A stretch of 64,000 nucleotides of DNA from an uncultured Coriobacteriaceae bacterium. GTDB lineage: Bacteria > Actinomycetota > Coriobacteriia > Coriobacteriales > Eggerthellaceae. Position 1 is the stretch's first letter; the number at the start of each line of letters is the position of its first letter. Of this stretch, positions 1-64,000 are shown one piece after another. The notes beneath the pieces are model-generated. The model was not told the origin of the DNA and searched no databases. It saw nothing but the letters and a program-made list of their open reading frames with translations. The stretch covers positions 1 to 64,000 of the forward strand of contig CACXMZ010000008.1 of the NCBI GenBank assembly GCA_902768975.1, read 5' to 3'. The translations under genes were made by a program, and so were the position numbers.

Positions 1-1
1 A

Positions 2-703
2 TGCGCACATGATGCAAGCCATGAGGAGAGCGAAACTGCTACGACTACGTCTGCGGTAACCAAGGAGCCAACGGAAACCGAAGAAGGCGAAAAGACTTAC
101 ACAGCGGCCTTCACGAATCCGGCCTTCGCAGAGCAGACCAAGACTGAGTCTATTCCGAAAGTAGATCCGAAGCCTGAACCTGGACCGACGCCTGAGTCCG
201 ATATTAGCTACGAAAACACTAAGGGCGACGGCACGCAGTGGACTAAAGGCGGCTCGACAACAGCAGGCTTCACCTTCAAACGCTCAACAAATGACGATAC
301 AACTTACAGTCATTTCACTGGCATTCAGGTGGATGGAGCGGATGTTGACGAGTCTAACTACACAGCTGAACCGGGTAGTGTCGTCATAAAGCTGAAGCCA
401 GCCTACCTCGAGACGCTGGCTGCGGGCGAGCACACCCTAACGGCACTCTTCGACGACGGCAACAGCGCGAGTGCAAAGTTCACCATCGTTGCAAAGGATT
501 CAAGCACTGACGGCGCTGCGCCTAATGCTGCACCCACGAAACCTCGTTCGACAAGCGGCAAGGCTTCTCCGAATACCGCAGACAACGGCACACTCCTGTT
601 GCTTGTGGCCGCGTGCGTAGTCATGCTAGCCTTCGTTGGCATGATTGCTGCCCGCAGAAGAAGTAAACCAGACAAAGGGGCGGGGGTTTTGTCTTCAAAA
701 TAA
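2..703 (+). CDS. C-terminal part of a cell-surface protein with a sortase-like tail (partial)
   Basis: The frame is open from the window edge to the TAA at 701-703, so the N-terminus lies outside. The visible 233 residues are Thr/Glu/Pro-rich, then form an Ig-like or beta-rich segment with aromatic residues, a Ser/Thr/Pro linker, the motif SPNTAD, a hydrophobic stretch of about 20 residues and a basic RRRSK tail. That order matches a cell-wall sorting signal in which SPNTA replaces the usual LPxTG. A surface protein anchored by a variant sortase, or simply held by its C-terminal helix, is the likely reading. The function of the rest is unknown. A terminator follows, so the gene is separate from the downstream operon. 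Confidence 0.7.
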   Translation, partial: CAHDASHEESETATTTSAVTKEPTETEEGEKTYTAAFTNPAFAEQTKTESIPKVDPKPEPGPTPESDISYENTKGDGTQWTKGGSTTAGFTFKRSTNDDTTYSHFTGIQVDGADVDESNYTAEPGSVVIKLKPAYLETLAAGEHTLTALFDDGNSASAKFTIVAKDSSTDGAAPNAAPTKPRSTSGKASPNTADNGTLLLLVAACVVMLAFVGMIAARRRSKPDKGAGVLSSK

Positions 704-745
704 GGCAAGTTACCTGTCCCCTCGGCTTATTCAGTTGAACTAACG

Positions 746-777
746 ATGCCCCGTAGAGTAGCACTGCGGGGCATTTC
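746..777 (+). terminator. Intrinsic terminator-like hairpin after the surface protein
   Basis: ATGCCCCG at 746-753 pairs with CGGGGCAT at 767-774 across a 13-nt loop and is followed by a short T run. It separates the surface-protein gene from the promoter region of the thioredoxin-like/ASST operon. Confidence 0.6.
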
Positions 778-822
778 CCACATTGAGACAGTTTTAAATT
801 GCCATAAGTAAAAACTTGTACC

Positions 823-864
823 GTAATAGCTTTTCCCTATACCACAATAGAACTTGGGTATTTT
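823..864 (+). promoter_or_regulatory. Composite operator A, shared with the fdx-dsrAB promoter region
   Basis: GTAATAG at 823-829 is followed 16 nt later (start to start) by ATACC at 839-843, a 13-nt spacer beginning ACAAT, and GGTAT at 857-861. The same arrangement with identical spacings occurs at 15060-15098 upstream of the ferredoxin-dsrAB operon. A CATAAT hexamer at 885-890 could be the -10 box. The binding protein is unknown. Confidence 0.55.
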
Positions 865-982
865 CCAAGTGCCAACGGTGAAGGCATAATGAATACTGCG
901 TGTAGCATTCGTGAACATTTTAGGGAAATCCCCTATGCGCTTTGTGAGGCTACGCACATACGGACTTCAAAAAGGGGGAATC

Positions 983-1303
983 ATGCTTAAAAAGCTCAGT
1001 CCAGCAGCATTTGACGAATACGTTAAGAAAGCTAAAAAGCCATGCTTGGTCATGGTTTCGCGCGATACTTGCCACGTATGTGAAACAGTTCACCCTAAGC
1101 TGGAAGCGCTTTCGGAAGAATATCCAGACTTCCCCTTCTACGAAGTAAATGTAAACCAAATGCAGAATCTTCTGCTTGAAAACCGTTTGAAGGGTGTTCC
1201 GCAAACCCTGTTCTACAAGGGCGGCAAGGTGGAATCCATCATTACGGGTGACGCGAGTGAAGACGACTTCGCCGACAAGATTGACGAACTGTTAGAAGAC
1301 TAG
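983..1303 (+). CDS. Small thioredoxin-fold protein 1 with CHVC active-site motif
   Basis: This 106-residue protein has a thioredoxin fold: a beta-alpha start, the redox motif CHVC where thioredoxin has CGPC, a cis-Pro region (GVPQT) and a C-terminal helix. No signal peptide is visible, so it should be cytoplasmic. The ATG at 983 has a GGGGG ribosome-binding site just upstream; an in-frame start at 911 has none. It is clearly paralogous to the protein at 10690-11019, sharing MLKKL, PKLE.LSEEY and DFA motifs. It lies about 125 nt before the first ASST-like gene and probably shares its transcript. It may handle a thiol intermediate or a redox-active cysteine of this pathway. Its partner reductase could be the TrxB domain encoded at 26705-27664 (inference). 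Confidence 0.75.
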   Translation: MLKKLSPAAFDEYVKKAKKPCLVMVSRDTCHVCETVHPKLEALSEEYPDFPFYEVNVNQMQNLLLENRLKGVPQTLFYKGGKVESIITGDASEDDFADKIDELLED

Positions 1304-1388
1304 TCATCTTGTTTAAGGGGGAGATACATATATAGGTAATTACGCTGGCTGGCAGGGTACTGCTGGGCGGCGTTTTTATTAGGGTAAG

Positions 1389-1402
1389 TGCCCGCAAGGG
1401 CA
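1389..1402 (+). other. GNRA-capped mini-hairpin before the first ASST gene
   Basis: TGCCC, loop GCAA, then GGGCA forms a tight hairpin ending just upstream of the AGGAAAGAGAG ribosome-binding site. It may be a 5' stabiliser or processing site between the thioredoxin-like gene and the ASST gene. Confidence 0.4.
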
Positions 1403-1428
1403 AAAGAATAGGAAAGAGAGGCTAGACA

Positions 1429-2865
1429 ATGGGTAGACCGACAATTTTTCCAACAGGTACAACCATCTACTACCCCGACAAGTGCGAAAACGGTTACACA
1501 CTGTTCTGCGCTGAGGACCATGGTGTTGTCCTCATCAACATGAACGGCAAAATCGTTCGTACTTGGAAGGAATTCGGCGGCTTCCCCGCCAAGATGATTC
1601 CTGGTGGCTACGTATTTGGTAGCTTGGAAATCCGCGCACCTCAGGACGGTTACCAGGACCAGGCCGACGTTACCATGCTCGACTGGGAAGGCAACGTTCT
1701 CTGGACCTTTGACCACAACGAGGAAGTCGAAGATCCCGACAAGCCAAAGCGTTGGATGGCTCGCCAGCATCATGAATATCAGATTGAAGGCAATCCGGTT
1801 GGTTATTGGGTACCTGGCATGGAATCCAGCCCCGACTTCCAGAAGATGCTCATTCTGGTTCACAAGGACCGCCCCGATCTCCCTGAAATTTCGCTGCACA
1901 ACCTGCTCGATGACCGTCTGATCGAAATCGACCGTGAAGGCAACATCCTTTGGGAGTGGAGCCTGCTTGACCACTTCGATCAGTTCAACCTGTCCGAAGA
2001 AATCAAGAACGTCATGTTCAGGAACCCGAACATGCAGCCTTGCGGCCCGAAGGGTCAGGGCGACATCTTCCACGTGAACTGCGCCAGCTACCTCGGCCCG
2101 AACAAGTGGTATGACGCCGGCGACGAGCGCTTCCATCCCGACAACATCATCATGGACTCCCGTGAATGCAACATTATGTGGATCCTTGACCACAAGACTG
2201 GCGACCTGGTATGGCAGGTTGGTCCGGACTTCACGGCTACTCCTGAACTCCGTATCTTCGGTACCATCGTTGGCCCGCATCACACCCATATGATCCCGAA
2301 GGGTCTGCCGGGCGAAGGCAACATCATGGTGTACGACAACGGTGGTTGGGCTGGCTACGGTGCTCCGAACCAGCACTCCAAGCAGGGCCTGAAGGTTACC
2401 CGCCGCGACTCTTCCCGCGTTGTGGAATTCGACCCGAATACCCTCGAAATCGTTTGGGAATGCGTTGGCGAGCCCGTCGGTGTTGGTGGCGGCTTCAACT
2501 TCAACGGCAACTACTTCTACAGCCCGTTGACCTCCGACGCACAGCGTCTGCCGAACGGCAACACGCTCATCTGCGAAGGCTGCTCCGCAAAGATCATGGA
2601 ATACACCGCCGACAACAAGCTGGTTTGGGAATACATCTTCCCCGATGTAGGTTCCTACCTGCTGTATCGTGCTTATCGTATTCCTTACGACTGGGTACCC
2701 CAGCTTGAAAAGCCCGAAGAAGTCGAGATTCCTCGCATCAAGCTCGGTGAACTCGTTCTTGAAGGTTCCTACAAGACCGACTATGACGAGACCGGCGTAA
2801 CCGTTGAAGGTGCTGACGCATTTAAGTACAAGCTTGCTGAATGCGTAACCGACCTCGACGACTAG
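1429..2865 (+). CDS. Arylsulfate sulfotransferase-like protein, copy 1 (cytoplasmic form)
   Basis: The 478 residues form the repeated W-rich blades of a six-bladed propeller of the ASST (PAPS-independent arylsulfotransferase) family. Family-type segments include IMVYDNGG, RDSSRVVEF, YSPLTSDAQRLPNGNTLI and a His cluster HHTHMIP. Known ASST enzymes move a sulfuryl group from a phenolic sulfate to another phenol through a sulfohistidine. There is no N-terminal signal peptide, unlike periplasmic AssT of E. coli. It is very similar to the 480-residue copy at 5902-7344. A DASS-type anion transporter gene follows, suggesting uptake of the sulfated substrate. Whether it is a true sulfotransferase or works on another sulfur compound cannot be told from sequence. 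Start chosen by the AGGAAAGAGAG site. Confidence 0.75.
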   Translation: MGRPTIFPTGTTIYYPDKCENGYTLFCAEDHGVVLINMNGKIVRTWKEFGGFPAKMIPGGYVFGSLEIRAPQDGYQDQADVTMLDWEGNVLWTFDHNEEVEDPDKPKRWMARQHHEYQIEGNPVGYWVPGMESSPDFQKMLILVHKDRPDLPEISLHNLLDDRLIEIDREGNILWEWSLLDHFDQFNLSEEIKNVMFRNPNMQPCGPKGQGDIFHVNCASYLGPNKWYDAGDERFHPDNIIMDSRECNIMWILDHKTGDLVWQVGPDFTATPELRIFGTIVGPHHTHMIPKGLPGEGNIMVYDNGGWAGYGAPNQHSKQGLKVTRRDSSRVVEFDPNTLEIVWECVGEPVGVGGGFNFNGNYFYSPLTSDAQRLPNGNTLICEGCSAKIMEYTADNKLVWEYIFPDVGSYLLYRAYRIPYDWVPQLEKPEEVEIPRIKLGELVLEGSYKTDYDETGVTVEGADAFKYKLAECVTDLDD

Positions 2866-2876
2866 TTTGAATCGCG

Positions 2877-2908
2877 CAGCGGGTGGGGGGCACAGACTCC
2901 ACCCGCTG
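2877..2908 (+). other. Intercistronic hairpin between ASST copy 1 and its transporter
   Basis: CAGCGGGTGG at 2877-2886 pairs with CCACCCGCTG at 2899-2908, a perfect 10-bp stem without a T tract. A hairpin of similar form and place follows ASST copy 2. It probably acts as an mRNA 3' stabiliser or partial attenuator. Confidence 0.55.
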
Positions 2909-2950
2909 ATGCGGGCGAAAAGCATAGAGCTCGCTCGCGCATATGCGGTT

Positions 2951-2997
2951 TTGCACTTGCCTCGATTCTGTGGGGGGCAGACTTGCGGCAAGTGCAA
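2951..2997. repeat. 11-bp perfect inverted repeat before the DASS transporter
   Basis: TTGCACTTGCC at 2951-2961 and GGCAAGTGCAA at 2987-2997 are exact reverse complements separated by 25 nt. It could be a second RNA hairpin or a protein-binding dyad controlling the transporter. Confidence 0.5.
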
Positions 2998-3050
2998 GAG
3001 TAAATGTACGTTGAAGCCATTTCAACGATGAAAGAAAAGGTGAAAGAAAG

Positions 3051-4523
3051 ATGGCTGACGAAGTTAAAGTTGGTGGGATGAATATCGGTACCAAAGAAAT
3101 TATCTTTGCGATAATCACCCTCGCCATAGCGCTTTCTGGCTGGTTTATTCCCGCGCCAGAGCCAATGACTGAAATTGGTATGCGCTGCCTGACCGTCTTT
3201 GTTGCTATGGTAGTAGGGTGGACCTTGTCCGCTGGCGCATGGCCTTCGCTCATGGGCTTGCTCCTCTTCCCGGCAACAGGCGTATTTACATTCTCGGAAT
3301 TCCTGGGTACTGGTTGGGGTTCCGACACGCTGTTCTTCATGATCGCCGCCTTTGTTCTGGTGGGCTATCTGAAGGAAAGCGGCATTAGCCAGTGGATGGT
3401 TAACTGGCTTATGACCAGGAAGTTTTTGGAAGGGCACCCCTGGCGTCTGGTAACCATGATTTTGGTTGCAGCCTATATCATTTGCTCTCTCGTTAACTTC
3501 CTCGTGGGCTTGTTCCTTATGTGGGAAATCGTTTACGGTATTACCCGCAACATTGGTCAAAAGCCTTACGACAAGTTCCCGTCGCTTATGGTGTTCGGCA
3601 TTGCCATGCAGTGCGCATTCAGCTTGGTAACCTTCCCCTGGTCCATGAACGCTATCGCCAACCTTGGTGTATATGCAACGGTTACTGGTGAAGCTGCCAA
3701 CATGCTGCGCTACATGCTGTTCATGATTCCGTTTGGTGCTCTTGAAATTGCGGCTTACGTGCTTCTTTGCAAGTTCGTATTCCGTCTGGACGTAGGTCCC
3801 CTCAAGGGCGTAACCATGGACATGCTCAACCCCGAAGACAGCATTCTTACCCCCGACCGCAAGCGCGCTGGTCTGCTGCTTATCCTCTTTATCATCATGC
3901 TTCTTCTGCCCAGCTTCTTCCCGGCAGAAAGCGCCTTTAGGCAGTTCTATGGCCGCTTCGGCACCACGGGCATCATCGTGCTGTTCTTCGTTATTGCCTG
4001 CCTTATTTACACTAAGGACGGTCGCAAGGTAGTCGACTTCGCTAAGCTCGCTGCAACCAACGTACCGTGGAACATGGTACTCATGGTAGCGGTAATCTTG
4101 GCTATCGGCGCCTGCCTGCGTAGCGAACTGACGGGTATCGCCCCGTTCCTGGCTCAGAACATCGTTCCTATCATGACAAGCGTTCCTGGCATCGCTGCTA
4201 TTATCGTGTTCCTGTGCGTGGAAACTGTGCTCACCAACTTCCTCATTAACATGGTTGTTGTAGCAATGTTCCTGCCGGTGTTCATGCCTGCAGCTGCTGG
4301 CCTGGGCACAAGCCCCGAACTGCTTGCATTCCTGATCATGCTCACATCAACAAACGCCATCCTGACCCCTGCGGGTTGTGCGGCTGCAGCCATGCTGTTC
4401 CCGAACAAAGAGTGGATGCGCACCTCCGACATTTACAAGTATGGTGTTCCAACCGTTATCGTGAACATCGTTGTTCTGTTCGTGTGGTTCCTTATCTGCA
4501 ACATGACAGGTATTTGGGCCTAA
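3051..4523 (+). CDS. DASS/SLC13-family anion symporter 1
   Basis: The 490-residue membrane protein has about a dozen hydrophobic segments and two pseudo-symmetric halves, each ending in an SNT-like signature (VLTNFLINM near residue 395 and STNAILTPAG near residue 435). These are typical of divalent-anion sodium symporters. Family members carry sulfate, dicarboxylates, citrate or related anions, usually into the cell. It follows the ASST-like gene with a 185-nt leader containing two inverted repeats and ends at a strong terminator. Import of a sulfated or sulfonated anion for the neighbouring enzyme is the simplest idea, but the substrate is not deducible. The start has a purine-rich GAAAGAAAG site. 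Confidence 0.8.
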   Translation: MADEVKVGGMNIGTKEIIFAIITLAIALSGWFIPAPEPMTEIGMRCLTVFVAMVVGWTLSAGAWPSLMGLLLFPATGVFTFSEFLGTGWGSDTLFFMIAAFVLVGYLKESGISQWMVNWLMTRKFLEGHPWRLVTMILVAAYIICSLVNFLVGLFLMWEIVYGITRNIGQKPYDKFPSLMVFGIAMQCAFSLVTFPWSMNAIANLGVYATVTGEAANMLRYMLFMIPFGALEIAAYVLLCKFVFRLDVGPLKGVTMDMLNPEDSILTPDRKRAGLLLILFIIMLLLPSFFPAESAFRQFYGRFGTTGIIVLFFVIACLIYTKDGRKVVDFAKLAATNVPWNMVLMVAVILAIGACLRSELTGIAPFLAQNIVPIMTSVPGIAAIIVFLCVETVLTNFLINMVVVAMFLPVFMPAAAGLGTSPELLAFLIMLTSTNAILTPAGCAAAAMLFPNKEWMRTSDIYKYGVPTVIVNIVVLFVWFLICNMTGIWA

Positions 4524-4586
4524 AGAATGGGCAGGTAGCTCCCGCAAGCTACTGCACATATCCAGCAGCATAAAGCTGCGCAAAGG

Positions 4587-4621
4587 AACTCCCTGCGCCC
4601 CCTCGCAGGGAGTTCTATTTT
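4587..4621 (+). terminator. Rho-independent terminator of ASST/DASS cassette 1
   Basis: A perfect 11-bp stem (AACTCCCTGCG at 4587-4597, CGCAGGGAGTT at 4604-4614) is followed by CTATTTT. The left arm shares AACTCCCTGC with the terminator of cassette 2 at 9125-9160, as expected if the cassettes arose by duplication. Confidence 0.85.
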
Positions 4622-4756
4622 GCTACGTAAGTCTATGCAGTCTCTATTGTGCCCGTAAGTCCCGAGCAGCGGTTTGCAAGTAATTCTTTGCGGTGATGGG
4701 CAAGACCTGTGCTGCGATTTGTTCGTAGGCGTCCGCAAGCAACAGCTAAATAATAC

Positions 4757-5674
4757 TTAGTCGTTCGCGAATTCCTTTTTAAGCGCTTCGACAAATTCGA
4801 GTGTTTCGCTTGAAGGTTTTTCGGCATAGATGGCTCGAATGTCGTAGCGGGGGCACTTGCCCTTAAACGGAAACATGGTGTACCCCGGGCCCGCTGTCTC
4901 TATAAGGAGTTCGGCTAAACTTTTGGGGCACATGATGGCATAGTCGCCAAGGCCGCTCAGAAAAATGTCGCGTTCCGTTACGGCATTGGATATAAATATT
5001 GAACGAGGAGTATCACTGAGCAAGCCATTGGCCTTGCACAGCCAACGCAGGTGGGTATAAAAGGAATGAGACCTTCCACTGCGTGAATAGGTAAAGCGAA
5101 TATGGTGCAGGTCCGATCCGTCGAAGAATCCTTTTTCGGCAATGGCGTAGTCTTCTGACATGACGGCATAAATATCTTCTTCGCAAAGCGGGGTAGAATC
5201 CAGGCCTTCCATATTAAGGTCGGGGCAGAAGGGTTCGATGGAAAGTTGTAATTTGCCTTTGCGCAGAAGGTCGACGCTCGGTTCTCGGTAGAGATTGGTC
5301 TCCTGTTTAATGTCTATAAAAAGCGTGTCAGTTTCAATTTGGTTTTTAACGCTGCGAACCGCACGCCCGATTTTCTTACTGTAGAGTCCACCAACGTGCA
5401 GAACCGTCACAGGTGTTGTGCGCAGGCGGTTCATCTGCGTGCTGAGTTTGTATTGTTCGGCATTGATGCGACAGGCATACTCCAAAAAGATTTCGCCTGC
5501 CATGGTTAATTGGATGGGAGTCGTGCGCTCGAACAATTCCATGCCAACTTCTTGTTCAATTGACGTGACGCGCCGGCTGAGGGCAGGCTGGCTAATATGC
5601 AAATGCTTGGCTGCTTCAGAAATGCTGCCGTAGCGCACGATGCATTCAAAATCGTAGTATAAAGAAACGTCCAT
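4757..5674 (-). CDS. LysR-family transcriptional regulator 1
   Basis: The 305-residue protein has the normal LysR length. The N-terminal winged helix carries GSISEAAKHLHISQPALSRR, and a substrate-binding domain follows. The ATG at 5674 is chosen because GGGAGGG lies five bases upstream; a longer frame to 5716 lacks such a site. The gene is divergent from ASST copy 2 and convergent with the first DASS gene. It therefore most likely controls the ASST/DASS cassettes in response to their substrate. A perfect palindrome at 5763-5780 between the two divergent genes is a good candidate operator. Confidence 0.85.
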   Translation of the reverse strand: MDVSLYYDFECIVRYGSISEAAKHLHISQPALSRRVTSIEQEVGMELFERTTPIQLTMAGEIFLEYACRINAEQYKLSTQMNRLRTTPVTVLHVGGLYSKKIGRAVRSVKNQIETDTLFIDIKQETNLYREPSVDLLRKGKLQLSIEPFCPDLNMEGLDSTPLCEEDIYAVMSEDYAIAEKGFFDGSDLHHIRFTYSRSGRSHSFYTHLRWLCKANGLLSDTPRSIFISNAVTERDIFLSGLGDYAIMCPKSLAELLIETAGPGYTMFPFKGKCPRYDIRAIYAEKPSSETLEFVEALKKEFAND

Positions 5675-5762
5675 GATGCCCTCCCAGCGCACTTTGCTTG
5701 GCGTTAAACGGGGCAATTTGTCCCCCTTTTGCCCTGTTTATATTATCATAATTAGCCTATTT

Positions 5763-5780
5763 CTGCATAGCCCTATGCAG
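5763..5780. promoter_or_regulatory. Candidate LysR operator between lysR1 and ASST copy 2
   Basis: CTGCATAG-CC-CTATGCAG is a perfect 8-bp dyad in the AT-rich divergent intergenic region. The half-site CCCTATGC recurs at 931-938 upstream of the first thioredoxin-like gene, so the same regulator may act there. Confidence 0.55.
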
Positions 5781-5901
5781 GTTGCTTATACCCCTTATTC
5801 ATGTCAGTATAGACATATTCGACTTACGCATAATTTGTGGCATTTTCCCAGGTAAAGCATAGAATTTTTAGCAAGGTATTAGTCACGTTGAAAGGACACG
5901 T

Positions 5902-7344
5902 ATGGGCAGACCAGATGTATTTCCCACTAGCACAACGGTGTATTATCCCGAAAAATGCTCCAACGGCTACACGCTGTTTACAGCTCCAAAAAAGGGCGTT
6001 GTGCTTATCAACATGAATGGTGAAATTGTCCGCTATTGGAAGGGTTTCGGCGGCTTTCCCGCCAAGATGATTCCGGGCGGTTATGTGCTGGGCAGTTTGG
6101 GCACGCGCGACGCTGCTGACGGCTATCAGGACGAAACCGACGTTACCATGCTCGACTGGGACGGCAACGTGGTGTGGTCATTCGACAAGAACGAAGAAAT
6201 CGAAGACCCCGACAAGCCCAAGCGCTGGATGGCTCGTGAACATCACGACTATCAGATGGAAGGCAACCCCGTTGGCTACTGGGTGCCCGGCATGGAAACC
6301 AGCCCCGACTTCCAGAAGATGCTTATCCTTGTTCATCGCGACGTGCGCAACCCTGAAATTTCCCCGCAGCTTTTGCTGGAAGACCGCCTCATCGAAGTCG
6401 ACCGCGAAGGCAACATCACCTGGGAATGGAACATGCTTGACTACTTCGACGACTTTAACCTCGACGAAACCATCAAGAACGCCATGTTCCGCAACCCCAA
6501 CACCCAGCCCACTGGTCCCGAAGGCCAGGGCGACATCTTCCACGTGAACTGCGCCAGCTACCTCGGACCCAACAAGTGGTACGACGCTGGCGACGAACGC
6601 TTCAAGCCAGACAACATCATCATGGACAGCCGCGAAGCTAACATCATGTGGATTATCGACCACGAAACTGGTCACGTGGTGTGGCAGGTTGGTCCGGACT
6701 TTACCGCTACTCCTGAACTTCGCATCTTTGGCACCATCGTTGGTCCGCACCATACGCACATGATCCCGAAGGGTCTGCCAGGCGAAGGCAACATCATGGT
6801 TTATGACAATGGTGGCTGGGCTGGCTATGGTGCTCCGAACCAGTTCTCCAAGATTGGCCTCAAGGTTACCCGCCGTGACTCTTCCCGCGTTGTTGAATTC
6901 GATCCCACCACGCTCGAAATTGTGTGGGAATGCAAGGGCCTTGCCAAGAATTCTGCAGGCGGCTTCGACTTCAATGGCAACTACTTCTACAGCCCGCTTA
7001 CTTCGAGCGCCCAGCGCATGCCTAACGGCAATACGGTTATCTGCGAAGGCTGCTCCGCCAAGCTGATGGAATTTACTCCTGAAGGCGAACTGGTTTGGGA
7101 ATATATGTTCCCCGAAGTGGGCGACCTGTTGCTCTACCGCTGCTACCGCATTCCTTACGAATGGGTTCCCCAACTTGGTCCACAGAACGAAGTGGAAATC
7201 CCCCTAACGGACAACACTCAGTTCGTGCTGGAGGGCGCATTCAAGAGCGACTACGAAACTAATGCGGTTGAAGTTTCGGGTGCAAATGCATTCAGCACCG
7301 ACATGGACGAATGCGTAACCGACATCGACCAAGGTTCGAAGTAG
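5902..7344 (+). CDS. Arylsulfate sulfotransferase-like protein, copy 2 (cytoplasmic form)
   Basis: The 480-residue paralogue of the protein at 1429-2865 is nearly collinear with it, including the MGRP start, the HHTHMIPKGLPGEGNIMVYD segment and the ICEGCSAK motif. The largest differences are in the last 60 residues and around position 340. It has no signal peptide or membrane segment. It follows the divergent regulator region and is followed by a second DASS-type transporter, so the enzyme-transporter unit is duplicated. The two copies may serve different donor or acceptor molecules. Cys27 of copy 1 is absent here, so any disulfide involving it would not be conserved. The start has GAAAGGA upstream. 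Confidence 0.75.
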   Translation: MGRPDVFPTSTTVYYPEKCSNGYTLFTAPKKGVVLINMNGEIVRYWKGFGGFPAKMIPGGYVLGSLGTRDAADGYQDETDVTMLDWDGNVVWSFDKNEEIEDPDKPKRWMAREHHDYQMEGNPVGYWVPGMETSPDFQKMLILVHRDVRNPEISPQLLLEDRLIEVDREGNITWEWNMLDYFDDFNLDETIKNAMFRNPNTQPTGPEGQGDIFHVNCASYLGPNKWYDAGDERFKPDNIIMDSREANIMWIIDHETGHVVWQVGPDFTATPELRIFGTIVGPHHTHMIPKGLPGEGNIMVYDNGGWAGYGAPNQFSKIGLKVTRRDSSRVVEFDPTTLEIVWECKGLAKNSAGGFDFNGNYFYSPLTSSAQRMPNGNTVICEGCSAKLMEFTPEGELVWEYMFPEVGDLLLYRCYRIPYEWVPQLGPQNEVEIPLTDNTQFVLEGAFKSDYETNAVEVSGANAFSTDMDECVTDIDQGSK

Positions 7345-7356
7345 TTTAGGTAATTG

Positions 7357-7385
7357 GTGGGCAGGCGGGCACAGCGTCTGCCCAC
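7357..7385 (+). other. Intercistronic hairpin between ASST copy 2 and its transporter
   Basis: GTGGGCAG at 7357-7364 pairs with CTGCCCAC at 7378-7385. Position and form parallel the hairpin at 2877-2908 although the sequence differs. Confidence 0.5.
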
Positions 7386-7411
7386 TAAAGATAAAAAAGA
7401 AGGAGAGAAAA

Positions 7412-9067
7412 ATGAGTGATGCAGCAAACACTGGAGCTGCGCCGAAGAAGAAGATGAACCTGTATTGGATCCATATCGCCATTGGCGTTGTGGTCATGGT
7501 CCTCTTCTGCTTTGTGCTTCCAGCTCCTGACCCCATTACCCCCTTGGGTATGAAGGTCGTAGGCATCTTCTTGGCTATGGTGTATTGGTGGTCTTCCATC
7601 GAAGCGCTGTGGCCTTCCGTATTGGGCCTTGCCTTGCTGGGCCTTTCGGGTATTGGCGACGCGGTACTTGGCGCTAACTTTGCCGGTACCATGGCAAATG
7701 GATCCATTCCTCTGATGGGCGCTGTTCTCCAGGACGGCACCGTTATCGAAGGTCTGAGGTCTCAGCCTATCGCCCAGAACCTAGCTGGGTCTAACGGCGT
7801 ATGGATGACAGCAGTTGGTAACTACACCGTACTGCTGACCCTGTTCGCAATGATCCTCTTTGGTGCTGTGGACGAAGTCGGCGACACCATGTACATTGCG
7901 AAGTGGTTCCTGACTCGCAAGATTTTTGCGGGCCGCCCCTTCGTATTCTGGGCAATCTTCTACATTGCCTGTTTCGTGCTTTCCACCATCGTTTCGCCTA
8001 TCACCGGCCTTATTATCATGTGGCCCGTGGCCCTGCGTTTGGTTGAAATCATGGGCATTACCAAGGAAGACCGCGTTTGGAAGTTCTTCTTCGTGGGCAT
8101 GTTCTTGGTTATGACGCTTGGCCAGCCCTTCTGGCCCTTCATGGGCGCTCAGCTGATCCCCATCAGCGCCTTTAGCACCATGACGGCCACCATGGCTGAA
8201 GCTGGCACCCTGCCTGCACCTCTGGCCATTCCGTGGGTACCTTACATGATCGTGAACGCTGTTATGACTGCGTTCATCATGGCTATCTACCTGCTTGCCA
8301 TGAAGTTCGTTCTTCGCGTTGACGTTTCCAAGATGAAGTCCGTTAATCCGCAGATGGTTGAAGAAACGCTTCCTCTGCCCCCTATGGACCTGCGTCAGAA
8401 GGCATTCCTGTTCATGATCCCGGTATACCTGATCTGCCTGCTGCTTCCCGACTTCGTGTCTGGCAACCCCGTTTCCGACACGCTGAAGTATCTGGGCCCG
8501 CTGGGCATCACCGCATTCTTCGTGGCTGCGTTCCTTATCGCACGCTGGGAAGGCAAGTCCATGCTGGACTTCCGCGAGGTTAGCTACAAGCAGTTTAACT
8601 GGGGCATCTTCTTCATGATCGCTGCTGCCGTGTACGCCGCTGGTCTACTGTCCAGCCCTGTTACTGGCGTTTCCGCGTTCCTGGTTCAGGTTCTTACCCC
8701 CATCCTGGGCGGTCAGCCTGAAATGGTATTTGTTGCCCTTATGCTTCTGGTTGCTCTTATCATCACGAACTTTGCTAACAACGCAGCTATGGCCGTTGTG
8801 CTTCTGCCCGTTGTTATCCAGTTCTCCAACCAGATTGGCATCAGCCCGGTACCGGTTGCCATGGGCGTTATCCTGATGGTCTTCGTCGCCATGCTCACCC
8901 CTGCAGCTTCCCCGCATGCTGGCATGATGCACGGCAACAAGAACATCTACAAGACGGGCGACATTCTGGCTATCGGCTTCCCGATGTGTATCATCGCCTG
9001 GCTCAGCTACACCTTCGTAGGTTACCCGCTGGCCAAGGCCCTGTGTGCCGCCTTTGGTGTTATCTAG
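7412..9067 (+). CDS. DASS/SLC13-family anion symporter 2
   Basis: The 551-residue membrane protein follows ASST copy 2 with a GAAGGAG site. Hydrophobic segments and SNT-like regions (ITNFANNAAMAVVLLP and LTPAASPHAGMMHGN) place it in the DASS/SodiT superfamily. It is only distantly similar to the 490-residue carrier at 3051-4523. It carries an insert of about 60 residues after the second helix (residues 85-140). The two carriers therefore probably differ in substrate although both serve ASST-like enzymes. It ends at a terminator shared in part with cassette 1. Direction and ion coupling cannot be seen. Confidence 0.8.
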   Translation: MSDAANTGAAPKKKMNLYWIHIAIGVVVMVLFCFVLPAPDPITPLGMKVVGIFLAMVYWWSSIEALWPSVLGLALLGLSGIGDAVLGANFAGTMANGSIPLMGAVLQDGTVIEGLRSQPIAQNLAGSNGVWMTAVGNYTVLLTLFAMILFGAVDEVGDTMYIAKWFLTRKIFAGRPFVFWAIFYIACFVLSTIVSPITGLIIMWPVALRLVEIMGITKEDRVWKFFFVGMFLVMTLGQPFWPFMGAQLIPISAFSTMTATMAEAGTLPAPLAIPWVPYMIVNAVMTAFIMAIYLLAMKFVLRVDVSKMKSVNPQMVEETLPLPPMDLRQKAFLFMIPVYLICLLLPDFVSGNPVSDTLKYLGPLGITAFFVAAFLIARWEGKSMLDFREVSYKQFNWGIFFMIAAAVYAAGLLSSPVTGVSAFLVQVLTPILGGQPEMVFVALMLLVALIITNFANNAAMAVVLLPVVIQFSNQIGISPVPVAMGVILMVFVAMLTPAASPHAGMMHGNKNIYKTGDILAIGFPMCIIAWLSYTFVGYPLAKALCAAFGVI

Positions 9068-9124
9068 TTAATAGGATGGGCTTTACTGGCCAATTTTAAT
9101 GACGAACTTTCACCTTTTCTTTCT

Positions 9125-9160
9125 GGAAACTCCCTGCACTGTGCGCGGGGAGTTTCCAAA
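9125..9160 (+). terminator. Terminator of ASST/DASS cassette 2
   Basis: GGAAACTCCC at 9125-9134 pairs with GGGAGTTTCC at 9148-9157, followed by purines rather than a long T run. AACTCCCTGC is shared with the cassette 1 terminator. Confidence 0.7.
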
Positions 9161-9170
9161 AGAAGTGAAA

Positions 9171-9215
9171 ACTCTTGGGAACAAAACTCTTAGGAACGAA
9201 ACTCTTGTAAATGAA
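9171..9215 (+). repeat. Three tandem 15-bp direct repeats overlapping the MFS start
   Basis: Copies begin at 9171, 9186 and 9201 with the unit ACTCTTRGGAACRAA; the third copy is degenerate and contains the ATG at 9211. This could be an operator array or a slippage-prone tract that tunes expression. Confidence 0.7.
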
Positions 9216-10476
9216 AGCGACGGGAAATGCCATGGACCAACATGCTGAAAACATGCACGAAAGCCAGGCGCAGGCCGCTCCGGCAAAGACGGGAATGTGG
9301 GCTATTCTGGCTGTAGTCAGCGTTATGCTCATGTTCTTCGCGCCTAACTATGCGCAGTTCCAGCTTTCGCCTTTGGCCCATGAAATCATGCCGCAGTTTG
9401 GCCTGGACGCTAACCAGTTTTCAGCCCTGTTCTCCGCGGCCATGATTCCCGGTATTGCCCTCAGTTTGGTTGCAGGGCTCATGTGCGACCGTTTTGGTAC
9501 GAAGCGCACGATTGCTGTAGGTGGTGCCATTACCGTCCTGGCCCTTATCGCGCGCATTTTTGCCCCCGACTTCATAAGCCTCTTTGTTTGCATGGTTTTT
9601 GCAGGCATAGTGGCAACGTTCGTTAATGCCACGACGGGCAAGATCATGGGTGCTTGGTTCGACCCGTCCAAGCTTGGCATTGCGGTGGGCGTTGCTTTTG
9701 CGAGCGGCACCTTGGCCCAGTCGGTTGGCATGGGTACGAGCGCCCTGTTCCCTTCGATTAATGTTCTGTTTATCTTTACTGCGGCACTTGGTATTTTCGC
9801 TCTCGTATTCTGGATGTTCTTTTTCCGCGAAGGCCCTGCGGGTGCAGAAAATTCTGCGGGGGAAGCAACAACACACAAGCCCCTTGGCGAATGTCTGAGC
9901 GTCGTTCTGAAAAGCCGCAACATCTGGATTCTGGGTGTTGCCCTGGGTCTTTGCATGGCAGTAGTTATGTGCATCGCAACTTTTTTGCCGCATGCTTTGC
10001 AAAACGTGCGCGGCTTCGACCCCGCTCGTGCGGGTGCGGTTGCTTCGGTTTATACCATTGGCAGCCTTGTGGGTTCGCTGTTTATTCCGGTGGTTAATGC
10101 GCGCGTGGGGCGCCTCAAGCCCGTTGTTATTGTGCTGGCACTTATTGCCGCAGCTGGTGCAGCCCTTGGTTGGCAGTTGCCCGAAGGCATTCTGATGAAC
10201 GCCGTGCTCTTTGTTACGGGGGTATGCTTGGGTGGCATTTTGGTTTCGCTTATGTCGGTGCCTGTGCTCTTGCCCGAAATTGGTCCGGTGTATGCAGGTA
10301 CCGGTGGTGGCGTTGCGGCAACCCTGCAGCTCGTGGGTGCCGTGGTTGTTCCGTCCTACATTATGACGCCCATCATCGGGCAAAACTTTACTGTCTTTTA
10401 TCTGGTTGCTGGTGTTCTTGCTTTGGGCGCTGCAGGGGCAGTGTTCCTGTTACCCGAAGTATTGAAGAAGCATTAG
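9211..10476 (+). CDS. MFS transporter, OFA (oxalate/formate antiporter-like) group
   Basis: The 421-residue protein has 12 predicted helices, the MFS loop motif GLMCDRFGTKRT after helix 2, and a hydrophilic central loop. The overall pattern matches OFA-type carriers that exchange small carboxylates or sulfonates. Two starts are possible: ATG 9211, inside a tandem repeat and without a clear ribosome-binding site, or ATG 9232, preceded by ACGGGAA. The second would give 414 residues. It lies between the second ASST cassette and the second thioredoxin-like gene, so it may export a product or import a co-substrate of the pathway. The substrate is unknown. Confidence 0.75.
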   Translation: MKATGNAMDQHAENMHESQAQAAPAKTGMWAILAVVSVMLMFFAPNYAQFQLSPLAHEIMPQFGLDANQFSALFSAAMIPGIALSLVAGLMCDRFGTKRTIAVGGAITVLALIARIFAPDFISLFVCMVFAGIVATFVNATTGKIMGAWFDPSKLGIAVGVAFASGTLAQSVGMGTSALFPSINVLFIFTAALGIFALVFWMFFFREGPAGAENSAGEATTHKPLGECLSVVLKSRNIWILGVALGLCMAVVMCIATFLPHALQNVRGFDPARAGAVASVYTIGSLVGSLFIPVVNARVGRLKPVVIVLALIAAAGAALGWQLPEGILMNAVLFVTGVCLGGILVSLMSVPVLLPEIGPVYAGTGGGVAATLQLVGAVVVPSYIMTPIIGQNFTVFYLVAGVLALGAAGAVFLLPEVLKKH

Positions 10477-10689
10477 AAAAACGCCCGGCTAAACAATCTT
10501 CCAAGAGCATATCTGCCGAAGACTTATGCCTTTGCACGGGGCGTAGCATTCCGTAGTTCGCGCTGCATTGCATTTCAGCAATAGTCTTATACCGTCGCGC
10601 CAACAAGTGGCACATTGGCTACTTTTCCGTCTGGGCGGTATGCTACAATGCCCGAGTAAAAGAAGGACAGCGGCCCAAAAGGGGAACCC

Positions 10690-11019
10690 ATGTTAAAGAA
10701 GCTCGATTATCTAGGTTATAAAGAAAACATTGAAGAAGGCAAACAAACCTGCGTGCTGTTTGTTACGCGCGAAGACAATTGCTCGGTTTGCCGCAAGGTG
10801 GAACCAAAGCTCGAAAACCTTTCCGAAGAATACGAGGACCTGCCGTTCTACGTGATGGATGTGTATGACGCCCAGGCCGTGCTTATGGACCATCACCTGA
10901 AAAGCCTGCCGCAGGTTATCTACTTCGACGAAGGGGAGTTCCACCTCAATATTCCCGGCGACGCCACCGAAGACGACTTCGCCCTCAAAGCCGAATACCT
11001 CCTTTATTACAAGAAGTAA
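10690..11019 (+). CDS. Small thioredoxin-fold protein 2 with CSVC motif
   Basis: This 109-residue paralogue of the protein at 983-1303 carries CSVC at the redox position and SLPQV in the cis-Pro loop. The ribosome-binding site is AAGGGGA. It is cytoplasmic, with no signal or membrane segment. It is convergent with lysR2, separated by only 16 nt. Two such proteins bracketing the ASST/transporter genes suggest a role in that pathway, by analogy with the thiol oxidoreductase genes dsbL/dsbI beside assT in uropathogenic E. coli. That parallel is an inference. Confidence 0.7.
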   Translation: MLKKLDYLGYKENIEEGKQTCVLFVTREDNCSVCRKVEPKLENLSEEYEDLPFYVMDVYDAQAVLMDHHLKSLPQVIYFDEGEFHLNIPGDATEDDFALKAEYLLYYKK

Positions 11020-11035
11020 AGGGTCCGGGAAGCTA

Positions 11036-12304
11036 TTAATCCCCAAGGATGGCTTCGGTGAAGCGGTAACGGCGGTTTTTGGATCCGCCATATGCTTCGA
11101 TGATGCCGCGGTCGATAAGGTCGTGGAGCAAGTAGAGTACGTCGCGCTGCGTCATCCCAAAGTATTTCGCCAACGACGCACTGTTCTGCGACTGATATTC
11201 CTGCAAGATGGCGCAAATAATGCGTTCCCTCTTGGGGAGTTTGTCCCAGTCGGGGATGGCGTCTTCCAATGGCAGGTTGGGCAGCATAATGACCTTGTCC
11301 TGGTCATTTGCATCCATCAGGTTAATGTCGCGGCTGTCTATGCGCGGCATGTCCTGCGAGCTGTGCGCTTGTTCAGGCAAGAAGGGTGCAGGGAAGATGG
11401 ACATCAGCAGCTTTTCGTTAAGCACCATGTCCACGAATTGCTGTTCTTCGGGTTGAAGCGCGCGGTTGCTGTGCACAATTAGGTTGAGCGGGCGCGTAAG
11501 CACGCAGCCCTGGAGGCGTAGCATGCTCAGGCGCTTGCGGCGGCACTCTTCCTGAACGGTGAGGGCCGAAAGAATGGAAAAGCCCAGGCCTTCCGCCACT
11601 GTTTCCTTAATGGCCTTCGTGGATGAAAGCTCCATGAAAATATTGAGGCGTTCGGCATCAAAACCACCATTAGCCAAACTTATTTCAGCCACGCGACGTG
11701 TACCCGACCCCTTTTCGCGCGTGATATAGGGTTCCGCCACCAGTTCTTCAAAGGTTACTTCCAGACGCTGGGCCCACGGGTGGTCGTAGGGAACCACTAC
11801 TACCAGTTCATCGCTCCAAAATTGCCTAAGAGCGATGTCCTTATTGTCTTTGATAGGCCCTTCAATAAGACCGATAGAAAGCTTGCCATCGAGCAATTCA
11901 TTGGCAATAACGCTCGTGTTGGCAATATGGGCACTTACGCGCGGCATACTGGCGTCGTGCATGGCAAAACTCATCATGCGGGGGAGCAAGTATTCACCAA
12001 TGGTAAGCGTGGCGCCTACGTGAATAAGCGTTGTTTGATGCAAGCAGAAGTCGTGTATTTCTTCTTTTGCCTGTTCAATGGTGCGCAGGATCTGCGTGAC
12101 CTTTTCATAGAGAATATTCCCAGGTTGGGTAAGGGTTACGCCACGGTTGGTGCGGTTGAACAGTTCAGCTCCGTATTCCTTTTCCAGGTTTTGAATTTGT
12201 ACGCTCACACTGGGTTGGCTGATGTGGAGCCTTTTAGAAGCGAGGGTGATATTGCCCGCGTCTGCCACTTCCTTAAAGACCAGGAATTGTTCTAGTGAAC
12301 TCAT
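11036..12304 (-). CDS. LysR-family regulator 2 with extra C-terminal winged helix
   Basis: Residues 1-300 are an ordinary LysR protein (N-terminal TLASKRLHISQPSVSVQIQN and effector domain). A linker of about 50 residues follows, then a second helix-turn-helix module at about 355-422, with TQRDVLYLLHDLIDRGIIEA and a YRF wing, resembling MarR/DeoR-type winged helices. At 422 residues it is far longer than the usual 300. The start has GGGGG five bases upstream. It is divergent from the DsrMK-like pair, and a T-N11-A dyad lies at 12318-12334, so it probably controls that pair and perhaps the dsr locus. Confidence 0.8.
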   Translation of the reverse strand: MSSLEQFLVFKEVADAGNITLASKRLHISQPSVSVQIQNLEKEYGAELFNRTNRGVTLTQPGNILYEKVTQILRTIEQAKEEIHDFCLHQTTLIHVGATLTIGEYLLPRMMSFAMHDASMPRVSAHIANTSVIANELLDGKLSIGLIEGPIKDNKDIALRQFWSDELVVVVPYDHPWAQRLEVTFEELVAEPYITREKGSGTRRVAEISLANGGFDAERLNIFMELSSTKAIKETVAEGLGFSILSALTVQEECRRKRLSMLRLQGCVLTRPLNLIVHSNRALQPEEQQFVDMVLNEKLLMSIFPAPFLPEQAHSSQDMPRIDSRDINLMDANDQDKVIMLPNLPLEDAIPDWDKLPKRERIICAILQEYQSQNSASLAKYFGMTQRDVLYLLHDLIDRGIIEAYGGSKNRRYRFTEAILGD

Positions 12305-12317
12305 GCAGACCCCCCTC

Positions 12318-12334
12318 TATAGAAAAATACTATA
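12318..12334. promoter_or_regulatory. LysR-type T-N11-A dyad upstream of lysR2
   Basis: TATAG at 12318-12322 and CTATA at 12330-12334 form a perfect dyad with 7-nt spacer, the classic LysR box geometry, 14 nt before the lysR2 start. Confidence 0.5.
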
Positions 12335-12367
12335 ACAGGGTACAAGAAAGGGCTTTCATAGTCAATT

Positions 12368-12400
12368 GTAATGGTGTAATTGCTTTTCGGCATTTTACAC
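12368..12400 (+). promoter_or_regulatory. Dyad D, shared with the dsrD promoter region
   Basis: GTAATGG at 12368 leads into GTGTAA at 12374-12379, a 15-nt spacer and TTACAC at 12395-12400. The same layout is at 18284-18316 upstream of dsrD. It lies about 100 nt before the ATG at 12498. Confidence 0.5.
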
Positions 12401-12497
12401 GTAAATAGGCGTGTTTTACCCTGTAAATCAGGAGGTTAGTGTTCATTTTTCCCCGTTGAAAAAGAGCGCTCTTGTGACACAGCTGGAAGGGGGCCCT

Positions 12498-13370
12498 ATG
12501 GCTTCTATAGCATCCATTTTTGCACTCCTGGCAATTGCAGGTTTTTTAATCCTGAGTGCCGTGAAGTTCGCAAAATACTCTAAGTTCAATCAACATTCGC
12601 GTTTCGACTTGTACCCTGTGCCCAAAGAAGGCAATGGGCGCGGCGAATACGGCGGTTCCTACATGGAAGAAGACCTGTGGTGGGAAAAGCCCCGTTCCAT
12701 CGACCATGCAGCTGAACTGGTCGACATGGGCAAGGAAATGTTTTTCATTCGCAAGCTTTTCATCAACCAGCCTTCGCTGTGGTTCCCGTCCATGTTTTTC
12801 CATGGGGGCATCTACTTTATGATGCTCTTTTCGGTGTTGCTGCTCGTTACGGCTTTTGTGCCTTCGCCCGTGCTTGAAACCATAACGGCCACGGTTGCCG
12901 TCTTTGGTTTTGGTTTTGGCACAGCAGGCGCCCTTATGTTGCTTGCACGCCGCGCAACCGACGCGTCTCTTTCGGCATACACCACGCCCGTTGAATACTT
13001 CAATCTTATTCTGGTGGCATCCACGCTCATTACGGGCATTATTTCGTGGCTTAGTGCCGCAAATGTCTTTGAAGTCGCGCGTTCTATTGTCACGTTTAAC
13101 TTTACCGAATTGCCTGCCATTGTGGTGGTCCATCTTATTTTGCTGGGCATTATGTTGCTCTACATTCCTGCTTCCAAGATGGGCCACTATGTAGGTAAGT
13201 TCTTTACCTTCCATTCAGTTATGTGGAACAACGACCCGAACTTGCCGGGCAGCAGCGTGAACAGCGCCGTCAAGGCATCCAATGCAGCTGGCGCTACGGT
13301 GAAGTGGGGCGCACCCCATATTAGCCCTGCTCCCGCACCTGAACCCGAACCAATCGCAGAGGAGGCATAA
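12498..13370 (+). CDS. DsrM/TmcC-like membrane cytochrome b (NarI family)
   Basis: The 290-residue protein has an N-terminal helix, a soluble FDLYPVPKEG segment, and helices with histidines in FFHGG, VVHL and MGHYVGKFFTFH that could bind b hemes. The C-terminal tail is Pro/Ala-rich. The family is the gamma subunit of nitrate reductase, as in DsrM, TmcC and HdrE-like proteins, which pass electrons between quinone and a cytoplasmic partner. ATG 12498 with GAAGGGGG is preferred over an upstream in-frame start at 12411, which would place translation almost on the regulatory dyad. The gene overlaps the next ribosome-binding site, so the two are a unit. Confidence 0.75.
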   Translation: MASIASIFALLAIAGFLILSAVKFAKYSKFNQHSRFDLYPVPKEGNGRGEYGGSYMEEDLWWEKPRSIDHAAELVDMGKEMFFIRKLFINQPSLWFPSMFFHGGIYFMMLFSVLLLVTAFVPSPVLETITATVAVFGFGFGTAGALMLLARRATDASLSAYTTPVEYFNLILVASTLITGIISWLSAANVFEVARSIVTFNFTELPAIVVVHLILLGIMLLYIPASKMGHYVGKFFTFHSVMWNNDPNLPGSSVNSAVKASNAAGATVKWGAPHISPAPAPEPEPIAEEA

Positions 13371-13373
13371 ATT

Positions 13374-14978
13374 ATGTCTAAGGATACTAAGAACCTGCGC
13401 CCCCGCGACATTAGTCGCGACGTTGCCGTCCTTTCCCCGACGGACGACCTGAAGCCCCTGCCTAGCACCTTCGATGCGAGCTTGGAGCCTGAATTCAAGG
13501 AGTTCAAGGAAGAATGGGCCGACACCTACTGCGCTTCGCTCGACGGCTTTGTGGCTATCGACACCTTGAAGCGCCCTGAAACTAAGGAAGAAGAAGAGGA
13601 ATTCATCCGTAAGTTCCTGGCTGGTCTTGAAAAGCTGTTCCAGGACTCAAACAAGAATGCCATTCAGCCGCTGGCTTTGAACATGGAATTCTGCGCGAAG
13701 TGTAACACCTGTTCAGAAGCCTGCCACATCTATGAAGAAAGCAACGGCGACGAAATCTATCGCCCCAGCTTCCGCGTGGACGTGCTGCGCCGCATCTACA
13801 AGAAGTACTTCACTTCGTCGGGCAAGATGCTCGGAAGCCTGGTGGGCGCCGACGTCGACCTGACCTGGGAAAGCATCGCGCGTTTGGCTGAACTGTCCTA
13901 TCGCTGCAACCTGTGTCGCCGCTGCGCCCAGGCTTGCCCGCTGGGCTTGGACAACGGTTTGGCCGCCCGCGAAATCCGCAAGATCTTCAGCCAGGAAATG
14001 GGTATCGCACCCAAGGCCATTCACGAAAAGGGTACGGAACTGCAGCTGAAGGTGGGTTCGACTACGGGCCTTACCACACCTGCCTTTATCGACACGGCTG
14101 AGTTTATTGAAGAAGATATTGAAGAACGTACAGGCCGCGCTTTCAAATTCCCCATGGACAAGGAAGGCGCCGACATTCTGCTTATTCATAACGCCGGCGA
14201 ATTTATTGCCTGGCCCGACAACCCCGCTGCCTTCGCCATTCTGCTTGACGAAGCTGGCGTGGACTATACGCTTTCAAGCGAAATGTGTGCTTACGACGGC
14301 GTGAACTATGGCGCATGGTACGACGACGTTCAGGCTAAAAAGATTGCTGCCAAGCAGTTCGAAGTGGCTAAGAAGCTAGGCGTTAAGCGAATTGTCATGG
14401 GCGAGTGCGGCCATGCACACAAGGCCATCGCGGTCAGTGCCGACCGCATGTTTGCTGCTGAAGACAAGGTGCCCGTGGAAAGCTTCCTGCCGCTTATGCT
14501 TACGCTGGTGCGTGAAGGCCGCTTGAAGTTCGATCCTTCGAAGAACAACTTCCCAGTTACCCTGCACGACCCTTGCAACTACGTGCGCCAGATGGGTATT
14601 GTGCAGCCTCAGCGCGAAATTATTCGTGCCTGTACCACCGACTTCCGCGAAATGACGCCCCATGGCGTAGACAACTATTGCTGCGGTGGCGGTTCGGGCT
14701 TCGCCATCATGAGCAACCAAAACTTCGCCGACTTCAGGAACCACGTCAGTGCGCGCAAGAAGCTTGAACAAATCATTAACGCCTTTGGCGACGACTTCGA
14801 AAACCCCGATGTTTTGAAGTACGTCTGTGCTCCGTGTTCAAACTGCAAGGGCACCATCCGTGAACTGCTGAAGGACTACAAACTGACCGAGAAATACAAC
14901 GTTCAATACTCGGGTCTCGTGGAACTGATGGTCAATGCTTTGGTAAGCATGGAAAAGCCCTTCTTCGAGTTCTTGTAA
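13374..14978 (+). CDS. DsrK/TmcB-like heterodisulfide reductase-type iron-sulfur protein
   Basis: The 534-residue protein has two ferredoxin motifs near residues 105 and 180 (CAKCNTCSEAC and CNLCRRCAQAC) and a CCG domain with HDPCNYV, CCGGGSG and CAPCSNC. The CCG domain is the type that holds a non-cubane cluster in HdrB. Such proteins are the catalytic subunits of HdrDE, DsrMK and Tmc complexes. With the b-type partner encoded three bases upstream it forms a second DsrMK-like module in addition to the real dsrMK at 19227-21976. Likely role: electron transfer between menaquinone and a thiol/disulfide such as DsrC. It ends at a strong terminator. Confidence 0.8.
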   Translation: MSKDTKNLRPRDISRDVAVLSPTDDLKPLPSTFDASLEPEFKEFKEEWADTYCASLDGFVAIDTLKRPETKEEEEEFIRKFLAGLEKLFQDSNKNAIQPLALNMEFCAKCNTCSEACHIYEESNGDEIYRPSFRVDVLRRIYKKYFTSSGKMLGSLVGADVDLTWESIARLAELSYRCNLCRRCAQACPLGLDNGLAAREIRKIFSQEMGIAPKAIHEKGTELQLKVGSTTGLTTPAFIDTAEFIEEDIEERTGRAFKFPMDKEGADILLIHNAGEFIAWPDNPAAFAILLDEAGVDYTLSSEMCAYDGVNYGAWYDDVQAKKIAAKQFEVAKKLGVKRIVMGECGHAHKAIAVSADRMFAAEDKVPVESFLPLMLTLVREGRLKFDPSKNNFPVTLHDPCNYVRQMGIVQPQREIIRACTTDFREMTPHGVDNYCCGGGSGFAIMSNQNFADFRNHVSARKKLEQIINAFGDDFENPDVLKYVCAPCSNCKGTIRELLKDYKLTEKYNVQYSGLVELMVNALVSMEKPFFEFL

Positions 14979-14990
14979 GAAATGTAATTA

Positions 14991-15024
14991 TTTGCCCCGA
15001 AATGTCTGATTTCGGGGCAAAGTT
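14991..15024 (+). terminator. Terminator of the DsrMK-like operon
   Basis: A 13-bp perfect stem (TTTGCCCCGAAAT at 14991-15003 with ATTTCGGGGCAAA at 15009-15021) with a 5-nt loop lies just after the stop codon. Flanking A/T runs allow it to work in either direction. Confidence 0.85.
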
Positions 15025-15059
15025 TAAGCTAAAACACCAGTTCAAAACTGTTATTACTT

Positions 15060-15100
15060 GTAATAGGTTTGCGTAATACCACAATTCATTTTAGGTATTT
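15060..15100 (+). promoter_or_regulatory. Composite operator B upstream of fdx-dsrAB
   Basis: GTAATAG at 15060-15066, ATACC at 15076-15080, spacer of 13 nt beginning ACAAT, and GGTAT at 15094-15098. Spacings are identical to operator A at 823-861. A short ATTAC-TT-GTAAT dyad also overlaps the first element. Confidence 0.55.
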
Positions 15101-15187
15101 GCAACACTTAGCCCCGCGTGGTAAATGTATGGTGAGAAAAAGCGTGTATGGAGAAACGCGCTCTAGCCAAAGAGAAGGAGGCTACTC

Positions 15188-15376
15188 ATGTTTATTGTAG
15201 CGATTGACGAAAATGCTTGCAGTGGTTGCGACTCTTGCGCAGAAGGCTGCCCAGCACACATCCTTGGTTTTGAAGATGGTCACGCATTTGTTTCTGGCGA
15301 CGAAGCCGAGTGCCTGGGTTGCGAAACCTGCACCACCGTTTGCCCGAGCGGTGCTATCACCATTACCGAAATGTAG
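15188..15376 (+). CDS. 2[4Fe-4S] ferredoxin of the dsr locus
   Basis: The 62-residue protein has two complete cluster motifs, CSGCDSCAEGCP near residue 12 and CLGCETCTTVCP near residue 41, spaced as in clostridial ferredoxins. A strong AAGGAGG site precedes it. It is the first gene of the dsrAB operon and is separated from dsrA by a hairpin that could let it be made in excess. It could pass low-potential electrons to the sulfite reductase or its partners. This is the expected role for dsr-linked ferredoxins but not shown here. Confidence 0.9.
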   Translation: MFIVAIDENACSGCDSCAEGCPAHILGFEDGHAFVSGDEAECLGCETCTTVCPSGAITITEM

Positions 15377-15382
15377 GGACTA

Positions 15383-15410
15383 AAAGCCCGGTGCTTGTGT
15401 GCCGGGCTTT
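15383..15410 (+). other. Intercistronic hairpin between ferredoxin gene and dsrA
   Basis: AAAGCCCGG at 15383-15391 pairs with CCGGGCTTT at 15402-15410. The following TTTGTG is too broken for a full terminator, so partial termination or 3' protection of the ferredoxin message is likely. Confidence 0.6.
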
Positions 15411-15436
15411 GTGTATAGATTATTAAAGGAGGAGAG

Positions 15437-16621
15437 ATGGCTGAAGTAGGGAAGACCCCTCTGCTCGACGAGCTAGAAAACGGCCCATGGCCAAGCTTTG
15501 TTAAAGAAATAAAGCGTGCGGCCGAAAAGAACGAAATGAGCAAAGACCTTCTGGGTCAGCTCGAGCGTTCGTACGAAGAAAAGATTGGTCACTGGAAGCA
15601 TGGCGGCATCGTTGGTGTTAAGGGCTATGGCGGCGGTGTTATCGGCCGTTATTCAGACCTGCCGGACGAATTTCCCGCACTGCGCGAATTCCATACCATG
15701 CGTGTTGCTGCACCCAGCGGCTGGTTCTATAAGACCGACACGCTGCGCACCATCTGCGACATTTGGGAGCGCCACGGTTCTGGCCTCACCAACATGCATG
15801 GTTCTACGGGCGACATCATTTTGCTCGGTATGACCACCGAAGAACTTCAGCCAACTTATGACGAATTTGCCGAGCAGGGCATGGACCTGGGTGGTTCCGG
15901 TTCCGACCTTCGCTCGCCTAGCTGCTGCGTAGGCCCCGCTCGCTGCGAGCATGCCTGCTACGACACCTTGGATGCCTGCTTCGACATTACCAACGAATTC
16001 CAGGACGAACTGCATCGTCCCATGTGGCCTTACAAGTCCAAGATCAAGTTCGCTGGTTGCGCCAACGACTGCGTTGCCGCTCAGGCCCGCGCCGACATTT
16101 CGGTCGTAGGTACCTGGCGCGACGCCATTCAGGTGGACCAAGCCGCTGTTGCTGAATATGCCGACGGTGGCCTGAACATTCAGAAGTATGTCGTGGACAA
16201 GTGCCCCACGGGCTGCATGGCCTTCGACGCTGAAAAGAAGGAACTGACCATCGACAATCCCGAGTGCTCCCGTTGCATGCACTGCATCAACGTTATGGGC
16301 AAGGCTCTCAAGATTGGCAAGGAACGCGGCGCTACCATCATGATCGGCGCTAAGTCCACCATCGTGAAGTCAGCCTTTATGTCTTGGGTGCTCGTTCCCT
16401 TCATGCCCATGGAAGCTCCTTACGACGAATTCAAAGAGCTTTGTAATGAAATTTGGGACTGGTGGGACGAAAACGGCAAGACGCGCGAGCGCCTGGGTGA
16501 AACCATTTATCGCCTCGGCATGGGCAAGTTCCTGCGCGACCTTGGTATCGAAGCGGTTCCGCAAATGGTTTACAAGCCACGTTCGAACCCCTATGTATTC
16601 TGGCAACCAGAAGACTTCTAG
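15437..16621 (+). CDS. dsrA: Dissimilatory sulfite reductase alpha subunit
   Basis: The 394-residue protein has the DsrA order: N-terminal sulfite-reductase ferredoxin-like half, the siroheme/[4Fe-4S] region with [12 protein letters not shown] and GCANDC, and an inserted ferredoxin domain with CPTGC and ECSRCMHC. It forms the alpha2beta2 enzyme with DsrB that reduces sulfite on siroheme in the cytoplasm, handing sulfur to DsrC. It is somewhat shorter than the roughly 435 residues of Desulfovibrio DsrA. The GGAGGAGAG site decides the start. The locus has dsrD and lacks dsrEFH, which fits the reductive rather than the sulfur-oxidising type. Confidence 0.95.
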
Positions 16622-16636
16622 TACTGAAAAACCGCA

Positions 16637-16650
16637 ACTGCAATTGCAGT
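16637..16650. repeat. Perfect 14-bp palindrome between dsrA and dsrB
   Basis: ACTGCAATTGCAGT is self-complementary and sits in the short dsrA-dsrB gap. It may fold in the mRNA as a processing or stability element. Confidence 0.45.
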
Positions 16651-16681
16651 GTGCTTGACTTAAGAAAACGAGGTGAACAAA

Positions 16682-17737
16682 GTGGCTTTAACAGACCAGG
16701 GCCCCATCGATTATAAGGAGAATATTCCTCCTATTATTCAAGAGAACTACGGCAAGTGGGAATACCACGAGTACCCCCGTCCCGGCGTGCTGAAGCATGT
16801 TGGTCCTGCGGGTGCTCTGTATTCCATTCGCGTGGGTACGCCCCGCCTGCTGGCCGTCGACTCCATTCGCGACTTCTGCGAATTGGCCGACAAGTATTGC
16901 GACGGCTACCTGCGCTTTACCACGCGCCAGAATGTTGAATTCCTTACTACCAAGGAAGAAAACATCGAACCCATTATCAATGAAGTGAACGAACTGGGTT
17001 ATTCCGTTGGTGGTACGCACAACTCCATGTCGAGTATCGTGCACACCCAGGGTTGGGTACACTGCCACACTCCAGCAACCGACGCTTCGGGCATCGTGAA
17101 GGTGGTCATGGACGACCTGCATGAATTCTTCGTTGAAGACAAGCTGCCCAACAAGCTTCACATTGCCATGGCTTGCTGCCTGAACATGTGCGGCGCTGCC
17201 CACTGCTCCGACATCGCCATTGTTGGCGTGCATCGTACCGCTCCGCGTATGGACCATGACACCATTCGTCGTACGACTGAAATTCCTTCGCTCGTGGCCT
17301 GCTGCCCGACGGGTGCTATTCGCCCTGATCCGACGGAAAAGAGCGTTAAGGTTGTTGAAGAAAAGTGCATGTATTGCGGCAACTGCTACACCATGTCGCC
17401 CGGTATGCACATCCTCGACGCTGAAAACGACGGTATTGCCATCATGGTTGGTGGTAAGGTTGCTAACGCTCGTAGCAATCCGGAATTCAGCCGCATGGTT
17501 ATTCCGTTCTTGCCTAACACGGCTCCGCATTGGCCCGAAACCGTGGCTGCTATCCGCAACATTGTTGAATGCTGGATCGAAGGCGCGGAACCTGGCGAGC
17601 GTTTGGGTGAATGGATCAACCGCATTGGTTGGGAACGCTTCTTCAGCGTGACGGGCATTCCGTTCAACGACAAGCTCATCGACGACTATATCTTCTCGCG
17701 CGAATCGTTCCGTACGTCCGCTGCGTTTAAGATGTAA
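16682..17737 (+). CDS. dsrB: Dissimilatory sulfite reductase beta subunit
   Basis: The 351-residue partner of DsrA carries the siroheme-cluster segment [13 protein letters not shown] and the ferredoxin motif CMYCGNC. GTG 16682 is preferred because GAGGTGA lies five bases upstream; the longer GTG at 16673 has no such site. Many DsrB proteins read CYTMCP after the cluster motif; here it is CYTMSP, and from memory that cysteine is not a required ligand. It follows dsrA by 60 nt and is translated from the same mRNA. The short length compared with Desulfovibrio matches the short DsrA. Confidence 0.95.
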
Positions 17738-17748
17738 GCAGGAGCATA

Positions 17749-18264
17749 TTGGTACAGGCTTCCAAACAGCTCATAGCACAGTTAGTAGAGGAGCGCGCCT
17801 ATGACGCGCTCCTTGCTTCTTTCGATGCCGAACCCGACGCGGTGCGCCGCAATTTGGTGCGCCTGGCCTACGACCCCCATGCGCCTTTGCACGACGAAAC
17901 CATCCGTGCTTTGCGTTTTCTTTCGCAGGAACGCAGCGAAGCCATGCCTGAGTTCTTCCTCGAAACCATGCGGCGGCAGATATGGGCCATGAATGAAGAA
18001 GGCGGCAACATTAGTTGGTCGGCGCCCGAAATAATTGTGGCTGTAGTAGCGGGCAACCCGAAGCGTTTTGGCGACTTCTTTTCCTTTGCCTTTGAAGCTG
18101 CGGTCGACGAAATGGTTTTCCAGCCAAGCCTGGTTAAAGCCTACGACCTTATGGCTGAAACGGAGCCCGAATTTGTAGCGGAATATGCGCCAAAAATAGA
18201 GATGTTGCGAAGCCGTCTGACTAGTGCCAACTATCTTGGTATTTCCCCAGGTCAAAGCACATAA
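17749..18264 (+). CDS. HEAT-like helical protein of the dsr operon, function unknown
   Basis: The 171-residue, mostly helical protein starts at TTG 17749 behind AGGAG and only 11 nt after dsrB, so it is cotranscribed. Its repeating pattern (VRLAYDPHAPLHDETIRALRF, then WSAPEIIVAVVAGNPKRF) looks like HEAT-type helical pairs. It resembles small proteins labelled DVU0298 family in sulfate reducers; that is a recollection, not checked. No cofactor motif is visible. A scaffold or assembly factor for DsrAB is possible. The TTG start would keep its level below that of DsrB. Confidence 0.6.
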   Translation: MVQASKQLIAQLVEERAYDALLASFDAEPDAVRRNLVRLAYDPHAPLHDETIRALRFLSQERSEAMPEFFLETMRRQIWAMNEEGGNISWSAPEIIVAVVAGNPKRFGDFFSFAFEAAVDEMVFQPSLVKAYDLMAETEPEFVAEYAPKIEMLRSRLTSANYLGISPGQST

Positions 18265-18283
18265 AAAGTGGGTATAACCTTGG

Positions 18284-18316
18284 GTAATAGTGTAATGAAA
18301 TTATTGTATTTTACAT
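18284..18316 (+). promoter_or_regulatory. Dyad C upstream of dsrD, shared with the DsrMK-like operon
   Basis: GTAATAG at 18284 leads into GTGTAA at 18290-18295, a 15-nt spacer and TTACAT at 18311-18316, matching dyad D at 12368-12400. A CATAAT hexamer at 18334-18339 could be the -10 box of a promoter for dsrD-dsrMKJOP. Confidence 0.5.
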
Positions 18317-18429
18317 TCAGAGTAAAGCTATCTCATAATGAACATGGCCATTAACGTGCATTTCTGTGCTCGTTAAACAAATGGCATGTGAAACGCATGC
18401 CGTGTACGTACATTTTTAAGGAGGCAACC

Positions 18430-18651
18430 ATGGATAAGGGCCCCGCAGATCCCAAGGTTAAGGAAGCTGTTCTTGCTTACCTGGACACCGTAGAAAAGGC
18501 CAAGAGCAAGGAAATTGCTAAGGCAATTGACGTGCCGAAGGGCGCTGTCGACCTGGCAGTTAAAGAACTTGCCGCAGAAGACCTGGTTGAGTATCTCTAC
18601 ATCACCACAACCTTTGTGGCACTGAAGGGCAAGGTTGCTCCGCCTGAATAG
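18430..18651 (+). CDS. dsrD: DsrD, winged-helix protein that stimulates DsrAB
   Basis: The 73-residue protein is nearly the length of Desulfovibrio DsrD (78). It has the conserved run of a winged helix (KEAVLAYL, AKSKEIAKAIDVPKGAVDLA) ending in the beta wing. The family is confined to reductive-type dsr organisms, where it acts as an activator of sulfite reduction by DsrAB rather than as a DNA-binding regulator. A strong AAGGAGG site precedes the ATG. It has its own upstream region with a regulatory dyad and is followed by an 11-bp hairpin before the next gene. Confidence 0.9.
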   Translation: MDKGPADPKVKEAVLAYLDTVEKAKSKEIAKAIDVPKGAVDLAVKELAAEDLVEYLYITTTFVALKGKVAPPE

Positions 18652-18678
18652 GCGAGTGGCCGCTCTTTTGGGACGACT

Positions 18679-18712
18679 CCTGGGTGAATGCAGGCGAGTG
18701 TATTCACCCAGG
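18679..18712 (+). other. Intercistronic hairpin after dsrD
   Basis: CCTGGGTGAAT at 18679-18689 pairs perfectly with ATTCACCCAGG at 18702-18712, without a clear T tract. It could separate abundant dsrD message from the membrane-complex genes. Confidence 0.6.
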
Positions 18713-18732
18713 GTCTTTGAGAAGGGGGCATC

Positions 18733-19230
18733 GTGGCATCCGCTTCCACGATAGAATCTATAGCTTCGCAATGGAAGGTCTTAATCGACCCACTCGTGGG
18801 CGACCAAGCCTTTTCCGAAAATGTTGCAGCGGGGCGCTTTCATAACCCCGCGGCTTACCATGTTCACAATGCTGCGCAGGCCGTTGTTGCCTATGTGCTT
18901 GAAGGCGAAGGCGAAGAAGCAGCCTTCACTGAACTTGACGACCTGGCTCGGATTATTGCCCTGCGCGTAAGTGCCCCTTCTGCTTCGTTTGCGTGTTTCT
19001 TTGAGCTTCGTACGCTCATAATCCAAGAACTGGGCAGCGCGGAATATCACCGCGTTGCGAAAGACGTAAACGGCCGACTCAATGCTTGTATTTTGCACGC
19101 GTTCGACGCGTATGTTGAAGCTCGCGAAAAGCTGAGCTCGATTGCAAATAACGAATTGAAGAAGAGGAACGAAATGCTTGAAAAGCTTGCATATGGTTCC
19201 AGCGCCAGGGAAGGGGGTGCGCTGTCGTGA
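18733..19230 (+). CDS. RsbRD N-terminal domain-like protein before dsrM
   Basis: The 165-residue, helical protein starts at GTG 18733 behind AAGGGGG. The pattern (helix bundle with FHNPAAY, LDDLARIIALRVS, AKDVNGRLNACILHAF) resembles the RsbR/RsbRD N-terminal globin-like domain, which in stress-response systems senses signals. Genes of this type are found next to dsrMKJOP in other sulfite reducers (family knowledge). The stop TGA overlaps the dsrM start as GTGA, so the two are translationally coupled. It may sense redox state or help assemble the complex. No heme-binding residue can be assigned. Confidence 0.65.
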   Translation: MASASTIESIASQWKVLIDPLVGDQAFSENVAAGRFHNPAAYHVHNAAQAVVAYVLEGEGEEAAFTELDDLARIIALRVSAPSASFACFFELRTLIIQELGSAEYHRVAKDVNGRLNACILHAFDAYVEAREKLSSIANNELKKRNEMLEKLAYGSSAREGGALS

Positions 19231-20303
19231 GAATAGTTGGTCCTATTATTGCGGTGTGCGCACTTGCCGGAATTGCCTGGCTTGGAACTGGCCCGCTTTC
19301 GCTGTATACGCTCTTTGGGGTTATTATTCCCTATTGCGCGTTTGCTGCTTTTGTCGTGGGCTTTATTATCCGCATTCTTAACTGGGGCCGTTCTGCGGTT
19401 CCATTCCGTATTCCCACCACGGCTGGCCAAGAAAAGAGCCTACCGTGGATCAAGCAAAACAAGCTGGACAATCCGTCTTCGAAGGCGGGCGTTGTGGGCA
19501 GGATGGCCCTGGAAGTACTGTTCTTTCGTTCGCTGTTCCGCAATGCTTCAACCGAAAAAACTGAAGATGGTATTGCCATTGGTTCGGCCAAATGGCTCTG
19601 GCTGTTTGCGCTTATTTTCCACTGGTCCATGCTCATTATTGTGCTGCGCCATTTCCGTTTGTTCCTCGATCCTATTCCGGCGTGGATTACTGCCCTTGAA
19701 GGCCTCGACGGCATGTTCCAAATTGGCCTGCCTGTAATCTACCTTACGGACCTGGGCATCGTGGCGGGTATTACCTTCCTGTTCATTCGCCGCGTAGTGG
19801 TGCCGCGCATCCGCTATATTTCGCAAACAATCGACTACTTCCCCCTGGTGCTTTTGTTCGGTATTGCCCTGGCTGGCATTATCATGCGTTACTTCACCAA
19901 GGTGGACATGTCGGCGGTTAAGGAACTTACGCTGGGGCTCGTACGCTTTACGCCCCAGGCAACAGTTACTGAACCCATTTTCTATATCCACATTTTCCTG
20001 GTGTGCTGCTTGCTGGTGTATTTCCCCTGGTCAAAGCTTATGCACGCGGGCGGCATTTTCCTTTCGCCCACGCGCAATATGGCCAACAACAGCCGCGCTG
20101 TGCGCCATGTGAACCCCTGGAACTACGAAGTCAAGAAGCATACCTACGAAGAGTACGAAAACGAAAACTGGGAAAAGATGCAAGCACTCGGTTTGCCGCT
20201 TGACTACGAACACGTAAAAGAAGAAGAGCCGCCCGCGGAAGCGGAAGCAGGTGCCGCAGAAGGCGCCCCAGAAGCGGCCAACACGGAAGATTCGGAGGGT
20301 TAG
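19227..20303 (+). CDS. dsrM: DsrM, membrane cytochrome b of the DsrMKJOP complex
   Basis: The 358-residue protein has about six helices with paired histidines (ALIFHWSMLIIVLRHFRLF, YIHIFLVC, KLMHAGG) suited to two b hemes, as in NarI-like proteins. The last 60 residues are soluble, acidic and Ala/Glu-rich. DsrM links menaquinol to the cytoplasmic DsrK. It starts at GTG 19227, overlapping the stop of the previous gene, and is followed two bases after its stop by dsrK. Gene order M-K-J-O-P is exactly that of other sulfite and sulfate reducers. Confidence 0.9.
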   Translation: MRIVGPIIAVCALAGIAWLGTGPLSLYTLFGVIIPYCAFAAFVVGFIIRILNWGRSAVPFRIPTTAGQEKSLPWIKQNKLDNPSSKAGVVGRMALEVLFFRSLFRNASTEKTEDGIAIGSAKWLWLFALIFHWSMLIIVLRHFRLFLDPIPAWITALEGLDGMFQIGLPVIYLTDLGIVAGITFLFIRRVVVPRIRYISQTIDYFPLVLLFGIALAGIIMRYFTKVDMSAVKELTLGLVRFTPQATVTEPIFYIHIFLVCCLLVYFPWSKLMHAGGIFLSPTRNMANNSRAVRHVNPWNYEVKKHTYEEYENENWEKMQALGLPLDYEHVKEEEPPAEAEAGAAEGAPEAANTEDSEG

Positions 20304-20305
20304 TT

Positions 20306-21976
20306 ATGGCTAAGTTACCGAATCGCACAGAAATGCTGGACTTCGATTTTTCCCTTCCACCTGAAGGTTGGATGGACACCAAGACCGAATTCAAAGACGG
20401 TATGTTCTGCCATGCGGTTAAGCCCGAAAAGCTTGAAACCGTCGGTATGCCGAATGCACACAAGTGGTCGGCGTCCGACGAAGACTGGGGCCTGCCCGAA
20501 AACTGGAAGGAAATTATCCTCCAGGGCATGGCGGACCGCCTTGAAAAGTACCGCTCGTTCAAGCTGTTCATGGACGTGTGTGTGCGCTGTGGCGCCTGTG
20601 CAGACAAGTGCCACTTCTATATGGGTACGGGCGACCCGAAGAACATGCCCGTGCTGCGCGCCGAATTGCTTCGTTCGGTGTATAAGCGCTACTTCACCCG
20701 CGCAGGCCGCATGTTTGGCAGCCTGGTGGGTGCGCGTGACTTAACTGAAGACGTTATTAAAGAGTGGTGGTACTACTTCTACCAGTGCACGGAATGCCGT
20801 CGCTGTTCGGCCTTCTGCCCCTATGGCATCGACCAGGCAGAAATTACCATCATGGGCCGCGAACTTTTGAACCTGCTCGGTTTGAACACCGACTGGATCG
20901 CCGGGCCCGTTGAAAACTGCTACATGCGTGGCAACCACGTGGGCCTTACCCCGCCCGCCATTTTGGACAACGTTGAATTCATGATGGACGACCTGGAAAC
21001 GGTCACGGGCCACCATTTCGAACCAAGCTTTAATCGCAAGGGTGCCGAAATCCTGCTCGTGTGCCCGTCGGGCGACCTGTTTGCCGAACCGGGCACCTTT
21101 ACCTTCATGGGCTACATCATGTTGCTCGAACATCTGGGCTTGGACTACACGCTTTCCACTTATGCTTCGGAAGGCGGTAACTTCGGCTTCTTTACCAGCA
21201 ACGAAATGGCCAAGCGCCTGAATTCCAAGATCTACGCCGAAGCGGAGCGCCTGGGCGTGAAGTGGATTCTGGGCGGCGAGTGCGGCCACATGTGGCGTCT
21301 CATGCAGCAATACATGGACACCTGGAATGGTCCGGCCGACTTCCTCGAACAGCCCGTTTCGCCCATTACGGGTACCGTGTTTGAAAATGCGGCATCCACC
21401 AAGATGGTGCACATGGTTGAATTCACGGCCGACCTCATCTACAACAAGAAAATCAAGCTCGACCCGTCTCGTAACGACGACTGGGTTGTTACCTTCCACG
21501 ACTCCTGCAATACGGCACGCGGTATGGGCATTCTGGAAGAGCCGCGCTACATTATCAAGAACGTGTGCAACCACTTCTACGAAATGCCCGACGAAACCAT
21601 TCGCGAAAAGACGTTGTGCTGCGGCAGCGGTTCGGGCCTGAACGCAGGCGAAAACATGGAACTGCGTATGCGCGGCGGTTTCCCCCGTGCAGAAGCAGTG
21701 CGCAGTGTGGTTGACCGTTTCGGTGTGAACATGGTTGCCAACATTTGCGCTATCGACCGCGCAGCCATGCCAGCGCTCATGGACTACTGGAACCCTGGTG
21801 TCGGCATCGTGGGCACCCACGAACTGGTGGGTAACGCCCTCGTGCTGGACGAAAACGACCATCGCACCATGAACCTGCGCCAGGAAGAACTTCCCAGCGC
21901 GCGCAAGGAAAAGGAAATCGCGGATGCGGTGGCTGCTGTTAACGGCCCCGAAAACGGAGAGGGGGGAGCAGCCTAA
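20306..21976 (+). CDS. dsrK: DsrK, HdrD-like catalytic subunit of DsrMKJOP
   Basis: The 556-residue cytoplasmic iron-sulfur protein has two ferredoxin motifs (CVRCGACADKCHFY near residue 93 and CTECRRCSAFCPYG near residue 160) and a CCG-type domain (HDSCNTARG, LCCGSGSG). The last element reads CAIDRA rather than CxxC, unlike the related protein at 13374-14978, which has CAPCSNC. DsrK is thought to reduce the trisulfide of DsrC with electrons from DsrM and DsrP. It sits directly between dsrM and dsrJ. The C-terminal 60 residues are acidic and poorly conserved. Confidence 0.9.
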   Translation: MAKLPNRTEMLDFDFSLPPEGWMDTKTEFKDGMFCHAVKPEKLETVGMPNAHKWSASDEDWGLPENWKEIILQGMADRLEKYRSFKLFMDVCVRCGACADKCHFYMGTGDPKNMPVLRAELLRSVYKRYFTRAGRMFGSLVGARDLTEDVIKEWWYYFYQCTECRRCSAFCPYGIDQAEITIMGRELLNLLGLNTDWIAGPVENCYMRGNHVGLTPPAILDNVEFMMDDLETVTGHHFEPSFNRKGAEILLVCPSGDLFAEPGTFTFMGYIMLLEHLGLDYTLSTYASEGGNFGFFTSNEMAKRLNSKIYAEAERLGVKWILGGECGHMWRLMQQYMDTWNGPADFLEQPVSPITGTVFENAASTKMVHMVEFTADLIYNKKIKLDPSRNDDWVVTFHDSCNTARGMGILEEPRYIIKNVCNHFYEMPDETIREKTLCCGSGSGLNAGENMELRMRGGFPRAEAVRSVVDRFGVNMVANICAIDRAAMPALMDYWNPGVGIVGTHELVGNALVLDENDHRTMNLRQEELPSARKEKEIADAVAAVNGPENGEGGAA

Positions 21977-22432
21977 ATGAAAAAGACAGGAATCATAGCC
22001 TTCGTCGTTATTTTCTGTGCGCTCGCACTTCTTCCGTTTGCGGCAAACGCAATCAGCCCGAAGGCTCCGCTGGAACTGGATTACAACACGCCAGCTATCA
22101 AATCTCTTGAAGAACACAAGTGCATTGAAAGCACGGAATTCATGAGGTCGTCCCACATGCAGCTGCTTGATTCGTGGCGCAACGACGTGGTGCGCAATGG
22201 CGATATCGTCTATACCGCAACCGACGGCACGAAGTACGAAAAGAGCCTCGACGACAGTTGTCTCACATGCCATTCCAATCCGGAAGAATTCTGTGACAAG
22301 TGCCATAGCTATGAAGGGGTCAATCCCTATTGCTGGGACTGCCACGACTCCTTTGGACTGTGGCGCCAAAACGAATCGAACGAAGCTTTGTATCAAGACT
22401 TCTTGGCTTCTGTTGAAGGGGGGCAGGAATAA
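21977..22432 (+). CDS. dsrJ: DsrJ, triheme cytochrome c
   Basis: The 151-residue protein has an N-terminal hydrophobic segment ending FAANA, which can serve as signal or anchor, and three CxxCH heme motifs: CLTCH, CDKCH and CWDCH. An extra cysteine (HKCIES) occupies the place of the unusual axial Cys ligand known from DsrJ. It works outside the membrane with DsrO and DsrP. The ATG follows the dsrK stop without a gap, and its own stop overlaps the dsrO start (TAATG). A membrane-anchored location is expected because the organism appears to be Gram-positive. Confidence 0.9.
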   Translation: MKKTGIIAFVVIFCALALLPFAANAISPKAPLELDYNTPAIKSLEEHKCIESTEFMRSSHMQLLDSWRNDVVRNGDIVYTATDGTKYEKSLDDSCLTCHSNPEEFCDKCHSYEGVNPYCWDCHDSFGLWRQNESNEALYQDFLASVEGGQE

Positions 22433-23328
22433 TGACTGCACAACAGCATTCTGAACGCTCCCTGACCAGGCGCAATTTTGTAAAGGCAGGCGCCGTCGCT
22501 TGCGCAACGGGCTTGTTTGCCCTGAATGGCTGCACGCTGGAAGAAGTGAAGAACAGCCAGCTGGCGTCCGAATTCCAGGGCATCGAAAACAAGCAGTATG
22601 GCCTTGCTATTAACGTTAGTATGCTTGACGCTTTGGGCGGCCAGGAATTTATCGACACCATTATTGCGGCATGTCACAACTACCATAACGTGCCCAAGAT
22701 TGACGACCCGAAGAAGTCCATGGACTGGATCTGGACGCAAAGCTACGAAGAAGCTTTCAGCGACATTGCCAGCACCTACGTGGACGAAAAAACGGCGTCG
22801 TACGCCTACCCGGTTATGTGCAACCACTGCACCGACCCGCAGTGTGTGCGTGTGTGCCCCACGCAGACCACCTTCAAGCGCCCCGACGGCATTGTGATGA
22901 TGGACTATCATCGCTGCATCGGTTGCCGCTTCTGCATGTCGGCCTGCCCCTATGGTGCGCGTAGCTTTAACTTCATGGATCCGCGCCCCTATGTGGAAAA
23001 GGAAAGCATGAATCCTGGCTATCCCACGCGCAGTAAAGGCGTCGTGGAAAAGTGCACCCTGTGCTACGAACTTATCGACCAGGGCTCCGTGCCGGTATGC
23101 GTGCAAGCAGCCTATGGTTGCATCACCTTCGGCGACCTGACCGACGAAAACAGCGAAATCCGCCAGGTGCTTTCCCAGGCCTTCTCCATCCGCCGCAGGG
23201 TGGAATTGGGTACGGGCCCGAATGTGTATTACATCTTCGACGAAGAAACGGCTTCCCTTTATGCCAACGGCCTCAACCTTGGTGGGGCACACGGCTTCGA
23301 AGGCGACCTTCTGGAAGGGGGTGAGTAG
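22432..23328 (+). CDS. dsrO: DsrO, Tat-exported iron-sulfur protein (probable lipoprotein)
   Basis: The 298-residue protein begins with a twin-arginine signal (LTRRNFVKAG) followed by a lipobox-like LNGC, so it should be folded, exported by Tat and lipid-anchored. It has ferredoxin motifs CNHCTDPQCVRVCP, CIGCRFCMSACPYG and CTLCYELI with later cysteines, for about three to four [4Fe-4S] clusters. In the DsrMKJOP complex it links DsrJ to DsrP. It overlaps dsrJ by one base and lies two bases before dsrP. The tat genes at 53914-55453 could supply the export machinery. Confidence 0.9.
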   Translation: MTAQQHSERSLTRRNFVKAGAVACATGLFALNGCTLEEVKNSQLASEFQGIENKQYGLAINVSMLDALGGQEFIDTIIAACHNYHNVPKIDDPKKSMDWIWTQSYEEAFSDIASTYVDEKTASYAYPVMCNHCTDPQCVRVCPTQTTFKRPDGIVMMDYHRCIGCRFCMSACPYGARSFNFMDPRPYVEKESMNPGYPTRSKGVVEKCTLCYELIDQGSVPVCVQAAYGCITFGDLTDENSEIRQVLSQAFSIRRRVELGTGPNVYYIFDEETASLYANGLNLGGAHGFEGDLLEGGE

Positions 23329-23330
23329 GC

Positions 23331-24818
23331 ATGCTAGAAAAGGTATTCAAGGGTTCTAAGCTCTATTACGGCTGGCTGCTTGCCCTGTTGGTACTTATTG
23401 GGGCTGGCGTGCTGGCCTACATCAACCAGCTGGTGAACGGCCTTCAGTTAACCGGCATGAGTCAAGACGTAAACTGGGGCCTATATATTGCGCAGTTTAC
23501 CTTCTTTGTAGGCGTGGCTGCTTCGGGCGTTATGGTGGCCATTCCGCTCTACCTGCACGACTATAAAGAATACGGCCCCGTTATTATCTTTGGTGAATTC
23601 ATGGCTGTGGCAGCCGTGCTCGTAGCCCTGCTCAATGTTGTTGTTGACGTTGGTTACCCAGCCCGCCTCTTTAACGTGGTTTTGTATCCCACGCCCCATT
23701 CAATCTTGTTCTGGGACATGGTGGTGCTTTCCAGTTATTTGCTCGTGAACATTATTATTGGGTGGACGTCCATTGCGGCTGAACGCAAGGGTACCAAGCC
23801 TGCCCACTGGGTGCACGTGCTGGCTATTATTGCCATTCCGCTGGCCATTAGCATCCATACAGTTACCGCCTTTATTTACTGCGGTAACGTGGGCCGCCCC
23901 TTCTGGGCAAGCGCTATTGTGGCCTGCCGCTTCCTGGCTTCTGCTTTTGCGGCTGGTCCTGCCTTGCTGCTGCTCATTTCTTTCATCATGGGCAAGTTTA
24001 CGGACTATAAGATTTCGGACAAAGCGGTAGACACCATCGCCAAGACCGTGGCCTACGCCATTCTTGCGAATGTGTTCTTCTTCCTGCTTGAAGTGTTCAC
24101 GGCCTTCTATGGCAACAGCCCCCACCACACCGAACCGCTGGCTTACATCCTGTTTGGTGTGCATGGCCACAACCAGCTCGTGCCCTTCATGTGGGCCGCT
24201 GCCGTGCTTATTGTTATTGGCATTGTTATTCTGCTGGTGAAGAAATGGCGTCAGACCCGTGGGTTGCTTATTATTGCGCTACTGTGCATCTTCCTGGGCT
24301 GCTGGATGGACAAAGGCATCAACTTCGTGTTGGCTGGCTTTGTGCCCAACAGTTTCGGCGAAATCATTGACTATGTTCCGCACCCCAATGAAATCATGGT
24401 CATTGTGGGCACCTTTGCTATTGGCGCTTTCGTGCTTACCTTGCTGTTTAAGGTTGCGCTGGCGGTGCGCGAAGGTATTGCCCAGCCCGCAGCGGTGGCT
24501 TTCTCTGAAGCTACGCGCGCAGCAGCCGAAAACCAAAAGGCTGCCGAAATGGAAGAAGCCGTTGAAGCTGCCAAGGCTGAAAAGGCTGCGCGTGAAGCTG
24601 AAGAGGCCCGTATAGCGGCCGAAGAAGAAGCGCGCCGCAAAGCCGAAGAAGAGGCTGCTAAGGCTGCCGAAGAAGCCGCTAAGGCAGCAGAAGAAGCTGC
24701 GGCCGCGGCAGAAGAAGCCGCCGAAGCACCGGCAACGGAAGTGGCAGAAGCAGCGGAAGAAGCTGCACCAGAAGCGGCAGAAGAGGCCGCCCCGGCTGCA
24801 GAAGAGGCAGCCGAATAA
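23331..24818 (+). CDS. dsrP: DsrP, NrfD/PsrC-type quinone-reactive membrane subunit with long acidic tail
   Basis: Residues 1-380 form about ten helices of the NrfD family, which exchange electrons with quinone and pair with DsrO-type ferredoxins. The remaining 110 residues are a low-complexity, charged Ala/Glu/Lys coiled coil of EEAAKAAEEA-type heptads, not present in ordinary DsrP proteins. This tail would face the cytoplasm and might bind other subunits. Similar acidic tails occur on DsrM, TatA and TatC in this window. The repetitive codons (GCA/GAA) suggest growth by slippage. The gene follows dsrO by two bases. Confidence 0.85.
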   Translation: MLEKVFKGSKLYYGWLLALLVLIGAGVLAYINQLVNGLQLTGMSQDVNWGLYIAQFTFFVGVAASGVMVAIPLYLHDYKEYGPVIIFGEFMAVAAVLVALLNVVVDVGYPARLFNVVLYPTPHSILFWDMVVLSSYLLVNIIIGWTSIAAERKGTKPAHWVHVLAIIAIPLAISIHTVTAFIYCGNVGRPFWASAIVACRFLASAFAAGPALLLLISFIMGKFTDYKISDKAVDTIAKTVAYAILANVFFFLLEVFTAFYGNSPHHTEPLAYILFGVHGHNQLVPFMWAAAVLIVIGIVILLVKKWRQTRGLLIIALLCIFLGCWMDKGINFVLAGFVPNSFGEIIDYVPHPNEIMVIVGTFAIGAFVLTLLFKVALAVREGIAQPAAVAFSEATRAAAENQKAAEMEEAVEAAKAEKAAREAEEARIAAEEEARRKAEEEAAKAAEEAAKAAEEAAAAAEEAAEAPATEVAEAAEEAAPEAAEEAAPAAEEAAE

Positions 24819-24824
24819 TACTGG

Positions 24825-24852
24825 TTATTGTGCCGCCAAACGGTGGTAGGAT
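24825..24852 (+). promoter_or_regulatory. Candidate promoter for dsrC
   Basis: TTATTG at 24825-24830 and TAGGAT at 24847-24852 are spaced 16 nt, with an imperfect CCGCC-AAAC-GGTGG dyad between them. A separate promoter fits the need for DsrC in large excess over the membrane complex. Confidence 0.4.
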
Positions 24853-24892
24853 ACATAAGTTGAAGTGTAGGAAACGTTAAAAGGAGAGAAAG

Positions 24893-25207
24893 ATGGCAAC
24901 ATTACAAGTAGGCGATCGCGCTCTGGAACTCGACGAAGACGGCTTTTTGGAAGACGCAAGCCAGTGGGACGAAGAAGTAGCTCACAAGCTGGCTGAAACC
25001 GAAGAAGTTGAACTGACCGACAAGCACTGGGAGATTATCAACTATCTGCGCCAGTACTATGCCGACTTCGGTACTGCCCCCATGGTGCGCAAGATGCTCA
25101 AGGACACCGGCCTTTCCAACGCCGAAATCTACGAACTCTTCCCCAGCGGCCCGGGCAAGGGAGCTTGCAAGATTGCTGGTCTCATGAAGCCGACTGGCTG
25201 CGTGTAA
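24893..25207 (+). CDS. dsrC: DsrC, sulfur-carrier protein and DsrAB partner
   Basis: The 104-residue protein ends in the DsrC swinging arm with both essential cysteines: the inner one in GKGACKIAG and the penultimate Cys in TGCV. The core (FLEDASQWDEEVAHKLAETE and LTDKHWEIINYLR) matches the family. DsrC receives the sulfur of sulfite from DsrAB as a trisulfide, which DsrMK then reduces. A strong AAAAGGAG site precedes it. It lies between its own candidate promoter and a 9-bp hairpin, so it is likely made at a high level and partly uncoupled from dsrN. Confidence 0.95.
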   Translation: MATLQVGDRALELDEDGFLEDASQWDEEVAHKLAETEEVELTDKHWEIINYLRQYYADFGTAPMVRKMLKDTGLSNAEIYELFPSGPGKGACKIAGLMKPTGCV

Positions 25208-25237
25208 GATTTCGCCCACTCTCTAGGTATATGTGTT

Positions 25238-25261
25238 CCGCTGCCTGCATTTAGGCAGCGG
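25238..25261 (+). other. Hairpin between dsrC and dsrN (attenuator or 3' stabiliser)
   Basis: CCGCTGCCT at 25238-25246 pairs with AGGCAGCGG at 25253-25261. No T tract follows, so read-through into dsrN is expected. Confidence 0.6.
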
Positions 25262-25282
25262 GGCACTTCCGGGGTTAGATTT

Positions 25283-27664
25283 ATGGACGGGACACACCTC
25301 GCTTATCCGCGAGTCATGATTGCTGCGCTCTACGGCAAATGTGGTAAGACGGTTATTACGTCGGGTATTGCGCGGGCACTTAAAAATCGGGGCCTCAGTG
25401 TTCAGCCTTATAAAAAAGGGCCGGACTATATCGATCCAGGCTGGCATTCTCTTGCTTCAGGTAAGGCAAGCCGCACCTTGGACAGCTTTTTCATGACGCA
25501 GCAAGACATGAACGCGGTGCTTTGCGAAGCGGCCCGTTCGGCTAACATTGGCATCATCGAAGGCGCCATGGGTTTTTACGACGGATCGGACTTGCAGGGT
25601 AGCAGCTCTTCTGCCGAAGTGGCCAAGCAAACGTCCACGCCCGTCATCCTTGTCCTGGATGTTACTCGCATGACGCGCACGACCGCAGCACTTGTGCTGG
25701 GCTGCATTCATTTCGACCCCCATGTGCACATTGCAGGCGTTATTGCGAACCGTGTGGGTAATCCGCGCCATGAAGCACGCCTGCGTGAAACTATCGAACA
25801 CTATTGCGGTATTCCTGTTATTGGGGCTATTCCTAACGACGACCGCATGAAGTTGGCAGACAGGCATCTGGGCTTGGTTACTGCTATAGAAACACAAACG
25901 GCCGACGAATTCCTCGATGGCGTGGCAGAGGCTATCGAAGAGTACGTCGACTTAGATATGTTCCTGCATATTGCAGGTAAGGCCGACCCCATTCCTGTTG
26001 CCCAGATTGAATATCCGCAGGCGCCTAAACTTGCGGCGTCGGGCGAAGACCCTGTGACCATTGCCGTCATGCGCGACAAGTCCTTTTCGTTCTACTATCA
26101 GGAAAACTTTGACGCGCTGGAAGCGGCAGGTGCAAAGCTGGTCTTTGTTGACAGCATGAAGGACAAGGAGGTCCCGCCCGAGGCAGACGGCCTTTATATT
26201 GGCGGAGGCTTCCCCGAGGTGTTTGCCGAACAACTTACTCAGAACGCTGCTATGCGCGAAAGCGTAAAGGCACGTATCGAGGATGGTATTGCCTGTTGTG
26301 CCGAATGCGGGGGCCTGATGTACTTGGGCAAGGACATGCTTATTGATGGCAAGAGCTATGACATGGCGGGCGTCTTCGACTTCACCATAGAGATGATGAA
26401 AAAGCGCCAGGGCCATGGTTATGCGGTAGCAGTGGCAACTAACAGCCATCCTTGGTTTGAACCAGGTGTTGCCATTAATGGGCATGAACACCACCATTCG
26501 CGCGTCATTGACCATGGCAACACGCAACAATTTGCCTATGACGATACGCGTGGCAATGGCGTAGGCAATAAGCACGACGGCTATGTTGCGGGGCGTTGCG
26601 TAGCGTCTTATATACATACCAATGCAATTTCAACTCCCCAGTGGGCGACCGCATTGGTCGATGCCGCTTATGATTATCGAAATACCAAGGAGAAGGGGGT
26701 AGGCATGGCTAATCAGACAGACGAGTATTTTGATTTGGTTATCATTGGGGCAGGCCCCGCAGGTCTTACGGCTGGTATTTATGGCGGGCGTGCGCTGCTC
26801 AAAACGGTCATCCTGGAAAAGGGAAGCATTGGCGGGCGCGTTACGTCGACCAACGAAATTGTGAACTACCCTTCCGCGGGCGAAACTACTGGTCCTGCGC
26901 TCATGGAAAAGATGGAAGAACATGCCCGCACGTTTGGCGTGGAAATTCGCAACCAGGGCGTGCGCAGCGTGGACTTTTCGGGTGTGGACAAGATTGTCAC
27001 TACGCGTAAGGTTATCTATCATGCCAAGGCTGTTATTGTCGCTACTGGTACGCGCCCCAAAATCATTGGCTTCCCCGGTGAAACCGAATTCACGGGCCGC
27101 GGCGTAAGCTATTGCGCCACCTGCGACGCTGAATTCTACGCTGGCCAGGACGTGGTGGTTATTGGCTGCGGCGACCAAGCGGTGGAAGAAAGCCAGTTCA
27201 TCACCAAGTTTGCCGACCACGTTACCATCGTGTCGCGCCGCAAGGACGGCGACATGTCCTGCAACGCCATCGCTAAAGAGCGCTGCATGAAGAATCCCAA
27301 GATTTCCGTGCGCTTCAACAGCCAAATTGTGGAAGTCTTTGGCGAAGACGAAGTTGAAGGCGTGGTGTTGGAAGATACGCGCACGGGCGAACGCGAGAAA
27401 GTTCCCTGCCAGGGCGTATTTTTCTTCACGGGTAGCGACCCTGAAACGGAAATCCTTGAAGGGCAGGTCGGCTTTGAAGACGGCTTGGGTAAGGACGAAA
27501 AGGGTTGGTTGCATACGGGCGACAACATGGAACTTGCACCCGGCGTGTTTGCCGCAGGCGACGTGCGCGCCAAGTATCTGCGCCAGATTGCGACTGCCGT
27601 TGGTGACGGCGCAGCTGCTGCCACCGCCGCCGAACGCTACATCAGCGAACTCGAAAGCGAATAA
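25283..27664 (+). CDS. dsrN: DsrN siroheme amidase fused to thioredoxin reductase
   Basis: Residues 1-474 are a CbiA/CobB-type ATP-dependent amidotransferase: P-loop GKCGKT, GIIEGAMGFYDG, and a glutamine amidotransferase half with CAECGG. This is the DsrN type that amidates siroheme for DsrAB. Residues 475-793 are a complete NADPH thioredoxin reductase: GAGPAGLTAG, the redox motif CATC in GVSYCATCDAEF, and GDVRAKYLRQ. The join keeps the hallmark of a separate gene: AAGGAGAAGGGGG and an in-frame ATG at 26705 starting MANQTDEYFDLVIIGAG. Both a fusion and a free TrxB could therefore be made. Possible clients are the two small Trx-like proteins or DsrC (inference). Transcription ends before a palindromic repeat. 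Confidence 0.85.
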   Translation: MDGTHLAYPRVMIAALYGKCGKTVITSGIARALKNRGLSVQPYKKGPDYIDPGWHSLASGKASRTLDSFFMTQQDMNAVLCEAARSANIGIIEGAMGFYDGSDLQGSSSSAEVAKQTSTPVILVLDVTRMTRTTAALVLGCIHFDPHVHIAGVIANRVGNPRHEARLRETIEHYCGIPVIGAIPNDDRMKLADRHLGLVTAIETQTADEFLDGVAEAIEEYVDLDMFLHIAGKADPIPVAQIEYPQAPKLAASGEDPVTIAVMRDKSFSFYYQENFDALEAAGAKLVFVDSMKDKEVPPEADGLYIGGGFPEVFAEQLTQNAAMRESVKARIEDGIACCAECGGLMYLGKDMLIDGKSYDMAGVFDFTIEMMKKRQGHGYAVAVATNSHPWFEPGVAINGHEHHHSRVIDHGNTQQFAYDDTRGNGVGNKHDGYVAGRCVASYIHTNAISTPQWATALVDAAYDYRNTKEKGVGMANQTDEYFDLVIIGAGPAGLTAGIYGGRALLKTVILEKGSIGGRVTSTNEIVNYPSAGETTGPALMEKMEEHARTFGVEIRNQGVRSVDFSGVDKIVTTRKVIYHAKAVIVATGTRPKIIGFPGETEFTGRGVSYCATCDAEFYAGQDVVVIGCGDQAVEESQFITKFADHVTIVSRRKDGDMSCNAIAKERCMKNPKISVRFNSQIVEVFGEDEVEGVVLEDTRTGEREKVPCQGVFFFTGSDPETEILEGQVGFEDGLGKDEKGWLHTGDNMELAPGVFAAGDVRAKYLRQIATAVGDGAAAATAAERYISELESE

Positions 27665-27713
27665 AGCGCTTTCAAGCCCACCTGCTCGCAAAGCTAATAG
27701 TTGCAGCGGTTAT

Positions 27714-27914
27714 AAAGGAAGCTGGGGGTCATTTTTCGAGCTTCTCGGAGCTTTTAGGCGCAGGAAGTGCGCTGTTACTGAAGCGCGCTAGTCTAATTAC
27801 TAGGCCAAACAATATTGGGATGTGGTGAAGAGTGCCCTAGTTATTGCGCGCTTCATTGGCGCACTTCTCGTGCCGTTAAAAAAGCGACCGAGAAAAATGA
27901 CTCCCAGTTCCTTT
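27714..27914. repeat. Type I long palindromic repeat, copy 1
   Basis: The arms pair over about 90 nt: AAAGGAAGCTGG... at 27714 with its complement ending at 27914, AAGTGCGC with GCGCACTT, TGAAGCGCGC with GCGCGCTTCA, and ACTAGG with CCTAGT. The central 56 nt (27794-27849) are almost identical to cores at 41211-41266 (opposite strand) and 59595-59650. The gap 27665-27959 holds nothing else apart from the tilS promoter. Confidence 0.75.
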
Positions 27915-27947
27915 TAAAGGGCACCTGCCGCGCTTCGTTAAATCCGC

Positions 27948-27959
27948 TATCATAGAGGC
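27948..27959 (+). promoter_or_regulatory. Leaderless-type -10 box of tilS
   Basis: TATCAT is followed by exactly six bases and the ATG; no ribosome-binding site is present. Transcription would begin at or next to the start codon. Confidence 0.5.
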
Positions 27960-29075
27960 ATGGTTATAGAGCGGGTACAACAGACAATTGAAGAGCGCGG
28001 ACTGGCGGGGCCAGATAACCCCGTGCTCCTTATGGTTTCGGGCGGTTCAGATTCGACCGCGCTTGCGTATATAGCGGATGAACTGCGCAAACGCGGTGTG
28101 CTTGGACCGCTTGCTGTGCTGCATGTGAACCACCAGCTGCGCGGCTCCGACGCCGATGCCGACGCGGAATTCGTGCGTCAGTTGGCTGAAGCGCTTGAGC
28201 TTCCTTTCTTCTTGGTGGAAGTTAATGTGGGCGCCATTGCGCAAGAGCAGGGTGAAAACACCGAAGCGGTGGCGCGCAGCGAACGCTATGCCGCTGCCCG
28301 CGATGCCCTTGAATCCTTGTGTCGTCATACCTCGCACCCCGTGAGCGACGGGCGCATCTTTACTGCCCATACCCAGGACGACCGTGTTGAGTCTTTCTAT
28401 ATGCGATCCATTGTGGGTACGGGCCCGGGCGGTTTCCGTTCCATGCGCTACACCAACGGCGCGGTGGCGCGTCCTTGCTTGGATGTTTCGCGCCAGGACT
28501 TGCGCGATTATTTGGCGCGGCGTGCGCTCGACGTGGAAGCGGGGGAGGCAAAGCCCCTGGCACGCGATGCCAGCGGAGCGCTCTGGCGCGAAGATGCCAC
28601 CAATGCCCACACCGACCGCTTCCGCTCCTATGTGCGTCATGAAATTGTTCCCAAAGCCGTTGAGCGCAACCCGCAGTTGCTTGATGTGCTTTCGCGCACC
28701 ATGAATTTAATTGCCGACGAAGACGACATGCTCGATGCTTTGACGAAGAAACTCATCGCTGAACAGGTGAAATGGGACAATGCCGAAGACCAAGCTGCAG
28801 GCTGCGTGCTCGCTCCTGCTTTTGGGGCACTCGAACTGCCGCTCCAGCGGCGCATGGTGTTTGAAGTACTTAAAGGTATCCTTGGTGCAGAAGCACGCAT
28901 TGAAACCGCCAGTGTTGATGCAGTACTTGAAGGTTATGCTGACGGGGTGCCCGTCAGTGGCTATACCAACAACATCCAGGGCAACCTCGCCCTTTCCGCT
29001 AACAAGCACGGCCTCCGTGTTGAACCCATGGACACCTACCGCGCCCGCCGCAAACCTGAAAAGGGTGATGTATGA
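27960..29075 (+). CDS. tilS: tRNA(Ile)-lysidine synthase
   Basis: The 371-residue protein has the N-type ATP pyrophosphatase loop SGGSDST at residues 22-28 and the TilS-like LHVNHQLRG and FTAHTQDDRVE motifs. It modifies C34 of the AUA-reading tRNA(Ile) with lysine and is essential in most bacteria. The C-terminal domain is short compared with E. coli TilS (about 430). There is no ribosome-binding site; a TATCAT box 12 bases before the ATG suggests a leaderless message. The stop overlaps the maf start as ATGA. The tilS-maf-hpt-ftsH-folP order is partly the classic tilS-hpt-ftsH cluster. Confidence 0.9.
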   Translation: MVIERVQQTIEERGLAGPDNPVLLMVSGGSDSTALAYIADELRKRGVLGPLAVLHVNHQLRGSDADADAEFVRQLAEALELPFFLVEVNVGAIAQEQGENTEAVARSERYAAARDALESLCRHTSHPVSDGRIFTAHTQDDRVESFYMRSIVGTGPGGFRSMRYTNGAVARPCLDVSRQDLRDYLARRALDVEAGEAKPLARDASGALWREDATNAHTDRFRSYVRHEIVPKAVERNPQLLDVLSRTMNLIADEDDMLDALTKKLIAEQVKWDNAEDQAAGCVLAPAFGALELPLQRRMVFEVLKGILGAEARIETASVDAVLEGYADGVPVSGYTNNIQGNLALSANKHGLRVEPMDTYRARRKPEKGDV

Positions 29076-29740
29076 AGGTAGTACTTGCATCGCAGAGTCC
29101 GCGGAGGCGGGAATTGCTCGAAGAAGCGGGCGTTGAATTTGTGGTCCACGTGTCCAGCGTGGACGAAACCCTCACCCCCGAAGAACGTGCCGAACCAGCG
29201 GCGGCCGCCTGCATGCTAGCCGACCGCAAGGCGGGTGTGGTGGTGCAGGAGCTGCTCACTCCGGGTGCGCAGGACCCCCGCGCGGTTTCCCAAGGTGGAG
29301 GGGAGCCGCCTTCTGTGCCCGAGCCCATCACCGAGCCGACGCTCGTCATTGGCGCCGACACCATCGTGGTACTTGAAGGCCGCATTTTTGGAAAACCCCA
29401 TACGCCGTCTGAAGCCGTGGGCATGTTGCGCAAGCTTTCGGGGCGTACCCATGAAGTGATCACGGGCGTCGCTGCCTGGGGCATCATGCCGGGGGAAGAT
29501 GGCAAGGTTTCCGCAGGTCATACCACCTTTTACGAAACAAGTCTGGTAACCTTCCGCAATCTTTCCGACGAAGAAATACTTGCCTACGTGGGCGAAGGCG
29601 AATGTTTCGACAAGGCAGGTTCGTATGCCATCCAAGGCGCAGGTGGCCAGTTTGTCGACCATTACGAAGGTGCCCTCGACAACATCATCGGCCTGCCCGT
29701 TCAGCGTTTACTTGAAAAATTCCCCGATATGGTGAAATAA
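29072..29740 (+). CDS. maf: Maf-type nucleotide pyrophosphatase with an internal insert
   Basis: The 222-residue protein has the Maf signature LASQSPRRRELL at its start, GADTIVVLEGRIFGKP in the middle and the GECFDKAGSYAIQG segment. These enzymes hydrolyse dTTP/UTP or modified nucleotides and affect septum formation. An insert of about 25 residues (PGAQDPRAVSQGGGEPPS region, residues 65-90) separates DRKAG from GADT, where the family normally has only a few residues. It overlaps tilS by four bases and is followed by a gap and hpt. Confidence 0.85.
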   Translation: MKVVLASQSPRRRELLEEAGVEFVVHVSSVDETLTPEERAEPAAAACMLADRKAGVVVQELLTPGAQDPRAVSQGGGEPPSVPEPITEPTLVIGADTIVVLEGRIFGKPHTPSEAVGMLRKLSGRTHEVITGVAAWGIMPGEDGKVSAGHTTFYETSLVTFRNLSDEEILAYVGEGECFDKAGSYAIQGAGGQFVDHYEGALDNIIGLPVQRLLEKFPDMVK

Positions 29741-29828
29741 ACCCCGTTGCCCAACTGTTTCCGAATAAGGGCTGCGTTTTGCTAAAATAGCAGGTTGCAA
29801 CTGAAAAACGAGTGGTTAGGTTAAACCT

Positions 29829-30374
29829 ATGCAAACTATGCACGAAGACGTTTCGCAAATTCTTTATACGGAAGAAGAAATTCAAGCGCGCGTAAAGGAA
29901 ATGGGTGCTCAAATTACGGCCGACTATGAAGGCAAGAGCCTGCTCATTGTTTCCGTGCTCCGTGGTGCTGCCATTTTCATGGCTGACCTGGTGCGTGCCA
30001 TAGACCTGCCTGTTGAGATGGACTACATGGCCGTTTCAAGCTACGGGTCGGGCGCAAAGAGTTCCGGTGTGGTGCAAATCCTCAAAGACACAACGTCTTC
30101 CATGGAAGGCCGCCATGTCATCATCGCTGAAGACATCCTCGACTCGGGCCTTACGCTCGAATTCCTTATGGAAACCTTCGCACCGCGCAACCTTGCTTCC
30201 ATTGAAGTGGCCACGCTCCTGCGCAAAGACGTAACACCGCAGGCAGACATTAAATGCCGCTACATTGGCTTCGAATGCCCCAATGAATTCATTGTGGGCT
30301 ATGGTCTGGACTACGCGGAAAAATATCGCAACCTACCCTATATTGGCGTTTTGAAGCCCGAAGTGTATCAGTAG
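29829..30374 (+). CDS. hpt: Hypoxanthine phosphoribosyltransferase
   Basis: The 181-residue protein has the PRTase motif VIIAEDILDSGLT near residue 97 and SVLRGAAIFMADLVR near residue 40, typical of HPRT. It recycles hypoxanthine (and guanine) to nucleotides with PRPP. A TAAAAT box lies about 45 nt upstream and GAGTGG/TTAGG sequences near the start may serve as a weak ribosome-binding site. It precedes ftsH, the usual order in Gram-positive bacteria. Confidence 0.9.
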   Translation: MQTMHEDVSQILYTEEEIQARVKEMGAQITADYEGKSLLIVSVLRGAAIFMADLVRAIDLPVEMDYMAVSSYGSGAKSSGVVQILKDTTSSMEGRHVIIAEDILDSGLTLEFLMETFAPRNLASIEVATLLRKDVTPQADIKCRYIGFECPNEFIVGYGLDYAEKYRNLPYIGVLKPEVYQ

Positions 30375-30402
30375 AAACGCACGTATCAGCAAGGAAGAGC
30401 AT

Positions 30403-32664
30403 ATGCCAGAAAAGAAACCTCCTCAATTAAATACCCGCACCAGCATTGTATGGGCCGTTCTAATGGGCCTTATTTTGGTAATACTGGCGTCGCAGATTAT
30501 GACGGGCCTGCAGAAGCAAGCAGACGGCGACGCAGCCATGCAGACCGACGAACTGCTGACCTCTGACTTTATTTCTGCGGTTAACGAATACCGCGTACAG
30601 GAAGTAACCTACGAAGCGGGCAGCAACGGAATAAGTGGCAAGTATTTCCCCGCTCAGACGGCGGGCGGCACTATTATCGACGCTTACAACAGGGCCCTTT
30701 CGGCCATGAATTCTGCCCTTGGTACCATGAAGACCAGGGATGAAAAAGCTATTTCTAGTAGCGTTGAACTGAAGACTCTGCCTACCACCAACATTGGCGA
30801 ACAGCGCAAGTTCACCACCACTTGGGTGGGTAACGACTCGCTCGGCGAACTCATGGCGGCGCACCCTGAAATCAAATACGACGTGAAGCTGCCTAATTCG
30901 GCGCTGGCTGCCATTTTGTCCTACTTGCCCATGCTTATTATGGTGGGCTTCTTCGTGTTCTTGTTCTACCAGATGAGCAAGGCGAACAACCAACAAATGG
31001 GCTTTGGTCGTACCAAGGCGAAGATGGCGAGCGAAGAACGCCCCGACGTGAAGTTCGACGACGTAGCGGGCGTGGACGAAGCGGTGGAAGAAATGCAAGA
31101 GATCCGCGACTTCCTCGCCAACCCCGAAAAGTACCAGGAAATTGGCGCGAAGATCCCGCGCGGCTGCCTGTTGGTAGGCCCTCCGGGTACGGGTAAAACT
31201 TTGCTGGCGCGCGCGGTCGCGGGCGAAGCAGGCGTGCCCTTCTTTAGCATCTCTGGTTCCGACTTTGTAGAAATGTTTGTGGGTGTGGGCGCAAGCCGTG
31301 TGCGTGACTTGTTCAAGCAGGCCAAGGAAGCCGCGCCGTCCATCATCTTCATCGACGAAATCGACGCCGTAGGCCGCCAGCGTGGTACGGGTCTGGGCGG
31401 CGGTCACGACGAACGCGAGCAGACCTTGAACCAGTTGCTTGTTGAAATGGACGGCTTTGAAGCGAGCGACTCGGTCGTGCTTATTGCTGCTACCAACCGC
31501 TCCGACGTGCTCGACCCAGCACTGCTGCGTCCGGGCCGCTTCGACCGTCAGATTGTTGTGGACGTGCCCGACGTAAAGGGCCGCGAAAAGATTCTGAAGG
31601 TGCATGCCGCCAACAAGCCGTTGGCTCAAGACGTGGACCTGGACAAGATTGCCAAACTCACCCCTGGCTTTACGGGTGCCGACTTGGCCAACCTGCTCAA
31701 TGAAAGTGCCTTGCTAACGGCACGCCGTGGCAAGAAGATTATTTCCATGGAAGAAGTGCAGGATTCCATGGAACGCGTTATCGCAGGTCCAGAACGCAAA
31801 GGCCGCGTTATCGACGAACAGACCAAGCGCACCATTGCCTACCACGAAAGTGGCCATGCCTTGGTTGGGCACGTACTGCCGCTGGGCGACCCAGTGCATA
31901 AGATCAGTATTATCAGCCGCGGGCGCGCCCTGGGCTACACCCTGTCTATTCCGCAGGAAGACAAGGTGCTGAACGGCCGCAAAGAAATGCAGGAAGAACT
32001 GGCGGTCTTTCTGGCGGGGCGTGTGGCGGAAGAAATTTTCTGCGACGACATTACCACGGGCGCTTCCAACGACTTAGAACGCGCGACCAAGATTGCGCGC
32101 CAGATGGTTACGCAGTATGGCATGAGCACGGAACTGGGTACGCAAATTTTCGGCCAGCCCAACCACGAAGTCTTCCTCGGCCGCGACTATGGCAACACCC
32201 AGGACTATTCTGAAGAAACGGCCCGCCGCATCGACGACGAAGTGGCGCGCATTATGAAGGAAGCTCACGACACGGCCTATAAGATTCTGGATGAACGCAA
32301 GGACCAAATGCACCTGATGGCTTCGGTGCTTATGGAACGCGAAACGGTCGACGGCGACGAATGCCAGGCCCTGCTCGACAACAAGTGGGACGAATGGCTC
32401 GAGTACGAAAAAACGGGTGCAACTGAAGCCGCGGCAAATACCTTGGGCTCCGCCGGTGCTCAGGCCGCTCCCGTACCTGCCAGCCCTGCCGAAGGAGCCA
32501 CGATTACCGTCGCGGTGGGAAATGACGGAACAGTTACGGCAACATCGAGCGACCCACGTGTTTCGGTCGAAGTGTCTGAACCTGCCGAAGCTGCCGGTTC
32601 CAGCGAGCCAGCTGTTTCAGACGAAGCAATAGAAGCTGGTGAACCTGAAGGCGAGCAGCGGTGA
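30403..32664 (+). CDS. ftsH: ATP-dependent zinc metalloprotease FtsH
   Basis: The 753-residue protein has two N-terminal helices (about residues 14-35 and 166-190) flanking an extracytoplasmic domain. An AAA+ module follows, with Walker A GPPGTGKT near 259, Walker B IIFIDEID and [21 protein letters not shown]. The zinc site HESGH is near 480. It degrades misfolded membrane proteins and some regulators. The last 110 residues are low-complexity Ala/Glu/Ser, longer than the usual tail. AAGGAAGAGC precedes the ATG. Its stop overlaps the GTG of folP, suggesting coupling. Confidence 0.95.
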
Positions 32665-34241
32665 TCTGGCGCTGCGGCACATATTCCTTTGATTCAAGAA
32701 TGCCCGTCATTATGGGCATTCTTAATGTAACGCCCGACTCTTTTTCTGACGGCGGCCAGCACCATGCCGTGGATGACGCCATTGCTCATGCCAAGCGCAT
32801 GGTGGACGAAGGCGCCCTCATTATCGATGTGGGCGGTGAATCCACGCGCCCTGGTGCCGAAGAAGTTTCAGTCGAAGAAGAGCTTGACCGTACCGTTGAA
32901 GTAGTGCGGGCGCTTGCGGCGCAGGACATTTGCGTAAGCATCGACACCCGCAAGCCCGAAGTGGCGCGTGCCTGCGTTGAGGCGGGCGCGTCTGTCATCA
33001 ACGACGTAACGGGCTTCACCGACCCCGCCATGGTGGAGGTAGCCGCCAACTGCGACGCCGGCCTCATTGTCATGCATTGGGACAAGGGAGGGGTCGGTGC
33101 CCCTGCCTCTGACGCCGTCTGTCGAGGAGGGGTCGAAGCCCCTCCCTTCGCTGCCACGCGTGCGGAAGGGGCTTCGCACCCCTCCTCTCAACCCATGCAG
33201 CCTACCTCTGCTTCCGCTTCCACTCTCAAGGGAGGGGTGCAATACCCCTGTCGAACGCGTGGCAGCGGAGACAGGGGTATTGACCCCTCCCGCGAAAATA
33301 GCAGCGAAGGGAGGGGGTTTGATCCCTCCTCCGCTCAGCCTATGCACCTGGCCGTGACGGACGCAACTGCTTTCCAGGGAGACATTGTTGCCCACGTGTG
33401 CGATTGCCTGCGCAGCCAGGCGTCCATGTTGGAAGCGGCAGGGGTGGCGCGCGACCGTATTGCCATCGACCCGGGTCCAGGCTTTGGCAAGACGGGCAAG
33501 CAGAGCCTGGAACTCATGCGCAACCTGCAGGAGCTCGTTCACCTGGGCTACCCCGTGGTGGCGGCCCCTTCGCGCAAGCGCTACGTGGGGGAAGCCTACG
33601 GCATCGAAAACGCCGCCGACCGCGACGAAGCCAGCGCCACCGAAGCCCTCATGGCTTGCGAGCTGGGCGCGTCAGTCGTGCGCATGCATAACGTAGCGAC
33701 CACGGCTGCCATGCTCGAGCATTTGCGCCCCTATTGCGTCCTTGCCCTCGGCGCCAACGTGGCCCTCGTGGGCACCGACGAAGAAATCCAAGAAAGCCTT
33801 ATTGCGCAACTCAACCAGGCCATTGCCGACCTGTGCCTGCTGCCCGACTCACAGCTCATCGATGTGTCCAGCTTCTACGAAAGCGAACCAGCCTACGTGG
33901 AAGACCAGGAAAAGTTCGTGAATGCGGTGGTCCTTCTGCGCACATCGCTCGCACCCCGCGACATGCTTCGTTATATCCACGCCATCGAAGACAGGCTCGG
34001 GCGCGTGCGTACCTTGCGCAACGGCCCGCGCACCTGCGACATCGACATCCTGGACTACCAACTCTACGTTTCCAACGACGAAGAACTTACCCTGCCACAC
34101 CCGCGCATTTTGGAGCGCGACTTTGTGGTGAAGCCCCTGCTCGAAATACTCCCCGGGCATGTGCTTTCCGACGGCACGCTTGTCACGTCCGACCACGTTA
34201 GCCTTGGCTGGGCGAAGCAGATTACCCGCGAGAAGCTTTAG
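32661..34241 (+). CDS. folP: Dihydropteroate synthase-HPPK fusion with palindromic repeat insert
   Basis: Residues 1-355 are dihydropteroate synthase: IMGILNVTPDSFSDGG, DVGGESTRPGAEEV, INDVTGF, IDPGPGFGKTG and SRKRYVG. Residues 360-526 are 6-hydroxymethyl-dihydropterin pyrophosphokinase with NGPRTCDIDIL. The two enzymes catalyse consecutive steps of folate synthesis. Between VMHWDKG and MHLAVTD (residues about 142-227) lies an 85-residue Gly/Pro/Ser-rich stretch encoded by an array of GGGG/CCCC stem-loops. It sits where the family normally has a short loop near the pterin site. The frame stays open, so the protein is presumably functional. The start is GTG, overlapping ftsH by four bases. Confidence 0.9.
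   Translation: MIWRCGTYSFDSRMPVIMGILNVTPDSFSDGGQHHAVDDAIAHAKRMVDEGALIIDVGGESTRPGAEEVSVEEELDRTVEVVRALAAQDICVSIDTRKPEVARACVEAGASVINDVTGFTDPAMVEVAANCDAGLIVMHWDKGGVGAPASDAVCRGGVEAPPFAATRAEGASHPSSQPMQPTSASASTLKGGVQYPCRTRGSGDRGIDPSRENSSEGRGFDPSSAQPMHLAVTDATAFQGDIVAHVCDCLRSQASMLEAAGVARDRIAIDPGPGFGKTGKQSLELMRNLQELVHLGYPVVAAPSRKRYVGEAYGIENAADRDEASATEALMACELGASVVRMHNVATTAAMLEHLRPYCVLALGANVALVGTDEEIQESLIAQLNQAIADLCLLPDSQLIDVSSFYESEPAYVEDQEKFVNAVVLLRTSLAPRDMLRYIHAIEDRLGRVRTLRNGPRTCDIDILDYQLYVSNDEELTLPHPRILERDFVVKPLLEILPGHVLSDGTLVTSDHVSLGWAKQITREKL
33086..33336. repeat. Array of GC-rich palindromic units inserted inside folP
   Basis: About six units of the form GGAGGGGTCGAAGCCCCTCC occur here. The pair at 33124-33187 and the pair at 33229-33290 each flank the spacer CGCTGCCACGCG in opposite orientations, so the array consists of inverted copies of one module. 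Unit order and orientation resemble REP/BIME-type elements. Confidence 0.8.
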
Positions 34242-34260
34242 GCTTTTTTACCTAAACGGC

Positions 34261-34881
34261 ATGGCAATGGCGCAGAAATTCACGACAAAAGACCTACCGC
34301 ACTGGCAAGAGATGCTTATCCTGCTCGGTGGCGAGCTTATCTTTTTTGTTGTGGCGCTGCCTTTCTATATTCTGTTTGTTCTCCCGCGCTTCCCGCAGAA
34401 CACCTTGTACGCTTTCGTTCCGCCTATCGCTGAAAGTGCCCACCCGGTATTGGCTATCTTGGCGGGGCTTGCGACCTGTGCAGCGGGGGTGGGTCTGGTC
34501 TTGCTTTTGCTGAAGGTTTTTGGCTTCGAGCATTTCAGGTTCCCAGAAATTGAAGAGCTCATAGACACCACGAGCAACTCCGAATTAGCGTTGCTCTACC
34601 TGGCGGCTGGCATAGGCGAAGAAATGCTGTTCCGCGTGGTACTTCAAACCCTCTTTGGCATACTTCCGGCAGCCATCCTGTTTGCCGCCACCCATATTGC
34701 CTACTGGAAAAAGCCCATAGTCATGCTTGACGTGTTTGTGCTCGCCCTCATGTTGGGTGCCCTCTTTGCCTATACGCAGTCGTTCTGGCTTTGCGCAGCC
34801 GTGCACGCGGTGTATAACTACACCGTTACCATCCTGTACAAGAAAAGAATCGTTACGCTCGATCAACCTGCGCGGGGCTAA
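34261..34881 (+). CDS. CPBP-family intramembrane metalloprotease
   Basis: The 206-residue membrane protein has the CPBP (Abi) motifs: EEMLFR near residue 120, FAATH near 140 and HAVYNY near 182. These form the metal site of prenyl-protein or bacteriocin-processing proteases. ATG 34261 is chosen; the frame is open to 34159 but that region overlaps folK. There is no good ribosome-binding site. It is convergent with the ATP-grasp gene, overlapping its stop by four bases. A defined substrate is not deducible; many such proteins act in bacteriocin self-immunity or membrane-anchored processing. Confidence 0.8.
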   Translation: MAMAQKFTTKDLPHWQEMLILLGGELIFFVVALPFYILFVLPRFPQNTLYAFVPPIAESAHPVLAILAGLATCAAGVGLVLLLLKVFGFEHFRFPEIEELIDTTSNSELALLYLAAGIGEEMLFRVVLQTLFGILPAAILFAATHIAYWKKPIVMLDVFVLALMLGALFAYTQSFWLCAAVHAVYNYTVTILYKKRIVTLDQPARG

Positions 34882-36251
34882 AACTCAACATCAACCCACA
34901 GAGTAGCTGCCACCGGGTCGCCGCGCAGTTCGCTAATAACAGCGTTGGGCCCCATGCGGCTGAACACACCCGCAAACTTTCCGTTGAACAAGTAGAGCCC
35001 GTTTAAGTTGCCATAGGGGGCAATTTCGAACGGTGCTTCATCGTCTTCGTAGGCGCAGATGTCGCGCACGGGCACGAGCTGCTGGGTGCGATGCGGGTAC
35101 AAATAGGTTTGCAGCAGGAAGGGTTCGCCCGCGGCGCTGTTGGCATAGCGGTCGACAATTTCTTCCCATTCGGCCTGGTCATACATGAGCCCGGCAAACA
35201 CGTCAGACGAACCATAGTGGTCGGTAGGCTTAATGATCCACTTGTCCTTGTTAGTGCGCACGTCGGTCAGGTCGGCGTACTTGTCGTCTAAGAAGCAGGT
35301 CTTGGGAACGCGCGCTTTCACGAACTCAATTTCTTCTTCGGTCAAAAACTCGTGCGTGAGCGGGTGGTGCAGTGCTTCGAAAATCTGCTTGTCGTGTACG
35401 ATGTGGCCTGCAAAGCTGCCAATGAGCGCCACGTTGCCGTCGCGCACGGCGTCCAGGTAGGCCTGCGATTCGTCCCAGTGTTCCATGAGGTCGTTGGTTA
35501 CCGTGCGGCGCCAGATAACGTCGATGCGGCGCCCGTCTGCCCCGCGCAGCACCTTGCCGTCGTATTGCAGTTCGCGCGCATCCTGAATGCTGCACTCCAC
35601 GCCATGTTCGGCAAAGCAACGGCAGTATTCGCGGAACTCGCCCATGGTGGCGCGCTCGAAGTAGTCGACCATGGCCCAATGGGGGTGTTCAACGGCCTTT
35701 TCGTAGCGGCTATAAATGCCAATGAGTTCTTCCACGAGCGCATCGAACAGGTCGCTTTCCTGCACGTGGTGGCGGCTCTTGAATTCTGCCATGGCGCGCG
35801 AACCCGTAAAGCTTTTGCCCATGGCACGCGTTTCCGTCATGCCGCTCGTGCCGTCGGAATTGAATTCAATGAAGCCGCACTCAAGCGTATCTTCGTTGGT
35901 GAACACGTCCATGCGCATGATGGGAATATAGTCGGGGTAGCCACGGTCGAGCAGTACGAGTTCGGCGATACGTTCGTCGTAGTCGAAAATCTTGCGGTAC
36001 TCAGGGTCGTCCAGGTAGTGCTGAATGACCTTGCACAAAATGCCGTGGGTGGTTTCCGCCGTGTATTTAAAGGCGTTATAAGTGTCCTGGTCGTAGAAGC
36101 GCGGCACATAGGTAGACGTAACTACTTTGTCGAACAGCACGGCATTGGACGCTTCCACAAAAGCGCGGGCAGCGCGGCGGCCAGGGGCGTCGCCGTCCAG
36201 GCTGCGTACGATATCCAAGTATTCCTGCGTATATTCTGAGTTTTTAGTCAT
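34878..36251 (-). CDS. Circularly permuted ATP-grasp (glutathionylspermidine synthase-like) protein
   Basis: The 457-residue protein has RMDVFTNEDTLECGFIEFNSDGT-like and WIIKPTDHYGSSDV segments and a C-terminal PYGNLNGLYLFNGKFAGVFSR motif. These match the ATP-grasp fold of the GSP-synthase/YheC-type group, which ligates a carboxylate to an amine. ATG 36251 is preferred (AAGGAGT seven bases upstream) over a longer frame to 36353. It lies 22 nt downstream of the toxin gene and could be cotranscribed with it. The ligated substrates are unknown; a capping step on a natural product or peptide is one option. Confidence 0.55.
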   Translation of the reverse strand: MTKNSEYTQEYLDIVRSLDGDAPGRRAARAFVEASNAVLFDKVVTSTYVPRFYDQDTYNAFKYTAETTHGILCKVIQHYLDDPEYRKIFDYDERIAELVLLDRGYPDYIPIMRMDVFTNEDTLECGFIEFNSDGTSGMTETRAMGKSFTGSRAMAEFKSRHHVQESDLFDALVEELIGIYSRYEKAVEHPHWAMVDYFERATMGEFREYCRCFAEHGVECSIQDARELQYDGKVLRGADGRRIDVIWRRTVTNDLMEHWDESQAYLDAVRDGNVALIGSFAGHIVHDKQIFEALHHPLTHEFLTEEEIEFVKARVPKTCFLDDKYADLTDVRTNKDKWIIKPTDHYGSSDVFAGLMYDQAEWEEIVDRYANSAAGEPFLLQTYLYPHRTQQLVPVRDICAYEDDEAPFEIAPYGNLNGLYLFNGKFAGVFSRMGPNAVISELRGDPVAATLWVDVEF

Positions 36252-36273
36252 GGGTACTCCTTTAACTTTTGCC

Positions 36274-36543
36274 TTACCATGCAGCACGGGCATAAATAAG
36301 AGCTTCGATATAAATTGTAGCCTTGTCGTCTGAAATCGTGTAAACCAAATCAAAAGGCTCTACGTAATATTTGCGCACACCTTCACCAAATTCGATGCGT
36401 ATGGAATCGGGAATGAGCTTGGAGCCAATTTCGGGAAAGGACTCAATATTGTCCAGGACCCGAAATATATTCTTCTCTACCCGTTTAGAAGTTACCCGCG
36501 CAAGATCATGCGCGAAGCGCTCAGAGAAGAGAAGCTTAGGCAT
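36274..36543 (-). CDS. RelE/ParE-type toxin
   Basis: The 89-residue, basic protein has the RelE-superfamily pattern: N-terminal ERFAHDLARV helix, NIESFPEIGSKL, and a C-terminal beta hairpin with KYYVEPFDLVYTISDD and IYIEALIYAR. Such toxins cut mRNA on the ribosome or poison gyrase. The start at 36543 overlaps the antitoxin stop by 8 nt, the usual coupling. A longer frame to 36570 would run further into the antitoxin. Confidence 0.8.
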   Translation of the reverse strand: MPKLLFSERFAHDLARVTSKRVEKNIFRVLDNIESFPEIGSKLIPDSIRIEFGEGVRKYYVEPFDLVYTISDDKATIYIEALIYARAAW

Positions 36544-36826
36544 GCTTTGCTCGTTTCGCAGCCACGGCACTCATAAGATCTTCGCGGCTTTCGTAATAGT
36601 TCCCAGCTGCAAAGTCATCACGCGATTGCCGCAATGCTTCAGCCATGCGAAACTCATAGAGCGCCTCTTCAACGGCACGCTGCTTTTCGCGTTCTATCAC
36701 TTCTTCAGAAGCGAAAATGTATTTGCCATGCCCGTTTTCTGTTATGTAAACAACTTCAACATCGGCAATAGCTTTTATTTCTCGCTGCTTATTTTTAAGC
36801 GCGGTAGAAGGATAAATAGGAGTCAT
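36536..36826 (-). CDS. Phd/YefM-type antitoxin
   Basis: The 96-residue protein is the first gene of the toxin-antitoxin operon. Its N-terminal half (TALKNKQREIKAIADVEVVYITENGHGKYIF) matches the DNA-binding part of Phd/YefM antitoxins. The charged C-terminal half would wrap the toxin. A symmetrical operator is present upstream at 36852-36889, in keeping with autoregulation. The start ATG 36826 has AAAAGGAT about 5 nt upstream. Confidence 0.8.
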   Translation of the reverse strand: MTPIYPSTALKNKQREIKAIADVEVVYITENGHGKYIFASEEVIEREKQRAVEEALYEFRMAEALRQSRDDFAAGNYYESREDLMSAVAAKRAKHA

Positions 36827-36851
36827 AGCAATCCTTTTACATCTTATTTAG

Positions 36852-36889
36852 TACCTAACTAAGACCGTAATTACGGACTCTATTAGGTA
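36852..36889. promoter_or_regulatory. Nested-dyad operator of the toxin-antitoxin operon
   Basis: CCGTAATTACGG at 36865-36876 is flanked at equal distances by TACCTAA (36852-36858) and TTAGGTA (36883-36889). All three elements share one symmetry centre. Confidence 0.65.
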
Positions 36890-36955
36890 TTATATCATTT
36901 CCTAGGGATAAGGTGCTGCGGCTTTGTAATAAACGCAATCATGCGTACTTTATGA

Positions 36956-38611
36956 ATGGCTAGCAGGTCTAACATAAGGGGAGTAATATACCCTGTTGCT
37001 ATGCACGAGGGAGAAAATAATTACAAAGATTTTCAGGCGCCACAGGGGGGTGGGCAGGCTAGTCCTGTAGTTGCCGAAATAGATGCACCTGAAACGCTCG
37101 AACACGAGCTCGACCAGCTCGAAAACGAGCTATTCGGAAGCGAAGATTCCACGGGTGCCCCTGTTGGCCTCGACCCCAAAAACCCCGGCCGCGACGACAA
37201 GGTTGCGCGCATGGGTACCGAATCCATTCCCAAGCTCATTACTGAATTTGCCATACCTGCCATTATTGGCATGCTGGTGAACGCGACGTACAACATTATT
37301 TCCAGTGTGTTCCTAGGGCAGGTTATGCATGAAACGGGCCAGGCGGTTGTAACAGCAGCCAACCCCATCGCCATTGTTTTTATCGCGCTTGCCATGTTGG
37401 TGGGTAACGGCGGCAATGCGCTGGCGGCCCTGCGGCTGGGCAACGGCGACCGCGTGGCAGCCGAACGCAGCCTGGGCAACACGGTTACCTTGGCCATTAT
37501 CTTTTCGCTCGTTGTTGCGGCCCTTGCCTTTATTCCCACTACTATCGAAGCCCTGCTTTCTATTTCTGGCACCACGCCTGAAGTACACGACTACGCCAAA
37601 ATCTATATTCAGATTCTGGCATGTGGCTTCATCATGCAATGCATTGGCTTTGGCGTGAACAACTTCATCCGTACGGCAGGTAATCCAAACCGCGCCCTGC
37701 TCACCATGATCATTGGTGCGGTGGGTTGTATCACCTTCAACTTCTTCTTTGTGATGGTGTTTGGTTGGGGCGTGGTTGGCAGTGCCCTGGCTACCGTGTG
37801 TGGGCAAACCCTGTCCTGCATAAGCGTGCTGTGGTTCTTTACGCGCACGAAAAACGTGCCCCTCAAGTTGCACTTGCGCTATATGCCGCTTCAGTGGGAC
37901 ACGGTGAAACTCGTCCTTTCCTTGGGTTTTGCCAGCTTTGCTATTCAGTGCGCCATGGCCATTGTGAACTTTGTACTGAACAATATGCTCGTAACGCTGG
38001 GCGCGGAAAGCCCCATCGGGCGTGAAGGTGCACTGGCTTCCATTGGCGTGGTGAGCCGCATTGCCATGTTTACCGTTATGCCACTGTTGGGTACGGCTGT
38101 GGCCATCCAGCCGCTGCTGGGCTACAACTACGGTGCCCACCTGTTCAAGCGGGTGCGTACCACCTGGTTTGAAGGCATGGCGGGCGCCACCATTATCGCC
38201 ATTTTCATGTGGGCCTTGGTGCACATTTTCCCCAGCCAGATTGTGGGTGCCTTTGGTCTGGAAGACCCACGCATTGCCGACTTCACTATCTTTGCGCTGA
38301 AGGTTCAGCTGCTCATGCTGCCGCTCGTGGGTTTCCAGATTGTAGGTGCGAACTACTTCCAGGCAACGGGCCAACCCCTGAAATCTGCCTTCCTTTCGCT
38401 TACGCGCCAGCTGCTGTTCTTGGTGCCGCTCTATATTTTCTTGCCGGGTATCCTGCCGCAGTACTTCCCTCAGTACACCGGCCTCGACGCCCTCTACTTT
38501 GCGGTGCCCGCCGCAGACTTCCTGGCGATTTTCACCACGCTTATTTTCGTTATTTGGGAACTACGACGTATAAAGAAGTTGGAGCGTGGCGAAATCCAAG
38601 CGCGCTTCTAG
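36956..38611 (+). CDS. MATE-family multidrug/cation exporter with N-terminal extension
   Basis: The 551-residue protein has twelve helices in two halves. The first opens with IPKLITEFAIPAIIGMLVNATYNI, and GNGGNALAALRLGNG is typical of the family. About 85 acidic hydrophilic residues precede helix 1, longer than usual. The start is uncertain: ATG 36956 has no ribosome-binding site, and ATG 37001 lies 19 nt after an AGGGGAG. It exports drugs or metabolites by Na+ or H+ exchange. It is divergent from the toxin-antitoxin operon. Confidence 0.85.
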   Translation: MASRSNIRGVIYPVAMHEGENNYKDFQAPQGGGQASPVVAEIDAPETLEHELDQLENELFGSEDSTGAPVGLDPKNPGRDDKVARMGTESIPKLITEFAIPAIIGMLVNATYNIISSVFLGQVMHETGQAVVTAANPIAIVFIALAMLVGNGGNALAALRLGNGDRVAAERSLGNTVTLAIIFSLVVAALAFIPTTIEALLSISGTTPEVHDYAKIYIQILACGFIMQCIGFGVNNFIRTAGNPNRALLTMIIGAVGCITFNFFFVMVFGWGVVGSALATVCGQTLSCISVLWFFTRTKNVPLKLHLRYMPLQWDTVKLVLSLGFASFAIQCAMAIVNFVLNNMLVTLGAESPIGREGALASIGVVSRIAMFTVMPLLGTAVAIQPLLGYNYGAHLFKRVRTTWFEGMAGATIIAIFMWALVHIFPSQIVGAFGLEDPRIADFTIFALKVQLLMLPLVGFQIVGANYFQATGQPLKSAFLSLTRQLLFLVPLYIFLPGILPQYFPQYTGLDALYFAVPAADFLAIFTTLIFVIWELRRIKKLERGEIQARF

Positions 38612-38702
38612 CACAACGTGCCGCGCCGTAAAACGCTTAAGACCTCGGGCGCGGATGGGACTATTTAAACTAGTGGCAACTTCAACTCATTGACAGGTTT
38701 GG

Positions 38703-38714
38703 TAAGCTTGAACT
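38703..38714 (+). promoter_or_regulatory. Leaderless-type -10 box of the ABC exporter gene
   Basis: TAAGCT plus six bases lead directly to the ATG at 38715; no ribosome-binding site is present. Confidence 0.4.
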
Positions 38715-40505
38715 ATGGCAAAAAGTTTCGGACAAAGCCCCACCACCAAGCGCACCCTGCACCACTACTGGCAGGTTACGCGCAAGCACCCTGTTTTGTT
38801 TTGGGGTTTTATTATTTCCAGCATTCTTTTCGGGCTTTTGCTGAGCTACCTTAACCCGTATCTCATGTCTTTAATCGTGGATCGCGTGGCTGCTGAACCA
38901 GTTTCTGCCGAAAATGTTTTCCCTGTATTTGGCCCGTATGTCGTGGCGCTTATTCTGGTAAACCTCTTTGGTCAAGCGTGCAGCAAGCTCCAGGACTACA
39001 CCATGTGGAAGCTGGAAATCGAAGTGAACTACGACCTGGCCACGCAGGCCTTCGACGCGCTCTGCAACCAATCCATGAGCTTCCATTCCAACCGCTTCGG
39101 CGGCACCCTGGTCAGCCAGACCACCAAGTATATGAATGCCTACAACCAGCTTGTTGAAGTCATCGCGTTCCCTGTGCTTCCCGTAGCCGTGTCGGTGATT
39201 TTCGTGTGCGTGTTGCTGGGGCCGCGCGTGCCCCTGTATACGGCCATTCTTATGTGCATGCTCATCTTCTACGGCTTCGTGAGTTACCGCATGTACAAGC
39301 GCATTCTCAACTTAAACGAAGAAGCGGCGGGTGCCCAGAACCAGCTTTCGGGCGAACTGTCCGACAGCGTGGCAAACATTCTTTCCGTGAAAACCTACGG
39401 TCGCGAAGACTACGAACGCAGCCTGTTCGACAACTTCAACAAGGAAGTGGTGGCGCGCGATTCGAAACGTATGTGGGCTTCCATGGTACGCGGCATTACG
39501 ACGGCTTGTATTGCGCTTGTTATTATGAGCGTGGTGTCGGTCTTTATTGCGGGCGGTAACGCATGGTTTGGTATTACGCCTGGCACGCTCGTCATGATGT
39601 TTACCTATACCTATACCGTCACGAATCAGTTCAACTTTATTAACACGGGCTTGCAGCGCATTAACCGCGCCTTTGGTGACGCAAGCGGCATGACCGAAAT
39701 TCTGGACGAACCGCGCTTGGTGGACGACGTGCCCGGCGCACCTGACTTGGTGGTGCATGAAGGTGCGATTGACTTTGAAGACCTCGACTTCTTCTATACC
39801 GACGGCGGTACGCAAACGCAGGTCTTCGACAACTTCAACTTGCACATTCCTGCGGGCCAGCGTGTTGGCCTGGTGGGCATGAGCGGCTCGGGTAAGACGA
39901 CCTTGACCAAGCTGCTGCTGCGCCTGGCCGACATTCAACAAGGGCGCATTATGGTGGACGGGCAGAACGTGGCGGAGTGCACCCAGCAAAGCCTGCGCCG
40001 CCAAATTGCCTACGTGCCCCAGGAAGCGGTGCTCTTCCATCGCAGCATTGCGGAAAACATTGCCTACGGCAAGCCCGAAGCTTCCCCGGAAGAAATCCGC
40101 GAAGCAGCGCGCCAAGCCAACGCTCTCGAGTTTATTGAAAAGCTGCCGCAGGGTTTTGAAACGGTTACGGGCGAACGCGGTGTGAAACTTTCGGGTGGCC
40201 AGCGCCAGCGCATTGCCATCGCGCGCGCCATGTTGGCCGACTGTCCTATTCTTGTCCTGGACGAAGCGACGAGTGCACTGGACAGCGAAAGCGAAAACCT
40301 GGTGCAGGACGCGCTCTTCAAACTTATGCAAGGGCGTACTTCCATCGTGGTGGCACATCGCCTCTCCACGGTGGCGAGCCTCGACCGCATTGTAGTGCTC
40401 GACGAAGGCCGCATAGTCGAAGACGGCCCGCATGCCCAGCTTATTGAAGCGGGCGGGGAATACGCGCACCTGTGGGGCAGGCAGACGGGTGCCTACCTTG
40501 AATAG
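38715..40505 (+). CDS. ABC exporter, fused permease and ATPase
   Basis: The 596-residue protein has a six-helix type IV exporter membrane domain followed by an ATPase with Walker A GMSGSGKTT near residue 388, signature LSGGQRQR near 491 and Walker B ILVLDEATSALD near 512. It should work as a homodimer, like MsbA or Sav1866. Substrate unknown; drug or lipid export is common for single-gene members. It lies beside the MATE exporter but has its own upstream region. Confidence 0.9.
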   Translation: MAKSFGQSPTTKRTLHHYWQVTRKHPVLFWGFIISSILFGLLLSYLNPYLMSLIVDRVAAEPVSAENVFPVFGPYVVALILVNLFGQACSKLQDYTMWKLEIEVNYDLATQAFDALCNQSMSFHSNRFGGTLVSQTTKYMNAYNQLVEVIAFPVLPVAVSVIFVCVLLGPRVPLYTAILMCMLIFYGFVSYRMYKRILNLNEEAAGAQNQLSGELSDSVANILSVKTYGREDYERSLFDNFNKEVVARDSKRMWASMVRGITTACIALVIMSVVSVFIAGGNAWFGITPGTLVMMFTYTYTVTNQFNFINTGLQRINRAFGDASGMTEILDEPRLVDDVPGAPDLVVHEGAIDFEDLDFFYTDGGTQTQVFDNFNLHIPAGQRVGLVGMSGSGKTTLTKLLLRLADIQQGRIMVDGQNVAECTQQSLRRQIAYVPQEAVLFHRSIAENIAYGKPEASPEEIREAARQANALEFIEKLPQGFETVTGERGVKLSGGQRQRIAIARAMLADCPILVLDEATSALDSESENLVQDALFKLMQGRTSIVVAHRLSTVASLDRIVVLDEGRIVEDGPHAQLIEAGGEYAHLWGRQTGAYLE

Positions 40506-40531
40506 CTAACACGGGGCCCGCGCCACCACCT

Positions 40532-40565
40532 TTGTCTCAAACGGGGCGGAGTAAAAGTGAGACAA
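40532..40565. promoter_or_regulatory. Inverted repeat upstream of bioY, candidate operator
   Basis: TTGTCTCA at 40532-40539 and TGAGACAA at 40558-40565 are a perfect dyad just upstream of the candidate -10 box at 40574, where a repressor would block RNA polymerase. It does not match the BirA consensus I know. Confidence 0.45.
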
Positions 40566-40573
40566 GGTTATGC

Positions 40574-40585
40574 TACGCTATCCCT
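40574..40585 (+). promoter_or_regulatory. Leaderless-type -10 box of bioY
   Basis: TACGCT plus six bases lead to the ATG; a second option TATGCT lies at 40569-40574. Confidence 0.4.
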
Positions 40586-41143
40586 ATGCAGCAATTAGCT
40601 AACAAAACGCATCACAGTCAGACGCAGTCCGTGGCCTTTTGCGGGCTGTCGGTAGCCCTTATGGCTGTGTCGGCTTGGATTACTGTGCCCTTTGGCCCTG
40701 TTCCCTTTACCCTTCAGACCTTTGTAATGGTATTTGCCCTGCTTGCCCTGCAGCCCAAGGAAGCGCTTGCGAGTATTGGCATCTATATTGCCATGGGGGC
40801 GCTTGGGCTGCCCATGTTTTCTGCCATGCGTGGTGGCATTGGGGTACTGGCGGGTCCAACAGGTGGCTTCATTTGGGGCTTCCTGCTGGGTGCCGCTGTT
40901 GCCCTGGCTTACTTGCGAGTGGCACCAGGCAGCCCGAAAGAGCGCTCACTCGTGCACGATGCCGTGGCTGCCGTTATATTCCTGCTGGTGTGCTACGTAT
41001 GCGGTTGGGTGCAGCTCATGCTCGTGGCCAACATGGGCCCAGCCGCTGCCTTCCTCGCCGCCATCGCACCCTTCATCATCATCGACGCCCTCAAGCTGGC
41101 AGCTGCCATCGCCGTCGCCCGCGCTGTCCGCACTGCCCTATAG
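40586..41143 (+). CDS. bioY: BioY, substrate-binding subunit of a biotin ECF transporter
   Basis: The 185-residue protein has six helices and the BioY hallmarks: PFGPVPFTLQTFVM near the start, LGLPMFSAMRGGIGVLAGPTGGFIWGF in the middle and a DALK motif near the end. It captures biotin for an ECF transporter whose energising subunits are not in this window. ATG 40586 (MQQLANK) is used because the frame further up needs a TTG inside the inverted repeat. No biotin synthesis genes are near, so biotin scavenging is suggested. Confidence 0.9.
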   Translation: MQQLANKTHHSQTQSVAFCGLSVALMAVSAWITVPFGPVPFTLQTFVMVFALLALQPKEALASIGIYIAMGALGLPMFSAMRGGIGVLAGPTGGFIWGFLLGAAVALAYLRVAPGSPKERSLVHDAVAAVIFLLVCYVCGWVQLMLVANMGPAAAFLAAIAPFIIIDALKLAAAIAVARAVRTAL

Positions 41144-41152
41144 GGCCGCGCC

Positions 41153-41288
41153 GGGTGCCTTTTGCTTCGCGGACTCGCGTTTAACGGAAAGCTAAGCGCG
41201 CAATTGAAGGGCGCAATAACTAGGGCACTCTTCACCACATCCCAGCATTGTTTGGCCTAGTAATTACTAAAGCTTCGGAAAGGCACCC
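41153..41288 (-). repeat. Type I palindromic repeat, copy 2 (inverted)
   Basis: The core at 41211-41266 is the reverse complement of that at 59595-59650 with almost no change, and identity continues to about 41171. GGGTGCCTTT at 41153-41162 and AAAGGCACCC at 41279-41288 form terminal inverted repeats. One arm is shortened relative to copies 1 and 3. It lies between bioY and the convergent coaX. Confidence 0.75.
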
Positions 41289-41297
41289 GCCGTGCCC

Positions 41298-42065
41298 TTA
41301 TTGCCGGGTTTCCCAGATCATGCGTAAACCTTCGAGGGTGAGCTCCTGGTTCACTTCGGTGACGGTTTCGCAGAAGGGCTGCATGGCGCGCGAAAGGCCG
41401 CCGGTGGCGATGACGGGCGTTTCGTACCCGAGCTGCTTCCACATGCGACGCACCAGCCCATCCACGCGGTCAGCTTCGCCATGGACAATACCTACCTGCA
41501 TGGCTTCCACGGTGTTGGTGCCCCAAGCGCCTACGGGGTCGGCCAGTTCTACATCGGGGAGCAAGGCTGCGTTCGAAAAGAGCGCCTTCATGGACGTTTC
41601 CACGCCGGGAGCAATCACGCCACCCAGGAAGCGCCCTTCAGTGTCGATGACTTCCATGTTGGTGGCCGTGCCAAAGTCCAGCACGATAACGGGGGCGCCG
41701 TAGATGGCACGGGCAGCAACCGCGTCGGCAATGCGGTCGGCGCCAATGGTGGTGGAAGGGTAGGCGCTCGCATCGAAAAGATCGCCCGCGGTTTCGGTGT
41801 CGATGCAGAGCACCTCCTGGTGCATCATTTCGGACCCAACCTTAATCCAAAGGCGGCGAAGCGCCGGCACAACGGTGGCAACTACGACGCCAGTAATGTC
41901 GTCCTTGGAAAAACCGGCCAGCTGGAAAAGACCGCCCAGGCTTACGCGCAGTTCGTCGGCGGTTTCCTTCGCATTCGTTTCAATGCGCCACATATGCTGA
42001 AGTTCGGCACCTTCGTAAATGCCCAAAACGGTGTGCGTATTGCCTACGTCTACTGCAAGTAACAT
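41298..42065 (-). CDS. coaX: Type III pantothenate kinase
   Basis: The 255-residue protein has the CoaX order: phosphate-binding MLLAVDVGNTHTVLG at its N-terminus, GADRIADAVAA in the middle, DFGTATNMEVID and GGVIAPG after it. It phosphorylates pantothenate in the first step of CoA synthesis and is insensitive to feedback by CoA in known members. Start 42065 is fixed by the MLLAVDVGNTHT beginning; the frame is open further to 42188. It is divergent from the OmpR-type regulator. Confidence 0.92.
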   Translation of the reverse strand: MLLAVDVGNTHTVLGIYEGAELQHMWRIETNAKETADELRVSLGGLFQLAGFSKDDITGVVVATVVPALRRLWIKVGSEMMHQEVLCIDTETAGDLFDASAYPSTTIGADRIADAVAARAIYGAPVIVLDFGTATNMEVIDTEGRFLGGVIAPGVETSMKALFSNAALLPDVELADPVGAWGTNTVEAMQVGIVHGEADRVDGLVRRMWKQLGYETPVIATGGLSRAMQPFCETVTEVNQELTLEGLRMIWETRQ

Positions 42066-42186
42066 ATGCCCAACAACCTTCCTAACCTGCGTAAAATGCT
42101 TTTGCTTTGCTATGATAATACCATGCGTGGCGCCTTGTTCTATGGGTAAGTGGCGCCGCAAACGTGCAAGGTAGTTAGGAGCGCAC

Positions 42187-42876
42187 ATGTCCGAATATAA
42201 CGCTCATATTTTGGTTGTCGACGACGAAAGTTCGATCACCGACTTTGTTAGCTATGCCCTTCAGAAAGAAGGCTTTACGGTCGACACCGCTGCCAATGGC
42301 GAAGACGCTTTGGCTATGGCGGCCCAGACGAATTTCGACCTGTTCATTTTGGACATCATGCTGCCCGGCATCGACGGCTATGAACTCTGCCGCCGCCTGC
42401 GCACGCAAACGAGTGTGCCCGTGCTCTTCCTTTCTGCGCGCGACACTGAACTCGACAAGGTCGTGGGTCTGGAACTGGGCGCCGACGACTACCTGGCAAA
42501 GCCCTTCGGCCTGCGCGAACTTATTGCGCGCGTGCGTGCTCTGTTGCGCCGTGCCAATGGCCAGGTTGCCGAAGCGGAAGTGTATGAAGCAAGCGGCATC
42601 ACCTTGTCTGAAGACGCCCATACCGCAACAGGCGAACACGGCGACATCGACCTTACGCCGCGCGAATTCGAACTGATGGCAGCGCTTATGAAGCAGGCTG
42701 GCAAGGTGGTTTCTCGCGAAGACTTGCTGCGTGAAGCTTGGGGCTGGGAATACCTCACCGAAACCAAGACGGTGGACACGCACATCAAGCGCCTGCGCGA
42801 CAAAATCGAAGCAGCCGGCTACGACCCTGCCATCGTGGAAACGGTGCGCGGCTACGGCTATCGCTTCCATAAGTAG
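42187..42876 (+). CDS. OmpR-family response regulator
   Basis: The 229-residue protein has a receiver domain with VVDDE, phosphoacceptor Asp in FILDIMLPG and Lys in AKPF, followed by a winged-helix DNA-binding domain with TKTVDTHIKRLRDKIE and RGYGYRF. GGAG lies five bases before the ATG. It is paired with the histidine kinase just downstream, only a few bases after its stop. Targets are unknown. Confidence 0.92.
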   Translation: MSEYNAHILVVDDESSITDFVSYALQKEGFTVDTAANGEDALAMAAQTNFDLFILDIMLPGIDGYELCRRLRTQTSVPVLFLSARDTELDKVVGLELGADDYLAKPFGLRELIARVRALLRRANGQVAEAEVYEASGITLSEDAHTATGEHGDIDLTPREFELMAALMKQAGKVVSREDLLREAWGWEYLTETKTVDTHIKRLRDKIEAAGYDPAIVETVRGYGYRFHK

Positions 42877-42929
42877 GAACCATCAAACGGCTTTCAACAT
42901 ACATCACCATACTTGCCACGCTGCTTGCG

Positions 42930-43907
42930 GTGTTGGCCTGCGTGCTCTTTGTGGTATTCGTTAATATCTTCAATAACGGCACCTGGGCTTCGTGGGGTTT
43001 GGCCCTGCTGGCTACCGCGCTCATTATTTTCATAATTGCCCTGGTCATTTCCATATTCATTACCGACCCGCTGCGTAGCTTACAGAAGAAAATTGTGGCC
43101 TATCGCGCGGGGAATGCGAGCATTCCTTTTGAAGCCGACGGGCGCATGCACGAAGCCGACGTGCTCGTGGAAGACTTTAAAGATCTGCTCGACTCTTCGG
43201 CGGCTCAATGCGCCGACCTTGCCCGCCGGGAAACGCAGCAAATGCAATTTGTGGGCGACGTGGCGCACGAGTTACGCACGCCCCTCACGGCCATTCGCGG
43301 CAATGCCGAACTTCTAAAAGACCCCGACATGCCGCAGGAAATGCGCGAAAAATTCTGCGACACCATCATGGGTGAAGCCGAACGCCTTTCGCGCCTGACC
43401 AACGACCTGCTTTCCCTCCAGCATATTGAAGGCGACAATACCGTGCTCGACATGAAGCGCCTGAACTTAAAGGACGTGGTGGCAGAAGCACTCGACGCCT
43501 TGACGCCCGTTCTGGAAGCGGTCGATGCCCAGGTTGAAATAACGGGCGAAGCACCCGACGTGTTGGGCAACGAAGACCGCTTGCAGGAAGTGGTTTCGAA
43601 CCTCGTGGACAATGCCACGCATTTCATTGAGCCTGGCGGCCACATAAAGGTTGAGCTCTATGGCATTTCGGGCAATTCGGTTATTGCGGTAAAGGACGAC
43701 GGCCCCGGCTTTGGCGACGTGGATCCTGCCATGCTGTTCGAACGTTTCTTCCGCACTGACTTTTCGCGCGCACGCAACACCGGTGGCAGTGGCCTTGGCT
43801 TGGCTATCGTAAAGTCTATCGTGGAAGCGCACGACGGAACGGTGGAAGCCTACAACCTGCCCGAAGGCGGCGCCTGCTTCATCGTTGCCATTCCTTCAGT
43901 AATTTAG
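42930..43907 (+). CDS. Sensor histidine kinase (start uncertain, may begin at 42882)
   Basis: The protein has two N-terminal helices with almost no outside loop, a HAMP-like segment, the H box VAHELRTPLTAIRGN, and the ATPase domain with NLVDNATHF, DDGPGFG and GGSGLGLAIVKS. From GTG 42930 it has 325 residues, but the first helix would then be cut in half. The frame is open upstream to 42873 without any ATG, GTG or TTG, and reads IKRLSTYITILATLLAV, a proper membrane helix. A non-canonical ATC start at 42882, a few bases after AGGA, would restore it. It partners the response regulator upstream. Confidence 0.85.
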   Translation: MLACVLFVVFVNIFNNGTWASWGLALLATALIIFIIALVISIFITDPLRSLQKKIVAYRAGNASIPFEADGRMHEADVLVEDFKDLLDSSAAQCADLARRETQQMQFVGDVAHELRTPLTAIRGNAELLKDPDMPQEMREKFCDTIMGEAERLSRLTNDLLSLQHIEGDNTVLDMKRLNLKDVVAEALDALTPVLEAVDAQVEITGEAPDVLGNEDRLQEVVSNLVDNATHFIEPGGHIKVELYGISGNSVIAVKDDGPGFGDVDPAMLFERFFRTDFSRARNTGGSGLGLAIVKSIVEAHDGTVEAYNLPEGGACFIVAIPSVI

Positions 43908-43964
43908 CCTAAAGCTTTCCTTCCTCGCGCGAATACCCCGAAGCTTTTGTTATACTGAACATGC

Positions 43965-44075
43965 TCCGGGGGAGTAGTTGGCGCGCAAAGCTGGCGAAAA
44001 GGCAGCAGAGCGCGTGGCAAAGCCACCAGCAAGGCGCGAAAAAGGCGCCTGGTTAGTCTTAATTAGCGAGACCCG
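43965..44075 (+). promoter_or_regulatory. yybP-ykoY-like (Mn2+) riboswitch candidate
   Basis: A TATACT -10 box at 43951-43956 precedes a leader containing GGGGGAGTAG at 43968-43977 and TTAGCGAGACCC at 44063-44074. These are the two conserved edges of the yybP-ykoY motif, with several small hairpins between them. CGGG/CCCG pairing would close helix P1. The CCCG needed for P1 is also the start of the terminator stem at 44072, so metal binding should release transcription. Confidence 0.65.
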
Positions 44076-44113
44076 CAGTTCGGATTCGAAGGAATCTGGA
44101 CTGCGGGTTTTTT
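44072..44113 (+). terminator. Regulatory terminator of the riboswitch
   Basis: CCCGCAGT at 44072-44079 with ACTGCGGG at 44100-44107, extended by GGATTC/GAATCT, then TTTTTT. It is a complete intrinsic terminator upstream of the coding region, as in an ON riboswitch. Confidence 0.85.
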
Positions 44114-44125
44114 ATAAGGAGGAAC

Positions 44126-44179
44126 ATGAGTCCGTGCAGAAGCAAAGGTATTAGGGAGCAGGGCGGCCTGTTCTTGTAG
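44126..44179 (+). CDS. 17-residue leader peptide before the ion channel gene
   Basis: ATG 44126 has an ideal AAGGAGG site and reads MSPCRSKGIREQGGLFL before TAG at 44177-44179. The stop overlaps TAGGAGAAG, which serves the next gene. A translated leader here would couple or buffer translation of the channel. It is too short to judge by composition. Confidence 0.45.
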   Translation: MSPCRSKGIREQGGLFL

Positions 44180-44197
44180 GAGAAGAAAGGGACAACA

Positions 44198-46066
44198 ATG
44201 AAGAAGAAAGCAAGTGCCTGGCAACGTTTTAGGTACTGGTTCGACAACCTTATGTCGAAGGGTACCGCTTCGCTTCTGTTGCTGCTGGCTGTTATCACCA
44301 CGGTCGTGGTGGTTATTGGCGGCATGCTGGCCGTGATGCTGGGTGGCGCCGACGGCAGCGGGGCAGACTCGCCCGGCCAGTCCATCTGGTTTACCCTCAT
44401 GCACGCTATTAACACGGGCGTGTTGGCCAAGGAAGAGGGCACCGTTCCCTACCTGTTTGTGATGACCATTGTTACCTTGGTGGGTATCTTCATTACCAGC
44501 TTCTTGATCGGTACTATTTCCAATGGCATCAAAGACAAGGTCGCCGACCTTCAGCGCGGCAAGTCGCGCATTATCGAAGAAGACCATGTAGTTATCATTG
44601 GCTTCGACGAAAACGTTACGAGCATCATCGAAGAACTTGCGCTTGCCAATGAAAACCAGAAGAACGCCGTTGTGGTGGTCATGGCCGATGAAGACAAGAC
44701 CGAAATGGAAGACATCATTCGCGACCGCGTGGAAAATCTGGGCAACATTCGCCTGGTGTGTCGCAATGGCCGCCCCGATTCACCGAAGGACCTCAAGGTT
44801 TGTTCACTGGACACCTGCAAGTCCATTATCGTGAACCTTTCCGACGACTTCATGACGGTTAAATGCGTACTGGCCTGTGAAAGCCTGCTTGACGAATATG
44901 GCAACGACGAAGCCTTCATTACCGCAACCGTGCGCGACCGTGAAGTGCTGCACCCCGCCAAGATTGCTGGCGGCGAACGTGCCGAAATCCTGAACTTCCA
45001 AAAGACGGTAGCGCGCCTCATGGTGCAGGCGGGCCGCCATCCTGGCATGTCCGAAATCCTGTCTGAATTGCTTAGCTTCAAGGGCAACGAAATCTATGTG
45101 GAAGACATGCCGTCTACGGTGGGCCATACGCTGCAGGACATTAACCTGCGCCTGCCGCATTCCACCGCCATTGGTATGGTCCGCAATGAAGAACCGTTGC
45201 TTAATCCCGACGCGAGCGCTGTGGTGCAAGAGGGCGACCAGGTCATTCTTATTGCCCACGACGACGGGGCAACGCAGCTCCAAGACCGTGCTGCCGTGGA
45301 CGAAAACGCCTTCCAGCGTGAACCGAATATCACTGAAGAACCGCACACCTTGCTGGTGCTGGGCTATTCCGACATGCTCAAGGCCATCCTGCATGAAGAA
45401 GACCAGTATGCCGCAAAGGGCTCGAAGGTTATTATTGCGGCCGAAGAAGGCAAGATCGACATGGACGCCCTGCCCAAGCCCGAAGAGCTCGAAAACATCG
45501 AGCTCGATGTGCGTGAATGCCGCATCTTTAAGCGCGCTGTGCTGGACACCCTGGTGGCGGAAGGCCCGTCAAGCATTTTGCTTATGGCCGACCCTGAACT
45601 TTCCGAAGAAGAAGCCGACTCGCGCACGCTCATGCTGCAGCTGCACTTAAACGACATCGGCGAAGAAATTGGTACCGACATTCCGCTCGTTATTGAAATG
45701 AACAGCACGCGCAACCAGCGCCTTTCGCAAACCATGCGCGCAACCGACTTCGTTATTAGCAGCCGCATTACTGCCAAGATGATGGCCCAGATTGCTGAAG
45801 AGCGTCATAAGAAGGCCATCCTGAACGACCTGCTTTCCGACGGTGGTTCGACCATCTACATGAAGCCTATTACGCGCTACGTGCTTACGGGCGAACCGGT
45901 GGACTACTACACGCTGGGGGCTTCGGCGGCGCGCTATGGCGAAATTGCTATTGGCTACAAGAAGATTGCCGAAGACGGTAGCTTCACCATTGAAGTTAAC
46001 CCGCGCAGCAAGGCTGCCACGAAATTCAGCGACAACGACGACCTTATCGTTATTGCCAAAAACTAG
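44198..46066 (+). CDS. CASTOR/POLLUX-like ion channel with RCK domains
   Basis: The 622-residue protein has two N-terminal helices (about residues 24-48 and 88-110) with a pore-like loop between them. Two RCK/TrkA-N-like nucleotide-binding domains follow (DHVVIIGFDENVTSIIEEL near 128, LLVLGYSDMLKAIL near 385). This layout is that of the CASTOR/POLLUX channels of plants and their bacterial relatives, which pass Ca2+ or K+. Expression sits behind a Mn-type riboswitch and a leader peptide. Mn or another divalent ion could therefore be the physiological substrate (inference). A strong hairpin follows the stop. Confidence 0.8.
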   Translation: MKKKASAWQRFRYWFDNLMSKGTASLLLLLAVITTVVVVIGGMLAVMLGGADGSGADSPGQSIWFTLMHAINTGVLAKEEGTVPYLFVMTIVTLVGIFITSFLIGTISNGIKDKVADLQRGKSRIIEEDHVVIIGFDENVTSIIEELALANENQKNAVVVVMADEDKTEMEDIIRDRVENLGNIRLVCRNGRPDSPKDLKVCSLDTCKSIIVNLSDDFMTVKCVLACESLLDEYGNDEAFITATVRDREVLHPAKIAGGERAEILNFQKTVARLMVQAGRHPGMSEILSELLSFKGNEIYVEDMPSTVGHTLQDINLRLPHSTAIGMVRNEEPLLNPDASAVVQEGDQVILIAHDDGATQLQDRAAVDENAFQREPNITEEPHTLLVLGYSDMLKAILHEEDQYAAKGSKVIIAAEEGKIDMDALPKPEELENIELDVRECRIFKRAVLDTLVAEGPSSILLMADPELSEEEADSRTLMLQLHLNDIGEEIGTDIPLVIEMNSTRNQRLSQTMRATDFVISSRITAKMMAQIAEERHKKAILNDLLSDGGSTIYMKPITRYVLTGEPVDYYTLGASAARYGEIAIGYKKIAEDGSFTIEVNPRSKAATKFSDNDDLIVIAKN

Positions 46067-46074
46067 GTTGGGTA

Positions 46075-46100
46075 TTCCGTCGTTTTAACAAACGACGGAA
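46075..46100 (+). terminator. Terminator-like hairpin after the channel gene
   Basis: TTCCGTCGTTT at 46075-46085 pairs perfectly with AAACGACGGAA at 46090-46100 around TAAC. Only a short T stretch follows. Confidence 0.7.
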
Positions 46101-46113
46101 TTGCCGACGCTGC

Positions 46114-46214
46114 GGTTTAATTTCGCTTCACACTACGCCCTATCTATGGCTTGGCCCGTACCGAAGTACGGGCACTGCGCCAAGAGCGGGCGTATTGTTT
46201 TGCGAAATTAAACC
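46114..46214. repeat. Type II nested palindromic repeat, copy 1
   Basis: Four nested helices: GGTTTAATTTCGC with GCGAAATTAAACC, TACGCCC with GGGCGTA, CTTGGC with GCCAAG, and CCCGTAC-CGAA-GTACGGG. The whole forms one long rod of about 100 nt. A related element lies at 60132-60232. Confidence 0.75.
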
Positions 46215-46220
46215 TCGCTG

Positions 46221-46286
46221 ACTCTTCGACCACCTGCGGGTCCCCGCTCACTCGGAGTAGGATAACTCTTCGACCACCTGTGGGTC
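46221..46286 (+). repeat. Two 22-bp direct repeats
   Basis: ACTCTTCGACCACCTGCGGG (46221) recurs at 46265 with one difference; both continue with TC. The copies start 44 nt apart, between the palindromic element and ppk2. Confidence 0.6.
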
Positions 46287-46306
46287 TAACGGTCGACGGA
46301 ACCTTT

Positions 46307-47182
46307 TTATATCTGGCCGTTTACCAGCTTTTCGCGGGCTTCAAGCATGGCCGCGAGGTCTTCTTCGCTCACCGTGGGGAACTTCGGCTTGCAGTCCTTG
46401 AGCACCTTCACGATGGCTTCGCTTATGAGCCAGCGAGCGAACCATTTTTGGTCGGCGGGAATAACATACCAGGGCGCTTCGGGCGTGCTGGTTGCCGCAA
46501 TGGCCTTTTCGTGTGCCTGGGCATATTCGTCCCAGATGGCGCGGTTGTCCAAGTCGCCGAGCGAAAACTTCCAGTTCTTTTTGGGTTCGTCGATGCGTGA
46601 AATCATGCGCTTGGTCTGTTCTTCCATGCTCAAGTTAAGGAAGATCTTAATCATGCGATAGCCGTTTTCATACAGGTAGGCCTCGAAGTCGCGAATCTGG
46701 CGGTAACGCGCATCGAAGAAAGCCTTGTCGCTGCCCTTGAAGAAACGGTCGGGCATGGAATAGCCACCGCGCATGTTCTTTGCGCGAACCACCATGACGT
46801 CTTCGTAATGCGAGCGGTTGAAAATACCAATCATGCCGCGTTCGGGCAGGCTTTGCACTACGCGCCACAGGTAGTCGTGCGCCAGTTCTGTTTTGGTAGG
46901 TGCTTTGAAATTGGCTACCGAAATGCCTTGCGGGTTAACCCCCGTTAAGACATGTTTGATAGCGGAGTCTTTGCCGCCTGCGTCCATGGCCTGAATGGCA
47001 ATAATGACGCCTTCGCGTTTTTCGGCGTAGAGCTTTTCTTGAAGTTCGGCAATCAACTGGGTATTGGCCGCCATCTTCTTGAGGTATTCCTTTTTCAGGC
47101 TTTTATCCATCTTGGCGGAAGTGGGGCACTTTGCCAGCACAAACCTCTTCGAACCATCAACACGGCAATCGTCAAGTTTCAT
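46307..47182 (-). CDS. ppk2: Polyphosphate kinase 2 family protein
   Basis: The 291-residue protein has the PPK2 Walker A-like DAGGKDSA near residue 60, the FNRSHYEDV motif and LNLSMEEQTKRMISRI lid region, and WYVIPADQKWFARW. These single-domain enzymes phosphorylate nucleoside mono- or diphosphates with polyphosphate. AAAGGAGG lies just before ATG 47182; a longer frame to 47254 has no support. Class I versus III, hence AMP or ADP preference, cannot be called from motifs alone. Confidence 0.9.
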   Translation of the reverse strand: MKLDDCRVDGSKRFVLAKCPTSAKMDKSLKKEYLKKMAANTQLIAELQEKLYAEKREGVIIAIQAMDAGGKDSAIKHVLTGVNPQGISVANFKAPTKTELAHDYLWRVVQSLPERGMIGIFNRSHYEDVMVVRAKNMRGGYSMPDRFFKGSDKAFFDARYRQIRDFEAYLYENGYRMIKIFLNLSMEEQTKRMISRIDEPKKNWKFSLGDLDNRAIWDEYAQAHEKAIAATSTPEAPWYVIPADQKWFARWLISEAIVKVLKDCKPKFPTVSEEDLAAMLEAREKLVNGQI

Positions 47183-47299
47183 TGCGCCTCCTTTTCGCGA
47201 ACTTTCCCGTATTATAGCCCTGCAATACTGTGTACAGCTATTTGGAAGCTGCATAGCTGTAAGTGTGCTTTAGTATTACCGAAAAAGACGCTATTAAGC

Positions 47300-47312
47300 T
47301 AATATCGTAGTC
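47300..47312 (+). promoter_or_regulatory. Leaderless-type -10 box of tsaE
   Basis: TAATAT followed by seven bases and the ATG at 47313; no ribosome-binding site is visible. Confidence 0.45.
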
Positions 47313-47786
47313 ATGAAATTAGTTTCACATAGTGCAGAAGAAACGAAGCGACTGGGAGCAGCACTTGCGGCGTGCCTGCAGCCGGGCGACGTGGTGGTGC
47401 TTAACGGCGACTTGGGCGCGGGCAAAACGCAGTTTGTTCAAGGGGTGGCAGAAGCCCTGGGTGTAACAGGTGAAGTAACAAGCCCAACCTTTAATATCCT
47501 GCTCACTTACGACTGCGCGTCTGGCGTGCTCAATCACTTCGATTTATATCGTTTGGAAAGCGCTGAAGATCTGGACGATATTGGCTACTGGGAAGTGCTG
47601 GAAGGCGGCGGAGTTTCCTTTATAGAATGGGGCGACAAGTTCCCCAGTGAAATGCCCGACGACTATTTGGAAGTTGCCATTACTTCAGGTACCGACGGCG
47701 TGCGCAGTATCAAAGCACAGCCCCATAGTACACGCGCTCAGGAGCTGTGCGCTTGCTGGGGGCAGGTCGCAGAGGAGCGCGCATGA
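47313..47786 (+). CDS. tsaE: TsaE, ATPase for tRNA t6A modification
   Basis: The 157-residue protein has Walker A GDLGAGKT near residue 33, the SPTFN switch and the YRLESAEDLDDIGYWE segment typical of TsaE. It works with TsaB and TsaD to make threonylcarbamoyl-adenosine on ANN-decoding tRNAs. Its stop overlaps the start of the tsaB-rimI-tsaD fusion by ATGA, so the entire module is coupled. Confidence 0.92.
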   Translation: MKLVSHSAEETKRLGAALAACLQPGDVVVLNGDLGAGKTQFVQGVAEALGVTGEVTSPTFNILLTYDCASGVLNHFDLYRLESAEDLDDIGYWEVLEGGGVSFIEWGDKFPSEMPDDYLEVAITSGTDGVRSIKAQPHSTRAQELCACWGQVAEERA

Positions 47787-50161
47787 TGCAATACGTGCTT
47801 GCCTTTGACACTGCAAACGAAGTTATTTCGATTGCGCTTGGCGTGCTACACGCAGAAACGCGGACCGTTGAATTGGTGGCGCACCGCCAAGTGGCAGCCC
47901 ACCGGGCATCTAACACGCAGCTATTGCCCAATATAGACGAGCTGCTTACTGAACAGGAAATAAGCCGCGACCAGATTGCTTGTGTGGCATGCGGGCGCGG
48001 TCCTGGCTCCTTTACCGGTGTGCGTATTTGTATGGCAACGGCGAAGGGCGTGGCTTCGGCACTTGAAGTGCCGCTCGTGGGGGTTTCGACCCTGGATGCC
48101 TTAGCGTGGGAACTCCAGGCGGCAGGTGTGCGCGGGCGGGTGCTTGTGGTGGCGGATGCCATGCGCAAGGAAGTGTACCCGCAGGTCTACAACATTACGG
48201 AAGCTGCCATTGGGCGCAGCTCTGCCGACATGGTGGTTGCGGCCTCTACCTTTGAAGGCGCGCAGGAAGGTGGCTATGCACTCGTAGCCGGCGACGCTCT
48301 TGCGAAGTACGCCGACCTATTTGTCGCCCTTGGCCCCCTTGCGCCTGAAGGCCAGTGGCGTGTGCAGGGCCCCGGCTTGCTGGCGGTCTTGCAGGACGCA
48401 TGGCAGGCGGGCGATTGCGACCCCTTTGACGCGCAGCGCCACAACCCTGCGCTCTTGCTTCCAGTGTATACGCGCCTTTCCGACGCCGAAGAACACGAAA
48501 GGGAAAAGCTTGCGGATGCAGCACCGCGCGACTTACGTACTGGTGTGGGTGGAAACGAGGCAATAAGCTATCGTCCCTTGGCGGCGGTCGATGTAGACCA
48601 AGTCGCGGCCCTAGAAACCACCTGCATGGGAACCGACGCCTGGAACGCGGCACAGTTTGCCGACGAGCTTCCGCGCAAGGACCGCACCTGGTGGGCAGCG
48701 CACGACAAGCACGGTGCGCTTGTTGCCTATGCGGGTGGCCAGGTGCTGGACGGGCAGCTGCAAATCTTCAAGGTGGCATGCGCACCGGAAGCACGTCGTG
48801 CAGGTATCGCACGCGAACTGGTGACGCGCCTTGCGGAAGATGCGCGCAATCTGGGTGCGGCGGAAATCACGCTCGAGGTGCGGGCTGCCAACGAAGGCGC
48901 CCAGGCATTTTATGAAGCCCTTGGCTTGGATTCTATAGGCCAGCGCCCTGGGTATTATTCTGACGGCGAAGACGCCACCATCATGCAAGGGCCCCTACCT
49001 GCTGCAACGGCAGACGTCGCAGGTATGGAAATAATAACTACCAACGAAAGACCTGCAGAGGCTTCGGCTACCTACGGCAAGCCGCTCATCTTGGCCATTG
49101 AAACTTCGTGCGACGAAACGGCGGCAGCGCTCATCGACGGTACGGGCGCTATTCTTTCCGACGCCATTGCGTCCCAGATTGACTTCCACGCGCGCTTCGG
49201 CGGCGTGGTTCCAGAAATTGCAAGCCGTAAGCATATCGAAGCTATCTGCGGCGTAACCCAGGTCTGCCTCGAACAAGCATCCGCCTCAAATGAAGGCGGT
49301 GGCGAAACGAGCCAAGACGAAATGCCCCAAAGCGAAATGCGCCAGCCCCTTCGCTACCGCGACCTGGACGCCATTGCGTGCACCTATGCGCCTGGACTGG
49401 TGGGCGCGCTCGTGGTAGGCGTGGCCTTTGCCAAGGGTGCAGCCTGGGGTGCCAACATCCCGTATATCCAGGTCAACCACTTGGAAGGCCACCTCTATGC
49501 CAACAAGCTGGCCACCCCCGACATCCAGCCACCCATGGTGGTTTCCCTGGTGAGCGGCGGCCATACCATGCTCGTGCACGTGCGCGACTGGGGCGTTTAT
49601 GAAATCCTCGGTTCAACCATCGACGACGCCGTAGGTGAAGCCTTCGACAAGGTGGCCAAGGCGCTCGGCTTGGGCTACCCTGGCGGGCCTATCATTTCGC
49701 GTTATGCCGCGCAAGGCAACCCGCACGCAATCGATTTCCCGCGTGCCATGCTGCACAGCCACGACTTCCGTTTTAGCCTTTCGGGCCTCAAGACCGCGGT
49801 GGTTACTTACATTGCTCAGCAGCAGGAAGCGGGGCACGAGCTCAACATCCCCGACATTGCCGCCAGCTTCCAGGCGGCCGTCATCGACGTGCAGGTGGCA
49901 AAAGCCAAGACTGCCCTCGAAGAAACAGGCGCCAAAGAATTCTGCTTGGGTGGGGGCGTGGCTGCTAACCCGGCCCTGCGTGCCGCCTACGAAACGCTGT
50001 GCGCTGAAATGAACGTCCGCCTTACCCTGCCGCCACTTTCAGCTTGTACCGACAACGCATCCATGATTGCGCTCGTGGCACTCGACCGTTTCGCGCAGCA
50101 CAAATTTGCGCCGCTTTCCGCCGACGCTTTCGCCCATTCAAACCTTGAAGAAAGCTATTAA
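47783..50161 (+). CDS. tsaD: TsaB-RimI-TsaD triple fusion
   Basis: The 792-residue protein holds three enzymes. Residues 1-240 are TsaB (LAFDTANEVISIALG, GRGPGSFTGVRI). Residues 260-405 are a RimI-like GNAT acetyltransferase (ARRAGIARELVTRL, ANEGAQAFYEALG). Residues 432-792 are TsaD (AIETSCDETAAAL, metal site HLEGH near 566, GGGVAANPALR). TsaB and TsaD form the t6A synthase; RimI acetylates ribosomal protein S18. Fusion fixes TsaB:TsaD at 1:1. A polar insert (about 535-550) interrupts TsaD before YRDLDAIA. The start at 47783 overlaps tsaE; ATG 47786 is equally possible. Confidence 0.92.
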   Translation: MMQYVLAFDTANEVISIALGVLHAETRTVELVAHRQVAAHRASNTQLLPNIDELLTEQEISRDQIACVACGRGPGSFTGVRICMATAKGVASALEVPLVGVSTLDALAWELQAAGVRGRVLVVADAMRKEVYPQVYNITEAAIGRSSADMVVAASTFEGAQEGGYALVAGDALAKYADLFVALGPLAPEGQWRVQGPGLLAVLQDAWQAGDCDPFDAQRHNPALLLPVYTRLSDAEEHEREKLADAAPRDLRTGVGGNEAISYRPLAAVDVDQVAALETTCMGTDAWNAAQFADELPRKDRTWWAAHDKHGALVAYAGGQVLDGQLQIFKVACAPEARRAGIARELVTRLAEDARNLGAAEITLEVRAANEGAQAFYEALGLDSIGQRPGYYSDGEDATIMQGPLPAATADVAGMEIITTNERPAEASATYGKPLILAIETSCDETAAALIDGTGAILSDAIASQIDFHARFGGVVPEIASRKHIEAICGVTQVCLEQASASNEGGGETSQDEMPQSEMRQPLRYRDLDAIACTYAPGLVGALVVGVAFAKGAAWGANIPYIQVNHLEGHLYANKLATPDIQPPMVVSLVSGGHTMLVHVRDWGVYEILGSTIDDAVGEAFDKVAKALGLGYPGGPIISRYAAQGNPHAIDFPRAMLHSHDFRFSLSGLKTAVVTYIAQQQEAGHELNIPDIAASFQAAVIDVQVAKAKTALEETGAKEFCLGGGVAANPALRAAYETLCAEMNVRLTLPPLSACTDNASMIALVALDRFAQHKFAPLSADAFAHSNLEESY

Positions 50162-50273
50162 ACCGAAGGGCGGTATTATCCCCAATTCGGCCGTTTTGCC
50201 GCTGTTGCTTCGAGCGTTCACGCTATACTTTTAGCTTCGAAATACTCAAAGCTACGCAAGGGGGACAAGGCGT

Positions 50274-51356
50274 ATGCCAACCGAAGAACTGAACGAAGAA
50301 ACAGCTGAACAACCAGTTGCAGAAACGATAGAAGAAGCAGCTGAACAGCCAGTTGCAGAAACGATAGAAGAAACAACAGAAGCTGCCAAGGTGCCGCTGC
50401 AAACACCCGAAGAAACAGAAGCGCCCAATCGCGCGCCGCAGGAAACAGAAGAAATGGTGCCAAGCAATGCGTCGTCGCGCGCAATAGTTGGCATCATTGC
50501 TCTTATTGCTGTTGTTGGCATAGCGGTAGCCCTTGCTTTTGCCATGGGCCTCTTTAGTTCATCGAGCCCTGAACCAGCTTCAACAAACGCAGCAACCAGC
50601 AGTAATGGTATGCCTGAAGGAACAACCGACAGCAATGGTATGCCTGAAGGAGCAAGCACCACTGCCGAAGAAGCGGCGGCTAAGCTGGCAGGTTATGGTG
50701 GCGACGCGGGAAGGCCCTGGGCCCAGTCGGGCGTGCAGCGTCCTTCGGAAGATCCGGAGCGCGTTTCGGGCGCGGGCGGCATTGTGGGCACCTGGGTATG
50801 CCGCGACTATGACTTTGACGGGAAAACCTTTTCCTTCCAGGCAACCTTTTCCGACACGGGCACCTTTGCCGTGTGGCTTTATAACGTCGAAGCAGACGTA
50901 GAAGCTCACTTTGCAGGCCTGCGCAACTACCATGCCGAAGGCGACCAGGTGGTCGAAGACGGCGGCTTCGTTTTTACCGCCGAATCTGCCGACACCATTA
51001 CTTTGCATGTGAGTGAAGAAAACCAGCCCCACCAGCAAAAAACAAGCTATACCTTTACCCGTAAAACAGACGAAGCGGAAACGCTCAAGCAGCTTTCCTG
51101 GACGTCGGGCGACTGGTATGCCCAAGATGAAACGGGCGAAAACTATTTCTTCGGCATGAATGGCTATTGGTATAACGGCGACGACGAAACCAGCAGCGGC
51201 TGCTGGTACATCCTGGACAATGACGTCATTCTGGAAGGCGACCCAGCAGCGGGCACTACCACAACGACGCTTAAATTCATGGGCGCTACCTATGACGTGC
51301 TCGTACACGTAGACAATGAGCGCATCTATGGCTGGAACCCACCTGGGGAAGAATAA
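50274..51356 (+). CDS. Single-pass membrane protein with acidic repeats, function unknown
   Basis: The 360-residue protein begins with two copies of AEQPVAETIEE in a Glu/Thr-rich cytoplasmic segment. One helix (about residues 68-92) is followed by a linker with two SNGMPEG repeats and two beta-rich outside domains (GTWVCRDYDFDGKTFSFQATF and WTSGDWYAQDETGENYFFGMNGYW). The latter look like lipocalin- or META-like barrels. The ATG is preceded by GGGGGACAAGG. No enzyme motif is present. The short DNA repeats are nearly exact, so copy number may vary between strains. Confidence 0.7.
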   Translation: MPTEELNEETAEQPVAETIEEAAEQPVAETIEETTEAAKVPLQTPEETEAPNRAPQETEEMVPSNASSRAIVGIIALIAVVGIAVALAFAMGLFSSSSPEPASTNAATSSNGMPEGTTDSNGMPEGASTTAEEAAAKLAGYGGDAGRPWAQSGVQRPSEDPERVSGAGGIVGTWVCRDYDFDGKTFSFQATFSDTGTFAVWLYNVEADVEAHFAGLRNYHAEGDQVVEDGGFVFTAESADTITLHVSEENQPHQQKTSYTFTRKTDEAETLKQLSWTSGDWYAQDETGENYFFGMNGYWYNGDDETSSGCWYILDNDVILEGDPAAGTTTTTLKFMGATYDVLVHVDNERIYGWNPPGEE

Positions 51357-51357
51357 T

Positions 51358-52107
51358 ATGCCAACCATCGATACAGCAACGGGGCAAGCAGCACCTGCGG
51401 AAGTTTCGCAGGAACGTGCGCGCGCCATTTTCACGGAAATAGCCAGCCAGTACGAAAAGTTCAATCATTATTCGAGCTTTGGGCAGGACCGATTCTGGCT
51501 GCGCAAACTTGTAAAAACCCTGCCGCTTGGGCCCACAAGTTGTGTGCTCGACGTGGCTGGTGGCACGGGTGAAGTCACTTTTGAAATATGTAAGCACCAC
51601 AAGCCAGCTATCATCGTGCTTTCCGACTACACGCCCGCCATGCTCGACGTGGCCAAGCAGCGCATTGCCACAGGTGACAACCGTGGCGTGTGCGTGGAAA
51701 CCTGTGTGGTCGACGCGCAAGACATTCCCTTCGAAGACGCTAGCTTTGACGCTGTGACCATGGCCTATGGCATTCGTAATATCCCTGACCGCATGCGTGC
51801 CCTGCGTGAAATACACCGCGTGCTTAAACCCGGCGGCACGCTTGCCGTCCTTGAATTCAGCACGCCACCGCTTGCTCCTGCGCGCGCTTTCTACAAGGCC
51901 TACTTGAAGTGGGGTATCCCCGCATGGGGCCAGCATTTCACGGGCAAACGCGACGACTTTGTGTACTTGGCAGATTCCATTAAAGCCTTCCCAAAGCAAC
52001 ATGAGTTTGCCCGCATGCTCGAAGAAGCAGGCTTCCAAGATGTGAACTTCACGAATTTAGCCTTTGGAGCAGCATGTATTCACACAGCGCGAACTGGGCA
52101 ATGTTAA
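51358..52107 (+). CDS. menG: Demethylmenaquinone methyltransferase (MenG/UbiE family)
   Basis: The 249-residue SAM-dependent methyltransferase has motif I VLDVAGGTGEVTFE, DAQDIPFEDASFDAVTMAYGIRNI and LKPGGTLAVLEFS, all characteristic of UbiE/MenG. It makes menaquinone, the quinone expected to serve DsrM and DsrP. ATG 51358 follows GGGGAAG; the longer frame overlaps the previous gene. The neighbouring amidohydrolase may also belong to menaquinone synthesis. Confidence 0.9.
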   Translation: MPTIDTATGQAAPAEVSQERARAIFTEIASQYEKFNHYSSFGQDRFWLRKLVKTLPLGPTSCVLDVAGGTGEVTFEICKHHKPAIIVLSDYTPAMLDVAKQRIATGDNRGVCVETCVVDAQDIPFEDASFDAVTMAYGIRNIPDRMRALREIHRVLKPGGTLAVLEFSTPPLAPARAFYKAYLKWGIPAWGQHFTGKRDDFVYLADSIKAFPKQHEFARMLEEAGFQDVNFTNLAFGAACIHTARTGQC

Positions 52108-52136
52108 AATAGTCCCTTGCAATTCAGGAGGACTGC

Positions 52137-53489
52137 ATGCTACTTTGCGCTGAATATGTTTTGCCCATTACGGCCGACCCCATCGAGGCGGGCGCTGTTT
52201 TGGTGCGCGACGGCAAAATTGCCGACATCGGTGCTGCTGTCGTCCTGCAGGCACGCTACCCCGAAGAAGAAATCCGCGACTTCGGCCAGGCCGCCATCCT
52301 CCCTGGTTTTGTAAACGTTCATACGCACCTGGAATACACGGCCATGCGCGGCATTGTCCACGACGTGCCCTACGCTGAATGGCTCGTTTCGGTGCATAGC
52401 AAGGGCGACACCATGACGCCTGCCGAACTGGAAAGCTCTGCCATCATGGGTGCACTTGAAGGGCTTTCGTCTGGCATTACGTGCATGGCCGACATTACCC
52501 CCACGGGCGCTGCGATGAAGGCCCTGCAACGTATGGGCATGCGCGGTGTTATTTACCGCGAAGTGAATGCGACCGACAAGCGCCGCGTGGACTTCGCCAT
52601 GAACCAGGCCAAGGCCGACATTGCGCATTGGCAGGAATATGTCGACCCCGAACGCCTTTCTATTGGCATTGCACCGGGTGCGCTCTACAAATGCCACCCG
52701 TCCATTTTTAAGAAGATTTCCGAATTCGCGAAGGACACCATTCCCGTTGCCATGCATGTGGCAGGCAGCCGCGAAGAGTACCGCTTCATTCGCAGCGGCA
52801 CGAGCGCTTTTTCGGTGGACGCCCTTTCCAGTTCGCGTGGTTACGTTGAAATTCCGCCGTGGCTTCCCACGGGCGTTACGCCTATAAACTATGCCCTGAA
52901 CTGGGACGCCTTCGAAGTAGGGAACATGCTTGCCATCCATTGCGTGCACGTGAGCGACGACGACATTGCCAAGCTGCGTGAATACGACATCGCCGTGGGC
53001 ATCTGTTCGCGCTGCAACGCCCAGCTTGGTATGGGCGTGGCACCCATGCGCGAATACCTGAAGGCCGACTTGCGCATGGGCCTTGGAACGGACTCGCCTG
53101 CTGCAACCGACTCTGCCGACATGCTCCTTGAAATGCGCACGGGCATGCTGGTCCAACGCGCGGTGGAACGCGACTTCTTCCTGACCGCGCAGACCATGCT
53201 TGAACTTGCCACCATTGGCGGTGCGCGTGCTCTGCGTATGGACGACAAAATTGGTTCGCTTGAAGTGGGCAAACTGGCAGACATCATCGCCATCGACATG
53301 TCCAGTTCGCACCAGACGCCTACGACCGACCCCGTTTCTGCCTTGGTGAACACCACGAGCAGCACGGACGTAATTATGTCAATGGTTGGTGGTAATGTGC
53401 TCTATGAGCAAAATCAATGGAATGTTGACCTCGATGTGGCGTACAATATCGCCCGCGCTATAGAAGCACGGGGCCGCCTGCGTAGCTAG
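52137..53489 (+). CDS. Amidohydrolase of the TrzA/MtaD group (possible aminofutalosine deaminase)
   Basis: The 450-residue protein has the metal site NVHTHLEYTAMRG near residue 60, later histidines in VAMHVAGS and AIHCVHV, and the catalytic Asp in GTDSPAATDSADM. Relatives deaminate S-adenosylhomocysteine, methylthioadenosine, guanine or aminodeoxyfutalosine. Its place 30 nt after menG makes a menaquinone-pathway (MqnX-like) role attractive, but substrate cannot be set from sequence. AGGAGG precedes the ATG. Confidence 0.75.
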   Translation: MLLCAEYVLPITADPIEAGAVLVRDGKIADIGAAVVLQARYPEEEIRDFGQAAILPGFVNVHTHLEYTAMRGIVHDVPYAEWLVSVHSKGDTMTPAELESSAIMGALEGLSSGITCMADITPTGAAMKALQRMGMRGVIYREVNATDKRRVDFAMNQAKADIAHWQEYVDPERLSIGIAPGALYKCHPSIFKKISEFAKDTIPVAMHVAGSREEYRFIRSGTSAFSVDALSSSRGYVEIPPWLPTGVTPINYALNWDAFEVGNMLAIHCVHVSDDDIAKLREYDIAVGICSRCNAQLGMGVAPMREYLKADLRMGLGTDSPAATDSADMLLEMRTGMLVQRAVERDFFLTAQTMLELATIGGARALRMDDKIGSLEVGKLADIIAIDMSSSHQTPTTDPVSALVNTTSSTDVIMSMVGGNVLYEQNQWNVDLDVAYNIARAIEARGRLRS

Positions 53490-53528
53490 CGCCCCTGAAT
53501 AATTGGAAGAATTGTAGGAACGATTTTT

Positions 53529-53879
53529 ATGGCGAAGAAACAAAAAATGTCGGCAAAGCAAAAGCAGGCTCGCATTGAAGCAGCTGAAGCACGTGCAGCC
53601 GCTGCTGCCGCTGAAAAGGAACGCAAGGAAACGCTGAAGCGCATTGGCATTGGTATCGTGGCCGTACTGCTTATTCTGGGCCTTATGCTGCCCATGGCTG
53701 GTCTTACCTTCTGCAGTAGCCAGCAAGCCCAGCAGGCCGCTCAGCAAGCCCAGACTTCGGCCGAAGAAGCTGCCACGAGCGCTGAAGGCACCATCGTTGA
53801 AGTTACGGGTAGCTCTGAAAGCGCCGAAACCGAAGCCGCTGCAAGTGCCGAAACTGAAGCGTCTTCGAGCGCGGCATAG
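53529..53879 (+). CDS. Small membrane protein with basic head and acidic tail, unknown
   Basis: The 116-residue protein starts with a basic, Ala-rich coil (KQKQARIEAAEARAAAAAAEKERKE-like), then one helix (about residues 41-60) and a Glu/Ser/Ala tail. No domain is recognised. It lies before tatA and may be cotranscribed with the Tat genes. Its composition is similar to the charged tails on TatA and TatC here. Confidence 0.55.
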   Translation: MAKKQKMSAKQKQARIEAAEARAAAAAAEKERKETLKRIGIGIVAVLLILGLMLPMAGLTFCSSQQAQQAAQQAQTSAEEAATSAEGTIVEVTGSSESAETEAAASAETEASSSAA

Positions 53880-53913
53880 GCGAGCGTAGGCGAAGTAATT
53901 AGAGGAGCACTTC

Positions 53914-54600
53914 TTGTTCGGTCTTGGTGCAAATGAATTAGTCATTATCCTGATTTTCGGGTTTATCATTTTTGGGCCCGACAAGCTTCCTGGTATGGCA
54001 AAGACCATTGGTCAGGCCATTGCCAAGTTCCGTAATGCCCAGGCTGAAATGAACCGCGTCATTAAAACCGAAGTCTACGACCCCGACGCAGAAGACCCCT
54101 TCAAGAACCCGCTCGACGCGCTTTCCAAGCTTGAAACGCAGGCCAAGAAGGAAGACCGCGGCGAAAGCTTCACCGAACGCAAGGCGCGCTACGACAAGCA
54201 GCGTGCAGCGCGCAAGGCCGCCGACGAACGCAAAGCCGAATTGGTTGCCAAGCGCGAAGCGGAAAAGGCCGCTAAGGAAGCGGCGACCGAAGCGGGCGCC
54301 GGCCTTGAAGAAGCGAGGGAAGCAGGCAAGGCGGCCGTAGCAGCCGTTGAAGCCAAGCTTGCCGAAGAAAAAGAAGCTAAGGCAGCCGAAGAAGCACAGG
54401 CCACCAAGAAGAAGCCAACGGCCGAAGAACTCTACGGTACCAAGCCTGTAACAAAGAAACCTAAGCCCAAGAAGGCTGAAGGCGAAACAGCTACAAAGGA
54501 AAAAGAAGCTGCCAAGAAGGCTGCAGCTGAACCAGTAGACAAGCAGGTGGAAGAAGCGACTGACGAAACAGACGCACCTGCCCAAGGAAAGGGGGAATAG
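53914..54600 (+). CDS. tatA: TatA/TatB-family translocase subunit with long charged tail
   Basis: The 228-residue protein starts at TTG 53914 behind AGAGGAG. MFGLGANELVIILIFGFIIFGPDKLP is the TatA/B transmembrane and amphipathic start. The rest is a highly charged Ala/Glu/Lys coil of about 170 residues, which is longer than in most TatA proteins and more TatB-like. With TatC immediately downstream it exports folded proteins carrying RR signals; DsrO at 22432-23328 is one such substrate. Confidence 0.85.
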   Translation: MFGLGANELVIILIFGFIIFGPDKLPGMAKTIGQAIAKFRNAQAEMNRVIKTEVYDPDAEDPFKNPLDALSKLETQAKKEDRGESFTERKARYDKQRAARKAADERKAELVAKREAEKAAKEAATEAGAGLEEAREAGKAAVAAVEAKLAEEKEAKAAEEAQATKKKPTAEELYGTKPVTKKPKPKKAEGETATKEKEAAKKAAAEPVDKQVEEATDETDAPAQGKGE

Positions 54601-54601
54601 C

Positions 54602-55453
54602 ATGCCAGTCGGTCCTGCGCGAATGCCCCTTTTCGACCACCTCGGTGAACTGCGCATGCGCTTTGTGCGCGTTGTGGTGTGCTTGCTTATTGCGGTGCTG
54701 GTCTTCTATATGGCAACACCCACCATCGCAAACTTCCTTATCCTGCCCATTAACGACCTTATTCCCACGAACGAAGACGGTTCGCCAGCCTGGGTATACA
54801 TGGGCGCTTTCGACGCCTTTGGCGTGCGCTTCGTGGTGGCCATGTGGGCGGCCCTTGTTGCTTGCATGCCCGTTATTATTTGGCAGGCGCTGGCCTTCTT
54901 CCTGCCCGCGCTTAAGCCCAACGAACGTAAGTGGTTTATTCCTACCTTCGCCATTGCATGCGCGCTCTTCATTTTCGGCACGGTGTTTTGCTATCTGATT
55001 ATTTTGCACCCGGCCTTCGAATGGCTTACAGAACAAGGCATGGGTTTCGCGACCATCCTGCCCGAAGCCAAGCAATGGATCGACATTATTATCAAGTTCG
55101 AAATTGGCTTTGGTTTTGCCTTTGAACTGCCGCTCGTGGTGTTCTACCTAACGGTATTCGAAGTGGTGCCCTACGCCAAGCTGCGTGGCGCCTGGCGCAC
55201 GGTCTATATTGCGCTCATGCTTATTTCGGCACTCATTACGCCCGACGCTTCGCCCATTACCATGCTCCTTTTGTTCGGCGCCATGATCAGCCTCTACGAA
55301 GTTTCTATGCTGGCGGCGCGTTTGGTGCTTGGCAATAAGATTCAGAAGCAGAAGGAAGAAGCCGAACGCCTGGCAGCCGAAGAAGCTGCCTGGGAAGAAG
55401 AATGGGCCGCCGAACAGGCTGCCAAGAAGGCCAAAAAAGAAGCCGAAAAGTAA
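54602..55453 (+). CDS. tatC: TatC, Sec-independent translocase receptor
   Basis: The 283-residue protein has six helices and the TatC motifs MPLFDHLGELRMRF at the N-terminus and FGFAFELPLVVFYL in the middle. It recognises twin-arginine signals. A charged tail of about 40 residues (KQKEEAERLAAEEAAWEEEW region) extends the family length. It starts one base after the tatA stop, and its stop overlaps the hypA ATG. Confidence 0.92.
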   Translation: MPVGPARMPLFDHLGELRMRFVRVVVCLLIAVLVFYMATPTIANFLILPINDLIPTNEDGSPAWVYMGAFDAFGVRFVVAMWAALVACMPVIIWQALAFFLPALKPNERKWFIPTFAIACALFIFGTVFCYLIILHPAFEWLTEQGMGFATILPEAKQWIDIIIKFEIGFGFAFELPLVVFYLTVFEVVPYAKLRGAWRTVYIALMLISALITPDASPITMLLLFGAMISLYEVSMLAARLVLGNKIQKQKEEAERLAAEEAAWEEEWAAEQAAKKAKKEAEK

Positions 55454-55803
55454 TGCATGAACTTGGTTTAATGACAGGGGTTATGAGCTCTGTGACGGAA
55501 GCTGCGCGTAATGCGGGCGCCGTCCGCGTGACCGACATCACGCTTTCCGTGGGTGAAATGACCGAAGCCATTCAGGACGCGCTCGAGTTTGCCTTCGAAG
55601 CGCTTTCCGAAGGCACCATGTGCGAAGGTGCAAAGCTGCATATTAATATGGTTCGCCCCAAAAGCCGTTGCCAGGAATGTGGCGCCGAATACGAACACGA
55701 CCGCTTTCATATGACCTGTGCCGAATGCGGGAGCCCGTTTACGGAACTTATCGCTGGCAAGGAAATGCAAATCGATAGTATTGAAGTTGACCTGCCCGAC
55801 TAG
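55453..55803 (+). CDS. hypA: HypA, nickel-loading protein for NiFe hydrogenase
   Basis: The 116-residue protein begins MHELGL, with the Ni-binding MHE start, and holds a zinc site of two CxxC motifs (CQECG and CAECG). The ATG overlaps the tatC stop (TAATG), so the longer in-frame reading upstream is not needed. It works with HypB to insert nickel. No hydrogenase or other hyp gene is in the window. Confidence 0.92.
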   Translation: MHELGLMTGVMSSVTEAARNAGAVRVTDITLSVGEMTEAIQDALEFAFEALSEGTMCEGAKLHINMVRPKSRCQECGAEYEHDRFHMTCAECGSPFTELIAGKEMQIDSIEVDLPD

Positions 55804-55848
55804 GGAACAAGACGGTATAGAAGTGACTTACCTAACAGGGGAGCAAAC

Positions 55849-56502
55849 ATGCAAATCAATTTAGAACAACCCATCCTGGCAAAAAACGACGCGCTGGCCC
55901 AGGAAAATCGCGCCCTCTTTGCTGAAAAGCACGTCTTCGTGCTGAACATCTTGGCTTCGCCGGGTTCGGGCAAGACATCGACCATTTTGGCCACCATCGA
56001 AGCCCTGCGCGACGAATTCAATATTGCTGTTATCGAAGGCGACATTGCTTCGAGTGTAGACTCCGAAAAGATTAAGGCCCAGGGTATTGCGGCCGTGCAA
56101 ATTAACACGGGTGGTGCCTGCCACTTGGAAAGCAATATGATCCGTAAGGCGCTCGACGTGCTGGACCTGGACGCCCTTGACCTTATCTTGCTCGAAAATG
56201 TGGGCAACCTGGTCTGCCCGACGGACTTTGACTTGGGCGAAAATGCCAAGGTCATGATTCTTTCGGTCCCCGAAGGCGACGACAAGCCGCTTAAGTACCC
56301 GGGCGTGTTCCAGGTGGCAGAAGCGGTGGTGCTGAACAAGGTGGACACCATGCCGGTGTTCAACTTCAATGAAGAAGCCTTTACGGAAGCCGTGCGTCAG
56401 CTGAACCCGCAGGCTCCCATTTTCCGCATGGCGGCTACCACGGGTGAAGGCGTGGACGAATGGGCGGAATGGCTGGCGGAAAAAATCCGCGCGGTGCAGT
56501 AG
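55849..56502 (+). CDS. hypB: HypB, GTPase for nickel insertion
   Basis: The 217-residue protein has the P-loop ASPGSGKTS, EGDIASSVDSEKI, ENVGNLVCP and NKVDT motifs of the SIMIBI GTPase HypB. The N-terminal His-rich nickel store of some HypB proteins is absent. The metal-site residues in GGACHLE and NLVCP are kept. It follows hypA with its own AGGGGAG site. Confidence 0.92.
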   Translation: MQINLEQPILAKNDALAQENRALFAEKHVFVLNILASPGSGKTSTILATIEALRDEFNIAVIEGDIASSVDSEKIKAQGIAAVQINTGGACHLESNMIRKALDVLDLDALDLILLENVGNLVCPTDFDLGENAKVMILSVPEGDDKPLKYPGVFQVAEAVVLNKVDTMPVFNFNEEAFTEAVRQLNPQAPIFRMAATTGEGVDEWAEWLAEKIRAVQ

Positions 56503-56581
56503 TGGTTTCGCTTGGGCGCGAAGGCTGGTAATAAATTTGAGCCCAACCCGAACGAACTATAGGCAGGAGTGAGGTTCCCCT

Positions 56582-57382
56582 ATGCAGCAGCTTGTTGAAA
56601 GCATCGTTACCCAGATTGACGAATTTGCCCACGGGGCAGGTTTTACCGACTGTGTTATTGGCCTTTCGGGTGGCCTGGATTCGAGCGTGGTGGCAGCCCT
56701 GTGCGTGCCAGCATTTGGTGCAGAACATGTGCATGGCGTGCTCTTGCCAGGGCCTTATTCCACGGACCATGCCAGCACCGACGCCCTCGAACTGGCCGCT
56801 AACCTGGGCATTCAGGCGGAAACAATCTCAATCACCGGCGCCTACGATGCCCTCGCGCAAGAGCTTGCGCCCCACACGGGGGGAAGCTTCGAAGGCCTGG
56901 CAAGCGAAAACAGTCAGGCGCGTTTGCGCATGGTGGCCCTTATGGCGCTTTCCAACGCGCACGGTTGGATGCTCGTGAATACGGGCAATTTAAGTGAAGC
57001 TTGGATGGGCTATTCCACGCTCTACGGCGACACAGCTGGGGCCTTTGCGCCTATCGGTGGGCTGTATAAAACGGAAGTCTATGCGCTTGCGAATTGGCTT
57101 AACGAACGGGCACGCGAACAGGGTGGGGGCGACATCATTCCGCCGCATGTTATTAGCAAGCCGCCCAGCGCCGAACTGGCGCCCGACCAAACCGACGAAG
57201 CGGGCCTTGGCATAGGCTACCCCGAGCTCGACCGCATTTTGATGGGTTATTTCGACCAGGGGCAGAGCCCCGAAGCGCTTGCAACGGGCGCCACGCCAGT
57301 CGAAGAAGTTGAACGCATTATCGCGCGTGCAGAAGGCTATGCCTACAAGCGCGCCCAGCTTCCCCCGGCAGCCATGGTCTAG
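56582..57382 (+). CDS. nadE: NAD+ synthase
   Basis: The 266-residue protein has the PP-loop SGGLDSSVVAAL near residue 30, the TGNLSEAWMGYSTLYGD motif and KPPSAELAPDQTDE, all hallmarks of NH3-dependent NadE. It lacks the N-terminal glutaminase domain, so ammonia is the amine donor. It follows hypB after a 79-nt gap; AGGAG and GAGG near the start guide initiation. Confidence 0.92.
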   Translation: MQQLVESIVTQIDEFAHGAGFTDCVIGLSGGLDSSVVAALCVPAFGAEHVHGVLLPGPYSTDHASTDALELAANLGIQAETISITGAYDALAQELAPHTGGSFEGLASENSQARLRMVALMALSNAHGWMLVNTGNLSEAWMGYSTLYGDTAGAFAPIGGLYKTEVYALANWLNERAREQGGGDIIPPHVISKPPSAELAPDQTDEAGLGIGYPELDRILMGYFDQGQSPEALATGATPVEEVERIIARAEGYAYKRAQLPPAAMV

Positions 57383-57460
57383 CGTCTTGTATTGTCTGCG
57401 CTTTGCCTGGGTTAAGCCCCTTGAATCTGCGCCTCGCAAGGCTAACAAGCGGTTTTCCTG

Positions 57461-57472
57461 TACCATATAAGC
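57461..57472 (+). promoter_or_regulatory. Leaderless-type -10 box of the NarL-type kinase gene
   Basis: TACCAT plus six bases lead to ATG 57473; no ribosome-binding site is visible. Confidence 0.5.
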
Positions 57473-58717
57473 ATGTATTCGATACTCATAAATGACCGCG
57501 AAATGACCACCCGCGACTGGGTCGTGGACATCTGCATTGCTGTTGCCGTGTTTATTCTGGGCTGGGTGCAGCTTTCGCTTTCAAACATGACCTTCGTGGT
57601 GCAAGACGAAGACTTCCGCACCCTTATTGGCGTGGTAAATGTAACACCCACGTTTTCAACCTATATGCTCCTGGGTCTGACCACCTGGCCGCTTATCTTA
57701 CGGCGCCAGTTCCCCTGGCCGGTGCTCGTGTTTGTTTTCGTGGCATACGTGGTGGCGCTTACGCAGGCGAAGTATGTTTCGGCCTATACGCTGGCATTTT
57801 TTGGACCCATGGTGGCCCTGTTTACGGTTGCTCACGAACGGCCCATGAGTGAAGCGGTTATCGCTGCCCTTGCCTGCATTGCCGTCTTGCTCTTCATCGA
57901 AATGCCCTTTGGCTTAAACGAAAGCCTCGTGCTGCTTTCGCGCATTCAGAATGCGACCCTCGTGCTGTTTTCCGTCATGGCGGGCGTAGCACTTGCGACC
58001 TACGAAAACTATATTAAGGTTTCTGAAGAACGGGCCCTTGCTGCTGAAGAAGCTAGTAGGGAAGAAGCGGCGCGTCGCGTTCAGGAAGAACGCGTGGCCA
58101 TTGCGCGCGAAATCCACGACATTACCGCTCATTCGCTGACCGCGGTGAGCATCCAGGCGGCGGCGGCCGAAAAGATGATAGACCGCAACCCCGAAGCGGC
58201 GCGCGAAGTTATTGTGCAAGTGCGCGACACGTCCAAGAGCGCCCTGGAAGAAATCCGTTCCATGATCGGCGTGCTGCGCAATGAAAACCAGGAAGCGGAA
58301 ACGGCGCCTACCCAGGGCACCGACCGCCTCGATGACCTGGTGGAATACGCACGCGAAGCAGGCCTGGAAGTCCAGCTTGACGTGGAAAACTACCATAAGG
58401 AGTCGCTGCCGGCTTACGTGGATGTGGCCTTGTTTGGCATCGCACGTGAAGCGGTGACCAACACCGTGCGTCATGCCCAGGCGTCTTGGGTGCGTGTGGC
58501 GCTTTCGTCCGACGAACGTTTTGCCCGCCTGACCGTGGAAGACAATGGCAAAGGTGCCGCTTCCCTGAATTCTGGTGGCCATGGTGTACAAGGCATGGAA
58601 GAACGTGTAAGAGTTTTGGGCGGGCATTTTTCGGCTTCCAATAGAGCCCAAGGGGGCTTTACAATAACAGCAGACGTTCCTTTGAATGAAGCTAACGAAA
58701 AGAGCGCGGGGGAATAG
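57473..58717 (+). CDS. HisKA_3-type sensor kinase
   Basis: The 414-residue protein has about six N-terminal helices. The dimerisation box REIHDITAHSLTAVSIQ holds the phosphorylated His, and the ATPase part carries IAREAVTNTVRHA and VEDNGKG. This is the DesK/NarX architecture that pairs with NarL-type regulators, such as the one whose gene follows by one base. The multi-helix sensor suggests a membrane or lipid-linked signal. Confidence 0.9.
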   Translation: MYSILINDREMTTRDWVVDICIAVAVFILGWVQLSLSNMTFVVQDEDFRTLIGVVNVTPTFSTYMLLGLTTWPLILRRQFPWPVLVFVFVAYVVALTQAKYVSAYTLAFFGPMVALFTVAHERPMSEAVIAALACIAVLLFIEMPFGLNESLVLLSRIQNATLVLFSVMAGVALATYENYIKVSEERALAAEEASREEAARRVQEERVAIAREIHDITAHSLTAVSIQAAAAEKMIDRNPEAAREVIVQVRDTSKSALEEIRSMIGVLRNENQEAETAPTQGTDRLDDLVEYAREAGLEVQLDVENYHKESLPAYVDVALFGIAREAVTNTVRHAQASWVRVALSSDERFARLTVEDNGKGAASLNSGGHGVQGMEERVRVLGGHFSASNRAQGGFTITADVPLNEANEKSAGE

Positions 58718-58718
58718 C

Positions 58719-59510
58719 ATGACTGAAGAACTTATTGGCGGCGACAGCCTCTATAACGAAGATTATCGCGAAGCCCAGCAGAAGCTGCGCGCCCGCAGTG
58801 AAGAAGCTGCCCGCGCGGCCGACGTGGCGCGCTTCGAAGGCGAAGAAGTCCGCGTGCTCATTGTCGACGACCAGGACCTGGTTCGTAATGGCTTCAAACT
58901 CATTTTATCTTCCTACGACTTTATTAAGGTGGTGGGCGAAGCCGACAATGGTCTGGCTGCCTACGACCAGGCGCGCGCCCTTCAGCCCGACGTGGTGCTC
59001 ATGGACATTCGTATGCCGCTGGAAAATGGCATCGACGCGACGCGCAAAATCGTGGCTGACCCGGCCTTGGAAAACACGCGCGTGCTGGTGCTGACCACCT
59101 TCGACATCGACGAATATGTTTACGACGCCCTGCAGGCAGGGGCGAGCGGCTTCATGCTGAAGGACTCCGACCCGGACGACATCGCCCATGCCATTCGCAC
59201 GGTGGCCGCAGGTGAAGCCCTCATCCAGCCCTCCATTACGCGCCGCTTGATTGAAGCCTTCGTGGAAACCCGCGCACAAGAAATTGCGGCAACCGAATCC
59301 TTCGCGGTATTGACGGACCGCGAACGCGAAATCCTGGCCTTCATTGCCCACGGCAAGACCAATGAAGAAATTGCCGAAGATCTGGTTATTTCGCCAGCAA
59401 CGGTAAAGACGCACGTGGCGCGCATCATGGCCAAGCTCGACGCCCACGACCGCGCTCAGCTGGTTGTGCAAGCTTATGAAAACGGCCTCGTCCAACCCGG
59501 CCAAAAATAA
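58719..59510 (+). CDS. NarL/FixJ-family response regulator
   Basis: The 263-residue protein has an N-terminal extension of about 42 charged residues before the receiver (LIVDDQDLVRNGF, phospho-Asp in VLMDIRMP). The LuxR-type helix-turn-helix follows (LTDREREILAFIAHGKTNEEIAEDL). ATG 58719 after GGGGGAATAGC is used rather than 58686, which overlaps the kinase. It is the partner of that kinase. The gene is followed by a non-coding stretch with a palindromic repeat. Confidence 0.9.
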   Translation: MTEELIGGDSLYNEDYREAQQKLRARSEEAARAADVARFEGEEVRVLIVDDQDLVRNGFKLILSSYDFIKVVGEADNGLAAYDQARALQPDVVLMDIRMPLENGIDATRKIVADPALENTRVLVLTTFDIDEYVYDALQAGASGFMLKDSDPDDIAHAIRTVAAGEALIQPSITRRLIEAFVETRAQEIAATESFAVLTDREREILAFIAHGKTNEEIAEDLVISPATVKTHVARIMAKLDAHDRAQLVVQAYENGLVQPGQK

Positions 59511-59564
59511 GTGTTAAAGCGGGGGGTAGTGCCTTTTCCGCAGCTTTAGGCGAGCGTAGGAAAT

Positions 59565-59670
59565 GGAAGCGCGCTTTTAGGAAGGGCGCTTGTCTAATTA
59601 CTAGGCCAAACAATGCTGGGATGTGGTGAAGAGTGCCCTAGTTATTGCGCCCTTCAATTGCGCGCTTAGC
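59565..59670. repeat. Type I palindromic repeat, copy 3
   Basis: AAGCGCGC/GCGCGCTT and GAAGGGCGC/GCGCCCTTC arms flank the conserved core at 59595-59650. The non-coding stretch 59511-59851 contains this repeat, then the CIRCE operator and the groES leader, and nothing else recognisable. Confidence 0.75.
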
Positions 59671-59730
59671 TTTCCGTTAAACGCGAGTCCTAAATCTATT
59701 TTCCCGTAAAAGTAACGAGTATGTGAAGAT

Positions 59731-59757
59731 TTAGCACTCTAAGCCCTAGAGTGCTAA
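59731..59757. promoter_or_regulatory. CIRCE operator (HrcA site) of groES-groEL
   Basis: TTAGCACTC-N9-GAGTGCTAA is a perfect match to the CIRCE inverted repeat. HrcA repression of the groESL operon is expected; hrcA itself is not in the window. Confidence 0.95.
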
Positions 59758-59851
59758 CATGATTTTCCCGCACTCAAGTTTTATGAGTGCTCATTTTTAC
59801 TTACGGGTACAAAGGCAGCCAGAGAGGCTCCTCTTAGAAAGGAAGACGACT

Positions 59852-60139
59852 ATGAACCTGAAACCATTGGGCGATCGCGTTATCGTCAAGCAGGACGAAG
59901 CTGAAGAAACAACCGCAGGTGGCCTGCTGCTTTCCAGCGGCTCCAAGGAAAAGCCGACCACGGGTGTGGTGCTGGCTGTGGGCGACGGCCGCGTAACTGA
60001 AGACGGCGAAACCATTCCTGTTCCCGTGAAGGTGGGCGACCGCGTACTCTATGGCAAATATGGCGGCACCGAAATCGACGTTGACGGCGAAACCGTCATG
60101 ATTCTGCGCGCCGACGACCTCTACGCAGTCCAGGTTTAG
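59852..60139 (+). CDS. groES: Co-chaperonin GroES
   Basis: The 95-residue protein begins MNLKPLGDRVIVKQDEAEE and holds the mobile loop (TTAGGLLLSSGSKEKP) and GDRVLYGKYGG. It caps the GroEL cylinder. ATG 59852 follows AAAGGAAG; an upstream in-frame ATG overlaps the CIRCE site and is not used. It is separated from groEL by a palindromic element. Confidence 0.95.
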   Translation: MNLKPLGDRVIVKQDEAEETTAGGLLLSSGSKEKPTTGVVLAVGDGRVTEDGETIPVPVKVGDRVLYGKYGGTEIDVDGETVMILRADDLYAVQV

Positions 60140-60232
60140 TTTGGCGGCACGCTAGGCCCTCCGTGCTCCCCTGCGCGTACCAAGTACGCTCAGTACGCCA
60201 GTCGGGCCTATCGCACTCGCCAAACTAAACCT
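60132..60232. repeat. Type II nested palindromic repeat, copy 2, between groES and groEL
   Basis: AGGTTTAGTTTGGCG pairs over 15 bp with its complement ending at 60232; inside are TAGGCCC/GGGCCTA and GCGTAC-CAA-GTACGC. It is followed by CTGCTTTTTT, so it may also act as a partial terminator that sets the GroES:GroEL ratio. Confidence 0.75.
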
Positions 60233-60262
60233 GCTTTTTTAGTAATAACAACGAAGTGTTGA

Positions 60263-61915
<1,653 letters not shown>

Positions 61916-61920
61916 TGCGA

Positions 61921-62068
61921 CAGGGATTCCCAAATCGCACAGCCGCTCCGCTGTTCAAGAGGCCCTCAAGCGAGGGCCTCTTTCATGCGCTGCGCTGCTT
62001 CATGCATTCAAAGAATCGCTTCGCGATTAACAAGAGCAGTGTTCAGACAGTGCGTTTGGGAATCCCTG
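61921..62068. repeat. Long inverted repeat enclosing the groEL terminator
   Basis: CAGGGATTCCCAAATCGCAC at 61921-61940 and GTGCGTTTGGGAATCCCTG at 62050-62068 are complementary with one bulge. Inside lie the terminator at 61958-61983 and a small AATCGC-TTC-GCGATT hairpin at 62014-62028. Confidence 0.7.
61958..61983 (+). terminator. groEL terminator
   Basis: AGAGGCCCTC pairs with GAGGGCCTCT around AAGC, a perfect 10-bp stem followed by TTTC. Confidence 0.85.
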
Positions 62069-62080
62069 CTCGCACTACGT

Positions 62081-62180
62081 CAACCTAGAAGTACAAGGTC
62101 GCGACATCGCAAAAGGCATTCCCTTCTTAGCCCTTACACCGACCTAAAAGTACAAGAGCAAAAAGGCAGCCCTTCTTTGC
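62081..62180 (+). repeat. Imperfect tandem direct repeat upstream of the metal exporter gene
   Basis: The segment at 62081-62131 (CCTAGAAGTACAAG ... AAAAGGCATTCCCTTCTTAGC) is repeated in shortened form at 62140-62180 (CCTAAAAGTACAAG ... AAAAAGGCAGCCCTTCTTTGC). Confidence 0.6.
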
Positions 62181-62202
62181 TGTCTGGTACAATTACGCGT
62201 TC

Positions 62203-63075
62203 ATGGAATTAGTTCTAGACATATTGCTTGATGCATTCATCGACACGGCGAAGCTCGTTCCCTTCCTGTTCGTGACCTACCTGGCCATGGAGGCGCTCGA
62301 GCGTGCAGCGGGCGATAAGACGGCCGAAGCGGTAGAACGCGCAGGGCACGCAGGGCCTTTCATTGGCGCCTTGCTCGGCGCCTTCCCCCAGTGCGGCTTT
62401 TCGGCCGCGGCAGCAACGCTGTATGCAGGTCGCGTTATTACCCTGGGCACGCTCATTGCGGTCTTTTTGGCAACGTCCGACGAAATGCTTCCCATCATGA
62501 TTGCCGAACAGGTGGAGCCTACGCTTATTCTCAAAATCCTTGGCATCAAAGTAATCGTTGGCATGCTTGCTGGTTTCGCCATCGATGCGGCGGCCTATAT
62601 CTTGCGCCGCAATGCTTCGGGCGAACTGCACATCCATGAACTCTGTGAAGCCGACAACTGCCATTGCCACGACGAAGAAGGCGGCATTGTGCGCAGCGCC
62701 TTTAACCATACCGTGCAAGTTACGGTCTTTATTTTCCTGGTTAGTCTGGCGCTCACGGCCATCGTGGAAGTGGTAGGGCAGGCGACGTTTTCGCTCTTCC
62801 TGGTTTCAAACCCAGAGCTTTCCGTTGTGGCTTCTGCCCTTGTGGGCCTAATTCCTAACTGCGCGGCCAGCGTTATTATTACGGAATTGTATCTGGAAGG
62901 AACGCTGGGCTTTGGGGCCACCATGGCTGGCCTGCTCGTTTCGGCGGGCATCGGTCTGCTTGTGCTGTTCCGCACCAATAGGCGCATGCACGAAAACCTT
63001 ATGGTGGTTGCCCTTTTGCTGGCGGTCGGTGTTTTCTTTGGACTTGTTTTCACGGCCTTGGGTTTCAGCTTGTAG
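62203..63075 (+). CDS. ArsP_2-type ten-helix heavy-metal/manganese exporter (putative)
   Basis: The 290-residue membrane protein has about ten helices. It matches the family once called DUF2899, now putative heavy-metal or manganese exporters: AFIDTAKLVPFLFVTYLAMEALE, GAFPQCGFSAAAATLYAGR, VGLIPNCAASV. A central loop rich in metal ligands (HIHELCEADNCHCHDEE, residues 145-161) is visible. A TACAAT box lies 15 bases before the ATG and no ribosome-binding site is present, so a leaderless or very short leader is likely. Confidence 0.7.
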   Translation: MELVLDILLDAFIDTAKLVPFLFVTYLAMEALERAAGDKTAEAVERAGHAGPFIGALLGAFPQCGFSAAAATLYAGRVITLGTLIAVFLATSDEMLPIMIAEQVEPTLILKILGIKVIVGMLAGFAIDAAAYILRRNASGELHIHELCEADNCHCHDEEGGIVRSAFNHTVQVTVFIFLVSLALTAIVEVVGQATFSLFLVSNPELSVVASALVGLIPNCAASVIITELYLEGTLGFGATMAGLLVSAGIGLLVLFRTNRRMHENLMVVALLLAVGVFFGLVFTALGFSL

Positions 63076-63084
63076 AATGGTTTT
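63073..63084 (+). promoter_or_regulatory. Leaderless-type -10 box of the small tail-anchored protein gene
   Basis: TAGAAT, overlapping the stop of the previous gene, is followed by six bases and ATG 63085. Confidence 0.45.
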
Positions 63085-63336
63085 ATGGACGACCAAGGCC
63101 AACAAGAAAACGTATGGGAACAAACGGGCGAATCGCAAGAATACGGCAACTACCGTAAGCTGGGGCAACCGCCAGATACCATCAGCGGTGCTACGAAGGA
63201 CCTGCTCGAAGTGCGCCCTTCGGGGAATCCCGCGCAAAATGACACTAGTGCAACAACTTTCAAGATTATTGCAGTTATTGCTATCATTTCTGTTGTTGCA
63301 GGCATCGTTGCATCACAGTTCGGCGTGATGCCCTAA
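63085..63336 (+). CDS. Small tail-anchored membrane protein, unknown
   Basis: The 83-residue protein has a polar N-terminus (Gln/Gly/Asp-rich) and one C-terminal helix (about residues 58-79, FKIIAVIAIISVVAGIVAS). No domain is recognised. It stands alone after the exporter gene by 9 nt and before the kinase-like gene by 9 nt; all three share the pattern of a -10-like box close to the start. Confidence 0.6.
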   Translation: MDDQGQQENVWEQTGESQEYGNYRKLGQPPDTISGATKDLLEVRPSGNPAQNDTSATTFKIIAVIAIISVVAGIVASQFGVMP

Positions 63337-63345
63337 AGTGAGAAT
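63334..63345 (+). promoter_or_regulatory. Leaderless-type -10 box of the diacylglycerol kinase-like gene
   Basis: TAAAGT plus six bases lead to ATG 63346. The GTGAGA near the start could alternatively act as a weak ribosome-binding site. Confidence 0.35.
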
Positions 63346-64000
63346 ATGGATATTCGTCAAGGGAAAATACTCGTTATTGTTAACCCTGCCGCCAAGCGTT
63401 GCGAAGCGGAGCGGGCGTCGTATCATGCGCGCCATATTTTGCGCGAAAAACTTGGTGCGGTGAACGTGGACGTGGTTCAAACGACCGCCCCTGGTCATGC
63501 GACTTTTTTGGCGTCTGGTGTGGCAGGTGAATATGCCAGTGTTATTACCATAGGCGGCGACGGTGCCGTCCATGAAGCCATTAACGGCCTTATGCAGATT
63601 GACGAAAAGAATCGCCCGGCATTTGGCCTTATTCCTGTCGGATCGGGCAACGACTATGCGCGCACCATTGGCATGCTTGAAGATGTTGAAGCAGCCTGCC
63701 ATCAGTTGCTTGTGGCCCAAACACGCCCGTACGATGTGGGTAAAGTGAACGATGAATACTTCGTTGAAACTTTGTCGTTTGGCCTGGATGCTGCCATTGC
63801 TTTGGGCACGGTTGAAGCACGTCATCATACGAAAAAGACGGGTGGGGCACTTTATTTTGAAGTGGGCATAGACCAGCTTTTACATCATCTGGACCATCAT
63901 CACGTTCAGGCTACGTTCGACGATGAGCGCAGTATCGATACCACGGCCATTATGTTTGCTGTCCAGATTGGGCCCACTTATGGTGGCGGGTTTAAAATTT
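63346..64000 (+). CDS. Diacylglycerol kinase/YegS-family lipid kinase (partial, 3' end outside window)
   Basis: The open frame runs from ATG 63346 to the window edge, 218 codons. It starts MDIRQGKILVIVNPAAKR, then has GGDGAVHEAINGL near residue 68 and IPVGSGNDYART near 96. These are the nucleotide-binding motifs of the DagK/LCB5 family. Members phosphorylate diacylglycerol or related lipids for recycling into phospholipids. A His-rich insert (LLHHLDHHHVQ) follows at about 184-194. The C-terminal beta domain is cut off. Confidence 0.9.
   Translation, partial: MDIRQGKILVIVNPAAKRCEAERASYHARHILREKLGAVNVDVVQTTAPGHATFLASGVAGEYASVITIGGDGAVHEAINGLMQIDEKNRPAFGLIPVGSGNDYARTIGMLEDVEAACHQLLVAQTRPYDVGKVNDEYFVETLSFGLDAAIALGTVEARHHTKKTGGALYFEVGIDQLLHHLDHHHVQATFDDERSIDTTAIMFAVQIGPTYGGGFKI

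Follow-up and report, generated by a model that had tools for sequence, protein, structure and literature searches.

The 793-codon open frame that joins dsrN to trxB in an uncultured member of the Eggerthellaceae almost certainly consists of two ordinary operon genes that a single additional G at the stop codon of dsrN has placed in one frame, the G being either an assembly indel or a mutation of very recent date; TrxB can still be initiated from the trxB start codon. The reductase itself very probably belongs to a set with thioredoxin (Trx)-like proteins of odd CxxC motif and arylsulfate sulfotransferase (ASST) homologues, all encoded 16 to 26 kb upstream. That explanation as a whole, comprising the joined frame, membership in the set, and the route to sulfite proposed below, falls, in our judgement, just short of being probable. 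Positions are those of the window, the whole 64,000-nucleotide stretch analyzed (contig CACXMZ010000008.1, positions 1 to 64,000). The features at the junction are the following.

25283..26704, + strand: dsrN, CobB/CbiA-type amidase (siroheme amidase by context); TIGR00379 with 469 bits over residues 10 to 462, PF07685, PF01656; directly after dsrC
26687..26704, + strand: Shine-Dalgarno-like AAGGAGAAGGGGG and spacer to trxB; read from the sequence, near-identical in congener G004
26695..26699, + strand: G5 run holding the extra G that joins both genes; G004 has G4 and then TAG
26705..27664, + strand: trxB-like flavoprotein with CATC and an altered NADPH motif; homology and profile matches, nested among ASST-linked TrxBs in the tree

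ORF analysis of the window gave a single frame from 25283 to 27664 (+) in which dsrN and trxB are read through, and profile and homology matches divide its product into residues 10 to 462, which resemble CobB/CbiA-type a,c-diamide synthases, and residues 480 to 791, which resemble thioredoxin reductases. AAGGAGAAGGGGG itself lies at 26687 to 26699, and the trxB ATG is at 26705; these elements, like the frame length and the CATC of the reductase half, are as the preliminary description of the locus had given them. The junction reads AAGGAGAAGGGGG-TAGGCATG in the window versus AAGGAGAAGGGG-TAG-GC-ATG, with one G fewer, in G004. The frame is open because of the fifth G at 26695 to 26699, and if this G is removed, the TAG now spanning 26700 to 26702 is the dsrN stop. 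In G004, dsrN ends in GGG-TAG and the trxB ATG follows two bases on, so that there are two separate genes, and in the congener G002, a TAG likewise terminates dsrN, 24 bases ahead of the trxB ATG. Over 25936 to 27664 (∼1.7 kb), the window and G004 are 92% identical, and the extra G is the sole indel. A search with the whole 793-residue protein in 138 genomes of the family and 398 of the class found a full-length open match only in the window's own genome (G000), which rules out the fusion as a trait of a lineage. The separate genes in both congeners and this unique match indicate that dsrN and trxB were neighbors with their own starts and stops and that one G removed the stop. The preliminary description had likewise suggested a former operon that lost a stop codon and kept the old trxB start; this is borne out by the separate genes of the congeners and by the lack of any other full-length open fusion among the 398 class genomes, with the refinement that the stop was lost through a +1 frameshift within a run of G, with no point change involved, and in this assembly only. 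Programmed frameshifting or slippage at the junction is unlikely in our judgement, given how short the G4 and G5 runs are and that the relatives simply have a stop followed by ATG.

Whether the extra G exists in the organism concerns the joined frame only. We consider it somewhat probable that it is an assembly or sequencing error and that the genome truly has two separate genes, a reading compatible with our overall explanation: the change is a single-base homopolymer difference restricted to this assembly, and its removal restores the ancestral arrangement. Against an error, no other uncompensated indel was noticed in the well-aligned dsr coding stretches, and with 96% completeness and 10 contigs the assembly appears to be of good quality. 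The window contains 58 runs of five G or C (34 G5 and 24 C5) and no other broken gene was noticed, indicating that homopolymer error is not rampant; one error per genome would still be easily possible. The intact look of the remaining window genes despite these runs, together with the open frame and the retained internal start, could also be taken to favor a real, working DsrN-TrxB fusion, in which DsrN would deliver amidated siroheme, the attached TrxB would give thiol electrons to DsrC/DsrAB, and internal initiation would yield free TrxB too. We regard such a fusion as highly improbable, since the genes are separate in both congeners and every other genome searched, most dsr-positive genomes lack TrxB at the threshold used (E ≤ 1e-85), and the event lies inside a block that differs from G004 at only 8 of 500 bases (26336 to 26835), so that the change, if real, is young. 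That one locus gives both a fusion and a free reductase, as had been proposed, is no more than possible. The fusion is either ordinary or an artifact and deserves little weight, and annotation as a bifunctional enzyme would mislead. The block at 26336 to 26835 is flanked on its dsrN side by 13 to 20 differences per 100 bases and looks like the result of recent interspecies recombination.

Upstream of the joined frame lies a complete reductive Dsr set (dsrAB, dsrMKJOP, and dsrC).

15437..17737, + strand: dsrA and dsrB; ORFs 15437 to 16621 and 16673 to 17737; dsrA homologues in 18 of 138 family genomes
19227..24818, + strand: dsrMKJOP; ORFs, NrfD and 4Fe-4S matches for dsrP and dsrO, synteny
24893..25207, + strand: dsrC with both C-terminal cysteines (GACKIAGLMKPTGCV); PF04358 and TIGR03342 over cut-off

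The first half of the joined frame carries CbiA and GATase_3 domains (PF01656, PF07685, TIGR00379) and follows dsrC directly, in the window as well as in the dsr clusters used for comparison; by this context it is DsrN, a putative siroheme amidase. A second DsrM/DsrK-like pair is found ahead of dsrAB at 12411 to 14978 and is also kept in G002. Elsewhere in the window, a related element of ∼140 bases occurs at two intergenic sites (27748 to 27887 and 59543 to 59681) and also in G002 and G004 contigs; the folP-folK frame at 32661 to 34241 contains a low-complexity, repeat-like insert of ∼100 residues around 33100 to 33400, which reads as repeated DNA within coding sequence; and a single 804-codon frame at 47747 to 50161 appears to join TsaB-, RimI-, and TsaD-like parts.

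The window TrxB shares with bacterial TrxB its fold, the FAD motifs (GxGPAG conserved in the alignment), and CATC but differs in two respects: it scores below the TIGR01292 equivalog cut-off (320.9 versus 343.45 bits), and the motif for the NADPH 2′-phosphate, HRRxxxR (HRRDxxRA), is replaced by SRRKDGDMSCN. Its ASST-linked relatives keep CATC and have V-x-HDEG-x-x-DCN where HRRxxxR is expected. In a maximum-likelihood tree, the window TrxB falls inside the ASST-linked clade, where its neighbors are Gordonibacter copies, and the housekeeping TrxB of the window's genus branches elsewhere. Its closest relatives in other Eggerthellaceae are 65 to 67% identical, and none lies beside dsrN. Unlike the window TrxB, relatives outside the genus (L031, L032, L056, and L057) extend ∼70 residues further at the C terminus, possibly by a degenerate Trx domain.

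The candidate partners of this TrxB and two anion transporters are encoded near the start of the window.

911..1303, + strand: Trx-like protein 1 (CHVC); PF00085, alignment
1429..2865, + strand: ASST homologue 1; PF05935, PF14269, alignment
3051..4523, + strand: DASS-type anion transporter 1; PF00939, TIGR00785 below cut-off
5902..7344, + strand: ASST homologue 2, with tail cysteine C471; PF05935, AlphaFold model, fold match to ASST and Cpz4
7412..9067, + strand: DASS-type anion transporter 2; PF00939
10690..11019, + strand: Trx-like protein 2 (CSVC); PF00085

Both Trx-like genes of odd CxxC that the preliminary description had called nearby thus exist, but they lie 16 to 26 kb upstream of trxB. 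Among the 138 family genomes, the reductase (called at E ≤ 1e-85) was found in 7, the Trx-like protein in 6, the ASST homologue in 8, and dsrA in 18, the first three being nested in the dsrA-positive genomes except for G004, which has the reductase and no dsrA match, yet is 81% complete and carries dsrM to dsrN on its contigs. Trx-like protein and ASST are both present in six of the seven TrxB genomes, the exception being 81% complete, and all three share the same four genera. Counted by genus, the reductase and ASST occur together in 4 of 48 genera, each of them one of the 10 dsr genera, in a test that ignores phylogeny; dsrA is present in all eight ASST-positive genomes (genus-level Fisher P value of 0.001, likewise ignoring phylogeny). 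Conversely, the reductase is absent at this threshold from 12 of the 18 dsrA-positive genomes, two of which (Gordonibacter pamelaeae type) are likely to have a more divergent copy; in three family genomes the reductase lies beside the Trx-like gene and ASST, far from dsr. These absences and loci rule out TrxB as a general dsr gene, and they do not support the earlier idea that it is tied to the siroheme amidase. Of the dedicated thiol-electron line for sulfite reduction proposed at the same time, the thiol-disulfide line with the odd Trx-like proteins stands, but the line appears to serve ASST, whose action probably precedes sulfite reduction. In two of the family's ASST genomes, a Trx domain is fused to the C terminus of ASST.

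The set of TrxB, odd-CxxC thioredoxin, and cytoplasmic ASST homologue recurs across Bacillota and Actinomycetota; it is conserved and apparently undescribed. A locus scan with one genome per species yielded 79 named ASST loci, at 22 of which no more than 3.5 kb separates ASST from a TrxB of the window type (Lachnospiraceae, Clostridium, Pediococcus, Vagococcus, Gordonibacter, and others). At six loci (Gordonibacter pamelaeae, Blautia parvula, two from Pediococcus, one from Vagococcus, and one from a Ruminococcus), ASST and Trx are fused, and TrxB is directly upstream in every case. Many ASST loci have no TrxB or Trx nearby, and a general thioredoxin would have to serve there. A siroheme reductase domain was found in 15 of 21 genomes with the set, so a sulfite reductase is not a constant companion; the remaining six, which include the isolates Pediococcus acidilactici and Vagococcus acidifermentans, had no such domain, and there sulfite would need to leave the cell or to be a final product. 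A 317-residue siroheme protein of Blautia parvula stayed below all cut-offs. In two other species, asrA, asrB, and asrC come after the TrxB-Trx-ASST-LysR genes, directly after the set in L084 (1.1 kb from the end of ASST) and within 7 kb in L083 (6.3 kb). There, asrA and asrC are over cut-off in both species and asrB in L083, to whose copy that of L084 is 94% identical. An Erysipelotrichaceae locus (L101:923-3481) encodes an 852-residue protein with CoA-disulfide-reductase-like and sulfite-reductase-like parts, ∼3 kb from a TrxB-Trx-ASST set.

TrxB and the Trx-like proteins might, instead of serving ASST, reduce the disulfide or trisulfide of DsrC or another Dsr partner directly, with ASST as a bystander. 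The gene order in some genomes would fit this, as trxB closes the dsr operon in three congeners, and in G046 the reductase comes first in the dsr cluster (with ASST last). We nevertheless consider this reading improbable: DsrMKJOP, which reduces DsrC in sulfate reducers, is fully present, organisms lacking dsr carry this TrxB-Trx-ASST set as well, and the set stands away from dsr in the three family genomes mentioned above.

The assignment of the ASST homologue rests on PF05935 (68.3 bits versus a cut-off of 24.2) and on its AlphaFold-predicted structure, which matches the fold of Streptomyces Cpz4 (9KF6; Z of 32.8) and E. coli ASST (3ETS; Z of 23.1); the beta-propeller fold and PF05935 are shared with both (3ELQ/3ETS and 9KF6). 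H214, H283, and H286 are invariant across the ASST homologues aligned. The catalytic histidines of E. coli ASST include His436, the one that is sulfated. C471 is present in 78 of 81 ASST sequences, in a Cys-Val pair, whereas most other columns of the C-terminal tail vary; in the model it sits in a low-confidence tail. A disulfide switch formed by several conserved cysteines is disfavored, since C471 alone is conserved among six cysteine columns. E. coli ASST is a periplasmic enzyme with a disulfide-forming operon (DsbL/DsbI), whereas the window ASST has reductive Trx and TrxB partners and a conserved tail cysteine. An ASST-linked disulfide operon is also described in a study of Sutterella (PMC10932419).

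We tentatively propose, chiefly from gene content and conserved residues, that the set releases sulfite reductively from sulfate esters. ASST would remove the sulfuryl group of an organic sulfate ester brought into the cell and hand it to the cysteine (C471) in its C-terminal tail; the Trx-like protein would resolve the S-sulfocysteine, releasing sulfite, and would be re-reduced by TrxB with NAD(P)H; the sulfite would go to DsrAB or, elsewhere, to Asr. The net reaction would be ROSO3− + NAD(P)H → ROH + sulfite and would need neither ATP sulfurylase nor APS reductase. Sulfite is suggested as the product because ASST occurs in the family only with dsrA, sulfate activation is missing, and asrABC lies by the set in two other species. 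aprA was over cut-off in none of the 138 family genomes, and no match to ATP sulfurylase (sopT) was found in the window's own genome. In PAPS reductase, the sulfuryl group is accepted by a cysteine located in a flexible C-terminal tail, and sulfite is then set free by thioredoxin. A set that combines sulfuryl transfer, a tail cysteine, and a dedicated thioredoxin with its reductase would resemble this chemistry, but PAPS/APS reductases (CysH) are a works-alike only: the fold of the window ASST is unrelated, and no nucleotide substrate is implied.

Alternatively, the Trx-like protein and TrxB might merely keep the tail cysteine reduced, ASST being an ordinary sulfotransferase that moves sulfate between phenols. 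The fold and family match agree with this, and one near-invariant cysteine might be a redox switch. Such upkeep seems somewhat less likely, however, as it leaves unexplained why the set is restricted to dsr genomes in the family and why asrABC adjoins it in L083 and L084, and the ASST-Trx fusion suggests a reaction step over occasional repair. Reductive sulfite release would extend to a broader proposal, which we put forward with more reserve: that ASST, Trx-like protein, and TrxB form a nucleotide-free sulfate-ester reductase that feeds Dsr or Asr in gut bacteria with NAD(P)H as the reductant and that, where fermenters lack a sulfite reductase, could serve on its own as an electron sink.

A literature search of incomplete coverage found no paper linking the window type of ASST with thioredoxin reductase; ASST plus thioredoxin returned only Dsb-related or unrelated papers. 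The Sutterella study, the only paper retrieved on the genes around gut ASSTs, concerns homologues that, as at the set loci, often have LysR genes nearby, but it reports no recognizable operons and no thioredoxin link, and it calls organosulfate reduction not established (PMC10932419). A 2023 survey of dsrAB genomes notes that gut Coriobacteriia (Gordonibacter, Rubneribacter, and Berryella) can reduce sulfite only, an activity that awaits experimental proof; it gives no source of the sulfite, and neither thioredoxin nor sulfotransferase appears in its text (PMC10591310). The window shares with those genomes dsrAB, dsrMKJOP, dsrC, and dsrN without sulfate activation, for the reduction of sulfite to sulfide, and adds the flanking ASST, Trx-like, and TrxB genes. 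The set bears on the question of where gut Coriobacteriia with dsrAB and no sulfate activation obtain their sulfite. If the proposed route is true, sulfate conjugates from host and diet, such as phenol, steroid, and drug sulfates, would become electron acceptors for these bacteria and a source of hydrogen sulfide in the gut.
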